DNA of 64,000 bases from Procambarus clarkii (lineage: Eukaryota; Arthropoda; Malacostraca; Decapoda; Cambaridae). The stretch covers positions 31,622,432-31,686,431 of the forward strand of contig NC_091215.1 of assembly GCF_040958095.1 (NCBI RefSeq). The letters are read 5' to 3'. The position numbers and the translations under genes are program-made. Shown one piece after another: positions 1 to 64,000 of the stretch; position 1 is the stretch's first letter, and every line of letters begins with the position of its first letter. The notes beneath the pieces were generated by a model. It was not told the DNA's origin. It worked only from the letters and a program-made list of their open reading frames with translations, and did not search any database.

Positions 1-143
1 TTAGTTTCACCACCTGTTACAATGCAGGGGAAAGACGAATATACGCCACACTTAAAATGACCCAATTATTTCATTCATAATGAACGTTCAAAATACCTAA
101 CTCAAAAACACACAACTAACTGATAGCTAACTGGTTAATGGTG

Positions 144-229
<86 letters not shown>
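144..229. repeat. (AT)n microsatellite
   Basis: About 43 AT dinucleotides in an uninterrupted run. This is simple-sequence repeat expansion with no coding meaning; length is likely polymorphic. Confidence 0.97.
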
Positions 230-233
<4 letters not shown>

Positions 234-1315
234 TATATTACATTTGTGGTTCAATATGACCGAAAGGGTAAGATTAATGATTCTAACACGATTCCTCTCA
301 ATATTTCTTTTGGTTTTTCACTGTCGGGGGAAGTTGAAAAATTATTTCTCCAAAGTTCATTTCCATTATTTAATTATCATCTGACGCCTAGAAATGTCAG
401 ATATAATATATATATATATTACATTATAAATACTAATAAAAGACTGATAAATGATACCTCTAGCAGACTATTAAATCAAACTAAGACCCCCCCCCTCCTA
501 TGTATAACAAAACTCATTATAATATTCAATCCCAATGACAAGCTACTCATTCAAGACAAAATAGGCAACCCCCACAAATTAGGTTCCTAAGATAAATTTA
601 TACAAGACAAAAATCAAGCTACAATTCCTCAAGAATTAGACTCAACAAATCGCGGAACTATGTCCTCGATTTCTTAAAATAATCTATTTACACCACCTAT
701 TTTCCATCCTCCATAAACTATGCTACACCACCTTTATGCCCCTCCCATTCAACGACAAACTCAAAAACATACAAAATGAAGTCATGACATTCTTTGAGTA
801 CCAAACACAAACAACACATCCATTCCAAGACAACAGCTAAGCCTTTTTTTAGCCATAAATGCACAAACAAGTAACTTTTAGCATCGTCGGCGCCCCCCCT
901 ACTGCAATGATGTTACCAAGAAAATACACATCTACCCTAATCATATACCAAACACCTCACAGTGACACGATCGATCACTATGTTTTCTATAATTAAACCT
1001 GATTGAGCAAGCACGTGCGTTGATACCTGTAACAATGCCCCTTGAACAACTATATGTTACCTTTAAATACATGACATGTCAACGAACAAATTAAACATGT
1101 TACCTCAAGAAATAAGACATATGCTCTAGGAATTTATTATTATCCAATCATACAATTTTTTTTTTTTTTTTAATATATACAAGAGTTGTTACATTCTTGA
1201 ACAGCCATGCACTAGTACGCGTAGCGTTTCCGAATGAACGTCACTTCATTCACACGCCCATATAAAACTCCTTAAATTGCTTTAGTATACAGATGATGAG
1301 TCACATTAACGTGGC
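230..1315. other. AT-rich stretch without recognised gene
   Basis: I see no conserved coding signal or repeat family here. A short open frame at 246-590 is AT-biased and resembles no protein I know, so I do not call it a gene. Confidence 0.6.
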
Positions 1316-1320
1316 TGAAA

Positions 1321-1395
1321 TATGTTGACCAGTGTCAGTGTGGTCTGGTCAACATATTTCAGACCACAACATATTTACTGTGGTCTGGTCAACAG
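1321..1395. repeat. Inverted repeat, fragment of a dispersed palindromic repeat
   Basis: An 18-bp arm CTGAAATATGTTGACCAG is followed about 10 bp later by its perfect reverse complement, then by further partial copies of the same TGGTCTGGTCAACA motif. The flanking GATGATGAGTCACATTAACG string is the same unit as at 50840-50880, which shows that this is a copy of a dispersed family also present at 25.8 kb and 50.9 kb. Confidence 0.7.
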
Positions 1396-1405
1396 CAACA
1401 GACCA

Positions 1406-2790
1406 GTTCCTTTAGTATCTCCTTAACTGGAATAAGTTGCTCCGTTTTCTTTCTTTTTCATAACTGCTCGACAGGTACTAAAAACGAACCGGTGAAGAAA
1501 TCAACGTCATACTGCTTAAATCTCAGTACTTACTGCCTGATTGGGCCACAGCCATCGAACCTCCACCAATAAAGTAACCAACTGAGGTCACGTGACTCGC
1601 GAGAGAAGCGAGGTGGTGCTTCTCAATTTTCCAAACATCACTACACCGTCACCACCCGAACAAGACTCACCTACTAGTACGGACAGCTCTTATCCAACGT
1701 CTTTCATTTCTTGTGGAAGGAACGTCGCCGTCAGTCACCATTCTTGGGGAAGTTGACGGGAAATTACCTGCGAACTGCCATTGCCCACAGCACGCAGAGA
1801 AGTACTGGTGAATTGCGGGAGTTGATATATTCTCTTTACCCAAGAGACCGAAGGGACCAGAAATGGAGAAAGTAACGCAGAGCTAATCTTGTGCCAACTA
1901 TAAGGTCAACCTTGACTTGCTGCACCGGACGCGCTGAGAGTCCCTGGTCTCAAAACAAGTATAATTTCATGCTTGTGGGGATCATTCGTGAGTTTGTAAC
2001 ACGGCTAACGGTTCAACTATACAATAGGTAACATTGTCATAATCAAATATTTAAGGGAGGGGGACAGTTGCTTAAATCATAACTGGAAAATGAACCTGTA
2101 TTGTATCTTTAAATGTAACTCTTATTTATAACGGAACACCACCACTTTTTCTTCTGGCCTCTGTCGGCCGAAAATTTGTAACTTGCATTTAATCTTATTC
2201 CAAATAAAACCTAACATTTAGTAATGTGTACTGCATCTCTACCATATCAACCCATCTATGAATAAACTCTGAATATTAAACAATGTTACTTCTCTTAACT
2301 ATAAGTGGACAGTCCTAGCAGTTTCTCTTCCTGGTGAGAACAATATCGACCGTTGACTAAATTGTCTAAGAGGTACATTTTGAAATAGCCAGTCACTGGC
2401 CAGCTACCAGATTCATGCATGTGGTTTCAGTACTAAACCCAGAAAAGCTTGTCTATTCAACGAACTATATCTACAATTGTGCAAATACTTTTGTCATGAT
2501 CATTATTATACCTAGACCACATTGTTCACTTCATTACAATTGACCATACCAATTTGTTTTCAGATGACGGGTACATACACTAGATTTTATTTTCATCCTA
2601 ATAGTTTACATTTCATAAGATTTGACCAATGACGCAACAATATTGCCTATAAACGGTTCTTAAACATTAAAATTGAATTTTAATGCAACTAGGCACCCCA
2701 AAAAGTATGAGGCCACCCCCTTGTGTAATGATTTAATAAATGGCATCCTAAAATCAAAATTGACTATACAAAAGTCTAGAGCACGCAGAC
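1406..2790. other. Unannotated, with a GC-richer patch at 1560-1980
   Basis: No recognisable coding region. The patch at 1560-1980 is clearly less AT-rich than its surroundings and contains a good minus-strand splice-donor-like string (exon ending near 1671 followed by GTGAGTC). It could be a 5' noncoding exon or promoter region, but nothing else supports that. Confidence 0.3.

Positions 2791-2792
<2 letters not shown>

Positions 2793-2833
<41 letters not shown>
2793..2833. repeat. (AT)n microsatellite
   Basis: About 20 AT dinucleotides, a second short AT run similar to that at 144-229. Confidence 0.95.
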
Positions 2834-2836
<3 letters not shown>

Positions 2837-4320
2837 TAGAATTACATACACAGCGTTTACCTATTAACATCAGAAGTTAATTTTATTAATACATGTGTAA
2901 TCTCAAAATAATAGACCCCGCACTACTTGGTTTTCGAAAATCTCTTTAATGACCCTTTCGTCACTAGTGTTAACTACACTAAAACATTATAAATGGTAAT
3001 GTAAATGCAGATTAAAGGCTCTAAATACTGTGGGATAAACTCTTAATGAGTAAACAAATGATTTACTTAACAAGTTCAGAACACCGTGCACTAACCTGGC
3101 TTACTACAAAAAACAAATCCCTTTCCCTCCCTCCGGTATTAATTTCAAAATGAAGCCCTATACTTTACTGTCAAATAACCAGTTCTCAACAACCGGAAAA
3201 AACTATATACCTAGCATTATAAATGGAAAAGTTGAATTGCATCCTATGACAATACTTGGGCTTCTGCGTGATAAGTCTTAAACATAACACAGACGGGCTA
3301 CAGATCCCAGATGGATACAATGAACAGCCTCCCTCTTTAAAATGAGGGCACTGAAAATGTTGGGCGGCAACACTTTCTCCACCCTGGCATTCGCTATATT
3401 GACTCCTAACTCTTGGTGACTCATACTTTTGATATCGTTCGCCTTATGGGTTTTTGTTCTCGTGATATTTGGCGCCCTCTGATTATTTCGCACTTTGATG
3501 GTGCTACATAGCCTTCCCGGTTTGGTGCCTTCTATTGATAATTACTTACTTACTTGCCTCCTTCCTACCTAAACCCCCTCCCACCCCCCTCCCTCCCCCC
3601 CCTCCCACAGAGAAACTAATCTGAACTCTTGCTCAGATTGCTGCTAAATAAAATCACTTAACACGTACACAAACTACATAACTATGATCAGACCATTGAC
3701 ATTGGCTGATCACTCGATACAACTACAGGGAGGGTCTGAAGGGATATTACTATTCGTCAGCCAAATTGGAATTACTAATGTTACTCTATTAAATTTACAA
3801 CTGTTACTTAGTCTACCAAATTACAGTTTTCTATTGTACTTTATATTTAAAACATTTTATTATTAAAAGTCCCCATGCATTGCGTGTTTCCTTTAAGCCA
3901 CAAAATGGATAACTAAAACTCCATCTGTACTCAATGTATCAAATTTATATTTTGTGCCAACAGAGACAACAACGTCCCTTCCTTGCACCGTCGGAGATTA
4001 TACCCTTTCCAAAATTAATCTCTGATCCCTTTCCACCCAAAAACCAAATTAAATACCAACCCAACCTTCGTCTTGGGGCAAAGCTCAACGCCCTAGGCTA
4101 TATGGATGCTCTCTCCACAGAACATTCTCTCAAATCATATACACCTCTGCCCATTGCATTGGGGGGGGGGGGCGTGTGCAGGACAAACATATAAATTTTG
4201 AGACTAACTCTCCACATATGCCAGCTGCTTAATTTGGAAACTACTTTTGCTCGATCTCGAACCCATTGATGATGTGACGCCGTACATTAAATTTTGTAAC
4301 TAACTCATGATTGTAACTTG
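2834..4320. other. Stretch without recognised gene
   Basis: Contains C-rich runs at about 3570-3610 and a G10 run near 4160, but no supported gene. A minus-strand open frame at 3278-3493 lies in a GC-richer patch (3280-3540) that may be a dispersed repeat; no second copy occurs in this window to prove it. Confidence 0.5.
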
Positions 4321-4324
4321 CTTA

Positions 4325-4430
4325 CCTAAATGATTTGTGGGGTTCTGTCCCTGAACCCATCATGTGCATCTGTAACCCTTTCCACTACCGCTCAAGAGAT
4401 GGGTATGGGGTGCATAATAAATGAACTAAA
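4325..4430 (+). repeat. Dispersed repeat fragment
   Basis: The string TATGGGGTGCATAATAAA at about 4395-4415 recurs almost exactly at 18930-18950. Two copies in one window suggest an interspersed repeat; the element class is not determined. Confidence 0.4.
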
Positions 4431-5940
4431 CTATCACCCTTGTTGCGTCCTGGGTTGCTGGTGGGACGACTATATACTCTCCTACTGTGCAACACCTGTC
4501 TCTGCAATGAGACAACACCGCTTATGGATCTCCTGATTTTAGGAAATTTACCACCCGAATCTAGTAGTAGGCATCCATCAGTCTCAGGAAACTATGAAGC
4601 TGCGGTCTGGAGTACAGCTAGGCCTCTCCAGGGCGTAAAGCCAGGCTAGGTTGATATCGAGGAAAAGCTGTTACCCAACCACCAGGTCCCCCTCTCTTCA
4701 TGGCGCCGAAAGCCTCCAATGGAAAGCCAAACGCCAATACCATTGGTTGCACCACCGTCGCAGCAACTATGAGCTCCAGAGTTGACCTCGAAGTTGCTAA
4801 AAGAAGACACAGGGACTCCGAATCCGGAGACCACCGTCGTCGGGGCCATAGAAGAACCCCCCCCCCCCCCAGCAAGGGCAACAACGACCCCAGCTAGCCT
4901 CTTGAACCAGAGCCTGCATGGCCCGCACGAGTAACAAGAGATGGACATCCAAGTCCCGCACCTACAGGTTAATCCAGACAGACCGTCTGCACAGCCCTAC
5001 TTCACCCGAGACCGGCTAATTCCTTCATGATAAAGCACAACGTAGAGTGATATTTATTAAATACAACAAATATTATTATATTATTAAAATAAGTATTTAA
5101 TAATTATATCACTTCCTTCTGCTTGATCTTGAAGGTCATCAATCTACAACAATCAATATGAAGAACTTCTAGTGGACAATCCAGAACGGCCACGTGTGAG
5201 CCACTATCTATGACGCTTGCCATCCTAACTAAACACAAGTCTGATCCACACATATATATTCCACAACTGTGCAAACCCAAGGAGGGTGTGAGAGACCGTC
5301 TGGTCTCGTGGTTCCTTGCTTGTTTATATTTACTGCTCGGTTGCTTCTCTGCCGTCTTACCTGAACTACGCCGTGTTGTGGTAGGCACTGAATTCACTAC
5401 AAGTCCACTCTCCTACCAAACCTCATATCCCTCCTGACCTGCAGGACCTAGCTAAAAAGATCACCATATGCGGCTACAACAAGAGGAGAAGAGGAAGAAG
5501 AAGATGAAGAAAGAAGAGAGAAGACACAAGAACAGCAGAAAGAACAAAAGTCTCAAGGAAAAGACATACTATCACTACCTAGAATGAAGCACCGCAAAAG
5601 CCGCCCTTTCTGACCCAGCAATCACCACCTATACCCAGTTGTGGCGTTCTTCCAGCATCGACTCAACACACAGTTGGGTTTAGCCAAGGCTGTTTCTCTA
5701 CAACTTTAGCATTTCCTCTCACCGACCTCTCTTCAGCTGTCCCCACTTCAATGCTCGCCCAACGAGTTTCTTATCCTGTATCTTCCTTCGTTCGTTTGTT
5801 GTCGCTTGGATCGTCGACTTCCTGTGACGTCACCTGCCACTTACTTTGGTCTATTTTCGTTATAAAATGATATAATTCCAGTGTAAAAATTTATATTTTC
5901 ATATTCTACATTCAGCATCAACACTGAAGTGAGTAAATAT
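4431..5940. other. Stretch without recognised gene, with purine-rich tract
   Basis: A strongly purine-rich (GAA/GAG) tract lies at about 5478-5560. A GC-richer patch at 4620-4960 has short overlapping open frames on both strands but no recognisable domain; it may be degenerate transposon coding DNA. Confidence 0.45.
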
Positions 5941-5941
5941 A

Positions 5942-6450
5942 TCATAGTTCTTCATTACTTACGTAATGCTTGCAAGCTTTCAGTAGATTTGGGTAACTTT
6001 CGGTAATTAGACGGACTGCACCAGCTGGGTGCAGTACATCCAGGACGGATGGGCTCGGGGACCAGACCATACGAGAAAATGTGGACAGGTAGCCAAGACA
6101 ACAGGTAGTCGGGACAACGAGGCAATCACTGTTAGAGGTGAATTCACCTGGCGGCAACAAAAAGTCAGAAACGCAACCTGTACCTCCTGTACTATGCAAG
6201 TCGGCTACTCGGCTTGACTTGGCAGAGTAACAAGATGCAGTGACCCTCGTAGATGTATCTGATGAAGAAGCAGCTGTGCTGGGAGTCCCTGTAGGATCAA
6301 GATGCCAGCGACGTACAGTCGGCAAGACACGTTATAGAGCCCACATGGCGTAGTTAATGATGAGGTTATCGGATGTGTTTTAATTAAGCGATGCCCAAGA
6401 GTAGTTTGTCAGGGCTGGGTGCCTGTCGACATTCTGGGTCACCAATGTAA
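5942..6450 (-). mobile_element. Possible LTR-retrotransposon edge with primer-binding-site-like string
   Basis: On the minus strand TTACA is followed at once by TTGGTGACCC (6445-6436), the layout expected where a 5' LTR ends and the internal region begins in Gypsy or BEL-type elements (TG...CA ends, tRNA-complementary site). A minus-strand open frame of 127 codons (6325-5942) follows, with no recognised domain. No partner LTR was found, so this is an inference from one boundary only. Confidence 0.3.
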
Positions 6451-6565
6451 CGTACAATTACATGTATGTATTTTGTTGATTACATACAGAGTTTAGTGTT
6501 TTCTTTATTTATTTAGTAGTCTTGGTGGTAGCCAACCATACCAAGTTGCCTACCACCCCCCTCTC

Positions 6566-7200
6566 TCTCTCTCTCATGTTGACCCCCCTCTCCCTCATGT
6601 TGACCCCCCTCTCTCTCATGTTGACCCCCCCTCTCTCTCATGTTGACCCCCCGCTCTCTCATGTTGACCCCCCTCCCTCTCATGTTGACCCCCCTCTCTC
6701 TCATGTTGACCCCCCTCTCTCTCTCTCTCATGTTGACCCCCCTCTCTCATGTTGACCCCCCTCTCTCATGTTGACCCCCTTCTCTCTCATGTTGACCCCC
6801 TTCTCTCTCATGTTGACCCCCCTTTCTCTCATGTTGACCCCCCTCTCTCTCATGTTGACCCCCCCCTCTCTCTCATGTTGACCCCCCCCTCTCTCATGTT
6901 GACCCCCCTCTCTCTCATGTTCACCCCCCCCCTCTCTCTCTCATGTTCACCCCCCTCTCTCATGTTGACCCCTCTCTCTCTCTCTCATGTTCACCCCCCC
7001 TCTCTCATATTGACCCCCCCCTCTCTCTCATGTTCACCCCCTCTCTCTCTCATGTTGAACCTCTCTCTCTCATGTTCACCCCCCTCTCTCTCATGTTCAC
7101 CCCCTCTCTCTCATGTTGACCCTCTCTCTCTCATGTTGACCCCCCTCTCTCTCATGTTGACCCCCCTCTCTCTTATGTTGGCCCCCCCCCCCTCATCTTC
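6566..7200. repeat. Minisatellite, about 20-24 bp unit
   Basis: Roughly thirty head-to-tail copies of a unit close to CTCATGTTGACCCCCCTCTCT, varying in the number of C and CT steps and with TTGACC or TTCACC variants. The open frames through it on both strands are repeat artefacts. One strand is extremely pyrimidine-rich. Confidence 0.97.
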
Positions 7201-7339
7201 TGAAAGACAACTTCTCTGGAGAAAGTTCAATACTGGCCAGCATAAATACAGTAATTCCAAAACTAAAACAACTCTCATATCAAGTCATATTGAGGGTCAT
7301 AGGGCTAATAACACTGCAAACGAGACATGATGGGACTGA

Positions 7340-7690
7340 ATTAATCAAAACATTCAAAATAATAATAATTTTGGAGGCTGTTGATCTGGACAACTTCTTC
7401 AAAAGGTAAATTTAATACAAACGAGGAGCAACGGTTTCAAGCTCAACAAGCTACAGAGCAGGACTGAAAACAGGAGATGCTGCCTTTACACCAACGGAAC
7501 CGCCTACCCGCTAAAGCCGTAAATGCCAAAACTCTGCTGAACTTTTCAATCCAGCTTGAAAAAATCATCGGGACAAATTGGAGGACCTTCAACAAGTAGA
7601 CAGCCTCCTGTCTTTGTCGAGGCTACTAGAATGTTAGTGACCCTCAGGTAAAATGCAGGTAATTAATACTGGTTTCATTACTATGTGTAA
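7340..7690 (+). mobile_element. LINE 3' end fragment, family 2
   Basis: The translated string GATVSSSTS followed by a GD(A)F-like segment and then a conserved 3' untranslated stretch (CCTTCAACAAG, CAGCCTCCTGTC, CCCTCAGGTAAA) matches three other copies at 27.57, 37.9 and 50.56 kb. This looks like the extreme C-terminus of a CR1/jockey-type reverse transcriptase plus its 3' UTR, typical of 5'-truncated LINE insertions. The frame is broken. Confidence 0.6.
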
Positions 7691-7789
7691 CACCTGTCCC
7701 TTATTCTTATGTTCTTTGTGTACACATTCTTTTGAATACAAATTATTATTATTTTTAGACAATTGCTGTGATAGCTCTTTTTGCACAAC

Positions 7790-7880
7790 ATGCACTTCTC
7801 CAATTGATTGACGGTTGAGAGACGGGACCAAACAGTCAAAGCTCAACCCCGGCAAGTACAACTAGATGAGTGTACAACTA
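7790..7880 (+). repeat. Dispersed retroelement tail
   Basis: Shares GACGGGACCAAA, AGCTCAACCCC and AGTACAACTAG with the copy at 30850-30905 and, reversed, with 24095-24165. Three copies in the window mark it as the 3' tail of an interspersed element. Confidence 0.6.
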
Positions 7881-7899
7881 CCTGAGTACTGACTTTACT

Positions 7900-9510
7900 C
7901 TCTAGGTAATCTTCCTATTACCCAAAAATGGTTAGTAATATTACTACAGTATTCCCATATGTGACAGTGTACCCCAGCACAACTGACAAAACACCCCCGC
8001 CAAAAACTGAAGAGTCAAAGACCCATGGTGGCCCAAGGTGAGGCTCCACCCTGGTGGCCTAGGGCTTCTCAGGAGCAGACTCCCAAACACATCACAAAAC
8101 TAACTGACAATGCGAGGTCAGTGCTAGTGAAGACCTAGAGAAGAAACCCCTGCACACATGCAGCTCAAAGTGCAATAGATGCCAAACCCACACAACAAGC
8201 CAGAGAGAAAACATACATTTGGAGCCAACACCAAAATAAACAAACACAAACAAATAGCCCCATATAACAAAAAGAGTCTAAGGATTGCTGGCACTTAGCT
8301 TCAAACAGAGGAGTTTGCCACGACTGACAGACGAAATTTAAGGTAGTAGCATCCACCATCTCTGCTGCAACACAACAGAATAGGAGCTGGCTTTCAGCTT
8401 CGGCCGGGCCGCCTGGTCTCCTCTACTAGTACTAACGAGTTCGAGCTAGTTTTTAATTTACCTGATACATACTTAAGTCCGACTAACACAATTGGCCTCG
8501 ATGGGGACAGGAAGCGGCCTGCTTCTCAAAGTCACCCCCCCCCCCCATTTCCTTCATGATCCACTCCAGGTGGATTTTAAAACCTAACAAAGTAATGGGG
8601 TTTACAGCTTTGGCACAGAGGTCACTTACATGGGTTTATAACCCTGTGGGTGAAAAAAGCATCTCTTCTTCTCAGTCCTACATTGAGGTTTGTTCAGCTG
8701 TTCCTCCTTGTTTGTGTTACATCAGACTTTTTGAAGAGCTTGGTTCAACATCCTTTAACATGTTTAGTATTTTAAAAGTTTCAGTGAAATCCACCCTGTC
8801 ATGCCTGGTTTGCAGTATTGTTAGGTCTGTGGCCCTCGACCATTACTGATACGAGAGATGACTTCACTCTGCAATGACTTTTGTTGCTCAGTGTTATACT
8901 TTCTCCAGAGCAGCTATGTCTTTCTGAAAATCATATCTCAATGCTTGGATACAGTATTCTAAATAAAGGGTGCACCAGACATTTACACAGTTGATTTACT
9001 ACCTTCTTTTCCTTTCATTCAAAGGTAAATGTGATTATTCCAAGACTTTGCTTGGTAATCCATGCTTATGTTTGAATTGTTTGCTGATTTCTTTGCCAGT
9101 TTCAAGGCTTCATTTCTGTGAACCCTCCAACTGTCTATAAAGTTTTGCAGACTTTCTGGATGCTTTCCCGGTGCAGTGGCAAATTATCACCATTATAGGA
9201 GCAATCCCAGTCACAGTGGTTCAAAGAGCCACCATGAGGCTACTCCAGAACATGTTTGTTGAGAACGGGATTTAACAGAAATTTTGTATGTTTTGGAAAC
9301 TTTGCATTAGGAATCATTGCAAAAACCAGGATACTTAACAAAAGCAAAAAAATATTGGATATTTCAGTATAAATGACTAACTAATATTATCAAGTGTCTA
9401 GGAAAACTCTCTTGCTGCAAAATTTTTATTTGGCAAATATAGTATTCACAATAACCAAACAATGAATGTCATAATATATTCATATATTACACAACATGCT
9501 AACCAACTCG
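7900..9510. other. No supported gene; possible DIRS 5' fragment at 8010-8200
   Basis: At 8010-8200 strings such as TGCAGCTCAA and CACACAACAAG resemble the 5' region of the DIRS copies near 14.8 and 37.2 kb. The rest to 9510 shows short unsupported open frames only. Confidence 0.35.
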
Positions 9511-9512
9511 TA

Positions 9513-9537
9513 TCTCTCTCTCTCTCTCTCTCTCTCA
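9513..9537. repeat. (TC)n microsatellite
   Basis: About 12 CT/TC dinucleotides. Confidence 0.9.
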
Positions 9538-9539
9538 AT

Positions 9540-12440
9540 TCCGTAACTGAACAGTATATATGTGATAATGGTCTATGTTACAGATGCCTTCATGTAGATG
9601 TGGTTGAAAGTAAGAAAATTTGTATGACTAAAGCTACATTCACAAGTCTGTAACAAAATGTAACATGACATACAATCTTGGACCATGGGAGATAGCACAC
9701 TGGCACACTATTTTATCTCATTATGAGATGTTGCGCCATATTTGTGCTTACCCTTAAAAACAATTAACAGTGCATGAAATGTAATATCCACAAAAGTATA
9801 TCTTAAAAGTATATATTTGTTTTATCTCGTAATTTGTTCGTACATTCTTAGAATTGAACAAATATTAACATCCTTATCAAGTGAAAAACAAAGTTTCTAT
9901 GCTTATAAATATAACAATAAATATTGATTTTTCTTTGTTGTGAATAGCAGGGGAGGGGAGAATAATATGCTGTGCTGCAACTTTTGTTTTCTCAAATTAT
10001 TTCTCTACTAAAATCATTTTGTCATCCTACATCATTAGCAAATCAAGGAAGCAGTGTATATAAAGTTGGTAAGTAACTTTTAACATAAGTTATAATACAG
10101 TATTCTTAAAATGAACATTATTTGCTTTCCTTACCTCGCTTCATAGAGTGAGGGAGATATGGGTCCTGGTACACTACGGAAGGGTCTTGAGAGGCCTGGG
10201 GTGTGGGGCTAAGGCTTGGTAGTACCAGAGCTAAGCTCAGGAAGCTACTGTGTGGTCCTTCCCAAAACAACACTATACATAAAAATGTAGTCATATAAAA
10301 ATGCATGAGTGCAGCAAAAACTAATATATTCAGGTCTGGATTATAACGATTTCCAAATTTAATGGCCAAAACTCGATCTGGTTATGGTCAAAGTATTACT
10401 TATATGGACCAGCTGCCAATACAAACCAGGGAATCTGGAAAATCTGGATTTGTGTTGCCAATAAACTTACACAATTTCCAATTTTTATTTCTATAGCATT
10501 TTTGGTGTACTGTATTACATATTTACTTTTTTCCATTTGACTTTGCTATCATAATACATGCAAATATGTGTCCTTTATTTTTTGCAAATTATAAATTATT
10601 ATGATAAACCAGATCCCCTTATATAACAAGCAAGGTCTTGTACCAATTTCAGTAGCTTTATTGAAAAATGGGAAATAAAAACAAAGTATGGGACTACTAA
10701 AAGATATTTAAAACAGCTTTAAACCAATAATGTTTTTGTGGGAAAAAAATCATTGTTAAACAAGGCAAACAACAAATAATAAATCAACAATTAAAACAAT
10801 AACCTACTGGTAATTTCTCCTATTGGTTTCTAAAAAAAAATACAAAGATTGGTGATTTCAGTTAAGGAAATCCCTTTCTTTTCTTTTCTTTTCCAAGAGG
10901 TGATCTGTCACTTGAACGATCAATGACATTGATACTACAGTGCTGAATGCATGTGTTGTCATGTGCCATAAGAACTGAACTCCACAACAAAAGTGCCTAA
11001 CAGATGTATCGGTTGGGTGTCTAATTTTCAGCAACATTATTTTTGACTTACTCTCTGCATAACATTTCAAAGCTCCGGTGATGCAAAGAACACCAACTAC
11101 CTCTGAATTTTCTTTGAGTTAGTGTAAGTGAAGAGAGATACCCTATAACATTTTTAATAAATTATTATTCATATTTATAAGACAATCTTACTGGAAAATA
11201 CAGGGTTGTATGTAATGAAACTCCTCTTTATGATATGGTCATAGTGGTTCCCTGTAGCTTCCCCCACTCTGTTAAAGGGGCCAACAACAAAAAAGGGCAG
11301 TGAAAAGACCCCAAGTAGAGGCTTCTTCCACGAAGCATGAGAACGACACAGGGCAGAAGCAACACCAGCCAGAGCAAGTGCAATGATCCGGGAATCAGAC
11401 TACTGTACCCCCGACCAACAACCAGTGAGTGGTCCAACCTAGAAGGGGTACCTCTGAAACAGGGATACAATACCTCCACATAACGACCTGAGGGGCTAGA
11501 AGGCAGTGGCAGCAGCCAAACAAACCAAACAAGGAGTCACTTCAGGAAACAGATGGGACAAAATGGTAATACAGACAAAAATATAAAGGCAGACAAAAGG
11601 GTTAAGGACCAAGCTGAATCTAATGCCCGGGCCATCATGCAAAATGGGCCAGAAAAACACCACTGCCTACCAAAGGATAGAAGCAAGTCAGGCAGAGATG
11701 CCAAAGCTGGAACTGCAACAACAGTTCCATCTTTGGCAACTCCTTCCAGTAACAAGACAGCCACACCAGGAAATGAAGCCAGAACATCCACAACTGCCCA
11801 GACTCGTAAATCAGCTGCCAATAGAGCACTAGTCTAGTGATATTCTGCTGTGAAGGCTCCTGAGAATAAAGGAAACTGAATATGGAGCTGCCACCTGTTC
11901 ACTTCCATAGAAAGAATTGGAGCAAACAAGCAGCTCTCAAGCAACACAAAAGAAGCACCTCCTAAGAACAACTGCATTATGAAACTAAATTCCCGCCAGC
12001 AAGCATCTGGGTTCGACAAAAGCCATGCCAAGCCAAGGACTTTCCCCGAAATAAGATTATCATTATCACTGTCATCAGAAAAGCAAAGTCCTCAACCCAT
12101 ATGAGGAAACAAAAGAGGTTCACCGGAACAGAAAGAGGTCCGCTTGAATGGAAAGACGATCGCCTGAACAGAGGAAGGTGCAATGCAGGACAATGCAAAC
12201 CCCACGAAATAATGTGTGTCCAGTGAACTGAATGGGACGTGGAAGTGCACCCGAGGAATCCAGCTCGAACAGAGACGGAGGAAAAGTAAACACCTTCACC
12301 CAGAGCAAAAAAGGAACACCAACTACAGATGGAATCAGACACCATGAAGAATTAAAGGTCATCTAGGAACATTCCTTGGGCTACCCCTCAACCCCAAACG
12401 TTTGACATTAAAAACCCGGGACAGAGCTGAGCTCTGCACA
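9540..12440. other. Stretch without recognised gene
   Basis: AT-rich to about 11200, then GC-richer from 11230 to 12440 with overlapping open frames on both strands. The GC-rich part has the composition of the DIRS elements elsewhere in the window and minus-strand hydrophobic, Leu/Ser-rich translations like shadowed DIRS gag, but I could not align any landmark, so no call is made. Confidence 0.4.
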
Positions 12441-12445
12441 GGAAC

Positions 12446-13600
12446 TTGATTGCCGTGGACAACGCTTTCTGCGGGGACTTGGTGCTTTCGGACATTACTG
12501 ATATCTGTGGTTACAAGGTCCGTTGTTATACGCCTCTGGGTGACCGTTTGGTACAACGTGTGATCCGGCATGTTGTTGACATTAGTGCAGACGACATCGA
12601 GGCGCAACTGCAGGATGACGACATTCCATTCTTTGGTGTCAAGAAATTTATGCGTAGAATTGATGGAGACCTGTGTGATACCGGCACTGACCTTATTTTC
12701 TTCACTCCCTCCTCCCCTGATTGGGTTTGGATTAATGGATTCCTTCATAAATTGGAGGTGTACGTCCCCCGTTCCACTCGGTGCTTTCGTTGCAAGGGTT
12801 TTCTTTATACCATACCTCCCATGGCTGCACCAATGACATCCATTGTGGCAAATGCTCTGGTTTAATTACACTCGTGACTGACTCCAACGAGCTCTGTTGC
12901 CCCAACTGTCGTGGTGATCATGCCATCACTTTCAATCAGTGTCCTTCCTATGTTGTGGCACTTGCTAAGGCTCTTCCCGTGGTCACTCAGCCCACCAGTC
13001 ACGCTTTGCCTCATCCTGCCCCGGTTCATTATCACCCACCGCTTCCCCCTCCACCGCCACCTTGGCCCATGCCTGACCTGTTTGTCACCGACGTTCCTCT
13101 CACCCCTGAGGCTTCTTCTCTCCCACCCACCACTCACCCGAGTCCCGATCTTATTGATGCTATTGTTGCTCGTGTTGTGGATGCACTCGAGATGGTGCTG
13201 ATCCACCTCGTCACTAAGTTCTTTCCACAGTCTGTCCTTCCCATTCCTGAGACTGACCCAACGCTCCTCTCCTCTGCTTCTTCTATGGTTGATGTCCATC
13301 CTCCCGCAGCTGCCTCTGCTATCTCCAATGTATTTGAATCGATGCTGGACAATGCCCTTCGGAACTTTGGCGAGCCTTCCCTGTCTCTCTCCCCAGGCTG
13401 TGTTGCCCCACATCTCTGCCCCCGGTACTAAGCGGAAGCAATCCTCCGTCGTCCTGATTTCCAAGGGCCCTGCCACCTTTCCTGATGGGCTTCTTACGTC
13501 GCGTTCTCCCACGACTTGTCCTCGCACCCTTCCTAGGTCTTCCTCCCGTTGTCCTGCTGATGCTTCTGCGAAGTCTGATGCGTTAACGTCCCAGGCGTGA
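12446..13600 (+). pseudogene. Non-LTR retrotransposon ORF1 (gag-like, zinc knuckles), frameshifted
   Basis: ORF1 proteins of jockey/I-type LINEs bind the element RNA; zinc knuckles near the C-terminal side are typical. Here the first frame (12446 to about 12800) has no known signature until it reaches RSTRCFRCKGF. Reading then continues one frame over, in the T-rich run near 12795-12806, into HGCTNDIHCGKCSG and CCPNCRGDHAITFNQCPS, giving two to three CCHC-like knuckles (about 12781-12960). A Pro-rich linker (PPLPPPPPPWP) and a Ser/Pro/Leu-rich tail follow, ending near 13431 with a further shift possible to about 13600. No endonuclease or reverse transcriptase follows, so the copy is truncated as well as frameshifted. 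GC content is far above the flanks, which marks an insertion. Confidence 0.7.
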
Positions 13601-14112
13601 GGCTCCGGATTCCATCTACCAATCTTGCCCTGTTCTAACCTTGCCTGTCCGGTCTTGACTTCCTCTACCCTTCTACACATTCACATTTGCCTCCTTCACA
13701 TCCTTTGCCCCACCCTTCGTCTCTTGCCTCCGTCCCTCGCTTTTTTTACTGCGGCGACGCTTTCTATTCGCCTTCTGTTTTCTTTCTTCCTCTCCTACGT
13801 TCCTTTCCTCTTGTTTATTTTGCCTTTCTCCTCGCCTACCTCGATGACATCGTTAGCTTCTCGACTCGGGTACGTCATGACCGTTGATGTGTTGTTGTGC
13901 ATTGTCATATACACATCTTTCTACATTACCACTCGTGCAGTCATCGGGAGGATGTACCTTCACGCAAACTGCATGTATTGCAAAGAGCAAGAACAAGAAG
14001 AGCTCTGCACACAATGCCTGAGCAGATAAGAAGGTATCTTCAAACTTTAAAACGATCCGATATAAATACACACCCCGCCTCCTGAAACACCAACCCCAAC
14101 AACTCCAAAACC
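13601..14112. other. Pyrimidine-rich flank without recognised gene
   Basis: Follows the LINE ORF1 and is probably part of the same element or its flank. Open frames on both strands show no conserved domain apart from an isolated AYLDDIV-like string that I reject as evidence of a reverse transcriptase. Confidence 0.4.
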
Positions 14113-14114
14113 CC

Positions 14115-14160
14115 AAAAGAATGAGACTAGCCTCAGAATTGGGGCTAGTCTCATTCTTTT
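14115..14160. repeat. Perfect 18-bp inverted repeat (hairpin)
   Basis: Arms AAAAGAATGAGACTAGCC (14115-14132) and its exact reverse complement (14143-14160) are separated by 10 bp. No surrounding element explains it; it could be a terminus of an unrecognised foldback element or the stem of a transcript hairpin. Confidence 0.85.
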
Positions 14161-15064
14161 AGGGTTCAACTGCACAAGCATCAACCTGCAACAAAAAAAC
14201 AGGCAAATGAACCTGAAGTAGCTTCCACCTGTGTTGTCTCATCACTTCAAAAACAAACAAAAACTAGAAGACAAGTGCTTGATTCAAAATAGCATCCCAG
14301 CAAACCCAAGTATCACACAGCCCTTAGGGTAGAGGTAAAAAAAACTTGCCAAACAGCCAGCAGAGGAAGACACAACAAGTCACCATGGGTTTGTAGCAAA
14401 ACTGATGGACAGCCCTCAAAACAAAAGAGATTGAGTGCAAGCTTAGAGGGGTCGAACCATATTGAGCCACACCAATGAACTGCAAGCTTGCCAGGGCCTC
14501 AAAGTGAGCAGGGCACACAGGCAGAATGGACACTCGCTGGATGAATTGACACCGAAAACACGGCTGTGAAGAGCGTTAGAAGTGCGCCGTATAAACAAGC
14601 ATGAAAACCCTAGCGCACCCCTACTCAATAGCCTCGGAATGCTTCCAATCTCAGAGCCTTGTAGAGGAGTCATAAATCCTTGCACTACTCGGGGAGTAGT
14701 CCAAAGCTCCCTTTACTGGCACCAACCAGAGATGTATCCTGTCAGGGCTGGTAAACACTTAGGGAAGGGCTACCCTAGACATATACAGCTTGAGGTGAAC
14801 TTTCCAAAGTCTGCACAACAAGTGAACCTTGGAAACAGGGACATGAAGCAGAATCAAGAAAGAAATAATACACTAACAATTGGGCCCCTACAGGACACAC
14901 TCCAAAAAATGGCCAACACTTATTAAGAAAATCCAGGACCCAAGGAGCTGGCAACTCACACAGTGGTCAAACAAGTCTGACAGCAGGTGAAGGACTAAGG
15001 ATTGTTGACACGGGGAGCCAGCAACTCTCATGGTGCTCCACCTCGACTCGAAACTGAACCTCGC

Positions 15065-18000
15065 CGAGGCAAAACATTTAAATGAGAGCAGGAATGAAGA
15101 AGAAATAAATTCTTTTTTCTACAAAGTGATAGGGGTAGGCAAACCAGTAAAGTGGTACATAAAGGCAAACCAACAAAATCAATAGAGAGAGGGGGAGTGA
15201 AGAATAAGGAGAGGGGGAACAAGTTCCTGAAGATTGCATACACCAACATAGATGGAGTGAGATCGAAGATACTGGAGTTAAGTGATGTAATACAGCTGCA
15301 GACACCAGACATTGTTGCACTCACGGAGACAAAACTTGAAGATGTAATTTTAAATGAGGTCATATTCCCAAGGGGCTACTCAATTTGGAGACGGGACAGA
15401 AAAATTAGGAAAGGCGGTGGCGTTGCTGTGCTGGTAAAAGAACACCTAAAGGTGAAGGAAATAATGACTGCCAATCCACAAGAAGTTGACATAATAGCAC
15501 TAGAGATCTGCTATGAGGATGATAAACTAATGATGATAAATGCATATAGTCCACCGCCAAGCAGCACATGGTCAAAGGAGGAGCTAGATAGTAAACGTGA
15601 AGGTCTTATAACAATAATGAGAGAGATTATAGCGAGAGCGGATAACGATAGATCACGACTGTTGATAGTCGGTGACTTCAACTTGAAATCCATAGACTGG
15701 GAAGCATATGAAGCTAAAACAGAAGATTTTTGGACCTGTAAATTTGTAGACCTCATCCTGGAAACATTCTTGTATCAACATGTTAAACAAGCTACGAGGA
15801 TGAGGGAAGGGGACGTTCCCTCCATGCTAGATTTGATATTTACCAGGAAGGAGGAAGAGATATTTGACATTCAGTACCTTCCTCCCTTGGGTAAAAGTGA
15901 CCATGTCTTTTTGGGAATAAAGTATGCAATGCGTTATAAGCTGGAAGAAAATAAGGAGGTTGAAGCAGTTGAAAAACCAGACTTCAGGAGAGGACATTAT
16001 GGTGACCTTAGAAATTTTTTTAGTGAGTATAATTGGACAGACTTGATGCTAGGCAAGGAAGTGAATGAGATGTATGGCAAGTTTTGTGAAATATATGATA
16101 AAGGCACAAAAAAATTTATACCAAAACAGAGATGCAGGACCAGAAAACAGGATTGGTTCGACAGAAATTGTGAGAGGGCAAGAGACCAAAAGACACAAAA
16201 ATGGAATCAGTATAGGAAGAGGCCAAACCCCCAAACATACCAGCGATACAAAGATGCGAGAAACAATTATACAGCAGTAAGGAGAGAGGCAGAAAGAAAT
16301 TTTGAAAAAGGGATAGCAGATAAATGTAAAACAGAACCGGGCCTATTCTACAAATTCATAAACAACAAATTGCAGGTAAAGGATAATATCCAGAGGTTGG
16401 AAATGGGAAACAGATTCACGGAAAATGAAAAGGAAATGTGTGAAACATTAAATGAAAAGTTCCAAAGTGTGTTTGTACAAAATGAAATCTTCAGAGAACC
16501 AGACACAATAAGAATTCCAGAGAACAACATAGAGCGGATAGAGGTGTCTAGAGATGAAGTGGAAAATATGCTAAAGGAGCTCGGGAGGAACAAAGCAGCT
16601 GGCCCAGATGGCGTTTCACCATGGGTTCTGAGAGAATGTGCATCTGAGCTCAGCATTCCACTTCACCTGATCTTTCAGGCATCCCTGTGTACAGGAATCG
16701 TAGCAGACGTGTGGAAACAGGCTAACATAGTTCCAATCTACAAAAGTGGCAGCAGGGAAGACCCCCTCAATTATAGACCTGTATCATTGACAAGTGTAAT
16801 AGTGAAAGTATTGGAAAAGCTAATCAAAACTAAATGGGTAGAACACCTGGAGAGAAATGATATAATATCAGACAGACAGTATGGTTTTCGATCAGGAAGA
16901 TCCTGTGTATCGAATTTACTCAGTTTCTATGATCGGGCCACAGAGATATTACAGGAAAGAGATGGCTGGGTTGACTGCATCTATCTGGACCTAAAAAAGG
17001 CTTTCGACAGAGTTCCACATAAGAGGTTGTTCTGGAAACTGGAAAATATTGGAGGGGTGACAGGTAAGCTTCTATCATGGATGAAAAATTTTCTGACTGA
17101 TAGAAAAATGAGGGCAGTAATCAGAGGCAATGTATCAGAATGGAGAAATGTCACAAGTGGAGTACCACAGGGTTCACTTCTTGCACCAGTGATGTTTATT
17201 GTGTACATAAATGATCTACCAGTTGGTATACAGAATTATATGAACATGTTTGCTGATGATGCTAAGATAATAGGAAGGATAAGAAATATAGATGATTGTC
17301 ATGCCCTTCAAGAAGACCTGGACAAAATAAGTATATGGAGCACCACTTGGCAAATGGAATTTAATGTTAATAAATGTCATGTTATGGAATGTGGAATAGG
17401 AGAACATAGACCCCACACAACCTATATATTATGTGAGAAATCTTTAAAGAATTCTGATAAAGAAAGAGATCTAGGAGTGGTTCTAGATAGAAAACTATCA
17501 CCTGAGGACCACATTAAGAATATTGTGCAAGGAGCCTATGCAATGCTTTCTAACTTCAGAATTGCATTTAAATACATGGATGGCGATATACTAAAGAAGT
17601 TGTTCATGACTTTTGTTAGGCCAAAGCTAGAATATGCAGCTGTTGTGTGGTGCCCATATCTTAAGAAGCACATCAACAAACTGGAAAAGGTGCAAAGACA
17701 TGCTACTAAGTGGCTCCCAGAACTGAAGGGCAAGAGCTACGAGGAGAGGTTAGAAGCATTAAATATGCCAAAACTAGAAGACAGAAGAAAAAGAGGTGAT
17801 ATGATCACTACGTACAAAATAGTAACAGGAATTGATAAAATCGACAGGGAAGACTTCCTGAGACCTGGAACTTCAAGAACAAGAGGCCATAGATTTAAAC
17901 TAGCTAAACACAGATGCCGAAGAAATATAAGAAAATTCACCTTCGCAAATAGAGTGGTAGACGGTTGGAACAAGTTAAGTGAGAAGGTGGTGGAGGCCAA

Positions 18001-18115
18001 GACCGTCAGTAGTTTCAAAGCGTTATATGACAAAGAGTGCTGGGAAGACGGGACACCACGAGCGTAGCTCTCATCCTGTAACTACACTTAGGTAATTACA
18101 CTTAGGTAATTACCT
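15065..18115 (+). mobile_element. CR1/jockey-group LINE, near full ORF2
   Basis: Insertion of a non-LTR retrotransposon on the plus strand. It consists of a complete endonuclease-reverse transcriptase ORF and a very short 3' region after the stop that ends in two copies of CACTTAGGTAATTA, a tandem 3' terminus like that of CR1-type elements. No ORF1 is present. The 5' end lies within DIRS sequence, so the copy is probably 5'-truncated just before the endonuclease domain. Confidence 0.85.
15152..18067 (+). CDS. LINE ORF2: APE endonuclease plus reverse transcriptase
   Basis: The ORF2 protein nicks target DNA and primes reverse transcription of the LINE RNA on it. Counting from the GTG at 15152 (971 codons), an APE-type endonuclease occupies about residues 25-255 with YTNIDGVRSK, LTETK (57-61), GDFN (174-177) and SDH (249-251). 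The reverse transcriptase spans about 460-790, with AGPDGVSPW (483-491), NYRPVSLTS (540-548), YGFRSGRSC (577-585), YLDLKKAFD (611-619), GVPQGSLLAP (670-679) and the catalytic FADD (700-703). The C-terminal region ends in KALYDKECWEDG. No stop or frameshift interrupts it and every catalytic residue named is present. The frame is open back to a stop at 15095-15097 but has no ATG before the endonuclease, so the native start is lost or lies in a missing ORF1 junction. Clade is CR1/jockey-like by motif; exact clade not determined. Confidence 0.93.
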   Translation: MVHKGKPTKSIERGGVKNKERGNKFLKIAYTNIDGVRSKILELSDVIQLQTPDIVALTETKLEDVILNEVIFPRGYSIWRRDRKIRKGGGVAVLVKEHLKVKEIMTANPQEVDIIALEICYEDDKLMMINAYSPPPSSTWSKEELDSKREGLITIMREIIARADNDRSRLLIVGDFNLKSIDWEAYEAKTEDFWTCKFVDLILETFLYQHVKQATRMREGDVPSMLDLIFTRKEEEIFDIQYLPPLGKSDHVFLGIKYAMRYKLEENKEVEAVEKPDFRRGHYGDLRNFFSEYNWTDLMLGKEVNEMYGKFCEIYDKGTKKFIPKQRCRTRKQDWFDRNCERARDQKTQKWNQYRKRPNPQTYQRYKDARNNYTAVRREAERNFEKGIADKCKTEPGLFYKFINNKLQVKDNIQRLEMGNRFTENEKEMCETLNEKFQSVFVQNEIFREPDTIRIPENNIERIEVSRDEVENMLKELGRNKAAGPDGVSPWVLRECASELSIPLHLIFQASLCTGIVADVWKQANIVPIYKSGSREDPLNYRPVSLTSVIVKVLEKLIKTKWVEHLERNDIISDRQYGFRSGRSCVSNLLSFYDRATEILQERDGWVDCIYLDLKKAFDRVPHKRLFWKLENIGGVTGKLLSWMKNFLTDRKMRAVIRGNVSEWRNVTSGVPQGSLLAPVMFIVYINDLPVGIQNYMNMFADDAKIIGRIRNIDDCHALQEDLDKISIWSTTWQMEFNVNKCHVMECGIGEHRPHTTYILCEKSLKNSDKERDLGVVLDRKLSPEDHIKNIVQGAYAMLSNFRIAFKYMDGDILKKLFMTFVRPKLEYAAVVWCPYLKKHINKLEKVQRHATKWLPELKGKSYEERLEALNMPKLEDRRKRGDMITTYKIVTGIDKIDREDFLRPGTSRTRGHRFKLAKHRCRRNIRKFTFANRVVDGWNKLSEKVVEAKTVSSFKALYDKECWEDGTPRA

Positions 18116-18365
18116 GGTTAGTCAGCTGTTAATATGGTGTGTGTGATTTATTTGCTGTATTGTTTATCTTCTGTGAACCTTGCAGATCTCTATTTTGTTT
18201 CACTTCCTTTCTGGGGGTCTGTTTCTTTATAAACATGAATCCCCTGCTCCCTGCACATCCATGAAGAGGTCAGGTTATGGGCTCTGGTCTCTGGTGTCTT
18301 AAGGATTTGCAAAAACTGATGTGACTTATAGTTAAGGAGTGCAGCTAACTACAGGGAACTACCAT

Positions 18366-19650
18366 GCACCCATCAAGAAAAAGTGTCCAGTTATAAGACC
18401 CTTTTCCCCCCTCCAAAGGAAATTCAACTAAACACTGTATAATAAAACATTGTCTTCTGATTGGCTCTCGGTAGCACTGATACTGCTAAGCTTAAAGATA
18501 GCACCAGGCCTCTAAGACTCACCTATACCGGGACCCAAGTAATGTAAGAGCTTGATTATTACGATTTCATTAACCTGAATATCCAAGTAATCCTAATTAT
18601 TTCACATTTGGGTTTTCACCTTTTTTTTTTCTTTTAAACCTAATTAAAAGGTTCTACCAAACGAAAAACTTGAATACATTGAAGGTCATGTAAGAAGGAC
18701 TTACCAACTCTAATAAAAAATTCTGGTTACTGAGAGTTCTGCCAAACAAAAACTCAAATAAATTAGAATTTTTTAATTTTTGTATTTTTCCAATAATAAA
18801 AAAAAAAATTGGCTAACTCAAATGGGGGTGAGGCCCCATGAGCACAGACAATACAGGTAAAAGGAGTCTGGGATTTAGAGATCTACCAAAAACAGGACAA
18901 CAACCAAAAATAAGCTTCTGCTTGCAAAAAGTATGGGGTGCATAATAAAGAAATATATTGAAAAAAAAAGGAAACCAAAACAAACTGTAGTCTGCCACAG
19001 GTGAACAACCCTAACTCTGGTGTGCCCAGCTGATGCCAGATGGCAATTAAGCTCATAAGAGAACCCTCACCAGCTGCCAGGACTGAACCTATTGCAACAT
19101 ATTCTGTATATTGAAATTGATTTGTCCTAAAAATAAAAAAACAAATACAAACTCATGCCAATAAAAATTTTTTTTTATTAAACTATACCGGCAGGATGGA
19201 AAAGGTTCTGTAGCAAGGTAGAAATAACAACAATTGTTTGTAAGGAAATTAAGAGGAAACAAACAGCACACATACAAGTTACTTAAACAAAATATCTACA
19301 CTACTATGACATCAAACCTGATTAATTTTGTGTGTACAGCTCTGGAATCATCTTATTTACCTGACACGAGTCAGGTATAAATATTCGAGATATTTTCACA
19401 AGTTGCAATTAGGCACACACGAAAAAAATGTGATACATAATTTTAAAATAGTCAACTCACTGAGAGGTTATCTAAAAACCACTTAAATAAATAATAAAAT
19501 TATTTTAAAACTTCACCAATTAATAAGTTTTTTACAGGATGTTACTTTTATGGAGAAACAATTTTGACAAATTAGCAAACTCTACTGAAAAATATTGAAT
19601 AACTTTTAATAAACCTTCTGCTAACTAGGTTACACAATGCTGTTACTTCA
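18366..19650. other. AT-rich stretch without recognised gene
   Basis: No coding signal. It includes poly-T/poly-A runs and a short match (about 18930-18950) to the dispersed repeat at 4395-4415. Confidence 0.55.
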
Positions 19651-20162
19651 AAAAACCAGCGTTGAATGTAATGAAACGCCATTTTCTGGGTGAATCCCAG
19701 AGGCTCCCCGGAGCTATCCATAGCTGATATACATACCTTAACTATTTGGCATCAGTCGATGTGGGTGGACTTCTAGGCCCACCAAGGACCACGAGCCAGA
19801 ACCTAGCACCCTCCCAGAGGTACGAGGAGCAATGGCCCATAGATATGTACGTGTCATTTGGAGCATTCTATATCTACCATCGACCGGGACAGGCACCCAA
19901 AAAGGTAAGTGCCACAAAATAAACCCCTATTCTGGTTAACAACGAAAATCAGCAAACGAGTGGACAGAACTCCCCAAAAGAAAAACGAATAAACAAGCCA
20001 GATGTCACACAAGCCGCGCCGTATGTCTGCACAGACACCCCCCCCCCTCGGAAGGGGAAAGGGGGAGCCCCAGACCCTTGTGCTGGCAATCCACACCCTA
20101 GTTCTGAGGCTGGATATCAAAAACGTCAAAATATGCAGACCGGAGGGAGGAAGGGAGGGTTG

Positions 20163-20254
20163 CCGGGGAGCCTCCGGGACTCGCCCAGAAAATGGCGTTT
20201 CATTACATTCAACGCTGGTTTTTTGGGGGGAACCCCTACAGCTTCCCAGAGCTA
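20163..20254. other. Internal complementary region (ICR) of DIRS copy A
   Basis: First part is the reverse complement of the left terminus (19656-19716), second part the reverse complement of the right terminus (about 23245-23279), fused head to tail. In DIRS-1 this block templates joining of the ends during circle formation. Confidence 0.85.
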
Positions 20255-20321
20255 CTTCACCAAAGACAGAAACAGTGGGACGCATCTGGGAGGTGGTCGG
20301 TGCTCACACCACAACACAAAG

Positions 20322-21110
20322 TCAAGACAACAGGCTGCAACAGTCAACCCTAGGCGACATAGGCCCAACGAGGCCCAGGAACAGACACGAGGGAGCACGC
20401 AGCCAGGACCCACCGCGATCGCCAACACAACCCTGTGCCCGAATGCCAGCCCAAGACATGCCACCAATGATGGCAGCAAGCACAGCAAACCTACAAACAT
20501 CAAGGGCATGGGAAGACACCGCAGTCTGGTTAGAAAGAAGGACTTAGCAGACAACCGGAGAGACCGAACCCAAGAACAGGAAGGGAAACCAGATCAATCC
20601 AAAGCGTAGCTCGGCCACAGAGGCCGTGGCGCGCAAGAACGGAGGAGAGCCGCAACCGGACACAAGAAGCACCCCGGCCAACCAACCAAGCAGCAACAAC
20701 CCCAGGGACCCCTCTGGAACTGAAGAGGCCACAACAAACCAAAGGGAATAGAGAAAAAGAGCATCCTGCTCCAGAGCAGGATGGCACAGGTGGAGCATGA
20801 GCAGGCCGGAGGGAAACAATGCCCGAGACAACTCGGGAATGGTGCAGAAGGAATAACAAAATTACTGGAGCAATCTGAAGCGGCTCCACCAGTGCCACAC
20901 GAGATAGGGTGACGTTATGCGGCCAGAAAACAGCCCTGAACTACCACAAGAGAAGGAAAAGACCATGACAACAAGGTTATCGCAGTTATCTATGAAGAGA
21001 TAAAGACCGCCAGAAAACCTCATACTGCCACCGAGACAAAGCAAACAGGAGGGACACATTCAAAAAGCCACCTGACCACCAAATAAAGGGTGATAGACAC
21101 TAGTCAAAAG
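20322..21110 (-). pseudogene. DIRS tyrosine recombinase, degenerate (copy A)
   Basis: The enzyme integrates the circular DNA copy of the element by site-specific-type recombination. N-terminal parts are recognisable in three frames (SVYHPLFGGQVAF near 21060, then SRWQYEV..., then VEPLQIA and SLRPAHAP near 20870-20800) and line up with the copy at 52.2 kb. The catalytic C-terminal end appears as LDVCRFAVLAAIIGGMSWAG near 20480-20420, equivalent to HDVRKFAALAAVFGNMSWSD in the copy at 48.5 kb; the HxxR box is damaged here. Several frameshifts make it non-functional. Confidence 0.65.
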
Positions 21111-21239
21111 TACCAGACAAGAATACTCAAGGAGAAGACCAAACCAGCCCCACCACGGACCAGACTGACCATGTAAAAGAGGCGGAGCCACGGGAAAACC
21201 CCTGGATGCAGACACCGAGCAAGCCGCACCAGAACCAAG

Positions 21240-22211
21240 GCAGTCAAAGAACGAAAAAGAACGCCTGCCAGGGAACAGGAACCCAAACCCGGCGAGCCAG
21301 GAAAGAACCAACCTGGCAAAGCAGAAACGCCTCATCCGGGAGGCACCCCCCCCCTCTGGGACCCCTGAAGGAACAATAAGCCTGATAACAGACAAGAAGC
21401 TGCTGCTTGCAGAAACTGCCAACCGCAACTCCGCAAACAGCAAGGGCAAAAAGAGCAGCGAAAAACCTAAGCGCCAAGGCCCAAGAAGAGGCCAACAAGG
21501 AGCTGAGCACCACGAGCCGAAACCTGAGATGCGAAGCGAAAAACAGTGACACCGCAACCCACAGGAGCAGCACCACCAGCCCCAACAGGGTAGAACGAAG
21601 CACCACGTCAGGGCCCCGAGGACGAGCCGTCCTCCATAGCCCCGGCCTCACAAGAAAAAGCCGGGGCAGCCAAAATAGCAGGAAGAGAGCAGGCCCACTG
21701 GAACTACGGCCTGAGGAACAGACTTGAATGCCCCCTATGCAACCCTGGAAGGGGTAAACCCCAAAACTGCCCGAGTCTCAAACCTCGAAATCCTGCCCTG
21801 ACCCCGAAGCCCTCAGACGCCACGGAGCCGGAAGCAGGAGGATTGGAGGGGACTGAATGAACCACAGCAGGGGAAGAACGAGGGGGCGCAGACTGAACCA
21901 GAGCCAACACAACCAACACCCCCAAGTCCAGGTCCCGAGAAGCAAAATGGGGCAGCCTCGGGGCATCCGGGGAAGCAACCAAAACTACACCTATCCAGCA
22001 ATGCACGAGCCGCCTGCACCTGAAGAATATCATCAACAGAGTGGGTGATCGGAGCCATAAACAAGCAACAAAGCTCGCAGGACTCAGGGTCAAATGTGTC
22101 ACCGACCCAACAGACAGCATGATGGAGGCAAAAACAATGAGCATCGCCCTGAGACAAGGGGACAGAGCAACCCTCAAACTCACACAATGCAAGAGGGGAC
22201 ACAGGGGTCAC
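21240..22211 (-). pseudogene. DIRS gag-like ORF with Cys/His cluster (copy A)
   Basis: The N-terminal part reads CEFEGCSVPLSQGD, then HCFCLHHAVCW and FDPESCELCC: a regular array of cysteines and histidines (C-x3-C, H-x-x-x-C-x-x-H-x-x-C, C-x-x-C) that fits a zinc-binding gag domain. The same cluster recurs at 36.7, 45.8, 47.4 and 57.0 kb. A Ser/Pro-rich middle and a C-terminal region with LGPWRLGFS and LLFAEL follow in shifted frames. DIRS gag is thought to package element RNA. The recombinase begins directly after the gag C-terminus, so the polymerase region between them has been lost. Confidence 0.6.
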
Positions 22212-23279
22212 ACCCAGTGGACCCGAGTGCCCCCCACGGGGATTCCCAGGGCCTCTAGACTGGGTCTGCTAAGGATTATCCCAGGCAGGGTACTGCTAAC
22301 CGGCACACCAAACTACCAGGCAAACTGCAAAAAGCTGAACTCACGGTACGTGTCCACTCACGAGGGCAAGGCAGAGGGTGCCACCACACAAACGATCCTA
22401 AGATGAGGGGAAGGAAGAACACAAGGCAGACCCCCCCCTATCAGGCAAAAACAAAAAGAAAAGAAAACCTCGCAAGAGGACAACATACCCAAAGAGAACA
22501 GAGCCGGCCGCTGTTAAAGGTGAAAACTAGCTACGCAGTACCCTGTGCCCCACCAGTGCAATAACTGCCACTTACCCCAAATCAAATAAGGGCGGAAAAC
22601 AACCCACACACTTGGGGCTGCCAAGTGCCAAGCAGCAAAAGGCCAACAGAGGTAGACCTAAGGTGACTTATGGAAGGGAGCCCCAAGCCCCAAGGGCGGT
22701 ACTTACAGAGCACTCAGGGAAGGTGACCCTAAACACATGCAGCCCGAGTACCTGAGAAATTACTTCCAACTTGCACGCCACTGTAAGAGCAGTACTGAAA
22801 CCAAAAACAGCACTGAGAGAAGACTGGAGTTGGAGCCACACAACTATGCGCGATCCCATCAGCCGAGGAACTGGGGTGTGGGTCGCTGGCACGAGGGGTC
22901 TGGGGCTCCCCCTTCCCGGGTAGGGGGGAGCTGTGCAGACATGTGGCGTGGCTCGTGTGATGTCTTGCTTTTTTGCTCGTTTTTCTTTTGGCGAGTTCTG
23001 TCCACTCTTTCCCAATTTTCGTTGTTAACCAGAATAGGGGTTTGTTTTGTGGTGCTTACCTTTCTGGGTGCCTGTCCCGGTCGATGGCAGATATATAATA
23101 CTTCAAATCACATGTGTATTTTTATGGGCCATTGCTCCTCGTGCCTCTGTGAGGGAGCCAGGTTCTGGCTCGTGGTCCCCGGTAGGCTGAACTCCACCCA
23201 CATCGACTGATGCTAAATAGTTAGGGTATCCATATCAGCCATGGACAGCTCCGGGGAGCTGTATGGGCTCCCCCAGAAA

Positions 23280-24090
23280 GATACATGGACTATTTTCACT
23301 CCTTTTGATTATCTAATCTAATGCATTTATAAATGGTGAACAGTATAAGGCAGAAAAGGTATGATAGTGTTGATATGAATTATATATTTATGAGGTGCAA
23401 TTTTTGTCAGAGAATACTGTATATGAGAAGGTAACTTTCTTAGTACATGTTATAGTAATTAAGTTATAAAGAAATTGAAGATGATGCATTATAAAGAAGG
23501 TTGAGACTTCAATACATTCTTTAAATAAGACAGTAATGAAATGAGTGCCAAAGAAAATTTAAGGCCGAGAACAAAAGTGCCTCAAGAAAACTGGCCACAA
23601 AGCTGCCATGTTGCTCTACTTTCAGTAGTGAAATACTGTATTCTTTCCTTACAATATCCTAAACTTGCAAAATATTTTTCATTTTGTATTAATACTATAA
23701 TGCGTGCAGACAGAAGATGATGATAAATTGCTTTCCATAGTTGTAATTATTTTCTATGTATATAAAGCAGGTACTATAGTCTATCTATTTGTAGAATCCT
23801 CATTATCAAGTATCAAAGTAGCTGCATATAAAATGTTTAATAATAACAATGAAGAAAATCGTCACAAATTTCATTAAAAAATGACAGACCATCAATCATT
23901 ACACTTTATCCTTTAAATATCATTACTCTGTATCCTTATTTATAATTGTAACTCATCATTAAAATATCATGATTACATACATTTTTGTTTATTGAAACAC
24001 TTGATTCATTGTGCAATACTAAAATAAAAGGTTTCATCATTGCTTATGTAACATGGGTATTCTCTCTTCATACATCTTTATACAGAGTGT
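23280..24090. other. AT-rich stretch without recognised gene
   Basis: No coding signal or repeat family recognised. Confidence 0.6.
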
Positions 24091-24140
24091 ACTCACCTAG
24101 TTGTGTTTGCGGGGGTTGAGCTCTGGCTCTTTGGTCCCGC

Positions 24141-24175
<35 letters not shown>

Positions 24176-24192
24176 GGGGGGGGGGGAGGGGG
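24091..24192 (-). repeat. Retroelement tail with (GT)n and poly-G
   Basis: GTACTCACCTAGTTGTGTTT then GGGGTTGAGCTCTGGCTC is the reverse complement of the tails at 7790-7880 and 30850-30905. It runs into a (GT)n run (about 24146-24172) and a G-rich run. Confidence 0.7.
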
Positions 24193-24449
24193 GGAAACTG
24201 TATAACAACAAATAAATACAAACCCTAGTACCCTTATTGCGAGCACCCTATTGTATTTACTGTGTAATAATCAGTAGTAAACCACAAAAGCTTATCATAC
24301 AATACTATTAAATATTTGTATTTATAACAAATTTATTTAACACAAGTAGACTGCATGTATGAAGTATTTATGCATGTCTTCCATTTTATATAAAAACATT
24401 AAAGGACAACAAAAGTTTAGTAATGAAATTATACTACATAACCTACATA

Positions 24450-24496
<47 letters not shown>

Positions 24497-24615
24497 ATGT
24501 TTATTCAGGTAAGGTACATACATACAAGAGATTTTTACAAAAATTGCTAGGTTTGTAGATAGAGCTGGTACATACAATGCCTAAAGCCACTATTACGCAA
24601 AGTGTTTCGGGCGTA
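24450..24615 (-). repeat. (AAAT)n plus dispersed repeat, copy 1
   Basis: About 12 AAAT units (24450-24497) border a block with GGTACATACATACAAG and GCTGGTACATACAATGCC that recurs at 52566-52695 in the same orientation and at 28225-28350 reversed. The AAAT run looks like an expanded 3' tail of this element. Confidence 0.7.
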
Positions 24616-25437
24616 TCTCAAATTTGGTATGGTATAGAGTTAATTGGTCCATTTTCTTTCTTCCCTATCTAAATTTTGTTTAAGGAATTTTAATAGTAGA
24701 TTCAGAAAGAATATGTTCATCTTATTACAGTTAAAATGTATTAAAACAACATGTACAAATTTTGAGTCCTAACATGACACCTCTTATGTATACATAAGCA
24801 GTCAAAGCATTATGAGACATCTATATGGTCACTTTTTATTTAGAGTTTAAAGCATTTAAAACGCTTGGAATATGAATGATTTGCATTTGAAATCTAACTT
24901 CTCTAAATATATGATATGACAATTAAACAAACAAAAATGCAAAATATATACCCAGTGTTGATATAAATCCCTTTAAATCGCGTATCATAGAACTTTAAGG
25001 TTTTCTAAACTCAATATTCTATATATACTATACAGAAACAAAGATCACTTTCCAATTTTAAAATACATACATAAATTAAAATAGTTTATTATTTTTATTC
25101 ATCTGTTTATTCTTTTCTTAAGTTTTTAATTGCCTACTATTGTTTTGATGCAATATTATCAGTTCCAGTTATCACATAAAATTGTCAATTTATATAATAT
25201 CTCTTCATCATTCATAATGTTTTTGATTTCATTTAGTTTAATTGCTGCCCCATTAAGCTTCTATAGTGTCCATCATTTTTTTTTTTCCCATATTACACGA
25301 AACACAATGTGTATTAGTGGACACAGGCACTGTAGGTGTCTTGCCTAGGAATCCTGCACTGTTCTTATATCTTATTTATATGTACAAGTACAGTATATAC
25401 TTATATTTAAATAAATTAGTATTTAATATTGTTATTG
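24616..25437. other. AT-rich stretch without recognised gene
   Basis: Nothing recognised beyond AT-rich unique-looking sequence. Confidence 0.6.
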
Positions 25438-25438
25438 A

Positions 25439-25648
25439 GAAAATCCACTGGGGCTCTGAGGCGGCACAAACCTCTGATGCCTTGGTGATGCCTTTGTGTC
25501 GCCTCAGAGCCCCAGTGGGGCTGTGAGGCAATGCAAAGGCATTACCAGCCACACATTCTACCAGTGTGTGTCTGTACGCACTAGAGTATGCGGCTGGCAA
25601 TGCCTTGTTCACAGGTTCGCATCACCTCACAGCCCCCAGTGGATTTTC
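25439..25648. mobile_element. GC-rich foldback element with nested inverted repeats
   Basis: Outer ends GAAAATCCACTGGGG (25439-25453) and its complement (25635-25648) enclose two successive near-palindromes. The first pairs CTGGGGCTCTGAGGCGGCAC with GTCGCCTCAGAGCCCCAG (about 25449-25517); the second pairs GGCTGTGAGGCAATGC and GGCATTACCAGCC with GGCTGGCAATGCC and CCTCACAGCC (about 25518-25640). Strong secondary structure, sharp composition change from AT-rich flanks and no coding capacity fit a foldback or MITE-type element; its autonomous partner is not visible. Confidence 0.65.
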
Positions 25649-25804
25649 ATTCCTCATTCATGTATATCACGTTAGTGTGATTTTCTGTGTGAATATTATT
25701 ATTATTTTTTTTTTTAATAATCAGCATACATATCTAGATGCAAAGCTGAACTTTTCGTACATATTTTGGCCTTGATATTATCTTAAAACCATTTTGACTC
25801 GACC

Positions 25805-25910
25805 AAAACAATTGACTTGATAAGGGTCCAGGACGGACGCAAACGTTGTCGTCTCATCTTCTGGTGTGGGGTTTTGTCATCATATCTTTAGCCATATTAT
25901 TGTGACTCGT
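25805..25910 (+). repeat. Dispersed repeat half-unit (palindromic family)
   Basis: GGTCCAGGACGGACGCAAAC followed by GTTGTCGTCTC, then GTGTGGGGTTTTGTCA and ATTATTGTGACTCGTTG matches the right arm of the palindrome at 50872-51009 and its flank. Only one arm is present here. Confidence 0.65.
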
Positions 25911-26564
25911 TGTCCGAAAAACCATTTCATTTTGATCTCATATTTAGCATCTTGTTTTTAGCCTTACCTGGCTGTAGGACTCTACTTCTGAGGGTAACCA
26001 ATTATATGGTGAATATTTACTTCATTAAATATTTAATAAAAATATTACAACAGCAGTTTTCTTCTAACATTTATCAAATAGCTGTAATTCTCTTCATTAC
26101 AGTATTCCTCTATCTGTAGGGTCAAACATTAATGCTGTATTGGTTATAAAATATTTATCAGACTTTTATAAATTTACATATAGAATAAAACTGAAATACA
26201 AATATTTTCTTGATGTAAGATTTTTATGGTGTAATAAGAGGATGAGAGGGGATAGTCCCTTTGAGACCTGTCTTATTAATAACTTATTTTTTTCTGCAAT
26301 CCTTATGGAATCATCCTCAAAGATTTTGAGTTGGTGTGATCACGAACTGGATGAGATTGCATAGGTTTATCTTCCTGTTCAGTGTTTGATTAGCTATTTA
26401 TTTTTCCATTGTCCCAATAAATTCTACTTAAATAAGCTTAGAAGCTTTTCTAGCAGGTATTAACAAATATTGGGATAAAATTCATGTCTTGCAATTATAT
26501 ATCACAAAATATTGCTAGTGCCCATGTGATTATTTTTTTTTTAAATTCATGTGCAATGATATAG

Positions 26565-26650
26565 AGCTTGTAGCACTGAATTAAGTGCAATCATTTCACA
26601 ACTGAAAGATTCTGGGTTTCATTACCCTGAAGGACAGAGATGTTTTCATA
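26565..26650 (+). repeat. tRNA-derived SINE head, degenerate
   Basis: GAGCTTGTAGCACTGAATTA resembles a tRNA D-arm/A box and GATTCTGGGTTTCATTACCC a decayed T-arm/B box, at the spacing of a tRNA-like SINE promoter. Too altered to be a tRNA gene. Confidence 0.4.
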
Positions 26651-27169
26651 TAAAAGTCCAGCTAGGAATTTAGAGTTTGTTATTTATATAGGAAATTACA
26701 TGATGGTAAATTCAACTTGACTGACCGATAGACCAATGATTGTACTGCAACTCTTGTATGGGCTGTTCCTCAGTCACTCCCTAGTGTTTAACTTTCTGGT
26801 TACCGTCGTGCCTCCTAATTATACCAGATCACTGAACGACTCGTCGAACACCAAAACTTGGAATCTGTTTTGCTCAAAGAACTTAAAGAACATGGGAATA
26901 AGGTTTTTACCTAAAAGCGAATAAACCACCCAGAAAGTCACAATGAAAACAAAACTACTGATCATAATAATGGCAATTCAAAGACAAAGCAAACAATTGT
27001 TGGCAACAGGTTAATATCACTTGTGCCAACTTGCCAGATTGTCACAAGATGGCCACTCAGGTCATCCTTGATCATAGCACATCACCACCCTCACTCATAT
27101 ACCAGCCAAAGTGCCCTTCCAACCCCAAAGGAAAGAAGGGAACAACAGGCTGGCAACAGGGAATTATTG

Positions 27170-27225
27170 AGGGACCACTTAGAAAAGGGAATTTCATTAC
27201 ATTTAGTGTTTTATTTCTGGGTATG
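27170..27225 (-). mobile_element. DIRS terminal/ICR fragment
   Basis: AATTTCATTACATTTAGTGT followed by TTTATTTCTGGG corresponds to the complement-of-left-end segment of the DIRS ICR. The DIRS remnant probably extends upstream to about 26950 but is too diverged to delimit. Confidence 0.45.
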
Positions 27226-27564
27226 GGTGCACAATAAAAAACTAAACTAAAAACTTGAGCCATATTAAGTCAAAATTATCAATACGAACATATGACGTGG
27301 CTGGCCTAAGCACAATCACGAAGCATAAATAAGAAGCAATAAGCAAAATATGGCCTCACATGGGATGTTAAATGTCCCAAATGTCCCAAAACACATCATT
27401 ACTTAGCTGTAGATAGCAGAATTTTTTTTTAGCAGGGAAGGCAACTAATCAGTTGGTATCAAGCATATAAGTGAGGGAGATGGCGGGGTCAGGATAGTGA
27501 GTGACTTAAGTTGCCTGCCATCAGGTGGATGCTGGGGGGGAGGGGGGGGAGAGAACTTTTCTCC

Positions 27565-27700
27565 ATTGCTTAATAGTAGTTGATGAGCTGGAAAAGATCA
27601 TCAAGGCAAATGGGGGAACCTTCGATAAGCCACCGACTTCCTGTCCTCGGCGACCCCACTAGTGTTACTGGCTCTCGGGTAAATTCAGGTAGTAGCTTGT
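27565..27700 (+). mobile_element. LINE 3' end fragment, family 2
   Basis: ATCATCAAGGCAAATGGGGG, CCTTCGATAAGCC and CTTCCTGTCCTCG match the 3' part of the copies at 7340-7690 and 50555-50815. Confidence 0.6.
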
Positions 27701-28189
27701 TTTGTTTCACCAGTGACTTTCGACCAGTTTCCTTGGCTCTTAGGTCTACCTCTAATACCTATGTTCCTTTTGCCTCTATGACCCAACCAGATTCTGGTCC
27801 AGGTTTATGTTAGGCTACACAAGTCTCATGTGACTGGTATGACAGAGTTTAACACTTTAACCTTTTGACCTGTCAGCTCTTGCCCATCAGTAAACATTCT
27901 GGCCATCTCAAAATGCCTAAAACGTTTATATACTTTTTTATGTTTAGTAGAGATTTACAACAAAATGTATATTAATACATCATACATGATGATACTGAAT
28001 ATGTGAATGATTATGGACATCTCAACATTCATTTATTTTTCAATAAAAATTTGTTTGTTATATCTGCACACATCAGTCTATGTTACTGTAAAAATGAAAA
28101 CAAACATAACTTTTACACTTTTCAAGGAAGAAATTAGCAAACCATGGTGAAAATACTCAAAAGGAAAGCAATTATCTTGTTGAGGAAGG

Positions 28190-28355
28190 TTGTTGGGCGA
28201 GGTGATCTCTGGCTGGTCACCTGATTTGCCCGAAGGGCTGTGCGTATTAGTGCCTTTAGGTATATACTTTACGTATATACTAGCTCTATCTATAAATCAA
28301 ATGTTCTGCTTGTAACTCAATATGTAATTATGTACTTTTATCTAAATCTAATGTT
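28190..28355 (+). repeat. Dispersed repeat, copy 2
   Basis: GTGCGTATTAGTGCCTTTAG and ACTAGCTCTATCTATAAATC are the reverse complement of the blocks at 24500-24610 and 52640-52690. Confidence 0.6.
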
Positions 28356-29320
28356 TATTTATTATTTCCATTTTACTTTTTATTTTGACATTTTGTTTGG
28401 TCCCCCGATAAGCTCTGGCCACAGTGTGCTAAAAAAATTATATACATTTGGAATTCCAAGAGGGATGATGCATTTTAGTGTTATTCAAACATTTACTACT
28501 GAAGTACGAACAATACATTTTAATGTCATCAAAGTGGTAAAGTGTTTAAGATGTAGAGAACTACTGAAAGAGCCAGCCCAAAATTGGGCATTTTGTGCAG
28601 AATATTTAAAAATAAATAACAAATACATGCCTGATTATGTAAACATCTTGATGTGTTTCTTTCCTAAGTATTAGTATTGAGGCACATTTATAGTACTGTA
28701 CTGTATATTCTTTCTGTTACTGGAGATTATACAAACCTCATTCAATTTACCCCTGAGAACAGTTTCTTACTATCTATCAAATTCAATACATATGTTCACC
28801 TGATTTATTCTATCTGCACTTCATACTACAAGTAAATTCTTCCACCCTACTTACTCAAACTAACTGAAATTACGTTGCAAAAGTATATTTTGATATCAGT
28901 ATGAACTTTGTTAGTAAATACAGCATTTGCTTTTGCCTTCAGCGTCTTGATACTGGTAAAGACTGTAGAAGTTCGCTAACCTGAAGCCCGCCAATCCGGA
29001 AAAATGCCCTAATCCAGCCAAAATCGCCTCAGGATAATGTTATATCCCTATCTGGATGGAATGTGCATAGAATCTGAATGACCAGATATTTTTCCGGACA
29101 CAAATAGACAGGCAGAGAGTTTACCATATCTGCTGGCATATAAGTCAATATTTGGAGCCTAAAATTCTCTCCAAAAAAATGATCGACTTGCCGCTGAATA
29201 AAAAATGTGAACCTTTAATACTGAGAGATAATCGAGTGAAATTCCCGGCCAAACACTCTTGTACACCATCGCCACGAATGGAGTCAGGCAGGGAGGGTGA
29301 GTGTATAGGCAGGAAAGCTG
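28356..29320. other. AT-rich stretch without recognised gene
   Basis: An open frame of 144 codons (28240-28674) begins inside the dispersed repeat and is AT-driven; no domain recognised. Confidence 0.5.
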
Positions 29321-29334
29321 GGAGGCTTCATGTA

Positions 29335-29470
29335 AGAAAGGAGGTTGGAGTGGGTGTGGATATAAGGAGTGGGTGTTGTGGGTGTAGGTGTGGAGGATGT
29401 CAGGAGTTGGGTGTAGGAATGGTGGGTGCAGGGGTCGGGTGTGGGTGTAGTGGGTGTCAAGTGTGGGTAT
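29335..29470 (+). repeat. Degenerate G-rich minisatellite (GTGGGTGTAGG-like)
   Basis: Irregular repeats of GTGGGTGTAG/GTGGGTG with many GGG runs, so the plus strand could form G-quadruplex structures. Open frames through it are artefacts. Confidence 0.7.
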
Positions 29471-29764
29471 GATACGTCTTTGAATGTCATGTGGGAGTTG
29501 GCGGAGGAGAAGTGTGTACCTTATGTGAGTCTCTTGTTAACCCTAGCAAGGGGGAGGGCAGCGGCAGGGAAGGGAAGGTTCTCAAAACGGTTGAAGGGTC
29601 GGTGGTGGTGCAGGACTTCTTGAATTATATATTTTTTCTTTTTGCTGTGGAGAGCTAGTTATGAATATTAAATAACACACCATAATAATTGAAGAGCATT
29701 TGGATGGTTAATTATTCCTTTAAATATTTACAAGAAAATAAAATGTGTTTTAACAGAACTTAAT

Positions 29765-29845
29765 GCGCATGAACAAATCCACAAGGGCCGTGATGAGGAT
29801 TTGAATCTGCAACCGAGAGCATCCCATACGCTTAATGCGCATATT
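29765..29845 (-). repeat. tRNA-derived SINE fragment
   Basis: On the minus strand GGATGCTCTCGGTTGCAGAT then GATTCAAATCCTCATCACGG contains a B-box match (GATTCAAATCC) followed by a conserved body CCCTTGTGGATTTGTTCATG, the layout of a tRNA-related SINE. Confidence 0.55.
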
Positions 29846-29869
29846 ATGTTGTCATCTTACAGCACAACC

Positions 29870-30015
29870 CCAACCTGTTCACCCACCTGCCTGCCCACTC
29901 ACCTGCCAACTACCAAGTTCATCTGCCTGCCATCTACCCATCCACCTGTCTGCCTGCCCACTTGCCCTGCTCACCTACCAGCCAGGCAGCTAACCACCCA
30001 CCCAGCCCCACACAC
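29870..30015. repeat. Degenerate CACCTGCCTGCC minisatellite
   Basis: Loose repeats of CACCTGCC, CTGCCTGCCCAC and CACCCACC. No coding meaning. Confidence 0.65.
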
Positions 30016-30352
30016 TAATTAGAGTGTGTGGAAATTCTAATGATGTTGGTTGTGGTACAAAACTTTTTGGAAATGTTCACTTCTGGACTTCTCCTGTAAA
30101 ACGACCTTTGATCCAGATGAGGAGCTCATCCAGATGAGGGTCCTTTCCATATAGTCCGGATTAGCAAACTTCTAGAGTACTGTAGTTTAACAGTAGTAAA
30201 TACACCCCCCATCTCCCACACACACTCACATGTACACAAACTATGAACACCAGCACTATTCTTGTAGTTACAAATGCTTCAGGTGCTGTTGTAACAAATG
30301 AGCACAGTACAGTAATAACATGTATACACAATATTAACAAGTTGTGAATGAC

Positions 30353-30905
30353 CTTTTTGAGACCTAATTTGGAATATAAAGCGATTATATGGTGCCCATA
30401 TCTTAGGAAGCACATCAACAAACTGGAAAAGATGCAAAGACATGAAACTAAATGGCTTCCAGAATTAAAAGACAAGAGCTACAAGTAGAGGTTTAAGGTA
30501 CTAAATATGCCTAAACTAGAAGATAGAAGAAAAAGAGGCAATATGGTTACTATGTACAAAATAATAACGGGAATTAATAAAATTGACAGGGAAGAATTCC
30601 TGAGACTTGGTACTTCAAAAACAAGACGTCATAGATTTAAACTAACTAAACAAAGCTGCTGAAGAAATATAAGCAAATTCACTTTCTCAAACAGATTGGT
30701 AGACGGTTGGAACAAGTTAGGTGAGAAGGTGGTGGAGGCCAAAACCCTCAGTAAATTCAAAGCGTTATATGACAAAGAGTGCTGGGAAGACGGGACAGCA
30801 AGAATGTAGCTCTCATCCTGTAACTACACTTAGGTAATTACACACACACACAGAAGGGACCAAAGAACCAAAGCTCAACCCCCACAAGTACAAGTAGGTG
30901 AGAAT
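30353..30905 (+). pseudogene. LINE ORF2 C-terminal fragment with 3' tail, same family as 15.1-18.1 kb
   Basis: The translation WCPYLRKHINKLEKMQRH, then MPKLEDRRKRGNMVTMYKII and LVDGWNKLGEKVVEAKT matches the last ~150 residues of the intact LINE ORF2, with two in-frame stops. It ends with the same CTACACTTAGGTAATTAC tail, followed by a CA run and the retroelement tail seen at 7790 and 24100. It is a 5'-truncated, decayed copy. Confidence 0.85.
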
Positions 30906-31250
30906 ACACACGCACAAACACACAAATTTATCTGGTACTGTATATTTCCTTGAATATGATTAATTTATTTATTAAATAGTAAGCTATATTTATTTTTGGA
31001 ACAGCATAGAACTAGTTGGAATGGTGACTAAGTTTACACTTCCCAGTGTCAATTAAACTTATACAATCTCATTCTTTTTCAATGCGTTTAACCATGTTAT
31101 AAAGTCGAAAATATTCGTTAAACAACAATATATATATTTTTGAGTGACTTTACCATATAAATATTTTATGCTCATTATCAGCAATCCAGGGGACACATTT
31201 TTGTCAATGCATTAGAAAGTAATAACCCATGAAACTGAACATCATAAAAA
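30906..31250. other. AT-rich stretch without recognised gene
   Basis: Nothing recognised. Confidence 0.6.
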
Positions 31251-31252
31251 AA

Positions 31253-32678
31253 ACCCAGAGTTGAATGTAATGAAACGCCATTTTCTTGGTGAGCCCCGGA
31301 GGCTTCCTGAAGCTATTCAAATTGATATGTGCTATATTAGTTTGGGGTCATCAGTGACAGGAGTCCTTTTGCCTATCAAGAACTATGCGCCAGAACCTGG
31401 TCCCCTCAGAGAGTTGCTGGGAGTAATGGGCTATGAGCACTTTATATTTAAAGTATGTCATAATATGTCATAAGTATTTGCACAAGGTAAGAATGGACTC
31501 GGAAAAAGTATCCATGGTACCACGGAGCCCACAGAGGGTTTCCAGGGCCAGTAGGGTAAATGAGCCTTACAAGAAGCCCAGGCGCTGGTGCCAGCTAAGC
31601 CGGTAGAATCCCTGTCTAATAGCAGGCAAACTGACTACCAGTAGCAGCCGTGAACCGTCGGGGGCAGCAGAGGAGGACCACCGACACCACCTAGGCTAGC
31701 CTAATAAGAGGCTAGGCAGACCTCCAGTGCCCACAAAAGATAAAAACAACAAACGGACACTAAAAGTCCCTGAAGAAACACAACAAGCAAACTAGCAGCC
31801 AGGGAGAAGCATTGGTCACTTAGTTGTAATAAGGCAGGCTGCCCCAGCTACAGTGCGTCCACACCCAGCCAATAACACTCCCCCACCCAGGGCAAGATGG
31901 AAAGCCCAAGACCCCTGAAGTATCCCAAGGATGAAGATTACTTCAAGTGATGAAGTCTCCTAGTGGGAAGTGATTCCCAAATGCCCCAGGTAAGATAACC
32001 CTGAAACTCAAGGGCAGTACTTACGGAGCACCTAGGGAAGTTCACCCTACGCATATGCTGATCCACATACAAGAAGAAACGTGGCCAACACCCAAACACA
32101 CTGCTGATACGGCCACACATGGCAAAATCCAGAACTTGAGGCCTGAGGTAACCAAAGTAAGCACATCTGTTCAAGAACTGGAGTGGTGAGCAGCCAACTC
32201 ACCCTCCCCTCCTACGGGGGAGAGGGGGAGCCAGGAGGGGGGAGGGGGGGGGGAAGTTAGCTCCCGAGGATGAGGTTAGCCTTTTTCTCGAGCCGGGAGG
32301 AAAATTAGCTCCCGGGGGCACCGGGAAGGGGTAATGCTAACAAGCAGAAGTGCTAGTTGCATGAAGGATTGCTTGTTGGGTTTCTTTTTTGGGGAGTTAT
32401 TTTGATCTTTTTGGATGTTGATTGCACAGGTTAACCAGATAGTGGTCTGTTTTGATTCGCCTACCTTTCTGGGTCCTTCCGCAGTCGATGGCAATTATGA
32501 CATACTTTAAATGTAAAATGCTCATACACCATTGCTCCCCGTGCCTCTCTGACGAGACCAGGTTCTGGTTTGTGGTTCCCGGTAGGCATAAGAACTCCTG
32601 TGACTGATGATCCCAAACTACTATAGCAAATATCAGTTCGGATAATTTCAAAGAGCCGACAGGGCTTCCCACAGAAAA
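31253..32678 (-). mobile_element. DIRS-derived compact element (copy C)
   Basis: Left end GAGTTGAATGTAATGAAACG at 31258, right end GGGCTTCCCACAGAAAA at about 32676. Opposed ITR arms (about 31310-31480 and 32465-32660) carry matching landmarks such as AGAACCTGGTCCCCTC against GACCAGGTTCTGG. The interior (31500-32440) is DIRS 5' region, with AGTACTTACGGAGCACCTAG matching 46410-46440. No gag, RT, recombinase or ICR is seen, so this is an internally deleted non-autonomous copy. Confidence 0.7.
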
Positions 32679-33470
32679 TAATATTTAAGTGCATTTTCAC
32701 AGACTTATCTGGATTACATAATGATTGATGGTCAATGATGATTATTTGAGGATTCTTACTGTTATACAGTATTACTTCTATATTATTAGGTTCATTATGA
32801 ATATTGTACTGGTGGGTAAGAGTTTAGTTAAAATTGATATAAGACAGTGCTAAAACAAATTGCAATCAATACATACGTAAGACTTTCAACAACAGTATTC
32901 ACTAATTCAGACCTTTGATATTACTCATAACTGTTTCTTCACTTAAAACTTTAAATACAGTACCTAAAATATGTAGTAACAAACATTTACAATTTTCACA
33001 CTGCTTCATCATACTGACTGAATTAGAAAGTACTAATCTTAACATTTCTACAGGGCGTGAGAATCTTAGCACTCACTTTCAACAATGTAAAATTTTCTTT
33101 CTTAGCTACTTTTGATGTATTTATTCTGCAATTGTCTATAATTAAGAAAGTTAAAATTTCACTTCTTGCAATACATTTGTATTATACATAAATATTAAAA
33201 GGTACATTACCATTATTCTCAGAGACTCGTGCCAGCACCAAGCGTGACAGATGCAGCAGATTTGAGACTAAAACCAGACTTAGCATTAACTATATTTAAC
33301 CATATCTTTTATAAGAAATTGAACCATCATTAGATCTGCTATTAGGCTCCGTATCGCTGATCTCGTCACATATACATTTGAATAATTCTTAACAAGAGCG
33401 AGTATAATGTTTGTGTAAAACTACTAAAAAGTAGTACAGTATTTTATAACAGTATTGGGCAAGAGTTTCA
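32679..33470. other. AT-rich stretch, no recognised gene
   Basis: Downstream of the host gene's likely polyadenylation signal; nothing recognised. Confidence 0.55.
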
Positions 33471-33474
33471 GTAA

Positions 33475-33876
33475 TTTATTTATAGTCTGAGCCAAACAAA
33501 GAACATGCTGCCCTTACCCAAAATTACGTTGCTTGCAATATCCTGTCAATTCTGAGTGAGCCATAGGAATGATTTAATATTAAGCCACCGTGGAAAAGTG
33601 AGGATATACTGTACATCAGAGACTATGAATATAAATTAAAGCTCAAGCACTTAGTTAACACATGTGCCATATTCAAATGACAGAGTTGTCATCAGTAATT
33701 TATAAATAGTGTGTTGTTTGTGTTAACTAAGAAATTCAGAAATCCTTGGTTAGTGACAAGGTTGTGAAGAAGAGGTTAAGGACAAACTGTTAAAGTGGGA
33801 TAAGAGTACAAGTAAAAAATAAAACTAGACTCTAGAATGCCCTGAGCAAGAAGTGTTGATGTCTATTCTTGCGCCA
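33475..33876 (-). other. Putative 3' UTR of host gene
   Basis: Between the stop codon at 33877-33879 and the first downstream AATAAA on the minus strand (33480-33475). No transcript data, so the extent is inferred. Confidence 0.35.
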
Positions 33877-34286
33877 TCATGACGAGGTTTCCTCCATTGG
33901 GATGGTTGTGACAATCTCTGGTGGCAAGAGCTCCGAGCTATCAACGGCATGTAGCTCAATGCTCTCCGTCACCAATACTGGTGGCTCAAGGACGGGTAGT
34001 AGCGTGTATGATGATGATGATGACGATGATGGGTGAGGAAAACGGTGAGAATAATGCATGTGGCGTCGATAGTGATGGTGTAGGTGGTGATAATGCTGAT
34101 AACTGCTATGATGATGATTCCCAGAATGGCTTAAAATGCCTGGTGGAGGGACCTGCAAAGATGCACCGTCCTGGGCAACAGATGCCGAGATGGTTGGGAT
34201 GATGAAGGGGGAGACCTCATTCTCCTCTAGAATTGTGGCTGGCTCTAGTGAGTCATACTCAGTAGTGATTGTACTGTTGTCATCAT
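33877..34286 (-). CDS. Terminal coding exon of an unidentified host gene (His/Ser-rich C-terminus)
   Basis: I do not recognise the family. The minus strand shows a good 3' splice site (TTGGTTTTCAG, intron ending at 34287) followed by 410 nt of open reading frame to a TGA. The first two bases complete a split codon (phase 1). The peptide starts DDNSTITTEYDSLEPATIL (acidic, Ser/Thr-rich), has a hydrophobic/Pro segment, then a His/Tyr-rich stretch (NHHHSSYQHYHHLHHHYRR), a run of seven serines from a TCA repeat, an acidic Glu/Leu/Pro-rich region (ESIELHAVDSSELLPPE) and ends MEETSS. Codon use is balanced and GC is higher than in the flanks. It joins in phase to the exon at 62798-62922. Low-complexity His/Ser content suggests a disordered tail; function unknown. 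Confidence 0.6.
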
Positions 34287-34288
34287 CT

Positions 34289-35575
34289 GAAAACCAACAT
34301 TACAATTACCCATCACAATCTAATTACTGTACTGTGTTTTACTATACTAATTACTGTATATTTATTTTATCCTTTACAGGATGAAAATCCAATTTTCAAT
34401 AAATAATTTGTAAATATGCCACTTATAATTAATCAATCACATTACTGAACAGTTAATTTATAAAAAACATTAGAAATATATTCCAGTTTTGCTAATAAAT
34501 AAGTTTTAATATCAGAAAATACTATATTTATAAACAGAACTGAATAATGTACAACAGCCCCTGCACCCATTCAAGTCATGGCATGTGTAGGACACAAATT
34601 GGCACAAGTACAGCCTTAAAGTAGGGGTTCATGCAAAACCTTCCCTATATACCATGACTTTTAATCAAATATATAACTCATTCAATCTCTCACAATTCTA
34701 TGTCTATATATATTATATATTTCAAGTATTATTGTACAGAATTATTGATAACATATGCATTCACTCTCTCCTAACAATTGACTTTTTATAAACATCTAAA
34801 TTATCAGCTAGTCATAGACATTCATTTTCTTTTTGATAACTCCAAACATACAGTTTTCAGAGCTGACATCCACATGTAAGAAATTAGACTTCAGGTTTAT
34901 TTTGTAGCTTACTTGTTACCTCATTGTCATTCCCCTAGACAGCACAAAATTTGGATTAAAGTACATAAAATCTCTATAATACTAACACAATGTAATTGAA
35001 GAATTTCCACTTGATTAAATCTCAGTCAGTGAAATTACACTTTTAACAGGAGTAAATGTTTAAAAGACACTTGCAATTTATTTTTTATGGGACAGTTCAT
35101 ATGTTACAAATAGCAATGATACACTTTAACTAAGGTTAAAAATGAAATTCCATTTGTTTTTTTTACTCAATTTTTGTGAAACATAAATTGGAGTACGAGA
35201 GACTACTTTTTCTAAAACATATTACCAGCAAAATTTTTGTTACCTCTCAGATAATCGTGATTTTGTATTAAAGCAGTTTTCATCATCTTCCAAACCACAA
35301 ATACAAGAAACAAACAGTAAAGCAGAGGAAATAATGGTGAGGTAGATTGTCATGAGCAGATGTGTGTAACTCAATGTTGTCACGGCTACTGGGTATTAGA
35401 TTTATTGTGACAATGTCTTGTTCAAAATACCTTGAAAAACTCTGGCTTGAGTTAAAGGCACAATTAAATTTGGTGAAGAAGCAAGTATAGATTCTCAAGG
35501 AGGAAATGTCAAACTCCAAAATCATTTGCATGGAAAACGAAAAGGTAAATGAAAAGTGGACCATAATCAGCAAGA
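34289..35575. other. AT-rich intronic stretch without recognised feature
   Basis: No repeat family or coding signal recognised. Confidence 0.55.
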
Positions 35576-36066
35576 AAAATCCAGAGTTAAATGTGATGCA
35601 ATGACTCTTTTTGATGGGGTCCTTGGTGGCTCCTTGGTGCTTGCTACCTGGCAAGCTCCACCTAATGCCAGGCCCTTGCAAGTCACATATAAGCCTACTG
35701 AAAACTGAAGGACAAAATCTCGACCCCCCCCCCTCTTTCTCAAGAGGTGCAAGGAGCAAGGGATTGTACATCACTCTAACCAAAAAAAGGCCACCAGAAA
35801 GGTGGACAAATCAATATAGATGACAGAAAGGTAAACAAAGCATAAAAACTGGAACACTGAAACCCTGATAATCATGAACCACTTGGCTGAGAAGCAATTC
35901 TAATGTAAATATCACCTGCACACCACCAGTGACTGTACACCTTTTTTTATCAACAAACCTTGAATCATCAGTCACATAGCTGGGAAAATGGAAAAGCCAA
36001 AGCCCCAGAATGCGCAAGGGGAAGATCAAAGGAGCCACCAAAGACTCACCATAAAGAGGTGTTTCA

Positions 36067-36182
36067 ATGCTAGGAGGGGCTTATAATAGAGATTCCTTGG
36101 TTCTGTCACCATTGAGAAAAACAAATGCTGGGAGGGCTTATAATAGAGATTCCTTGGTTCTGTCCCCATTGAGAAAAACAAA
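36067..36182. repeat. 58-bp direct duplication at the ICR position of DIRS copy E
   Basis: ATGCTAGGAGGGGCTTATAA and ATGCTGGGAGGGCTTATAAT start two near-identical 58-bp units (36067 and 36125) ending in GAGAAAAACAAA. Confidence 0.85.
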
Positions 36183-36279
36183 ATGGGGTACTCACCAGGA
36201 GCAAAGGACAATTGTAGAAAATAATGTCCAGGAAGGGGGAAAATCAGCGATGAGTTAACCATCCCAAAGTCACAGAAGC

Positions 36280-36620
36280 TCAGCATGTACGATCAATATT
36301 CACCAAGAGCAACCAGTACTCAGTTGGACTGTCAAAACCCCAGAGCCTGAATATCTTCCAAATACAGTATATACTTAAAACAAAATCAGACAGAGCAGCA
36401 AACTTACGAGCATTAAGAACCCGAAGGTAGACTGTAGGCTGGCTAAACTTGAAGAAATTAAGGACCACCTGAGACAAGCCCTGGACAATGGATCCCCAGT
36501 GTCCCCACACACTATTAGTGGCACAGAGGCAACAGAGGATGGCTGCAACCTGACATAATAAATGATGCACAATTGGTTCAAACAGCCTAGCATCAATCAT
36601 CAAAGGATACTGCACCATGG
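36280..36620 (-). pseudogene. DIRS tyrosine recombinase C-terminus, inactive (copy E)
   Basis: SQPTVYLRVLNARKFAALSD aligns with SQPAVYPRAHDVRKFAALAA of the 48.5 kb copy. The His of the HxxR box is replaced (LNAR) and the catalytic Tyr position reads WLLLVNI instead of RYLVNV, so the enzyme could not be active even where the frame is open. Confidence 0.7.
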
Positions 36621-36662
36621 GACGGGAGCAGAGCCAAAACAGAGATGCAGTGATCAGAAAAG

Positions 36663-36893
36663 TCACAGGCTCCAGGGTGGAAGGGATAAAATCACCCAAC
36701 AGGCAGCATGGTGGAGGTAGTAGGAATGACCATCGCCATGTAGCAAAACTGAGGAACAAATATGAAACTCAAATTCAGCAAGTGTAGGCTTGGAGGACTG
36801 GTTCATCCTAGACCATGTCAAAGACTGCGGGGCTTTTCCCTTGGATCTGAAGGTACACACCAAGCAAGCATCCAAGGCACAGGGATCACTCAC
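36663..36893 (-). pseudogene. DIRS gag N-terminal remnant (copy E)
   Basis: LAEFEFHICSSVLLHGDGHS then YYLHHAACWV corresponds to the Cys/His cluster of copy A with several cysteines lost. It lies almost directly against the recombinase remnant, so the RT region is deleted. Confidence 0.55.
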
Positions 36894-37879
36894 CGTTAAG
36901 TTAATCCATGCTTTATCTTTTGAATTAACAATGAAGAGAGAAAAGACTTACACCAAATGCAGATAAATGGACAAATGAATGAAAATAATGTGCATCCCAA
37001 AACAAAGAAACCCTAAATGCCTCCCAACCTCATAAACTTGCAGATAAGTTAGATAACCATTGCACTACTCAGTGCAAGGCACCCTCCACAGGAGGCCAAC
37101 TTCTCAGGGATGGATACAGTACCTGAATCCACCAGAGGCAATACTAGCAGGCACTTAGTAAGGCAACCCTTGATGCATGCAGCTCAAGGTGAAATATTCT
37201 TTAAATCCACACAACAAGTGAGCCTTATAAACACATGCTCATGAAGCAAACACTAAAGTTTAGAAAAATCTGCAAGCAAATGGGCCCCCCACAGGATAAA
37301 GTCCAAAGGATAGTCAACACTTTTTGGGAAAGTAATCCAGGACCCAAAGGGATTGGAGAGACTCTTGGGGCAATCAGTTAAAACTGACACCAACCAACTG
37401 ACTGAAGGTGTTCTCTGGTGAAGTCCAAAGCTTCCCAGTGCTGTCATCTGGTGGTGGTGGTGGTCAGCTGCTACTAGAGGGTGAATGACCTAACTACTGG
37501 GTGGGATAGTATGCAGAGTTGTTTGATAACATTTGCCATGCTGTTATCTGTTTTGCTCCGCTCCCCCTTTCTGGGGAGGCTAGTTCTTTGGTGAGGGTAC
37601 TCACAGATTCCCTGCTCTCTGCACCTTTGGGAGGGTGCCAGGTTTTGGCCTCTGGTCCCTGGTAGGCTTTCATTCACTCACAGTGGTCTGGTGTAACTTG
37701 ATGGGGGTGTAGAGCTAACCAGAATGGCAAGCTACAGGAAGCTAGCAAGTGAACTCTTCAGAAAAGCCTACCAAACCTTAGGAATAATCCAATGAACCTC
37801 TGACATCAAGAAAACCAAAGTGGTTATTAAGCTGTACAAATTTCTGTTGAACAACCATCTAGACCACTGTATCCATGGA

Positions 37880-38230
37880 CAGAGATCTTGCCTTCAAAAG
37901 GACAAAAGAATGTAAATGTTTTGGAAGAAGTTCTGCACAATGCAAAAATATATAATCCTAGAACAAAGTCAATTCTTATACCAGGAAACATTAAGAGTCT
38001 TAGGACAAACAATCTTACAAACCAGAAAAGACAGGGCTGATCTTATCAAGACCTTTAAACTGCTGAATATTTTGAAAGATATTAATTCAGACCACTTCTT
38101 TAAAAGGTCCAAAGTAACTCACCCAAGAGACAACAGCATCAAGCTCAAAAAGTAATGTAGGACAGGCAACAGGAGATGCTTTTTTACCTAAAAGGGTCAT
38201 AAACCCATTATTAAACTGCAGTTTAAGGGC
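37880..38230 (+). mobile_element. LINE RT C-terminal fragment
   Basis: IKTFKLLNILKDINSDHFFK followed by THPRDNSIKLKK and a CRTGNRRCFFT-like segment fits the end of a CR1/jockey-type reverse transcriptase. It resembles the family-2 LINE fragments at 7.4 and 50.6 kb at the DNA level (ACAGCAACAGGAGATGC-like block), with stops. Confidence 0.5.
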
Positions 38231-38361
38231 TAAAAGATGACAAACCAACATACAGGTGTTAGTGAGCCTAATGACCAGCTGTTGGCACATTTTCCAACCT
38301 AAAGCAAATTCTATTTTTGAATACTGAAATAACCAAACCTATAAAACCTAGTGATCTAATA

Positions 38362-39257
38362 CAATGGCTTCTCCATTTACAAATTTAATCCGTTCCCAGA
38401 GGTCGTAACTCGAAAATTCTTAACTTGAAACAAATTTTCCCATAAGAAATAATGTGAATTGAATTAATCCATTCAACATTCCTAAAAATATTAACTTCAA
38501 AATACATTTCATACATAACACACATGCATATTTTGTACTATGACTTGTTGGCGTATGAAAGATGGTGAGGAGAGGAGAGGAGAGGAGGAGAGGTGTTAGT
38601 GTTTGGAAGGGAAGTCCCCTTCCATTATAACATCAGGCAGTGATGACTTCTCTGGGGTACTCTCTCTTACGTTTTGCACGCATACCACTAGAACCTGGTT
38701 GTAGCTCACTGCTTGCTTGTCTTACTAAGAATCTGTCTAAAGACACTTGTTTTTCCCTACATTTTAACACTTGTCTGTAATGAGACATCACATTATCATT
38801 AAAAAGGTCAATGCAATGGCCTGCTACAGCTTTATCTGGGAGAGTTTTTTTCAAGAAAACATTGAAGTTCTTCCCATACTTCACACATTTTCTTAATGAG
38901 GAAGGGACTGTCTCTACTCACAACTATTTTCTTAGGTTGATCCTTACCACTGACTTTCTTGGGACCCATGGCATGATATATAATACCTGTAATTACTTTT
39001 ATGTTAAAAAAAGCACAAAAACAATGAAATTCTTTACAAAAATTTCAAGCGTGATCGTCATTAAACGTGCAGTCTGGTAAACTGAAGTGGGGTCACCCAT
39101 GCCACCAGGAACCATGCACTCTGTTGACCCATACATGTATCAACAAAGTCGCAAGTCGAGGCAAAGGTCGTAAGTCGAGTCAAATTTTCCGACAAAATTG
39201 GGGTTGTATTTTGAAAAATTAATAAGTAGTGGCATTTGTAAGTCGAGGTTCCCACTG
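38362..39257 (-). mobile_element. Internally deleted pogo/Tigger-like (Tc1/mariner) DNA transposon
   Basis: Terminal inverted repeats: left CAATGGCTTCTCCATTTACA, right complement CAGTGGGAACCTCGACTTAC, next to TA at the left. Sub-terminal blocks with CGTAACTCGAAA and TTTTCCCATAAGAAATAAT are typical of this transposon group. A broken transposase lies between on the minus strand. About 0.9 kb, shorter than an autonomous element. Confidence 0.65.
38633..38970 (-). pseudogene. Tigger-like transposase, N- and C-terminal ends fused by deletion
   Basis: An ATG at 38970 starts MGPKKVSGKDQPKK, the usual opening of Tigger-type transposases before the helix-turn-helix. After about 30 codons the frame shifts (near 38900) into KYGKNFNVFLKKTLPDKAVA and HYRQVLKCREKQVSLDRFL, which resembles the C-terminal tail of the family. 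The DNA-binding domain and the DDE catalytic core are missing, so it encodes no active enzyme. Confidence 0.6.
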
Positions 39258-39574
39258 CGTATGGACGAGTTATAGCCTCAGCCATAGGCTGCAAAATTTA
39301 ACATGAACCAACCTGATTTGTCCAAAATTGAGACCTCATGAGAGCTAAAGGTGTATAGTTGGCAAACCATCTGCCTCTTCTCTACTATGTTCATTTAAAT
39401 AATTAAGTAAATAAATACCTTTGAAATTGCATTTTGATACTCTAAGGATTCTTAAGCAAAACATACACTACACTACATTTGATTTTTATGTTCATTCATT
39501 ATCCTAATACAGTGTTCACACAAATACAAACCTGTATATACAGCACAGTATTTATAGCTAAAACAACCAACAAA

Positions 39575-40410
39575 TCAAGCAATAAATGTAATGAAACACC
39601 CTTTTCTTGTAAGCCTTCAGTAGCTCCCAAGCTATATGCTGATGCAACCTGTGAGCCATACTGAGATGCACCAAGCCTTTGAGATCCACTCCCACCTACC
39701 AGGAGCCATGACGACACTCTGGTTCACTCTACAGAATGAAGGAAGGAAGGCTGATGATCAGAATTCGACCCAAACCCAAAAATAAAACAGGAAGTCAAAG
39801 AAACTTTGGTACCCAGGGTGAAAGGAATGAAGGCAAATGATTGTTGCTGTGATGTAAAGATGCTAGTCATGATGTGCCTGACAGCCATCAGGTGGCAGCC
39901 TAGGTCCCCTGGGGTTCCAGCAATCCTGCCCCATCAATCACCACGAGCCCGAACCAAAACCTCTCTTCCCCACAGGAAAGAAAGGAACAAGATGGGTATA
40001 GACTCCCATCAAAATTTTCATGCCACCTGTGCTATGACCTGCCAAGTGAGGGAGCATGCTGGCTGGTTGGAACCCTGACTGACAAGGGCTGCCACCTATT
40101 AGCAGCCAGATGCATCACATGGTGTTCACACTCCAACACTGATTGTTTGTCATGCTCCCTCTGGGAAGCTAATTTTCTGCAAGCAAATGCTTGTTTTGTA
40201 GTGCTTATCTTATTCTTTCTGCTATTTTTTCTTCTCAGTTTTGGGTTGATTTCTAATCCCCAACCTCCCCTTGACTCATAGACTCAGATTCTGGTCTTTC
40301 GCTTCTGGATCACAGTAGGCAAGGATGGGTCTCATAGGCCTTGTACAACTCTCTAAGGTATGACTGGACCAGCATTTAATTTGGGGAGCTAATTATTGGG
40401 CGATACTTGG
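39575..40410 (-). mobile_element. Short degenerate DIRS derivative
   Basis: Left-end string AATAAATGTAATGAAACACC at 39583 with AGTAGCTCCCAAGCTA, and a decayed right ITR at 40240-40410 (TTCTGGTCTTTCGCTTCTGG, ATCACAGTAGGC, GGGGAGCTAAT). No coding remnant recognised between them. Confidence 0.5.
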
Positions 40411-41728
40411 AGTTTTGAATTCAAAATATTTGACAAATGAATCAGGGTCTCTCCCACATAGCATGTAATACCGAGTTTCCATTGCATAAATGAAAATAAT
40501 GTTAATCATTTATTCAGCAAGTATCTTATTTTATCTTCCTAGAGTATATCTATACTGTTCTTGCATGTACAGTTTTAGATTTCTGAAAATAGCCATGATA
40601 TAATTTTCTTAATTATCAATAATAATTATTGTCTTCAGATGTCAACAGTAACACTCTATTGTTTGGTATCATTACAATTTCAAAGTTCATCGTAACCAAA
40701 GTTTCCATTTCTTCCTTATGGGCCAAGCTAATATCTTTCAGAAACAACGTAAAAGCTAAACATAAAACATCCAAGGAAGAGAGTGTGGAGTGCAGAAGAG
40801 ACTACAAATACTGTATGAAAGTAATACAGAAGGTGATAACTGACATAAAATACGTGCAAGAAGTCATACTGTGCGATACAAGTGAGCAAAATAAACTAGC
40901 CTGTCTGTTGACGGTGCAAGTCAAGCCACCATGCCTGACCAAACGCCAACCTTCAAATTGGAAGTTTGAATCGAAGAAGAGTAACAACATATATTTTAGA
41001 GCTTAAGATCTCCCTTTAAGGCATATGATGTGCCTGAAATAGAGAAGAAACTCTTCCTAATGATTGTGATACAGAAATTCATTCGAGTACGCACTTGTAT
41101 GAACTGCAAAACGAACCAGAAGAAAAAAGTGGGCTTGATGCCTCTAAAACTTAACATATGATAACTTGATGGCTTAACAAAATTAGAATATCCTAAGATA
41201 GAAATTAAGCAAACAATGTATGTATATAATTAATTAATTTAAAAACTAAATTTTCTATTTGAAAAATTATCATATCTACATAAAATATTCTGCAAGACAG
41301 AAGATATATTTAAAAATATAAAATTTAAATATAATTTGAACATACAATGCTAGCCAAAATAAAATATAAATTCCACAAGCAGGTTATTCCTGAACAAAAC
41401 AGTGCTTTTAAATAAACTATCAGAAAATTAACAAAATATCACACACAAAAAACATAAATACATCAATAATGCGTAAGGTTTACACCATTCAAATAAATAT
41501 TTTTAAAATATCTCACTGGTATGTAAAATGTGCATAAAACAACTATGCATGGTGAAGAACACAACAGTACCTCTTTAGTCCACAGAGAATACTTATTGTT
41601 GTATTATTGATTTTCAACCGTTTTGTTTAAATCCATCTAAAGATACCTCTGCTGTATCACTAACAGTAATCAAAGCATTCATTTCAAAATATGGGAAAAA
41701 TGTTTCATTATGACTGAGTAAAAATAAA
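40411..41728. other. AT-rich stretch with one unrecognised open frame
   Basis: A plus-strand frame at 40629-41006 (125 codons, Lys-rich, TSKEESVECRRDYKYCMKVI) has a splice-acceptor-like CTTTCAG just inside (about 40741). I recognise no family. Its strand is opposite to the host gene, and it is as likely to be a decayed transposon as an exon. Confidence 0.35.
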
Positions 41729-42230
41729 ACCTGTGTTCAATGTAATGAAAAGCGTCTTTCTGCTAGAGCTTCAGTGGCTCTCTCAAGCTATTTTCTGGCT
41801 GAAATTGCTCCTACTTTTACCAGGTTACATCAGTCATGAGAGTTCTGTTGGGTCTAATGGGGACCAGGGTCAGAATTTGGCTTCCCTCATAGAGGTGCAG
41901 AGTGGAATGATATTCACCACTCCACCAGGAAAGCATCTACAAAGTCTGGAATGCATTACAGACAACTACAAGGCTCACAGAAAATGACACCATAAAACCA
42001 CCAAACAATTTTCAAAACAATTCAAAACATCAATTGAAAAAATTTAAAACTATCTTGGACCCACTAGTACCGATAAGCATTATCAGGAGGCTCCCAAGTC
42101 GGTCAGGGAGCAGATGAACAAAGCACCATCAAACCAATGCAACTGGTAGGGAGGATAGATGTTCGAAAGCCTCCTCCCCAGAAGCTTCCCTGAACACCCG
42201 GGAGCCCCCCTCCTCACTGGCTCCATGAAC

Positions 42231-42274
42231 ACCTGCTTTTTCTTCTCACTAGTCATGGAGAAGAAAAAGCAGGT
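42231..42274. repeat. 17-bp perfect inverted repeat
   Basis: ACCTGCTTTTTCTTCTC (42231-42247) and its exact complement (42258-42274), 10-bp spacer, near the expected ICR position of copy F. Confidence 0.85.
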
Positions 42275-42369
42275 ACATACCAGGAAGGATGAAAGACGGC
42301 AGGTATTAAAACGAAGGAGACAGCCAGGAAACATAGTCCAAAGCAACAAAAAAATGATGAGGGGCTATG

Positions 42370-42540
42370 GATATCGACCAAATGCTGGGTCACCATGAAC
42401 CTGTTAGACCATCAAAAAATCAAAACCCCAGAGCCTGAATATCAGCCCAATACACTTTGGAGAAAACAGCAGCACGTGCAGCTTATTTACAAACATCATG
42501 GGCTCGAGGTATACTGCAGGTTGACTGGAATTAGCAGTTT
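42370..42540 (-). pseudogene. DIRS recombinase C-terminal remnant (copy F)
   Basis: Minus-strand translation yields PRAHDVCK, then AARAAVFSKV and ADIQALGF in line with PRAHDVRKFAALAAVFGNMS at 48.5 kb. Stops and the loss of Arg in the HxxR box make it inactive. The satellite array begins about 100 bp beyond it. Confidence 0.55.
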
Positions 42541-42639
42541 ATCGCTCTCGTGGCGCTTAAACGAGTCACCAATTTTTCTCTCGAGACTGAGGATTTGACT
42601 CGGAAATGAGGCGAACAAAAAAATATTTGTATAAAATTC

Positions 42640-44400
42640 ATTTTTTATCCGATCGACTTTGGGATAGTTTCAAAATGAGCGCCTTTAAATTGCGCACAAT
42701 TTGATACCATGATGAAATATGTAACATGAAACTTGATGTCAAAACACTTGAAAGATTATAAATACATTTTTGGGCCAAATTATAACATTTTCGCTCGGCG
42801 ACGATTCAATGCTGAGTTGTCCGTAAAACAGGGGCAAGTCCGGCGAGGACTCAGCATTGAGTCCTCCATGCGGCAACAGTAGCGGCATTTTCGGGAAGGT
42901 CTTGCTGTGGTTTTGGACATTATATGCATATACAGTACTCTTGTAGGGAATTTCATTGCGAATACATTGATACCAAAATGAAAGTCCTAGGACCAGAATT
43001 GTGGTAACAAAGTTGAAAACAGAATACCCATTTTATTGCTCTTTATTAGCGCTCACGGGGGTAACGCTTCCTCACTTTCTCTATTTGCTGTGGGTGGTAT
43101 GCCGGGCTTTTGGACTTAATATTTGCATATACGTCTGTAGGAAATTTTATTGCAAACACAATGATACCAAAATGAAAGACCTAGGACGAGAATTGAGATG
43201 TCCAAAGTGAAGAGAGTGAAGTGAAGAGAGAGCTCTTGCCCGCTCCCGGGTAAGACGCTCTCACTTTCTTGCCGGGCTTTTGGGATTTATATTCATTTCG
43301 TCCTGTAGAGAATTCTATTGTGAACACATTGATACCAAATTGAAAAACTTAGGATGAGAACTGAGATGACAAAGTTGAAAAGAATATACACTTTTCATAA
43401 TGAGAGGTGCCTTGGGGTGGCACAGTGCTCTCTTTCTCGTCAACGCGGTCTGTTTTCATCACATCGGTGGGTGGAGATCGCTGCTGTTTTTGACATTATA
43501 GGCATATAATCCAGTTGGGAATTCTATTGTGAACTCATTGATACCAAAATGAAAGACCTAGGACGATAATTTAGGTGACCAAAGTGAAAAGACTGTAAAC
43601 ATTTTATCCCTCTTGAGCGCTCCCGGGTCACTCGCTCGCACTTTCTGTTTGCTGCGGGTGGTAAGCCGGGCTTATGGAGCTTATATGCATTTCATCCGCT
43701 AGAGAATTCTATTGCAAACACATTGATACCAAATTGAATATCGTAGGATGAAAATTGAGGTGACAAAGTTGAAAAGAGTATACACTTTTCAGAATTTCCG
43801 CATGCTCTCGTGAAACGCCCAAACCCACCTGGGGTAGTGGGGAGGTCGCGCACCCAGTGAGCAAAAGTGTTAATTAAAATATTTGTTAAAATTCTATTTA
43901 TTGTGCTAATATTATGGGACTAGTTTTAAAATGAGCGCCTTTTGATTGCGAACAATTTGATACTAAAATTAAAGATGTAACATGAACATTTATGTTAGAA
44001 CACTGGAAAGATATAAATAATTTTGTGATGATGACCGTCCAAACTTAAAATATTTGTTAAAATTCTAGTTATTGCTCTATTATTATGGGACTAGTTTTAA
44101 AATATGCGCCTTTATATTGTGAACAATTCGATATCAAAATGAAAGACGTAAGACAAAAATTGATGTTATCAAACTGAACGAGTATACACATTAGGCCATG
44201 GTGTGCAAATTGGTGCTCGTTCACGGGTAACTTTAGGCTTTGCTGTGGGGGAGTCACGCTGGGCTTTTGGACATTATATGCACATACCCCTGTAGGGAAT
44301 TCTGTTGCGAACACAATGATACCAAAACGAACGACGTAGCACGAGAATTCAGGTGAGATAACTGAAACTAGTATACACATTTTACTGATTTTGTACGCTA
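42640..44400. repeat. Divergent tandem array, about 170-260 bp period
   Basis: A core close to ATTGCGAACACATTGATACC-AAAATGAAAGAC recurs at about 42690, 42949, 43145, 43313, 43525, 43706, 43935, 44108 and 44300. Each is followed by CTAGGACGAGAATTGAGGTG-like and AAAGTTGAAAAGAGTATACA-like blocks and a variable GC-richer spacer. Nine units with considerable divergence; two sub-types differ in AATTTGATAC versus ACATTGATAC. Confidence 0.85.
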
Positions 44401-44402
44401 AC

Positions 44403-44594
44403 TTATGGGTTCACCGTGCTGTGAACCCGACGGAAGGACAGAGCCCACTGCCCCTGGCTTGCCTGATAAGCACTAGTTACATATCCCCAGACGAAAGACG
44501 AGGCGTCCGTGAACACATTGAGAGAGACCTCGGGTAGGCTTCGGGTTTTTGAGGGGACCCTAAAAACCCGAAATGGAAGCCGACGACGCAGCAA
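44403..44594 (-). pseudogene. DIRS RNase H N-terminal fragment (copy F)
   Basis: LNVFTDASSFVWGYVTSAYQ then GQWALSFRRVHSTVNP matches the RNase H domain of DIRS polyproteins (acidic TDAS motif and a GYV/GFV turn) and the copies at 54.2 and 53.0 kb. Cut off by the satellite array after about 60 residues. Confidence 0.7.
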
Positions 44595-44599
44595 CTGAC

Positions 44600-45909
44600 T
44601 GACCCACCCAGATGACCCAATGGAGTGAAGGGGAAGAAGTCTGCCCAGCCAGCCCTAGAACGGCCACCCCGGAGATGCAACAAATCCAACATGGGACGAC
44701 AACTTGACAAGGCCACCTGCAGAAACTGTGTGATGGCAGACTCTGCAAACAGCAATGGACAAAAAGGCAAGGGAAATCTATGAGCCAGGGCCCAAGTAGA
44801 TCCCAAGGAGAGAGGAATCCTTGGTGCAGAATGGTAGCAGCCTCTCGCCATTCGAGCGTGTGGGTCCGATAAAAACCATGCCACGCTCCCTGCTAAAAGA
44901 AAGGGCAGTGTGCAAGCCAAGAAGACTCTGGAACCTCATAACGCACCCAATACAGGAAGACAAGCCATACGCAAATGAGGACAGATCCATTACAGAGGCA
45001 AAATCCAGGACTCGCAAGAGGTAAGCAGCAAGAGCCTCCAAAACCCCCTTAGGCGGGATTCGAGAGGCAAAAAATCTCTGGAAAGAGGGAGCCAAGGAAC
45101 CCGGAACCTAACCCGAGGAGGAGCTGATCGCCAAATCAAACTCATACATAGAAGGGGGGGGGGTAAGAAAACCCCTCCCCCTGCAACAACAAACTCCACG
45201 ACGAGGGCACTAAAACCCAAGCAGGATCATAGGGGCCCCAAACATCCCAGGGCGACTCCTCCCCAGCCCCAGAAGCCTCCTCACCAGGCCCTGGGGGCAG
45301 AGCCATCCTCCACCCCTGAAGAAAAGGCAGAGTCCAGAGGAAAGGCAGCAAAGAAGGGGGGGGGGGGTTGCGGGTAAGACCCATAAGCCTTGGTAGGAGG
45401 AGCAGGCTTGAATGCCTCAATCTCCAATTTGAATGGGGCAGCCCCCGAAGCCGTTGAGTCTCCTCACCAACTAAACCCTGCCCCAACTCCGAAACCCCCA
45501 GACGTTTGGGAGCCGGGAGCAGAGCGTAAACCATCAACTGGGAAAGGACTTGTGGGCGTGGACAGAACCAAAGTCAAAGCGACTAATGCCCCCAAGTCTG
45601 GGTCCTTAAAACCAAAACAGGGCAGCCCCGGGGCATCCAAGCAGGCAACCAACCTAGCACGTTGCATTCTAGGTTAAAGTTTTTGCAATGCAGAAACTCC
45701 CTGAACTCTAATCTCAGTTACCGTAGCATGGGTACACAGGAGCACGAGCAGAGGACACGTCTCGCAAGACTCTGGGTCAAAGTTGCCGTTGACCCAACAG
45801 GCAGCATGACAGAGGCAAAACAGGTGACTGTCACCCTGAGACAAAGGCATAGTACAGTACAACCTTCAAACTCGCACAAAGCGAGGTGGGACTCGGAAGA
45901 CACATCCAT
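44600..45909 (-). pseudogene. DIRS gag remnant (copy F)
   Basis: ALCEFEGC in one frame continues as MPLSQGDSHLFCLCHAACWV and FDPESCETC in the next, so one frameshift splits the Cys/His cluster near 45830. A Pro-rich middle and a C-terminal block (TWALAHRFPLPFCPLLFAES near 44790) follow. RNase H begins about 100 bp later, showing that the RT domain was deleted. Confidence 0.6.
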
Positions 45910-47262
45910 CGGTCAACTAAGCCCCAGCAGGGTTTCCCAGGGCCCATAGGGGGTTTCCCAGCGCCCGTAAGGGTTTTACTTATGGGAAGCCCAGGCATGG
46001 TGCTGCTAAGCTGGTGGACCCTGAATATCAATAAAGAGGGAGATGGTCTATAAATTTGATCCCTGGGATGTGTACAATCACAGGGCTCTAGCAGAAGATC
46101 ACCAAAATACCCTAGGTGGATTAATAATCAAACAAGGCAGATCCCCCTCTAGGTGAAGCAAACAAAATTAAAAGAAAAGCCCTGCAAAAGAACAAAGCCA
46201 CCAGAAGGAACAGGAACAGCACTGCCGTGTAGGTAAGCGTGCAACGCAGCACCCTGTGCTCCAGTAACACCACCACTTCCTACTCAAGGCCAAACAAAGG
46301 CCACGAAACCCTAGCTGGCCCCAAGGGTGGGAAAGACACTGAGCAGCAAGAACCCCCTATGGAAGTGGAGTCCCGAAGGCTCTAGGAAAGGCAACCCTAA
46401 AACTCAAGGGTAGTACTTACAGGGTGCTTAGGGAAGGAAGCCCTAAGCGCATGCAGTCGCAGTACTCTGATGTTACTCCTGGCCACTGCACCACAAAGAG
46501 CAGAAAACACCACAAAAGCACAATATCTACTAAGAAATCAAGGCCAGAGTTGACAACCACCCCAGAGTGCATCAGTCTACGAACTGAAGTGCGAGTAGCT
46601 GGCACGGGGCTTCCAGTGCTACCTCCTCTCCCTCCCAGAAAGGGGAGGGATGCGTAGGCAAGCTGCATGGCGGCGGTGCATGACATCTGCTTATTTGCTT
46701 GTTTCCTTATATTTTTAGTGGAGTTTTGCCCCTCTGTTTGGTCTTTGGTTGCAATTTCTTACCAGGTGGGGTTTGTTTTATTATGCCTACCTTTCTGGGT
46801 GCCTAATCCTGGTCAATGGCAGACATGGAATGCTCCCAAACACATGGGGGTTTCCACTGCTCCCATTGCTCCATGTGCCTCTTTGAGGGAGCCAGATTCT
46901 GGCTTGTGGTCCCTGGTAGGTAGAACTCCAATTGACTGATGCCCCAGACTAATATTGCGTATATCAGTCTGATAGCTCCAAGGAGCCAGAGGGGCTCACC
47001 ACAGAAAGGATGGCGTTATCCCTCAAGAAGGCTGAGCTACACCCCACACAGACTTCCTTCAGATGTTTTAGAGCTGGAGTCAAGGGGAAAGGAACAGAAG
47101 CAGGGAAGGCATGTCTGCAAGGGAAATGAAGAGGAGGCACAGGCAGAACAAAGGTGGAATTCACCCACATCTCTAATTCTGAGTCCCTAAACACAATAGG
47201 GCCAACTAAGTGCCATTCAAATGAGCACAAAGCCACAAATGCTTAACATAGGCAAATCTAGC

Positions 47263-47557
47263 TCATGCAGCAGCTGCCTGATAAGCTCCTGTTTCAGAAC
47301 CCAGATTAGATAAACTAGAAACTTTGGGTGACCCAAACATCTCAGGACAGAGGATCGTAGATGTCACTGACCCAACAAGCAGCATGGTGAAGGCAGAAAG
47401 AATGATCATCGCCACAGTGCAATGCCCATGAATACCCCTCAAATTTGCAAAGAACAAGAGTGGGTTTGATGGACTGATCCAAGGGGAGGCTTGTCGAAAC
47501 ACTGCAGAATAAATGCCAGGGCCTATAGATAACTAGCCAAACAGGACACCCAGGCAC
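47263..47557 (-). pseudogene. DIRS gag N-terminal remnant (copy H)
   Basis: VLCKFEGYSWALHCGDDHSF then CLHHAACWVSDIYDP reproduces the gag Cys/His cluster, with the second cysteine lost. Confidence 0.6.
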
Positions 47558-48203
47558 TAGGGGGGATGCTCACCAAACAATCAATCAATTCTAGCAGCTA
47601 CAAAATCAGAGCTGCACAGGGCAGCTATGGCATGCCATATGGACAAGTGTATAAACCCCCAGTGAACCCAAACCCAACCAAAAATGAATGCCCCAAAAAA
47701 CCAGCGTTGAATGTAATGAAACGCCATTTTCTGGGTGAGTCCCGGAGGCTCCCCGGAGCTATCCCAGGCTGATATGCTAATGTCAGACTTTGGCATCAGT
47801 CATGTGTATGGAGTTCTTAGGCCTACCGGGGACCACGGCCAGAACCGGGCCCCCTCAGAGAGGCAAGGGGAGCAATGGCCTATAGAAGCCCCCGTGTAGT
47901 TGGAAGCATTCTATGTCTGCCATCGACCGGAACAGGCACCCAGAAAGGTAAGCGCCCCAAAACAAACCCCTATTCTGGTTAAAATTGCTACCTAATACCG
48001 AACTAGTGGATAGAACTCCCCAACCGAAAACAAGCAAATTAGTGTGACGTCACACACTGCCGCGCCGCTGTCTGCGCAGCTCCCCCCTCCCCGGGAGGGG
48101 GAAGGGGGAGCCCCAGACCCCCCGCGCCGGCTACCCACACCTCAGTTCTTGAGGCTGGATGTCAAAAACGCGAAAAACCGCCGACCGGAGGGAGGGAGGG
48201 ATG

Positions 48204-48295
48204 CCGGGGAGCCTCCGGGACTCACCCAGAAAATGGCGTTTCATTACATTCAACGCTGGTTTTCTGGGGGGAGCCCCGTCGGCTCCCCGGAGCTA
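48204..48295. other. Internal complementary region (ICR) of DIRS copy B
   Basis: 92 bp: complement of the left terminus (CACCCAGAAAATGGCGTTTC through AACGCTGG) directly followed by complement of the right terminus (TTTCTGGGGGGAGCCCCG through GGAGCTA). The matches to the actual ends of the element appear perfect or nearly so by eye. Confidence 0.9.
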
Positions 48296-48351
48296 ACTAC
48301 CCACAGACAGAAAAAGAGGGACTTACCCGGGAGGCGGTCGTCGCTCACCCC

Positions 48352-48822
48352 TCAACTCGAAGCCGAGACAACTGGCTGCAACCGCCGACCCAAAGCAACA
48401 CAGGCCCGACGAGGGCCAGGGACATTCACAAGGTAACGAGCAGCCAGGACCCTGTTCGACCGCCAAAATCCCCGCGCCCAAATATCAGACCAAGACATAT
48501 TCCCAAAGACGGCAGCAAGAGCCGCGAACTTACGAACGTCATGGGCACGGGGATAGACCGCAGGCTGGCTAGACCTAATAACCCTGCGGACGACCTGAGA
48601 GACCCGAACCCGCGAACAGGGAAGAAGGGAAACCGGATCAACCCACAGCGCGTCCCCGGACACAGAAGCTGTGGCGCGCAAATAACGGCGAAGCGCCGCT
48701 AATAGCATCAGCCTCAAGAACTGAGGTGTGGGTAGCCGGCGCGGGGGGTCTGGGGCTCCCCCTTCCCCCTCCCGGGGAGGGGGGAGCTGCGCAGACAGCG
48801 GCGCGGCAGTGTGTGACGTCAC
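48352..48822 (-). pseudogene. Recombinase C-terminus fused in frame to the ITR (copy B)
   Basis: An open frame of 156 codons starts in the right ITR (GTG, no ATG) and crosses the deletion point near 48709 into recombinase sequence. It contains ALWVDPVSLLPCSRVRVSQV, PRAHDVRKFAALAAVFGNMS and RGFWRSNRVLAARYLVNVPG. The HDVR box, the second-box W-R-S and the candidate catalytic Tyr (ARYLVNV) are intact. The N-terminal two thirds of the enzyme are missing, so activity is unlikely. Confidence 0.7.
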
Positions 48823-50554
48823 ACTAATTTGCTTGTTTTCGGTTGGGGAGTTCTATCCACTAGTTCGGTATTAGGTAGCAATTTTAACCAGAATAGGGGT
48901 TTGTTTTGGGGCGCTTACCTTTCTGGGTGCCTGTTCCGGTCGATGGCAGACATAGAATGCTTCCAACTACACGGGGGCTTCTATAGGCCATTGCTCCCCT
49001 TGCCTCTCTGAGGGGGCCCGGTTCTGGCCGTGGTCCCCGGTAGGCCTAAGAACTCCATACACATGACTGATGCCAAAGTCTGACATTAGCATATCAGCCT
49101 GGGATAGCTCCGGGGAGCCGACGGGGCTCCCCCCAGAAATGAATGAATTTAAGCCCTATGGGCTTAAATAGAGGTGCCAAAGACTCTTGAAATACCCGAA
49201 GTAAGGTCTCCACTCTGGTGGACTAGCATTCGAAAGGGGTGAATGCCCGAACACACCAGAGAAGTAACTCTGTCAATGCAGGGGAAATGCTTCTGATGGC
49301 AACTTAGAAGCACTACAGTGGTGTACATAGCACTGCATCAACAACAGAATTGACTTTGGAGGGTTGGCAGTCTTGGGCTCTGGGCTGCCTAGTGGTGGTT
49401 ATCAGTACTAATGGGTTTAAAATAGTTTCGGTTATCGTTGTTTTGAATTGTTTCGAGAGCTGTTTGGCAGTTTCGAAGCTTTGTTTTCTGTGACCCTTGC
49501 AGTTGTCTGCAATGCTTTGCTGACTTTCTAGATGCTTTCCCAGTGGAGTCGTGGAATGTCACTTGCCCTCTGCGCCACTGTGAGAGGGAGAGGGGATGGG
49601 GGGAGGGGGTGCCAGGTTCTGGTCCTGGTACCTGGTAGCCAAACAAAACTTCTGAGACTGATGTAACCTAGTAGCTAGGAGCAATCTCAGTGAGAAAATA
49701 GCTTCAGGGATCCACTGAGGGGCTCTCCCAGAAATAAAGCATTAATTGTAATGAAATTGTCCTTTCTAGCTAGCACCTCAATAGCTTCGCTTAGCTTATG
49801 TCACACCGGCATGGTAAGAACATCATGAATAACCCAGCCTCCTGTTGATTAGCCCAATCCATGTAACAAAGCAAGGACCTCATAGGGATCATAGATGAAC
49901 CCACAACAATAGTGAATTGCCCACAAAAAAAATCCTTGCAAACACACAAAGTAACGGTCCCTATGATTCCCTTGTTACAATGTGTAATAAAGTTGGTAAA
50001 TCTTGTTTTAAAGTTTTTATGGCGTATTAGAACGTAGTTACAACGTGCTATATTGGTTGTTACAATTGTTAGAAGGTGTTAAACCTTGTTTGTACATTGT
50101 AGCAACGTCGTAGTTTCGTTGTGTGTTTGACGGAATAAGAGGCACATAACACCGAACTTCTCTGAGGAATGTTTGGCAACACCAAATCACCAAGCAAACT
50201 CTGAACAACCTAATTACCCACTAATATGATTACCCTCGACAAATACCAGGTGGCAGTCAAATCTGCCGAGATAGCCACTCCAGTTTCAAGCCCAAGTAAA
50301 CTCTGCTAACATGAGAAAGACTGGGAACGCACGATGATAATGGGGAGCTCCCAAGGTGTTGCCCAGAAAGAGGTGTTTCATTATATGCAATGCTTTATTT
50401 CTGGGCTTGTTTTTTATTTCTTTATTACTGTACTTCCTCCCCACGGTTCCTCAAAGATTCAATACCTTTACATTTGAAACTAGTCTCAGAAGGAGGAAAC
50501 AACAGAATTATGACAACAGAAAAAAAGTACATACATATGTGCTTTTTGTAAGCT

Positions 50555-50820
50555 GCAAAGGAGCAATGGTTTCAAGCTCAACAAGCCACAATGTAGGACT
50601 GAGAACAGGAGATGCTTTTTCACCCACAGGGTTATTAACCATAAAACCGCCTATCCGCCAAGGCCATAACTGCCAAAACTGTGTTGAGTTTTAAAATATA
50701 CCTGGAAAAAACATCAAGGCAAATGGGGGAGGGGGGACCTCCGACAAGCAGCCAGCTTCCTGTCCTCGTCAAGGTAACTAGGGTTAGTGGCCCTCAGGTA
50801 AATCAGGTAAATATGACAAC
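50555..50820 (+). mobile_element. LINE 3' end fragment, family 2
   Basis: GGAGCAATGGTTTCAAGCTC, AGGACTGAGAACAGGAGATG and CCTCAGGTAAATCAGGTAAA match 7.34-7.69 kb and 27.57 kb. The translation GAMVSSSTSHNVGLRTGDAF is the RT C-terminal tail. Confidence 0.65.
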
Positions 50821-50871
50821 AGTAGCCATAACCGCATGAAGATGAGGAGTCACAATAACGTGGCAGAAATG

Positions 50872-51009
50872 TGTTGACCAAACCACACACTAGAAAATGA
50901 AGGGACAACAACGTTTCAGTCCGTCCTGGACACAATCAACTTGAGAATGGTCCAGGACAGACCGAAACGTCGTCGTCTCTTCCCTTTCTAGTGTGTGGTT
51001 TGGTCAACA
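50872..51009. repeat. 138-bp near-perfect palindromic repeat
   Basis: Left arm starts TGTTGACCAAACCACACACT and right arm ends AGTGTGTGGTTTGGTCAACA; the arms pair over almost 65 bp each with few mismatches around a short centre near 50940. The flanking GAGTCACAATAACGTGGCAG and the arms recur singly at 1300-1395 and 25805-25910. Confidence 0.85.
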
Positions 51010-51125
51010 TAACCACATAATACAAGTACAGGTGATGATGAACATCAAATACTGGTCATGTGGCCCAGCACCACACACCATCATCAGAGATGAAGATCTG
51101 GTAGATAGTGGATTGTAGCACCCTA

Positions 51126-51311
51126 TTATAATACCAAAACTGTATACAGTATTTTACTTAAGACATGGGCCCTCAGATAAACACTGGGTTGGCCGAGTTT
51201 GACCACCCATTGAATAATTTGAGAGCCAAGCCAGAATATAAGGCAATGTGAAGCAGGACTGAGGAACAGGGTATTAGAAGGAGATACCCTCATACTCTGC
51301 AAATAAACCAC
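51126..51311 (-). pseudogene. DIRS recombinase C-terminal remnant (copy G)
   Basis: QIIQWVVKLGQPSVYLRAHV corresponds to QVVRRVIRSSQPAVYPRAHD of copy B; the R of HxxR is replaced and the frame decays after about 60 residues. Confidence 0.6.
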
Positions 51312-51339
51312 ACAATCACCGCAGGACTCGCCTCAAGCT

Positions 51340-51650
51340 ACTCTACTGCCCCCCATCAGGAAGAAAGCATCAGTAAAGGGCCAGGCAATGAAACTGAGGA
51401 TATGGCAGGGTACATTTACAGAAGAAAATAACAAAGAAGTGTGTGAGGAATTCAACAGAAGATTCCAATAAGTCTTCTTAATAGAGCAAATAAATTGACC
51501 GAGTTGTGAATAATGGTGTTGAGTCAAGAAGCACAAGGATTTTGAAATTACCAGAGATAAATTAAGGAGGTACTTGCTAGTACCTTCTGGTATAGGAGGG
51601 ACATAACTAATACCATGAGACCAGACAGGATCTCACTCTGAATACTGAGT
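51340..51650 (+). pseudogene. LINE ORF2 fragment, different family from 15 kb
   Basis: FTEENNKEVCEEFNRRFQ is the equivalent of FTENEKEMCETLNEKFQSVF in the intact LINE (residues 422-441), followed by stops and a decayed DQTGSHSEY-type segment where AGPDGVS is expected. It separates the two parts of the copy G recombinase. Confidence 0.5.
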
Positions 51651-51651
51651 T

Positions 51652-51786
51652 AGAGAGCTGAAATGCCACATTGTCATCCACACTTGCATGGAAATAAACA
51701 TTCCATTCATCTGGGCTCTAGGAGACTCGAACTGCAGACCCCACGCATGTGTGGCCGAGGCTCCATCGATTGAGCTATTGAGTAGT
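51652..51786 (-). repeat. tRNA-derived SINE
   Basis: On the minus strand AATAGCTCAATCGATGGAGC (A box) and GCAGTTCGAGTCTCC (B box GTTCGAGTC exact) stand about 35 bp apart, followed by a non-tRNA body. Internal RNA polymerase III promoter of a SINE rather than a tRNA gene: the cloverleaf does not close. Confidence 0.7.
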
Positions 51787-51789
51787 CTT

Positions 51790-52288
51790 AATAAGGAAAG
51801 TTTCCAGAAGCAACATCTTGCTGATGTCAACAGAAACAGAGCCTTGGAAAAACAATCTTGAACCGAAGGGGCCACAACAAACTGAGGAGGAGAGAGAAAA
51901 GAGAACACCCGGTCCAAGGACCAAGATGGCTCAGGCAGGTGCATGACAAGGCCGGAGGTGAAACAAAGCACGAGAAAGCATATGGAACAGGGTGGAAGTG
52001 ACATCCACCCCGGAAGCAAACTGGAGCGGCTCCGCTCTGCCAATGCCGTATGATAAGAAGCGACAGTATTCAGCATAAGATGATCGTCCTGAAATAGCCA
52101 AGAAAGAAAGGACAGGACAACCCGAACAGAAACAGAAGAAACCTACGAAGAGAGAGGAAATGGCAAAAGGAACGGCAAGAGACATCATACTGTCGCCGAG
52201 ACGAAAACCGCAGGTGGGACACCATGAATGAAGCCACCTTATCACCATATAAGTGGTGATACACACACGTGTCAAAAAGACCAGACAT
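51790..52288 (-). pseudogene. DIRS recombinase N-terminal and central part (copy G)
   Basis: In successive frames: VYHHLYGDKVASFMVSHLRF and SSRRQYDVSCRSFCHFLSLR (SAM-like N-terminal domain), then AEPLQFASGVDVTSTLFHML and LPEPSWSLDRVFSFLS, then APSVQDCFSKALFLLTSA (start of the catalytic domain). The SINE lies at its broken end. At least two frameshifts. Confidence 0.7.
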
Positions 52289-52565
52289 AAAGAGTAGAGG
52301 AGTAGATCAAACCAGCCAGGTATTGGATCGGCCTAATCTGCTGGAAGAGGCAGAGCTGCGGAAAATGCCCTGGGTACAGACACCGAGCAAGCAGCGCTTG
52401 ACACCAAGGCTGGGCCGGCCACCAAGAAGCAACAAGGAGAACACCCCAAACAATAGGATTCCAACCGAGCCAGAACCCGAAGCAACAGCTGGACCAGGTG
52501 GAAGAGGTACAGGTAATCCCAGAGAACCATCAGATGAGCCACTTGAAGCGACCAGCCCCAAAGTG

Positions 52566-52695
52566 CCAAAATAAGATATTTTATTCATGTAAAGGTACAT
52601 ACATTAAAAATGAGTTACAAACATAATGTCAAATTAATATATAGAGCTAGTACATACAATGCCTGAAACCACTAATACGCAGAGCATTTTGCCCA
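52566..52695 (-). repeat. Dispersed repeat, copy 3
   Basis: TTTATTCATGTAAAGGTACA and GAGCTAGTACATACAATGCC match 24498-24610. Inserted in the DIRS copy G linker. Confidence 0.65.
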
Positions 52696-52696
52696 A

Positions 52697-52785
52697 AATG
52701 GGGTTGCCTTTCAGGGTTGCCTTTCGGGTTGCCTTTTGGGCAACCCATTGCCCGAAAGAGGTTGCCTTTCGGGCAACCAAGGACC
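52697..52785. repeat. GGTTGCC/GGCAACC clustered inverted repeats
   Basis: Four direct copies of GGTTGCCTTTYGGG alternate with GGGCAACC, giving several overlapping hairpins such as GGTTGCCTTTCGGGCAACC. It lies at the junction between the dispersed repeat and DIRS RNase H2. Confidence 0.8.
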
Positions 52786-52869
52786 GAAGAGACCCCCCAT
52801 GGGTCAGACAATGAACCATAGGGGTGCAGTCTGAATGGAGCCTGATCGTAGAGCCCCAAGCAAGCCAAA

Positions 52870-53224
52870 TCCGCCTTGGCGAAAGAGACACAGCCGCGAA
52901 CTTCCGCACCGTGCTATGAGCCCGATGGAAAGACGGAGCCCACCGCCCCAGCCGGGCTCAGCGAGCACCGGTCACAAAGCCTCAACTGAGGGATGGCGCA
53001 TCCATGTAGACATCAAGCGAGGGCTCCGGAAGGTGCCAAGGCACCGAATCCAGAAAACCCAAAGAGGAAGCCGGCGAAACAGCAACTGACACAAGGTCTA
53101 TGAGGCACGTATCCAGCGGTCGCGAGAGAGGCAAAAGGGATGGCCCCGAAAGAACCAGAACAGGTGCCAAAGCCAGACCCGATCCAGCAGGTAAATCAGC
53201 ACGGCCAAGTGCAGGCTCCTGCAC
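52870..53224 (-). pseudogene. DIRS RNase H, second copy (copy G)
   Basis: LVSVAVSPASSLGFLDSVPW and HLPEPSLDVYMDAPSLS align with the upstream RNase H (FLGFVPWCLPEPLLDVFTDR). The acidic TDAS position reads YMDAPS. Continuation to about 52870 in another frame (SGSPLRLH-type end). Frameshifted. Confidence 0.6.
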
Positions 53225-53479
53225 AACAGCTCACGCAACTGCCAAGGGACCTGGAACCCGGGACCCTCCTCAAGAACAGCAGAAGGTGGTACTGCAGCCG
53301 CAGCCATGACTCAGGAGGGAGAGACATGGGCACAGTCCAAAAGTCCCAAACAAGGCTCATCCTAGTCTGAACCTGGGACGGAAAAAATACAACTTCACCA
53401 GTTCACGAGGAACCCGAGCTGGGAAAGAACCACACCCCTGGCGAGTAGACAAACAGACTAACTGGGAGCCCACACCAAT

Positions 53480-53863
53480 CAGTCGTTGAGGTAGGCCAAA
53501 ACTCGAATACCTAGCAGATGTCGAAGGGCCACCACAACCCAGGAAAGATGCTTGAAAATGCTAGGTGCCAGATTCAAGCCAAAAGGAAGGTAAAGAAAGT
53601 GGTAAGCTTGTCGCCCCACCATGCAACCAAACCAGTCCCGGAACCCCGGATGAATTGGGACATTCTAAGATGCGTTCCAGAGGTCCAGGGAGACCAACCA
53701 ACAACCTGGCTCCTAAAGAAGCTGGACCTGGGACAGAGAGGTCACCCAAAAGGAGGGGGCAAGGAATCCAGTGGTTCAGACAAGACAAATCCAGAATTAA
53801 CCGAAGTCCCGCACAGTCCCATTTCAGCATTGGAAACAAGCGGGAACCCACTTGAGGGACAAG
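53480..53863 (-). pseudogene. DIRS reverse transcriptase, second copy (copy G)
   Basis: WDCAGLRLILDLSCLNHWIP is the N-terminal RT motif, and a shifted frame near 53500 gives LGIRVLAYLND followed by a stop where the upstream copy has LAYLDDWLV. The catalytic Asp pair is therefore changed to Asn-Asp. Preceded by EWVHLGVVETTL, which is also found before RT1 (MWVHLDVIVPP), so this unit is a duplicate. Confidence 0.7.
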
Positions 53864-54075
53864 GTCGTTTCAACCACACCCAGGTGCACCCACTCCAAGA
53901 TGACTCGACAGAGGTGCAGGGCAAAAAGCCTGCCCCACCAGCCCCGAGACATGAAACGCACAGCCAGCCAAACCCAGAGGATCCAGCTGACGAGCCACTC
54001 GAAGGGACCAACCCCAAAAGTCGAGGACCTAAGAGAATCCCCGTGGTTCCGGCAATGAACCAATGAAAAACAGTT

Positions 54076-54360
54076 CTAATGGAGCCGGATGGGAGAGCCC
54101 CGAGTGACCTGAACCCTCCGAAGTGCAAACCATACAGCCACGAACTCCTGAACCGTGCTGTGAGCCCGACGAATGGACGGATTCCACCATCCCCGGCCGG
54201 CTTGATGAGCACTGGCCACAAAGCCCCAGCCAAGAGATGACCTGTCCGTGAACACATCGAGCAAAGGCTCGGGGAGGCACCAAGGCACGAAACCCAAAAA
54301 CCCCAAAGAGGAAGCCAGTGATGCAGCACCAACACAAGATCCCCCAGAGGATGAACCCAA
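54076..54360 (-). pseudogene. DIRS RNase H, first copy (copy G)
   Basis: The domain removes RNA from the RNA-DNA hybrid. LLDVFTDRSSLGWGFVASAH, GRGWWNPSIRRAHSTVQEFV and AVWFALRRVQV follow the family order (TDxSxxGWG, xxWN/S, hinge, E-F-x-A-V, AL). TDAS is changed to TDRS. It is open over 95 codons in the same strand as RT1. Confidence 0.8.
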
Positions 54361-54718
54361 CGATTGGAAGAGAGGCGGAAGGGGAGTCCCCGAAGGAACC
54401 GAACAGATGCCAAAGCCAAACCCGACCTGACGGGCAGACCAGCACTGCGTAGTTCAGACTCCCACACAACTACTCGAGCAGCCTCCGAGTGACCCAGGAC
54501 CCCCCCCTCATAAGCTGCCGAAGGCGGGACCACAGCCACAGCAACGCTTCTAGAGGGAAAGACAAAGAGGCGGTCCAAGAGTCCTAAACAAGACCCAGCC
54601 AGGACCGAACCCAGGATGGAACCAGATGGAGTGGCCTCCAGATCACCAGCAATCCGAACCCTTGCAATCTCGAAAGAACCACACACTTGGCGAGCAGGCA
54701 AGCGGACCAACTGGGAGC

Positions 54719-55155
54719 CTACACCAGCCAGTCGTCGAGGTAGGCCAGAAACCGAATCCCGAGCAGACGCAGACAGGACACCAAGATCCGGTAAAGATGA
54801 GTAAATACACTAAGTGCCAATGACAAACTAGGGAAGGCAACAAAAGCGGCAAGCCTGAAGCCCCACCACCAACTGTGCCAGTCCCGGAACCCTGGAGAGA
54901 AATGTGCCAAGAAGTGATCCGGAGGTCTAGGGACACCATCCAGGCACCCGGCCTCAACAGTCTTCCGAAGAGTACAAAGGATCCAGGGAACAGACTGCAT
55001 AAGTGCAGAAGAACTGCAAGGCTCATGTCTGCACTAGAACAGGTGGGAACCTCAGAAGGATGGGGCGGAACGATCACATCCAAATGCACCCACATCAAGA
55101 TGACATGACGAAGTGCAGGGGAAGAAGCCCACCCCGCCAGCCCCGAACCCCCCAA
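54719..55155 (-). pseudogene. DIRS reverse transcriptase, first copy (copy G)
   Basis: Synthesises element DNA from RNA. Fragments in successive frames give LLRPGAWMVSLDLRITSWHI (motif with the first catalytic Asp, SLDL) and FTHLYRILVSCLRLLGIRFL ending in AYLDDWLV (second and third catalytic Asp; AYLDDWLV is the hallmark of DIRS-type RT). Frameshifts between these blocks break the gene. RNase H1 follows. Confidence 0.85.
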
Positions 55156-55267
55156 AGGGGGTAGAAGCTGCCCAATGCCACCAGAGGCACGGAAGTTAAC
55201 TACAAGCGAGAGCTAACAGAGCAAGCTGCTCCCCCCATTGCCCCATCAACAGCGAAGGGAACAGAAC

Positions 55268-55640
<373 letters not shown>

Positions 55641-55994
55641 ACAAAATGTATAAAAACATACATACATGCATGTAAATAAAATTGAAAAAATAAAATAAAG
55701 AAAAGAAAAGACAAACCACTGACCGGTGGGCAGAGAGCACCACACCGGCCAGATGAAGAAGGCACTAAGAGCACAAAAACAGCACCAAAAGGCCCACCTC
55801 GACAAAAACCCAAGGCCCGTGCACAACCACAACACGTGCCAAGACCCAAAAAGATCAGCCTGCATGCCACAGCAAGACTCCGGAACCCCAGAAGGCAGAA
55901 CCGGGTCACAAACGAGGTAACAAAAGCCCCCTGAACCAACAAAGGGGGCCCAAGAGGAAGACACCTCCGGAACGAAACAAAAGAACCCAAAGGA

Positions 55995-56062
55995 ACCCGG
56001 AATCGAACCTGGGGGAGCCCAAACTACCACATTTGCTGGTGGAATTACACCACAGCAGGGCA
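55995..56062 (-). repeat. tRNA-like SINE head or tRNA pseudogene
   Basis: Minus strand: GTGGTGTAATTCCACC (D-arm/A-box-like) and CCAGGTTCGATTCCGGG (T-arm, B box GGTTCGATTCC exact). The acceptor stem does not close and the T-stem has one mismatch, so a working tRNA is unlikely. Confidence 0.45.
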
Positions 56063-56299
56063 ATGCACAGCACCAAGACAGAACCCCAGGGAAACAGCCA
56101 AAACAGACCGAAAACCTGGGGACAAGGTGTGGGAGCATGCCTAAACAGATAGGAACACTGAGCCCAAACCCTAGGGCACAGACCCAAAACAGACAGAAAA
56201 CGCAAAAACCGGTGTAAAAGCCAACACCCAAGCGTTCCCAGAGGAACAGAAGACGGACATAAAACCCCAGAAAAGCAAAGAAATGGCAACTGGAGGCTA

Positions 56300-57083
56300 A
56301 AACCCCTGAAAGAAATGAAAAACTCACCTAAAATGCGAGCTCCCACACCCCGGCCTAGGTAAACAAACCAAAGTACCTCCATGGTGGCCAAGCAGGGAGT
56401 TATCAACAGAAAAGAAAATGGCCACCACACCAAGGAGCCGTGACCGACACGATAGAGCCGAAAACATGCCAGCAAATGTGGGAAGCAAGGAGACTAGAGG
56501 GACGAAAAACCCCGCCCAGAAGAAACGCAACAGAGGCCCCGGGGCAGAACTGTCCTCCACACCCTCTGCTCTTAAAGAAAAGGAAGAGTCCAGGAAGAAA
56601 GACAGCATAGAAAGGGCCGCTGGTAAGACCCAGAAGCCTTGGCAGGAGGAACAGGCTTGAAAACCTCCGTCCCCAACCCGACTGTGGCAGCCCCCGAAGC
56701 CGCCCGAATCTCGGCACCAACTACACCCCGCCCTGACCCCGAAACCCACAGACAGTCAGGAGCTGGGAACAGGGAGGGAAAGGGATGAACAGCACCTAAC
56801 CAAAACGGGGTGGCTCCGGGGCATCCGGGTGGAAAACCAACCTAGCATGTTGCAGCAACCTAAACCTAGCTTGCAACATGGATGCTGCCTGTACTCTGAA
56901 TAGTAAGGACATCAGAAGAGTACTGGAGAACGAGCAGAGAACACCTCTTGTAAGACTCCGGGTCAAGGTGTCAGTGACCCAAGAAGCAGCACGGTGGAGG
57001 TAAAAGTAGCGACCGTCACCCTGAGACAAGGGCATAGCAACCAACGAACCCTCACAAGACGGGATGGAACCCGAAAGACACAT
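56300..57083 (-). pseudogene. DIRS gag remnant (copy G)
   Basis: AMPLSQGDGRYFYLHRAASW then TRSLTRGVLCSF reproduces the gag Cys/His cluster in broken form (several Cys lost), followed by a region matching copy F DNA (CAGCCCCCGAAGCCG, CCTGACCCCGAAAC) and a C-terminal part to about 56300. Confidence 0.55.
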
Positions 57084-58172
57084 CTAATGGTCCACCGAGC
57101 CCTGACAGGGTTTTCCAGGGCCCATAGACTGACTGCTACAGAAAGCCCGAGCAAGGAGTTGCTAACCGGTTAACACCCAAGCTAACAAGGGGTAGATATA
57201 ACACTGAAAACCCCTGCGATGTGTACAATCACGCGACCTAGCAGAAGGCCACCAAACACTACCAGTGGAACTATAGCCAAACTAGGCAGACCCCCACCAG
57301 GCAAAGAAAATAAAAACAAACGAAAACCCTGCAAATGTACACCATCCCCAGAGGCAACAGGAGCCGGTCTCTGCGTAGGTGGCAGGCCGTGCAACACCTT
57401 GATGCCCTAACCAGCACAACACCAGTCACTACCCAAGGCCAAACAAGGGCCCCAAGCCCCAGCTGGCCCCAAGGGCGAGACAAATGCCGAGCAGCAAGAA
57501 CCTCTACAGGAATGGTTCTCGAACGCCCCAGGGAAGATAAGCTAGTCACGCAGGGGCAGTGCTCACAGGGGGCTTAGGGAAGGAAGCCCCTAAGTGCATG
57601 CAGCCCCGGTACTGATGAGGAACACCTGGCCACCGCACAACACAACACACAGCAGTGAACGCCACGAAGACAAACACCACCTAGGAAACTGAGGCCAGAG
57701 AAGCGTCTGTCCCGGTTGACATTAGCTTACGAACTGGTGCTAGGCAGCCGGCGCGGTGAGGTCTGGGGCCCCCCGTCCCCTTCTCGGGGCGGGGAGGACT
57801 GCGCGGACAAACGGTGCTGCAGTAAAGTGTGATGTTTGTTTGTTTGCTTGTTTCCTTGGGATTGTAGGGAGTTCCTACCTCTCTGTTCGTTTTTTTGTTT
57901 TAGTTTCTTACCATGTGGGGTTTGTTTTGTTATGCCTACCTTTCTGGGTGCCTAACTCCAGTTAATGGCAGATAAGGAAAAACCCCAACCACAAAGGGGT
58001 TTTCTAGGGCCATTGCTCCCTGAAGCCTCTCTGCTCCCTGAAGCCTCTCTGAAGGGGCCAGGTTCTGGCGCTGGTCCCTGGTAGGTCTGAACTTCATACC
58101 TAATGTTCTGGTCTAATACAACATACATTAGCCCAATAAGCTCCAAGGAGCCGTAGGGGCTCCCCACAGAAA

Positions 58173-58430
58173 AGAGGTGCTGACTCAGCGTGCATCCGAG
58201 GCAGTCTGCTCAGCCCCAGATGTCAGGCAGGAGTGGCCACAAAGAGATAATTACCTAATTATTTCAATGTCTCTGATTGATTTTTCTTTGTTTTTTTTGC
58301 TGTAATATTATTCAATAGTGTGTAGTGTGATATATTTATATAATAAAATGTGTGAATCATCGCTGTGCTCAAAATTATGGTCAGCATATTATTGGTTCAA
58401 TTATTGTGTTCATAAAACAATAAACGAATA
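58173..58430. other. AT-rich flank of DIRS copy G
   Basis: Nothing recognised. Confidence 0.5.
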
Positions 58431-58434
58431 CTTT

Positions 58435-59105
58435 GTCGGTTATTACACTATATACACAGGTTATATATACGTATCTGCATGTTTTGTTTACCATAACGAA
58501 CCACTAAGTTGATATTGCAAGTCAAAAAGCAGCGAGGTGTGACCACCACATCTACCAGTCAGCCTCTCACTGCCACTCCCTCAATAACTCCTCACTCACT
58601 CACATCCTCCTCCTATCATACTGTTCTTGCTTTTATTCACTATATACAGACATTATATATAAGTATCTACATGTTCTGTTCACCATAACTGTTCATCTAA
58701 GCTTGTATAGTGCCCAAAGAGCATAGTGGCCACCCCTACCCAGCATGATAAATCATGCAGATATTGCCACCTCCCTCACCAAAATGGCTTCTCCCCCACA
58801 TTCCTTTTGCTGTTATTACACTATATATACACGTTATATATAAGTATCTACATTTGTCTTCACCATAATGAACTACTAAGATTCTATGCTGAGTGGCAGT
58901 GGCAGTGGCAGCCACTCAGCTGCCACTACCTCAGCTCAGCTCAGCTGTCACTCCCTCCCTCCCTCACCTCACCTGACTCGCCACCTATCTCCTCCCACCA
59001 TACTGTTTTTGCTTTTATTCACTATATACAGACGTTATATATAAGTATCTGCATGTTTTGTTCACCATAGCGAACAACTAAGCTGGCATAGTGAGTCCAG
59101 ACAGT
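58435..59105. repeat. Four-copy tandem repeat, about 180-200 bp period
   Basis: Blocks with CACTATATACAGACGTTATA, TATAAGTATCTGCATGTT and TTCACCATAACGAACCACTA begin at about 58445, 58638, 58815 and 59018, each followed by a CT/CA-rich spacer with CTGCCACTCCCTC-like strings. Confidence 0.8.
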
Positions 59106-59300
59106 AAAAGATGGTCACACACAGTCAGCAGACAATGCTACATCCCTCCCCACCAAGATTACTCCTCCCATTACAGCACTAATTATCAAACACAATCCTG
59201 CTATTATCAGAATCCTGGTCATTTTTATCACAGTCCGGGGTCTTCTGTAATACTATCATCGCTCACATGTATCCGCGGGCCGTTTAAATCTTGCGTAGTA

Positions 59301-59372
59301 CTCCAACACGTCATATGACGTGATGCACAATTTATAGCAAGTTACTCAACACGTCATATGACGTGTTGCGCA
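59301..59372. repeat. Two palindromes with core CACGTCATATGACGTG
   Basis: The 16-bp palindromic core occurs at 59307-59322 and, extended to 22 bp of perfect symmetry, at 59347-59368, about 40 bp apart, each followed by TGCGCA/TGCACA-like bases. Each half contains a TGACGT element-like string. Confidence 0.9.
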
Positions 59373-59379
59373 CTTTAAG

Positions 59380-61240
59380 GATTAATGACCAGAGTTGTAT
59401 AGCACTACCTGGTACAGGTCTTACAGAAGAGAAATCTTCCCAAGAAAGGAAACTCAATAACCAGATAAAAGATATTACTGGCGGTTATCTGTCATCGCTG
59501 ATGGAACCAGGGAAGGGCAGGGAAGCCTAAAAGCAAGTTCAAAGTGAAGAAGTTTCTCTTCATTATGAAGAGAAATGCAAATAAACTGGCATACATGTCA
59601 CAAAAATGTTTTATAGCATGGGACCCCCTTATAAGTAAATGGATAAGTTTAAAAGATGACCAATTAAGTTAGTGAAATAAATAAGAGGTTACACATGGAA
59701 ACTGTATATTATACAACTAAACATAAAATCATTACCACAACTCGCAAAAGTGAGGTAGTAGCGTCCACTGTACCTCTAGCAGTCAAATTAGTAAGTGACT
59801 AGCTTAAGAGGTCTGTTTAGTGATTTAGTAAGCTGAGCTCCTTGTCCCATTGACAGGAAAGGAATATTTGAAAAGGTACTTGTCTAGACAGGTCAAGCTA
59901 TTTCAGTACCAGGAGCCATATGAATTCACAATACCCTAATTGTGCCAATGACATAAGCTTAGAGGCTCTACCAAGGAGGCTAACCCAGAAAAGGGGTAGC
60001 ATTTATAATGAACTGTTGGAGTCAGGTGTAACACTGGTATACTGTATTCATTAATCGATAACAATTATTAGCACAAGAATCTTACTCTCCCTCTTTCATT
60101 TACATAAACATGAATGGCATAGAATCTTACATGTGGGTAACTAAATATGTACAAGCCCAACAAGTAATAACAACATCGTCCAAACTAACACAAATCATCC
60201 CCCAAAAAATACCTCAAACCCCTTTTGCCTAAGGGAGGAACATTGGATCCAGAAGCAAGTTTTGTCTGCCACCAACAAAAACTGTACTGAATCATCCCCA
60301 TATTTAGAGACCATTGGCAATCCCAAACTGAACAGCTCGCAGGTGAAAAAGAGCAACAAGCATAACAGCACTAGTAGGAATATTGGTACTGTACCCCTTT
60401 AAGCAGTCGATAGGGAAGGTAAGAGTTTCCCTTTCTCAACAAACCAGGATGGATTGACATTATTGGCAAGTAGGTTACCTTGTACATATGTCTGCCAGAA
60501 CATGATAAAGTTGATACCCTTGTCAAGTTTGCAGTAAATACAGACTATGCATAATGCAACGTCGGGCTATCATATAGAAGCCTAAAATGTATCATCAGAT
60601 ACGAACTCTCAGATGAATTTGAAGAAAGCAAAAAGAGTGCAAACAGGAACAAATAGAGCCATTGTTTATCCCAATGAAATGTGAAAACAAAATACTTGTA
60701 TGGAGCAAGTAACAAAATCAGTAATTTGATATGTATGGCATTACTTGACAACACATATCTCTGGTAGTTCAACTTTGAATGGAAATTAGATCCCATGAAA
60801 TGCAGTCTGAACAAAGCCATGGATACACACTAGAGCCTTACAGCTTATACTCTGTGAAAATTGAGCCAGTTATAGACTAGACTTACTAGACTTAAATGCC
60901 AAGAAATGGAAAATCACTTTACTGCCAATGATAAAATACTTGAAATTTTTAAACTGTATCAATATTTAATTTCTTGTAAATAAAAGAAAATATATGATAA
61001 ATTATAAGACGAGTAACCTAAAATCGTAAACAGTAGCATTTGTTTTATGCTGTAATCTCCAATTTTGAAAATTACGTTAATTATTGCCAAAATAATTTAG
61101 CTCCAAAAGGCATAACGTTGTCAGATGAAGTAATTACAGTGCTGATAGTATTTTGTTACCAAATATCATTATAATTACTTTGACACATTTTCAATTTTCT
61201 CTGCCCTATATTTTAACTTCGTCTAATTTGTCTATCCCTT
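59380..61240. other. Stretch without recognised gene
   Basis: A possible decayed DIRS end at about 59960-60010 (GAGGCTAACCCAGAAAAGGG followed by CATTTATAATGAAC) is the only suggestive feature. Confidence 0.45.
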
Positions 61241-61254
61241 CTAAGGTTTAGATC

Positions 61255-62505
61255 ACTCCTTTTCTGGCTGGCCTCTATTGGCTGTTGGACATTCCTCCCT
61301 ACCCTGGGAGGTCGTGTGCTTCTTTCTGGCCATCTATTCCCCCAAGCTTTCTGGCTTGCAGTTGGGTCCCAATCTTGAGGCAGTTTATTTCCTTCTGGAA
61401 GTTATTTTTCCCAAGGTATCCTGCTTGTGGGGTACCTTAGGGTTCTCAATTAGACTAGGACTTTAGAGTACTGTATTTCTTTTTCGGATCTTTTCTTGCC
61501 CCTGGTGACCTTTGACATTCTGTCTGGTCTCATCTGGTTTGGTGTTCATTCAAGTGCCAACTGCCTTATGTCAACCGTTTCTTGGCTTCTGGGACTTTGG
61601 CCTGGAATTCCCAGATTCTTCTATGGTTGGTTCTACAGTATTCCAACTTCTGGTTGTCATTCTGCCTCTCCATGATGAGTTCGTTCGCTGTTTAAGCAAT
61701 AATTTTTATTACTTTGTACACAGCTGCTGTCTGCGCTAGGATTTGTTTTTTGTGATCTATCTGGATGTTGGTATCTTTCTGGTCCTTCAATTTTCCCTTG
61801 GCTACACAGTGCCTGTGTGATCCTTAAGTGTTTTGTTCACACCTAATGCTTCTCTGTTCTCATGCCATCATGTTGCCAGTTTTCTTATGTTACCTTTCAG
61901 AAAAGCCATCATTTCTGTGACAACATTGGGAGTAAGCTCTGGGAAGCAACTGAGGGGGGGAGGTCCTCCCAGAAATCCAGCTTTGAATGTAATGAAATGC
62001 ATTTTCTGGTGGGAACTCTGTAACGTCTTGTTCTTTCCATAATTCCTTCTTTCCCTTGGAGTATTTAGCGTAAAGTAATAGCAGCTTTTGAGCATGGTTA
62101 GCTGCTTACCAGAACCTTGGTTGACCTGGGCCACTATCTGGATGCCTCAAGATTAGAGGTGTTTGCCCACAGCAATGATCATTTGCCTTGTTTGACTCGG
62201 GACTTATTTCTTTCTTTCAAGTAATGCTTATATTGTGCTACCAAATCTTTCTGGTGGGCTTTTCACAGGTTTTGGTAGATCTCCAATTTCTTCATTACAA
62301 GTACCTCATAGTGTGTGCCAGATTCCAGTCCTGGCTGCCTTCATCTCAGAGAGAGAGCCAGAGTTTGGCCTTGATTATCAATATGTTATCAATAAGTCTT
62401 GGAGGTCTGGTGTAAATCTTGAGGTTCAGCTATACCAGCATGTAAGCACCAGTGAGCTACTAAGGGCCCACCCAAAAATACATTTCATTACATCCAGTGC
62501 TTGAG
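61255..62505 (+). mobile_element. DIRS-like 3' part in the opposite (plus) orientation
   Basis: At 61930-62000 a right-end string (GAGGTCCTCCCAGAAA) is joined to a left-end string (CCAGCTTTGAATGTAATGAA), the plus-strand form of the ICR. A decayed ITR follows and the element ends at AAATACATTTCATTACATCC (about 62480-62500). Upstream to 61255 the composition is DIRS-like, but the recombinase could not be aligned. Confidence 0.55.
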
Positions 62506-62797
62506 TTTCATTTACATTTTGAATATGACAACTGAAGTTCAATTTGCTGTCTGTATAGACCTAGAAATGTTTCATCTGTTTCATTTGCTCTCAATTTAAG
62601 CATTTTTTATTCTTATATCTATTAGGTTGTGATAATGCTAACAATGGTTAAAAATTGCACATGCATGGAATTTGGAAAATAACAGGAGTCCCCCATTCAT
62701 TTTCATTTTTATCATTGCCTCATATAATATACCAGAAATGTCGACTCTTTAGGATGGGTCAAGATGAATAGAATTAAAATATCAAATTAAGACACAC

Positions 62798-62922
62798 CTT
62801 GGGTACTTGAATCACAGTCTTCGTCGATGTATGGGGCAGCCACATGCTCTATCTGTACCACCTGTGGCACCTGCAGCAAGTCAGGCTCCTTTGCCTCTAA
62901 GGAATGGCGGGACGGCAGCGAG
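62798..62922 (-). CDS. Internal coding exon of an unidentified host gene
   Basis: On the minus strand a strong pyrimidine-rich acceptor (TTATCTTTGTCATCAG) precedes 125 nt of GC-richer open frame, ended by the donor AAG|GTGTGT at 62798/62797. It encodes SLPSRHSLEAKEPDLLQVPQ, then VVQIEHVAAPYIDEDCDSST and Q, acidic like the start of the downstream exon. It begins with the last base of a codon and ends after the first base of one, which the exon at 33877-34286 completes as Asp. The frame also stays open upstream through a hydrophobic stretch (IYFIVVIFVISS), so an alternative is a longer exon with a membrane segment, but no ATG is present there. Family not recognised. Confidence 0.55.
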
Positions 62923-63058
62923 CTGATGACAAAGATAACTACAATAAAGTAGATGGAAGAAAACTTAGTAGACACTATAAATATATAGTACAGTATAATA
63001 AAGTTAATAGCAAAGTTATGCAGACAATATAGAAATTTATTGTGTTAAAAATGCAAAA

Positions 63059-64000
63059 ATCCAGTATAGAATTAAATGAAATGCCAATTTCTAAGTGAGC
63101 CCTGGTGGATCCCTGAAGCTATCGAGCTGAGATGGTCCCAACTACTAGACTGCATCAGCTATGGAGACAAGTTCAGGTTATTAGGGACCAGAACCAGAAC
63201 CTGGCTTCCCTCACAGAGGTGCAGGAAGCAGGTGACACTCCTCCACCTTACAAGGCAAGGCATCCAGAAAGTGAACCAACAAAGATCACTGCTGGGCTCA
63301 ATCAGACGGAAGCCTCACAACATGCCGAATGAACTCGCCCAACAACGTAATGAATGACTGAAAATTTCTCAAAAACAACTGTGCACTCATGTGCCCCAAC
63401 CCCCTCCTACTCATTTTGGGACAGAGGGAATAGGAGTTTACACTGTTCACTGGCTCAAGCCCTCAGTTCTGAAGCAAATGCATGCAGAACAGCCCCAACT
63501 GATGAATTGGAAGGTAGGAAGGGGGGAGGATCAGAGAGCCACTGGGACTCACCCAGAAACTTGGCATTTCATTATACTTAACACTGGTTTTTGGAGTAAG
63601 TCCCTTGTGGCTTTTCCTGAAGCTAACTACCCACAGAGAAGAAAAACACAGTGACTCACCAAGGAGGAGGAGGAACCACAGGCAGGAAGCACAAAGACAA
63701 GATAGCAGGTCTAGCGACATGGCCCAGTGAAACACAAGGATGATGAGGCCTGGAACCATTAACCAAGTACCGGGTCATCAGTACCCTGTTTGAACACCAG
63801 AACCCCCATGCGAGAGTATCAACCCAGGACATAATGGTAAAAACTGCTGCAAGAGTGGAATACTTATGAACGTCATGGGTACAAGGGTAGATCGCAGCCT
63901 AGACTTGATGACACTGAGGACAGGCGAAGTATGAGCCTTGAAACAGGGAACCAAGGAAACAGGATTGACCCACAAAACATCCTTCATGACAGAATTGATT
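63059..64000 (-). mobile_element. DIRS-like copy, 3' part, continues beyond the window
   Basis: Left end CAGTATAGAATTAAATGAAA at 63062, left ITR to about 63480, ICR at about 63538-63632 (GGGACTCACCCAGAAACTTG, CATTTCATTATACTTAACAC, then CCTGAAGCTAACTACCCACA), then recombinase C-terminal sequence (63987-63778) that runs off the edge. KDVLWVNPVSLVPCFKAHTS aligns with GDALWVDPVSLLPCSRVRVS of copy B; the HxxR region is frameshifted. Confidence 0.75.

Follow-up and report, generated by a model that had tools for sequence, protein, structure and literature searches.

A 1.4-kb DIRS1-like element of Procambarus clarkii as the probable product of internal deletion in a very recently active family

The window analyzed here, a stretch of 64,000 nucleotides of the Procambarus clarkii genome (contig NC_091215.1), contains at 47701-49139 a DIRS1-like element of 1,439 bp. 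The element reads on the minus strand, which corrects the strand of the initial annotation, and the right end of the interval in window numbering is thus the left end of the element. We consider it probable that this copy derives, by internal deletion, from a DIRS1-like family that was active very recently, and that it was generated by a template switch and then inserted by the recombinase. Its features are given below, together with the numbering of C80, a full-size copy from the same genome.

47701-47727, minus strand: right extension (rE), the outermost right end, about 26 nt, ending GCTGG before the T-tract
47728-48157, minus strand: right inverted terminal repeat (ITR)
48204-48295, minus strand: internal complementary region (ICR), 92 nt
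48352-48699, minus strand: 3' remnant of the putative tyrosine-recombinase ORF (C80 5373-5720)
48700, minus strand: deletion junction, one base matching neither side, with ∼4.93 kb of C80 missing
48709-49139, minus strand: left ITR, starting TTTCTGG in element sense

The inverted repeats at 47728-48157 and 48709-49139 are 98.8% identical over 431 positions by blastn. The initial annotation held that the two ends differ only in their outermost ∼50 bp, and a global alignment bears this out: the ends are distinguished by the outer extension and by seven substitutions in columns 29-45, and the next difference appears only at the inner edge. The use of ITR identity as a measure of age, also put forward there, has to be given up: the differences between the ends are a fixed feature of the family and therefore do not date the window copy. 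The 92-nt block had been read as the complement of the joined ends, that is, as a DIRS1 ICR, and the alignment agrees. Positions 48204-48259 match one end at 56/56 nt (C80 6316-6371), a single T follows, and 48261-48295 match the other end at 35/35 nt, the whole being the complement of both ends joined via the T-tract, with overlap at a short circle-junction motif. A chance match can be eliminated because all 21 mapped rows described below carry the identical ICR, and the last 66 nt of the right end are likewise identical in 21/21. With the coding sense on the minus strand, the ICR lies toward the right end, as in DIRS1.

At the junction, 439 nt of left side (49139-48701) are followed by base 48700 and then by 999 nt of right side (48699-47701). 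The deletion point thus lies at 48700 and not near 48709, where it had been placed and where the inverted repeat has its inner edge. The copy lacks gag, reverse transcriptase (RT), and RNase H and keeps both ITRs and the ICR, as had been proposed. Most of the coding sequence is deleted, but the recombinase is not wholly gone: about its last 115 codons are left, including HDVR and RYL stretches that, read by eye, we take to be putative catalytic recombinase motifs.

When the element was used to search its own 4.03-Gb genome, 2256 candidate places were returned, 40 of which were scored. Three of these match end to end (the window copy, C10, and C76), and the other 37 match the last 999 bp at ∼100%. 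The mapped set consists of the window copy and 20 fetched of the 39 other scored places. These 21 rows count as 20 loci because C150 (L016) and C57 (L024) have identical 550-bp flanks on both sides, which marks a locus present twice in the assembly. Ten of the 20 mapped loci are full-size (6,358-6,371 bp) and ten are internally deleted, a proportion that is not a rate because the query favors copies with both ends close together. The deleted loci measure 1,439 (window), 1,445, 1,469, 1,533, 1,533, 2,101, 2,573, 3,358, 5,093, and 5,186 bp; C10 (1,445 bp) and C76 (1,469 bp) are 6 and 30 bp longer than the window copy. Fifteen fetched rows had shown only the 999-bp part at scoring, and they resolve into four deleted copies and 11 full-size ones (10 loci).

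Although near-identical copies are what the search selects, the family is clearly young. Relative to C80, the window copy is changed at 1/999 positions on the right side and at 0/435 on the left. Over these 1,434 positions, 14 of the 20 loci (C80 included) are without any difference from C80, the window copy, C10, C3, C85, and C51 carry one each, and C58 carries four; every difference is private to one copy.

Among the full-size copies, C80 (L018:686-7056) contains three long ORFs, of 602, 745, and 927 codons. The 745-codon frame matches RVT_1 (2.5e-17) and, under the Pfam cut-off in both cases, RT_RNaseH (0.0041, and 8e-4 on a part). The end part of the 927-codon frame gives weak recombinase signals, matching Phage_int_SAM_4, an integrase SAM-like profile, at 0.0025, under the cut-off, and a PHROG integrase profile at 2.3e-4. 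It also contains GGRVGEL, HDVR, and RYL, which by eye appear to be recombinase motifs; searches of PDB and NCBIfam with this frame gave no match. Neither Pfam nor NCBIfam gave a match to the 602-codon frame, and the profile search of C80 gave no match to the methyltransferase-like domain expected after RNase H. In 5/10 full-size loci (C165, C80, C74, C43, and C57=C150), all three long frames, which measure 615, 753, and 945 codons from stop to stop, are open, and these loci are therefore candidate autonomous partners as judged from their reading frames.

All 21 mapped rows start with TTTCTGG and end with GCTGG, and in 19 of them the right end is followed by at least six T. Comparison of flanks revealed two natural empty sites, for C74 and C53 only; no empty site of the window copy itself was found. 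In both cases, insertion took place without target duplication, within the ambiguity of the T-run. C74 interrupts DIRS sequence of the type found at window 44412-47007 and 51828-58172. For C53, the flank of C49 contains a related sequence in which the target is uninterrupted, and the C53 site has one T above the prediction for a simple exchange. Young copies lie in older DIRS sequence at three loci: at 2/20 (C43 and C57=C150) the new copy sits exactly on the right-end T-tract that ends the older copy, and at 1/20 it lies inside the older copy. Insertion at such T-tracts, as in C43 and C57, could build clusters of copies in the same orientation. Excerpts of PMC5633606 describe an insertion preference of Dictyostelium DIRS-1 for its own copies, which the 3/20 loci at or in older DIRS copies resemble.

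The architecture is that of DIRS1-like elements as presented in excerpts of PMC3266345 and PMC9210276: ITRs, a right extension, an ICR placed toward the right end, a left end that starts with TTT, insertion without target duplication (here the sister copies C74 and C53), a full size of ∼6 kb, and an ORF order of gag-like, RT-RNase H, and (here putative) recombinase with a long overlap. There are two differences. The ITRs here are 431 nt, compared with 66-316 bp in PMC3266345 and ∼120 bp in the Xenopus DIRS-like families of the PMC9210276 excerpts. The smallest Xenopus family in those excerpts is 4146 bp, whereas the window copy, which has neither gag nor RT nor RNase H and has lost most of the recombinase, measures 1.44 kb.

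The junctions of the deleted copies speak to how they arose. The ten deleted loci represent nine events because C92 and C3, both 1,533 bp long, share one junction between different flanks; C3 carries two differences that are absent from C92 (positions 465 and 6038). The number of events falls to eight if the window copy and C10 have a common ancestor. These two have an A at position 440, where the other 19 mapped rows have a G. The junctions of C10 and C76 differ from that of the window copy, which was found only in the window itself (21 rows mapped, of 40 scored places). Exact junction homology amounts to 8 nt in C53, 7 in C63, 3 in C76, 2 in C31, 1 in C92=C3, and 1 in C62. No such homology is present in the window copy, C10, and C49, where the joins instead contain 1, 2, and 4 bases, respectively, that match neither side. 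Random pairs of points in C80 show homology of ≥8 nt with P = 0.0004, ≥7 nt with P = 0.0011, and ≥3 nt with P = 0.074; because the last already arises that readily by chance, only two events, C53 and C63, are individually unusual.

The left breakpoints lie at 436-444, adjoining the ITR edge at 431, in 4/9 events (the window copy, C10, C76, and C62). This cluster is not made by the query, which would have matched copies with a more internal breakpoint just as well. The right breakpoints lie at 5240-5373 in 6/9 events, a cluster that may partly reflect the query. We considered whether a conserved cis signal resides in 5373-5776, upstream of the ICR, and rejected this on comparing C80 with an older copy in the window, copy A (19649-20720). 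Identity per 40 bp is 0.68-0.78 over 5380-5779, versus 0.97 for the ICR core and 1.00 for the right end. The right-breakpoint cluster is thus without support from conservation, since the retained stretch is no more conserved than its neighborhood. RNA splicing as an origin likewise found no support at four joins, those of the window copy, C10, C76, and C92, in which inspection by eye revealed no GT...AG pair.

The sequence of events that we propose starts from a full-size 6.37-kb RNA, which would be reverse-transcribed from its 3' end, such that the first parts copied would be the right end, the ICR, and the last part of the recombinase gene. The enzyme would then jump from ∼5373 to ∼439, immediately inward of the left ITR, with a few bases of imperfect homology and the addition of one untemplated base. 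Since the product would keep both ITRs and the ICR, the ICR could serve for completing and joining its ends, and the recombinase of a full-size copy would insert it at a T-tract without target duplication. Excerpts of PMC5633606 set out an ICR-templated replication model for Dictyostelium DIRS-1 and describe the model, in which ends are rebuilt on the ICR and a circle is inserted by the recombinase, as not fully proven. We infer the jump during reverse transcription, the help in trans, and the renewed movement of such copies.

Template switching is favored because of the junction homology, the extra bases, and the cluster of left breakpoints, which together fall short of proof. A near-homologous patch of 7-11 nt bears the 3'-side version in C92=C3, C62, and C31, which fits template switching because cDNA grows from the 3' end. 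As evidence of polarity this is weak: three of three would occur in 1 in 8 cases by chance, the pattern was defined post hoc, and in C53 a near-match upstream of the 8-nt patch bears the opposite, 5'-side version. Against template switching, exact homology is ≤2 nt in 6/9 events, and a microhomology deletion after insertion looks similar.

Similar joins would be expected if a full-size DIRS copy had inserted and its middle had been removed afterward, through replication slippage or microhomology-mediated repair, given that short homologies and small insertions also suit end-joining. Such decay would agree with 8/9 mapped deletion events being at a single locus each, and with the deletions in older window copies, one of them without a detectable ICR. 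We nevertheless regard it as unlikely. The ends and the ICR are intact in 10/10 deleted loci (among copies that the query favored for keeping the right part), a family nearly without point changes leaves little time for decay, the left breakpoints bunch at the ITR edge, and one junction, that of C92 and C3, is present at two loci.

This last observation also bears on a MITE-like non-autonomous family, in which a single master mini-element, amplified in trans, would have given rise to the window copy and its closest relatives. Besides the junction common to C92 and C3, the A at 440 in the window copy and C10, whose junctions differ by 6 bp, would be expected of such a family. Both ITRs lie within ∼2.1 kb of each other in only 6/40 scored places, though, with five different junctions among them, and no junction occurs at more than two of the 20 mapped loci, so that we judge an established family of this kind improbable, more so than decay. 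An assembly artefact, that is, a collapsed or misjoined full-size copy, is hardly credible: C150 and C57 do show at least one duplicated locus in the assembly, but the window copy has precise ends, its own flanks, and its own junction, and nine other deleted loci have different flanks.

Returning to template switching followed by insertion, there is the question raised by the initial annotation of whether a deleted DIRS can be mobile. It had proposed a MITE-like mobilization of the window element by full DIRS copies. The junction at two loci in C92 and C3 and the near-identical full-size copies speak for mobilization, but a multi-copy family of the window element itself does not emerge. The check suggested there, a search for the same deletion at several loci, gives one locus for the window junction and two for the C92/C3 junction (20 loci mapped, of 40 scored places). 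A single copy, or a deletion point differing in every copy, was to denote a one-off deletion; most mapped deletions count as one-off by this rule, with C92/C3 as the exception. In our reading, a one-off deletion more likely dates from before integration, with one event for each reverse transcription, than from decay afterward. Because C92 and C3 share a junction at unrelated loci, a deletion derivative has probably moved, with recurrence of the junction as a possible alternative; the pair gives limited support to mobilized derivatives. A broader suggestion, which we offer tentatively and with doubts that outweigh our confidence, is that DIRS elements continually shed mini-elements through RT jumps to a hotspot inside the left ITR and that some of these are re-mobilized in trans (C92/C3, perhaps the window copy and C10). 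If true, there would be a non-autonomous class of DIRS, with the left ITR and about the last 1.0 kb as its minimal mobile unit.

In a family too young for mutation to have obscured them, deletions that keep the ITRs and the ICR suggest that the needs in cis are a left ITR, followed by hardly any further sequence, and approximately the last 1.0 kb, with the caveat that the search favored copies that keep this last 1.0 kb. A minimal DIRS substrate thereby becomes directly testable, and the deletions point to a route by which a recombinase retrotransposon could breed non-autonomous parasites. Among other retrotransposons, TRIM and LARD elements, and among DNA transposons, MITEs have kept their ends and lost their coding sequence, with proteins presumably supplied in trans. 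The element described here is unlike these in that its ends are inverted and need an ICR template and a tyrosine recombinase, and in that the copies per junction number one or two among the mapped loci, not hundreds. The excerpts of PMC5633606 contain no mention of a trans-mobilized deletion derivative of Dictyostelium DIRS-1. Phrase searches of the open-access literature, Repbase not included, gave overviews of DIRS but no paper on non-autonomous or internally deleted DIRS or on a DIRS-like MITE, which does not imply absence from print.

The window contains further DIRS sequence. By their main matches, five copies of differing age lie in the same orientation (19649-23279, 31249-32677, 44412-47007, 47701-49139, and 51828-58172), and fragments of mixed orientation occupy 61964-63974. 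The copy at 19649-23279 (minus strand) is an older DIRS of 3.6 kb with several internal gaps relative to C80; it keeps C80 5300-6371, and its ICR and right-end cores are 95-98% alike to C80, compared with 71-78% for most of the rest. Element D, at 31249-32677 (minus strand), is an older, internally deleted DIRS of 1.43 kb with both ITRs (178 nt, 79%). We considered it as an older mini-element of the window type and rejected this: it represents a different kind of deletion because no ICR was detected in it and other internal parts are kept.

Three other features were also observed in the window. A 989-codon open frame at 15098-18064 (plus strand) matches Exo_endo_phos (2.6e-14) and RVT_1 (7.5e-32) and marks a retrotransposon of LINE type whose long frame is intact. 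A minisatellite with a 21-bp unit repeated ∼29 times occupies 6567-7187, and a 197-codon open frame that overlaps it has no Pfam match. Finally, 50881-51000 is a near-palindrome with 51-nt arms that are 86% complementary and lie 18 nt apart.
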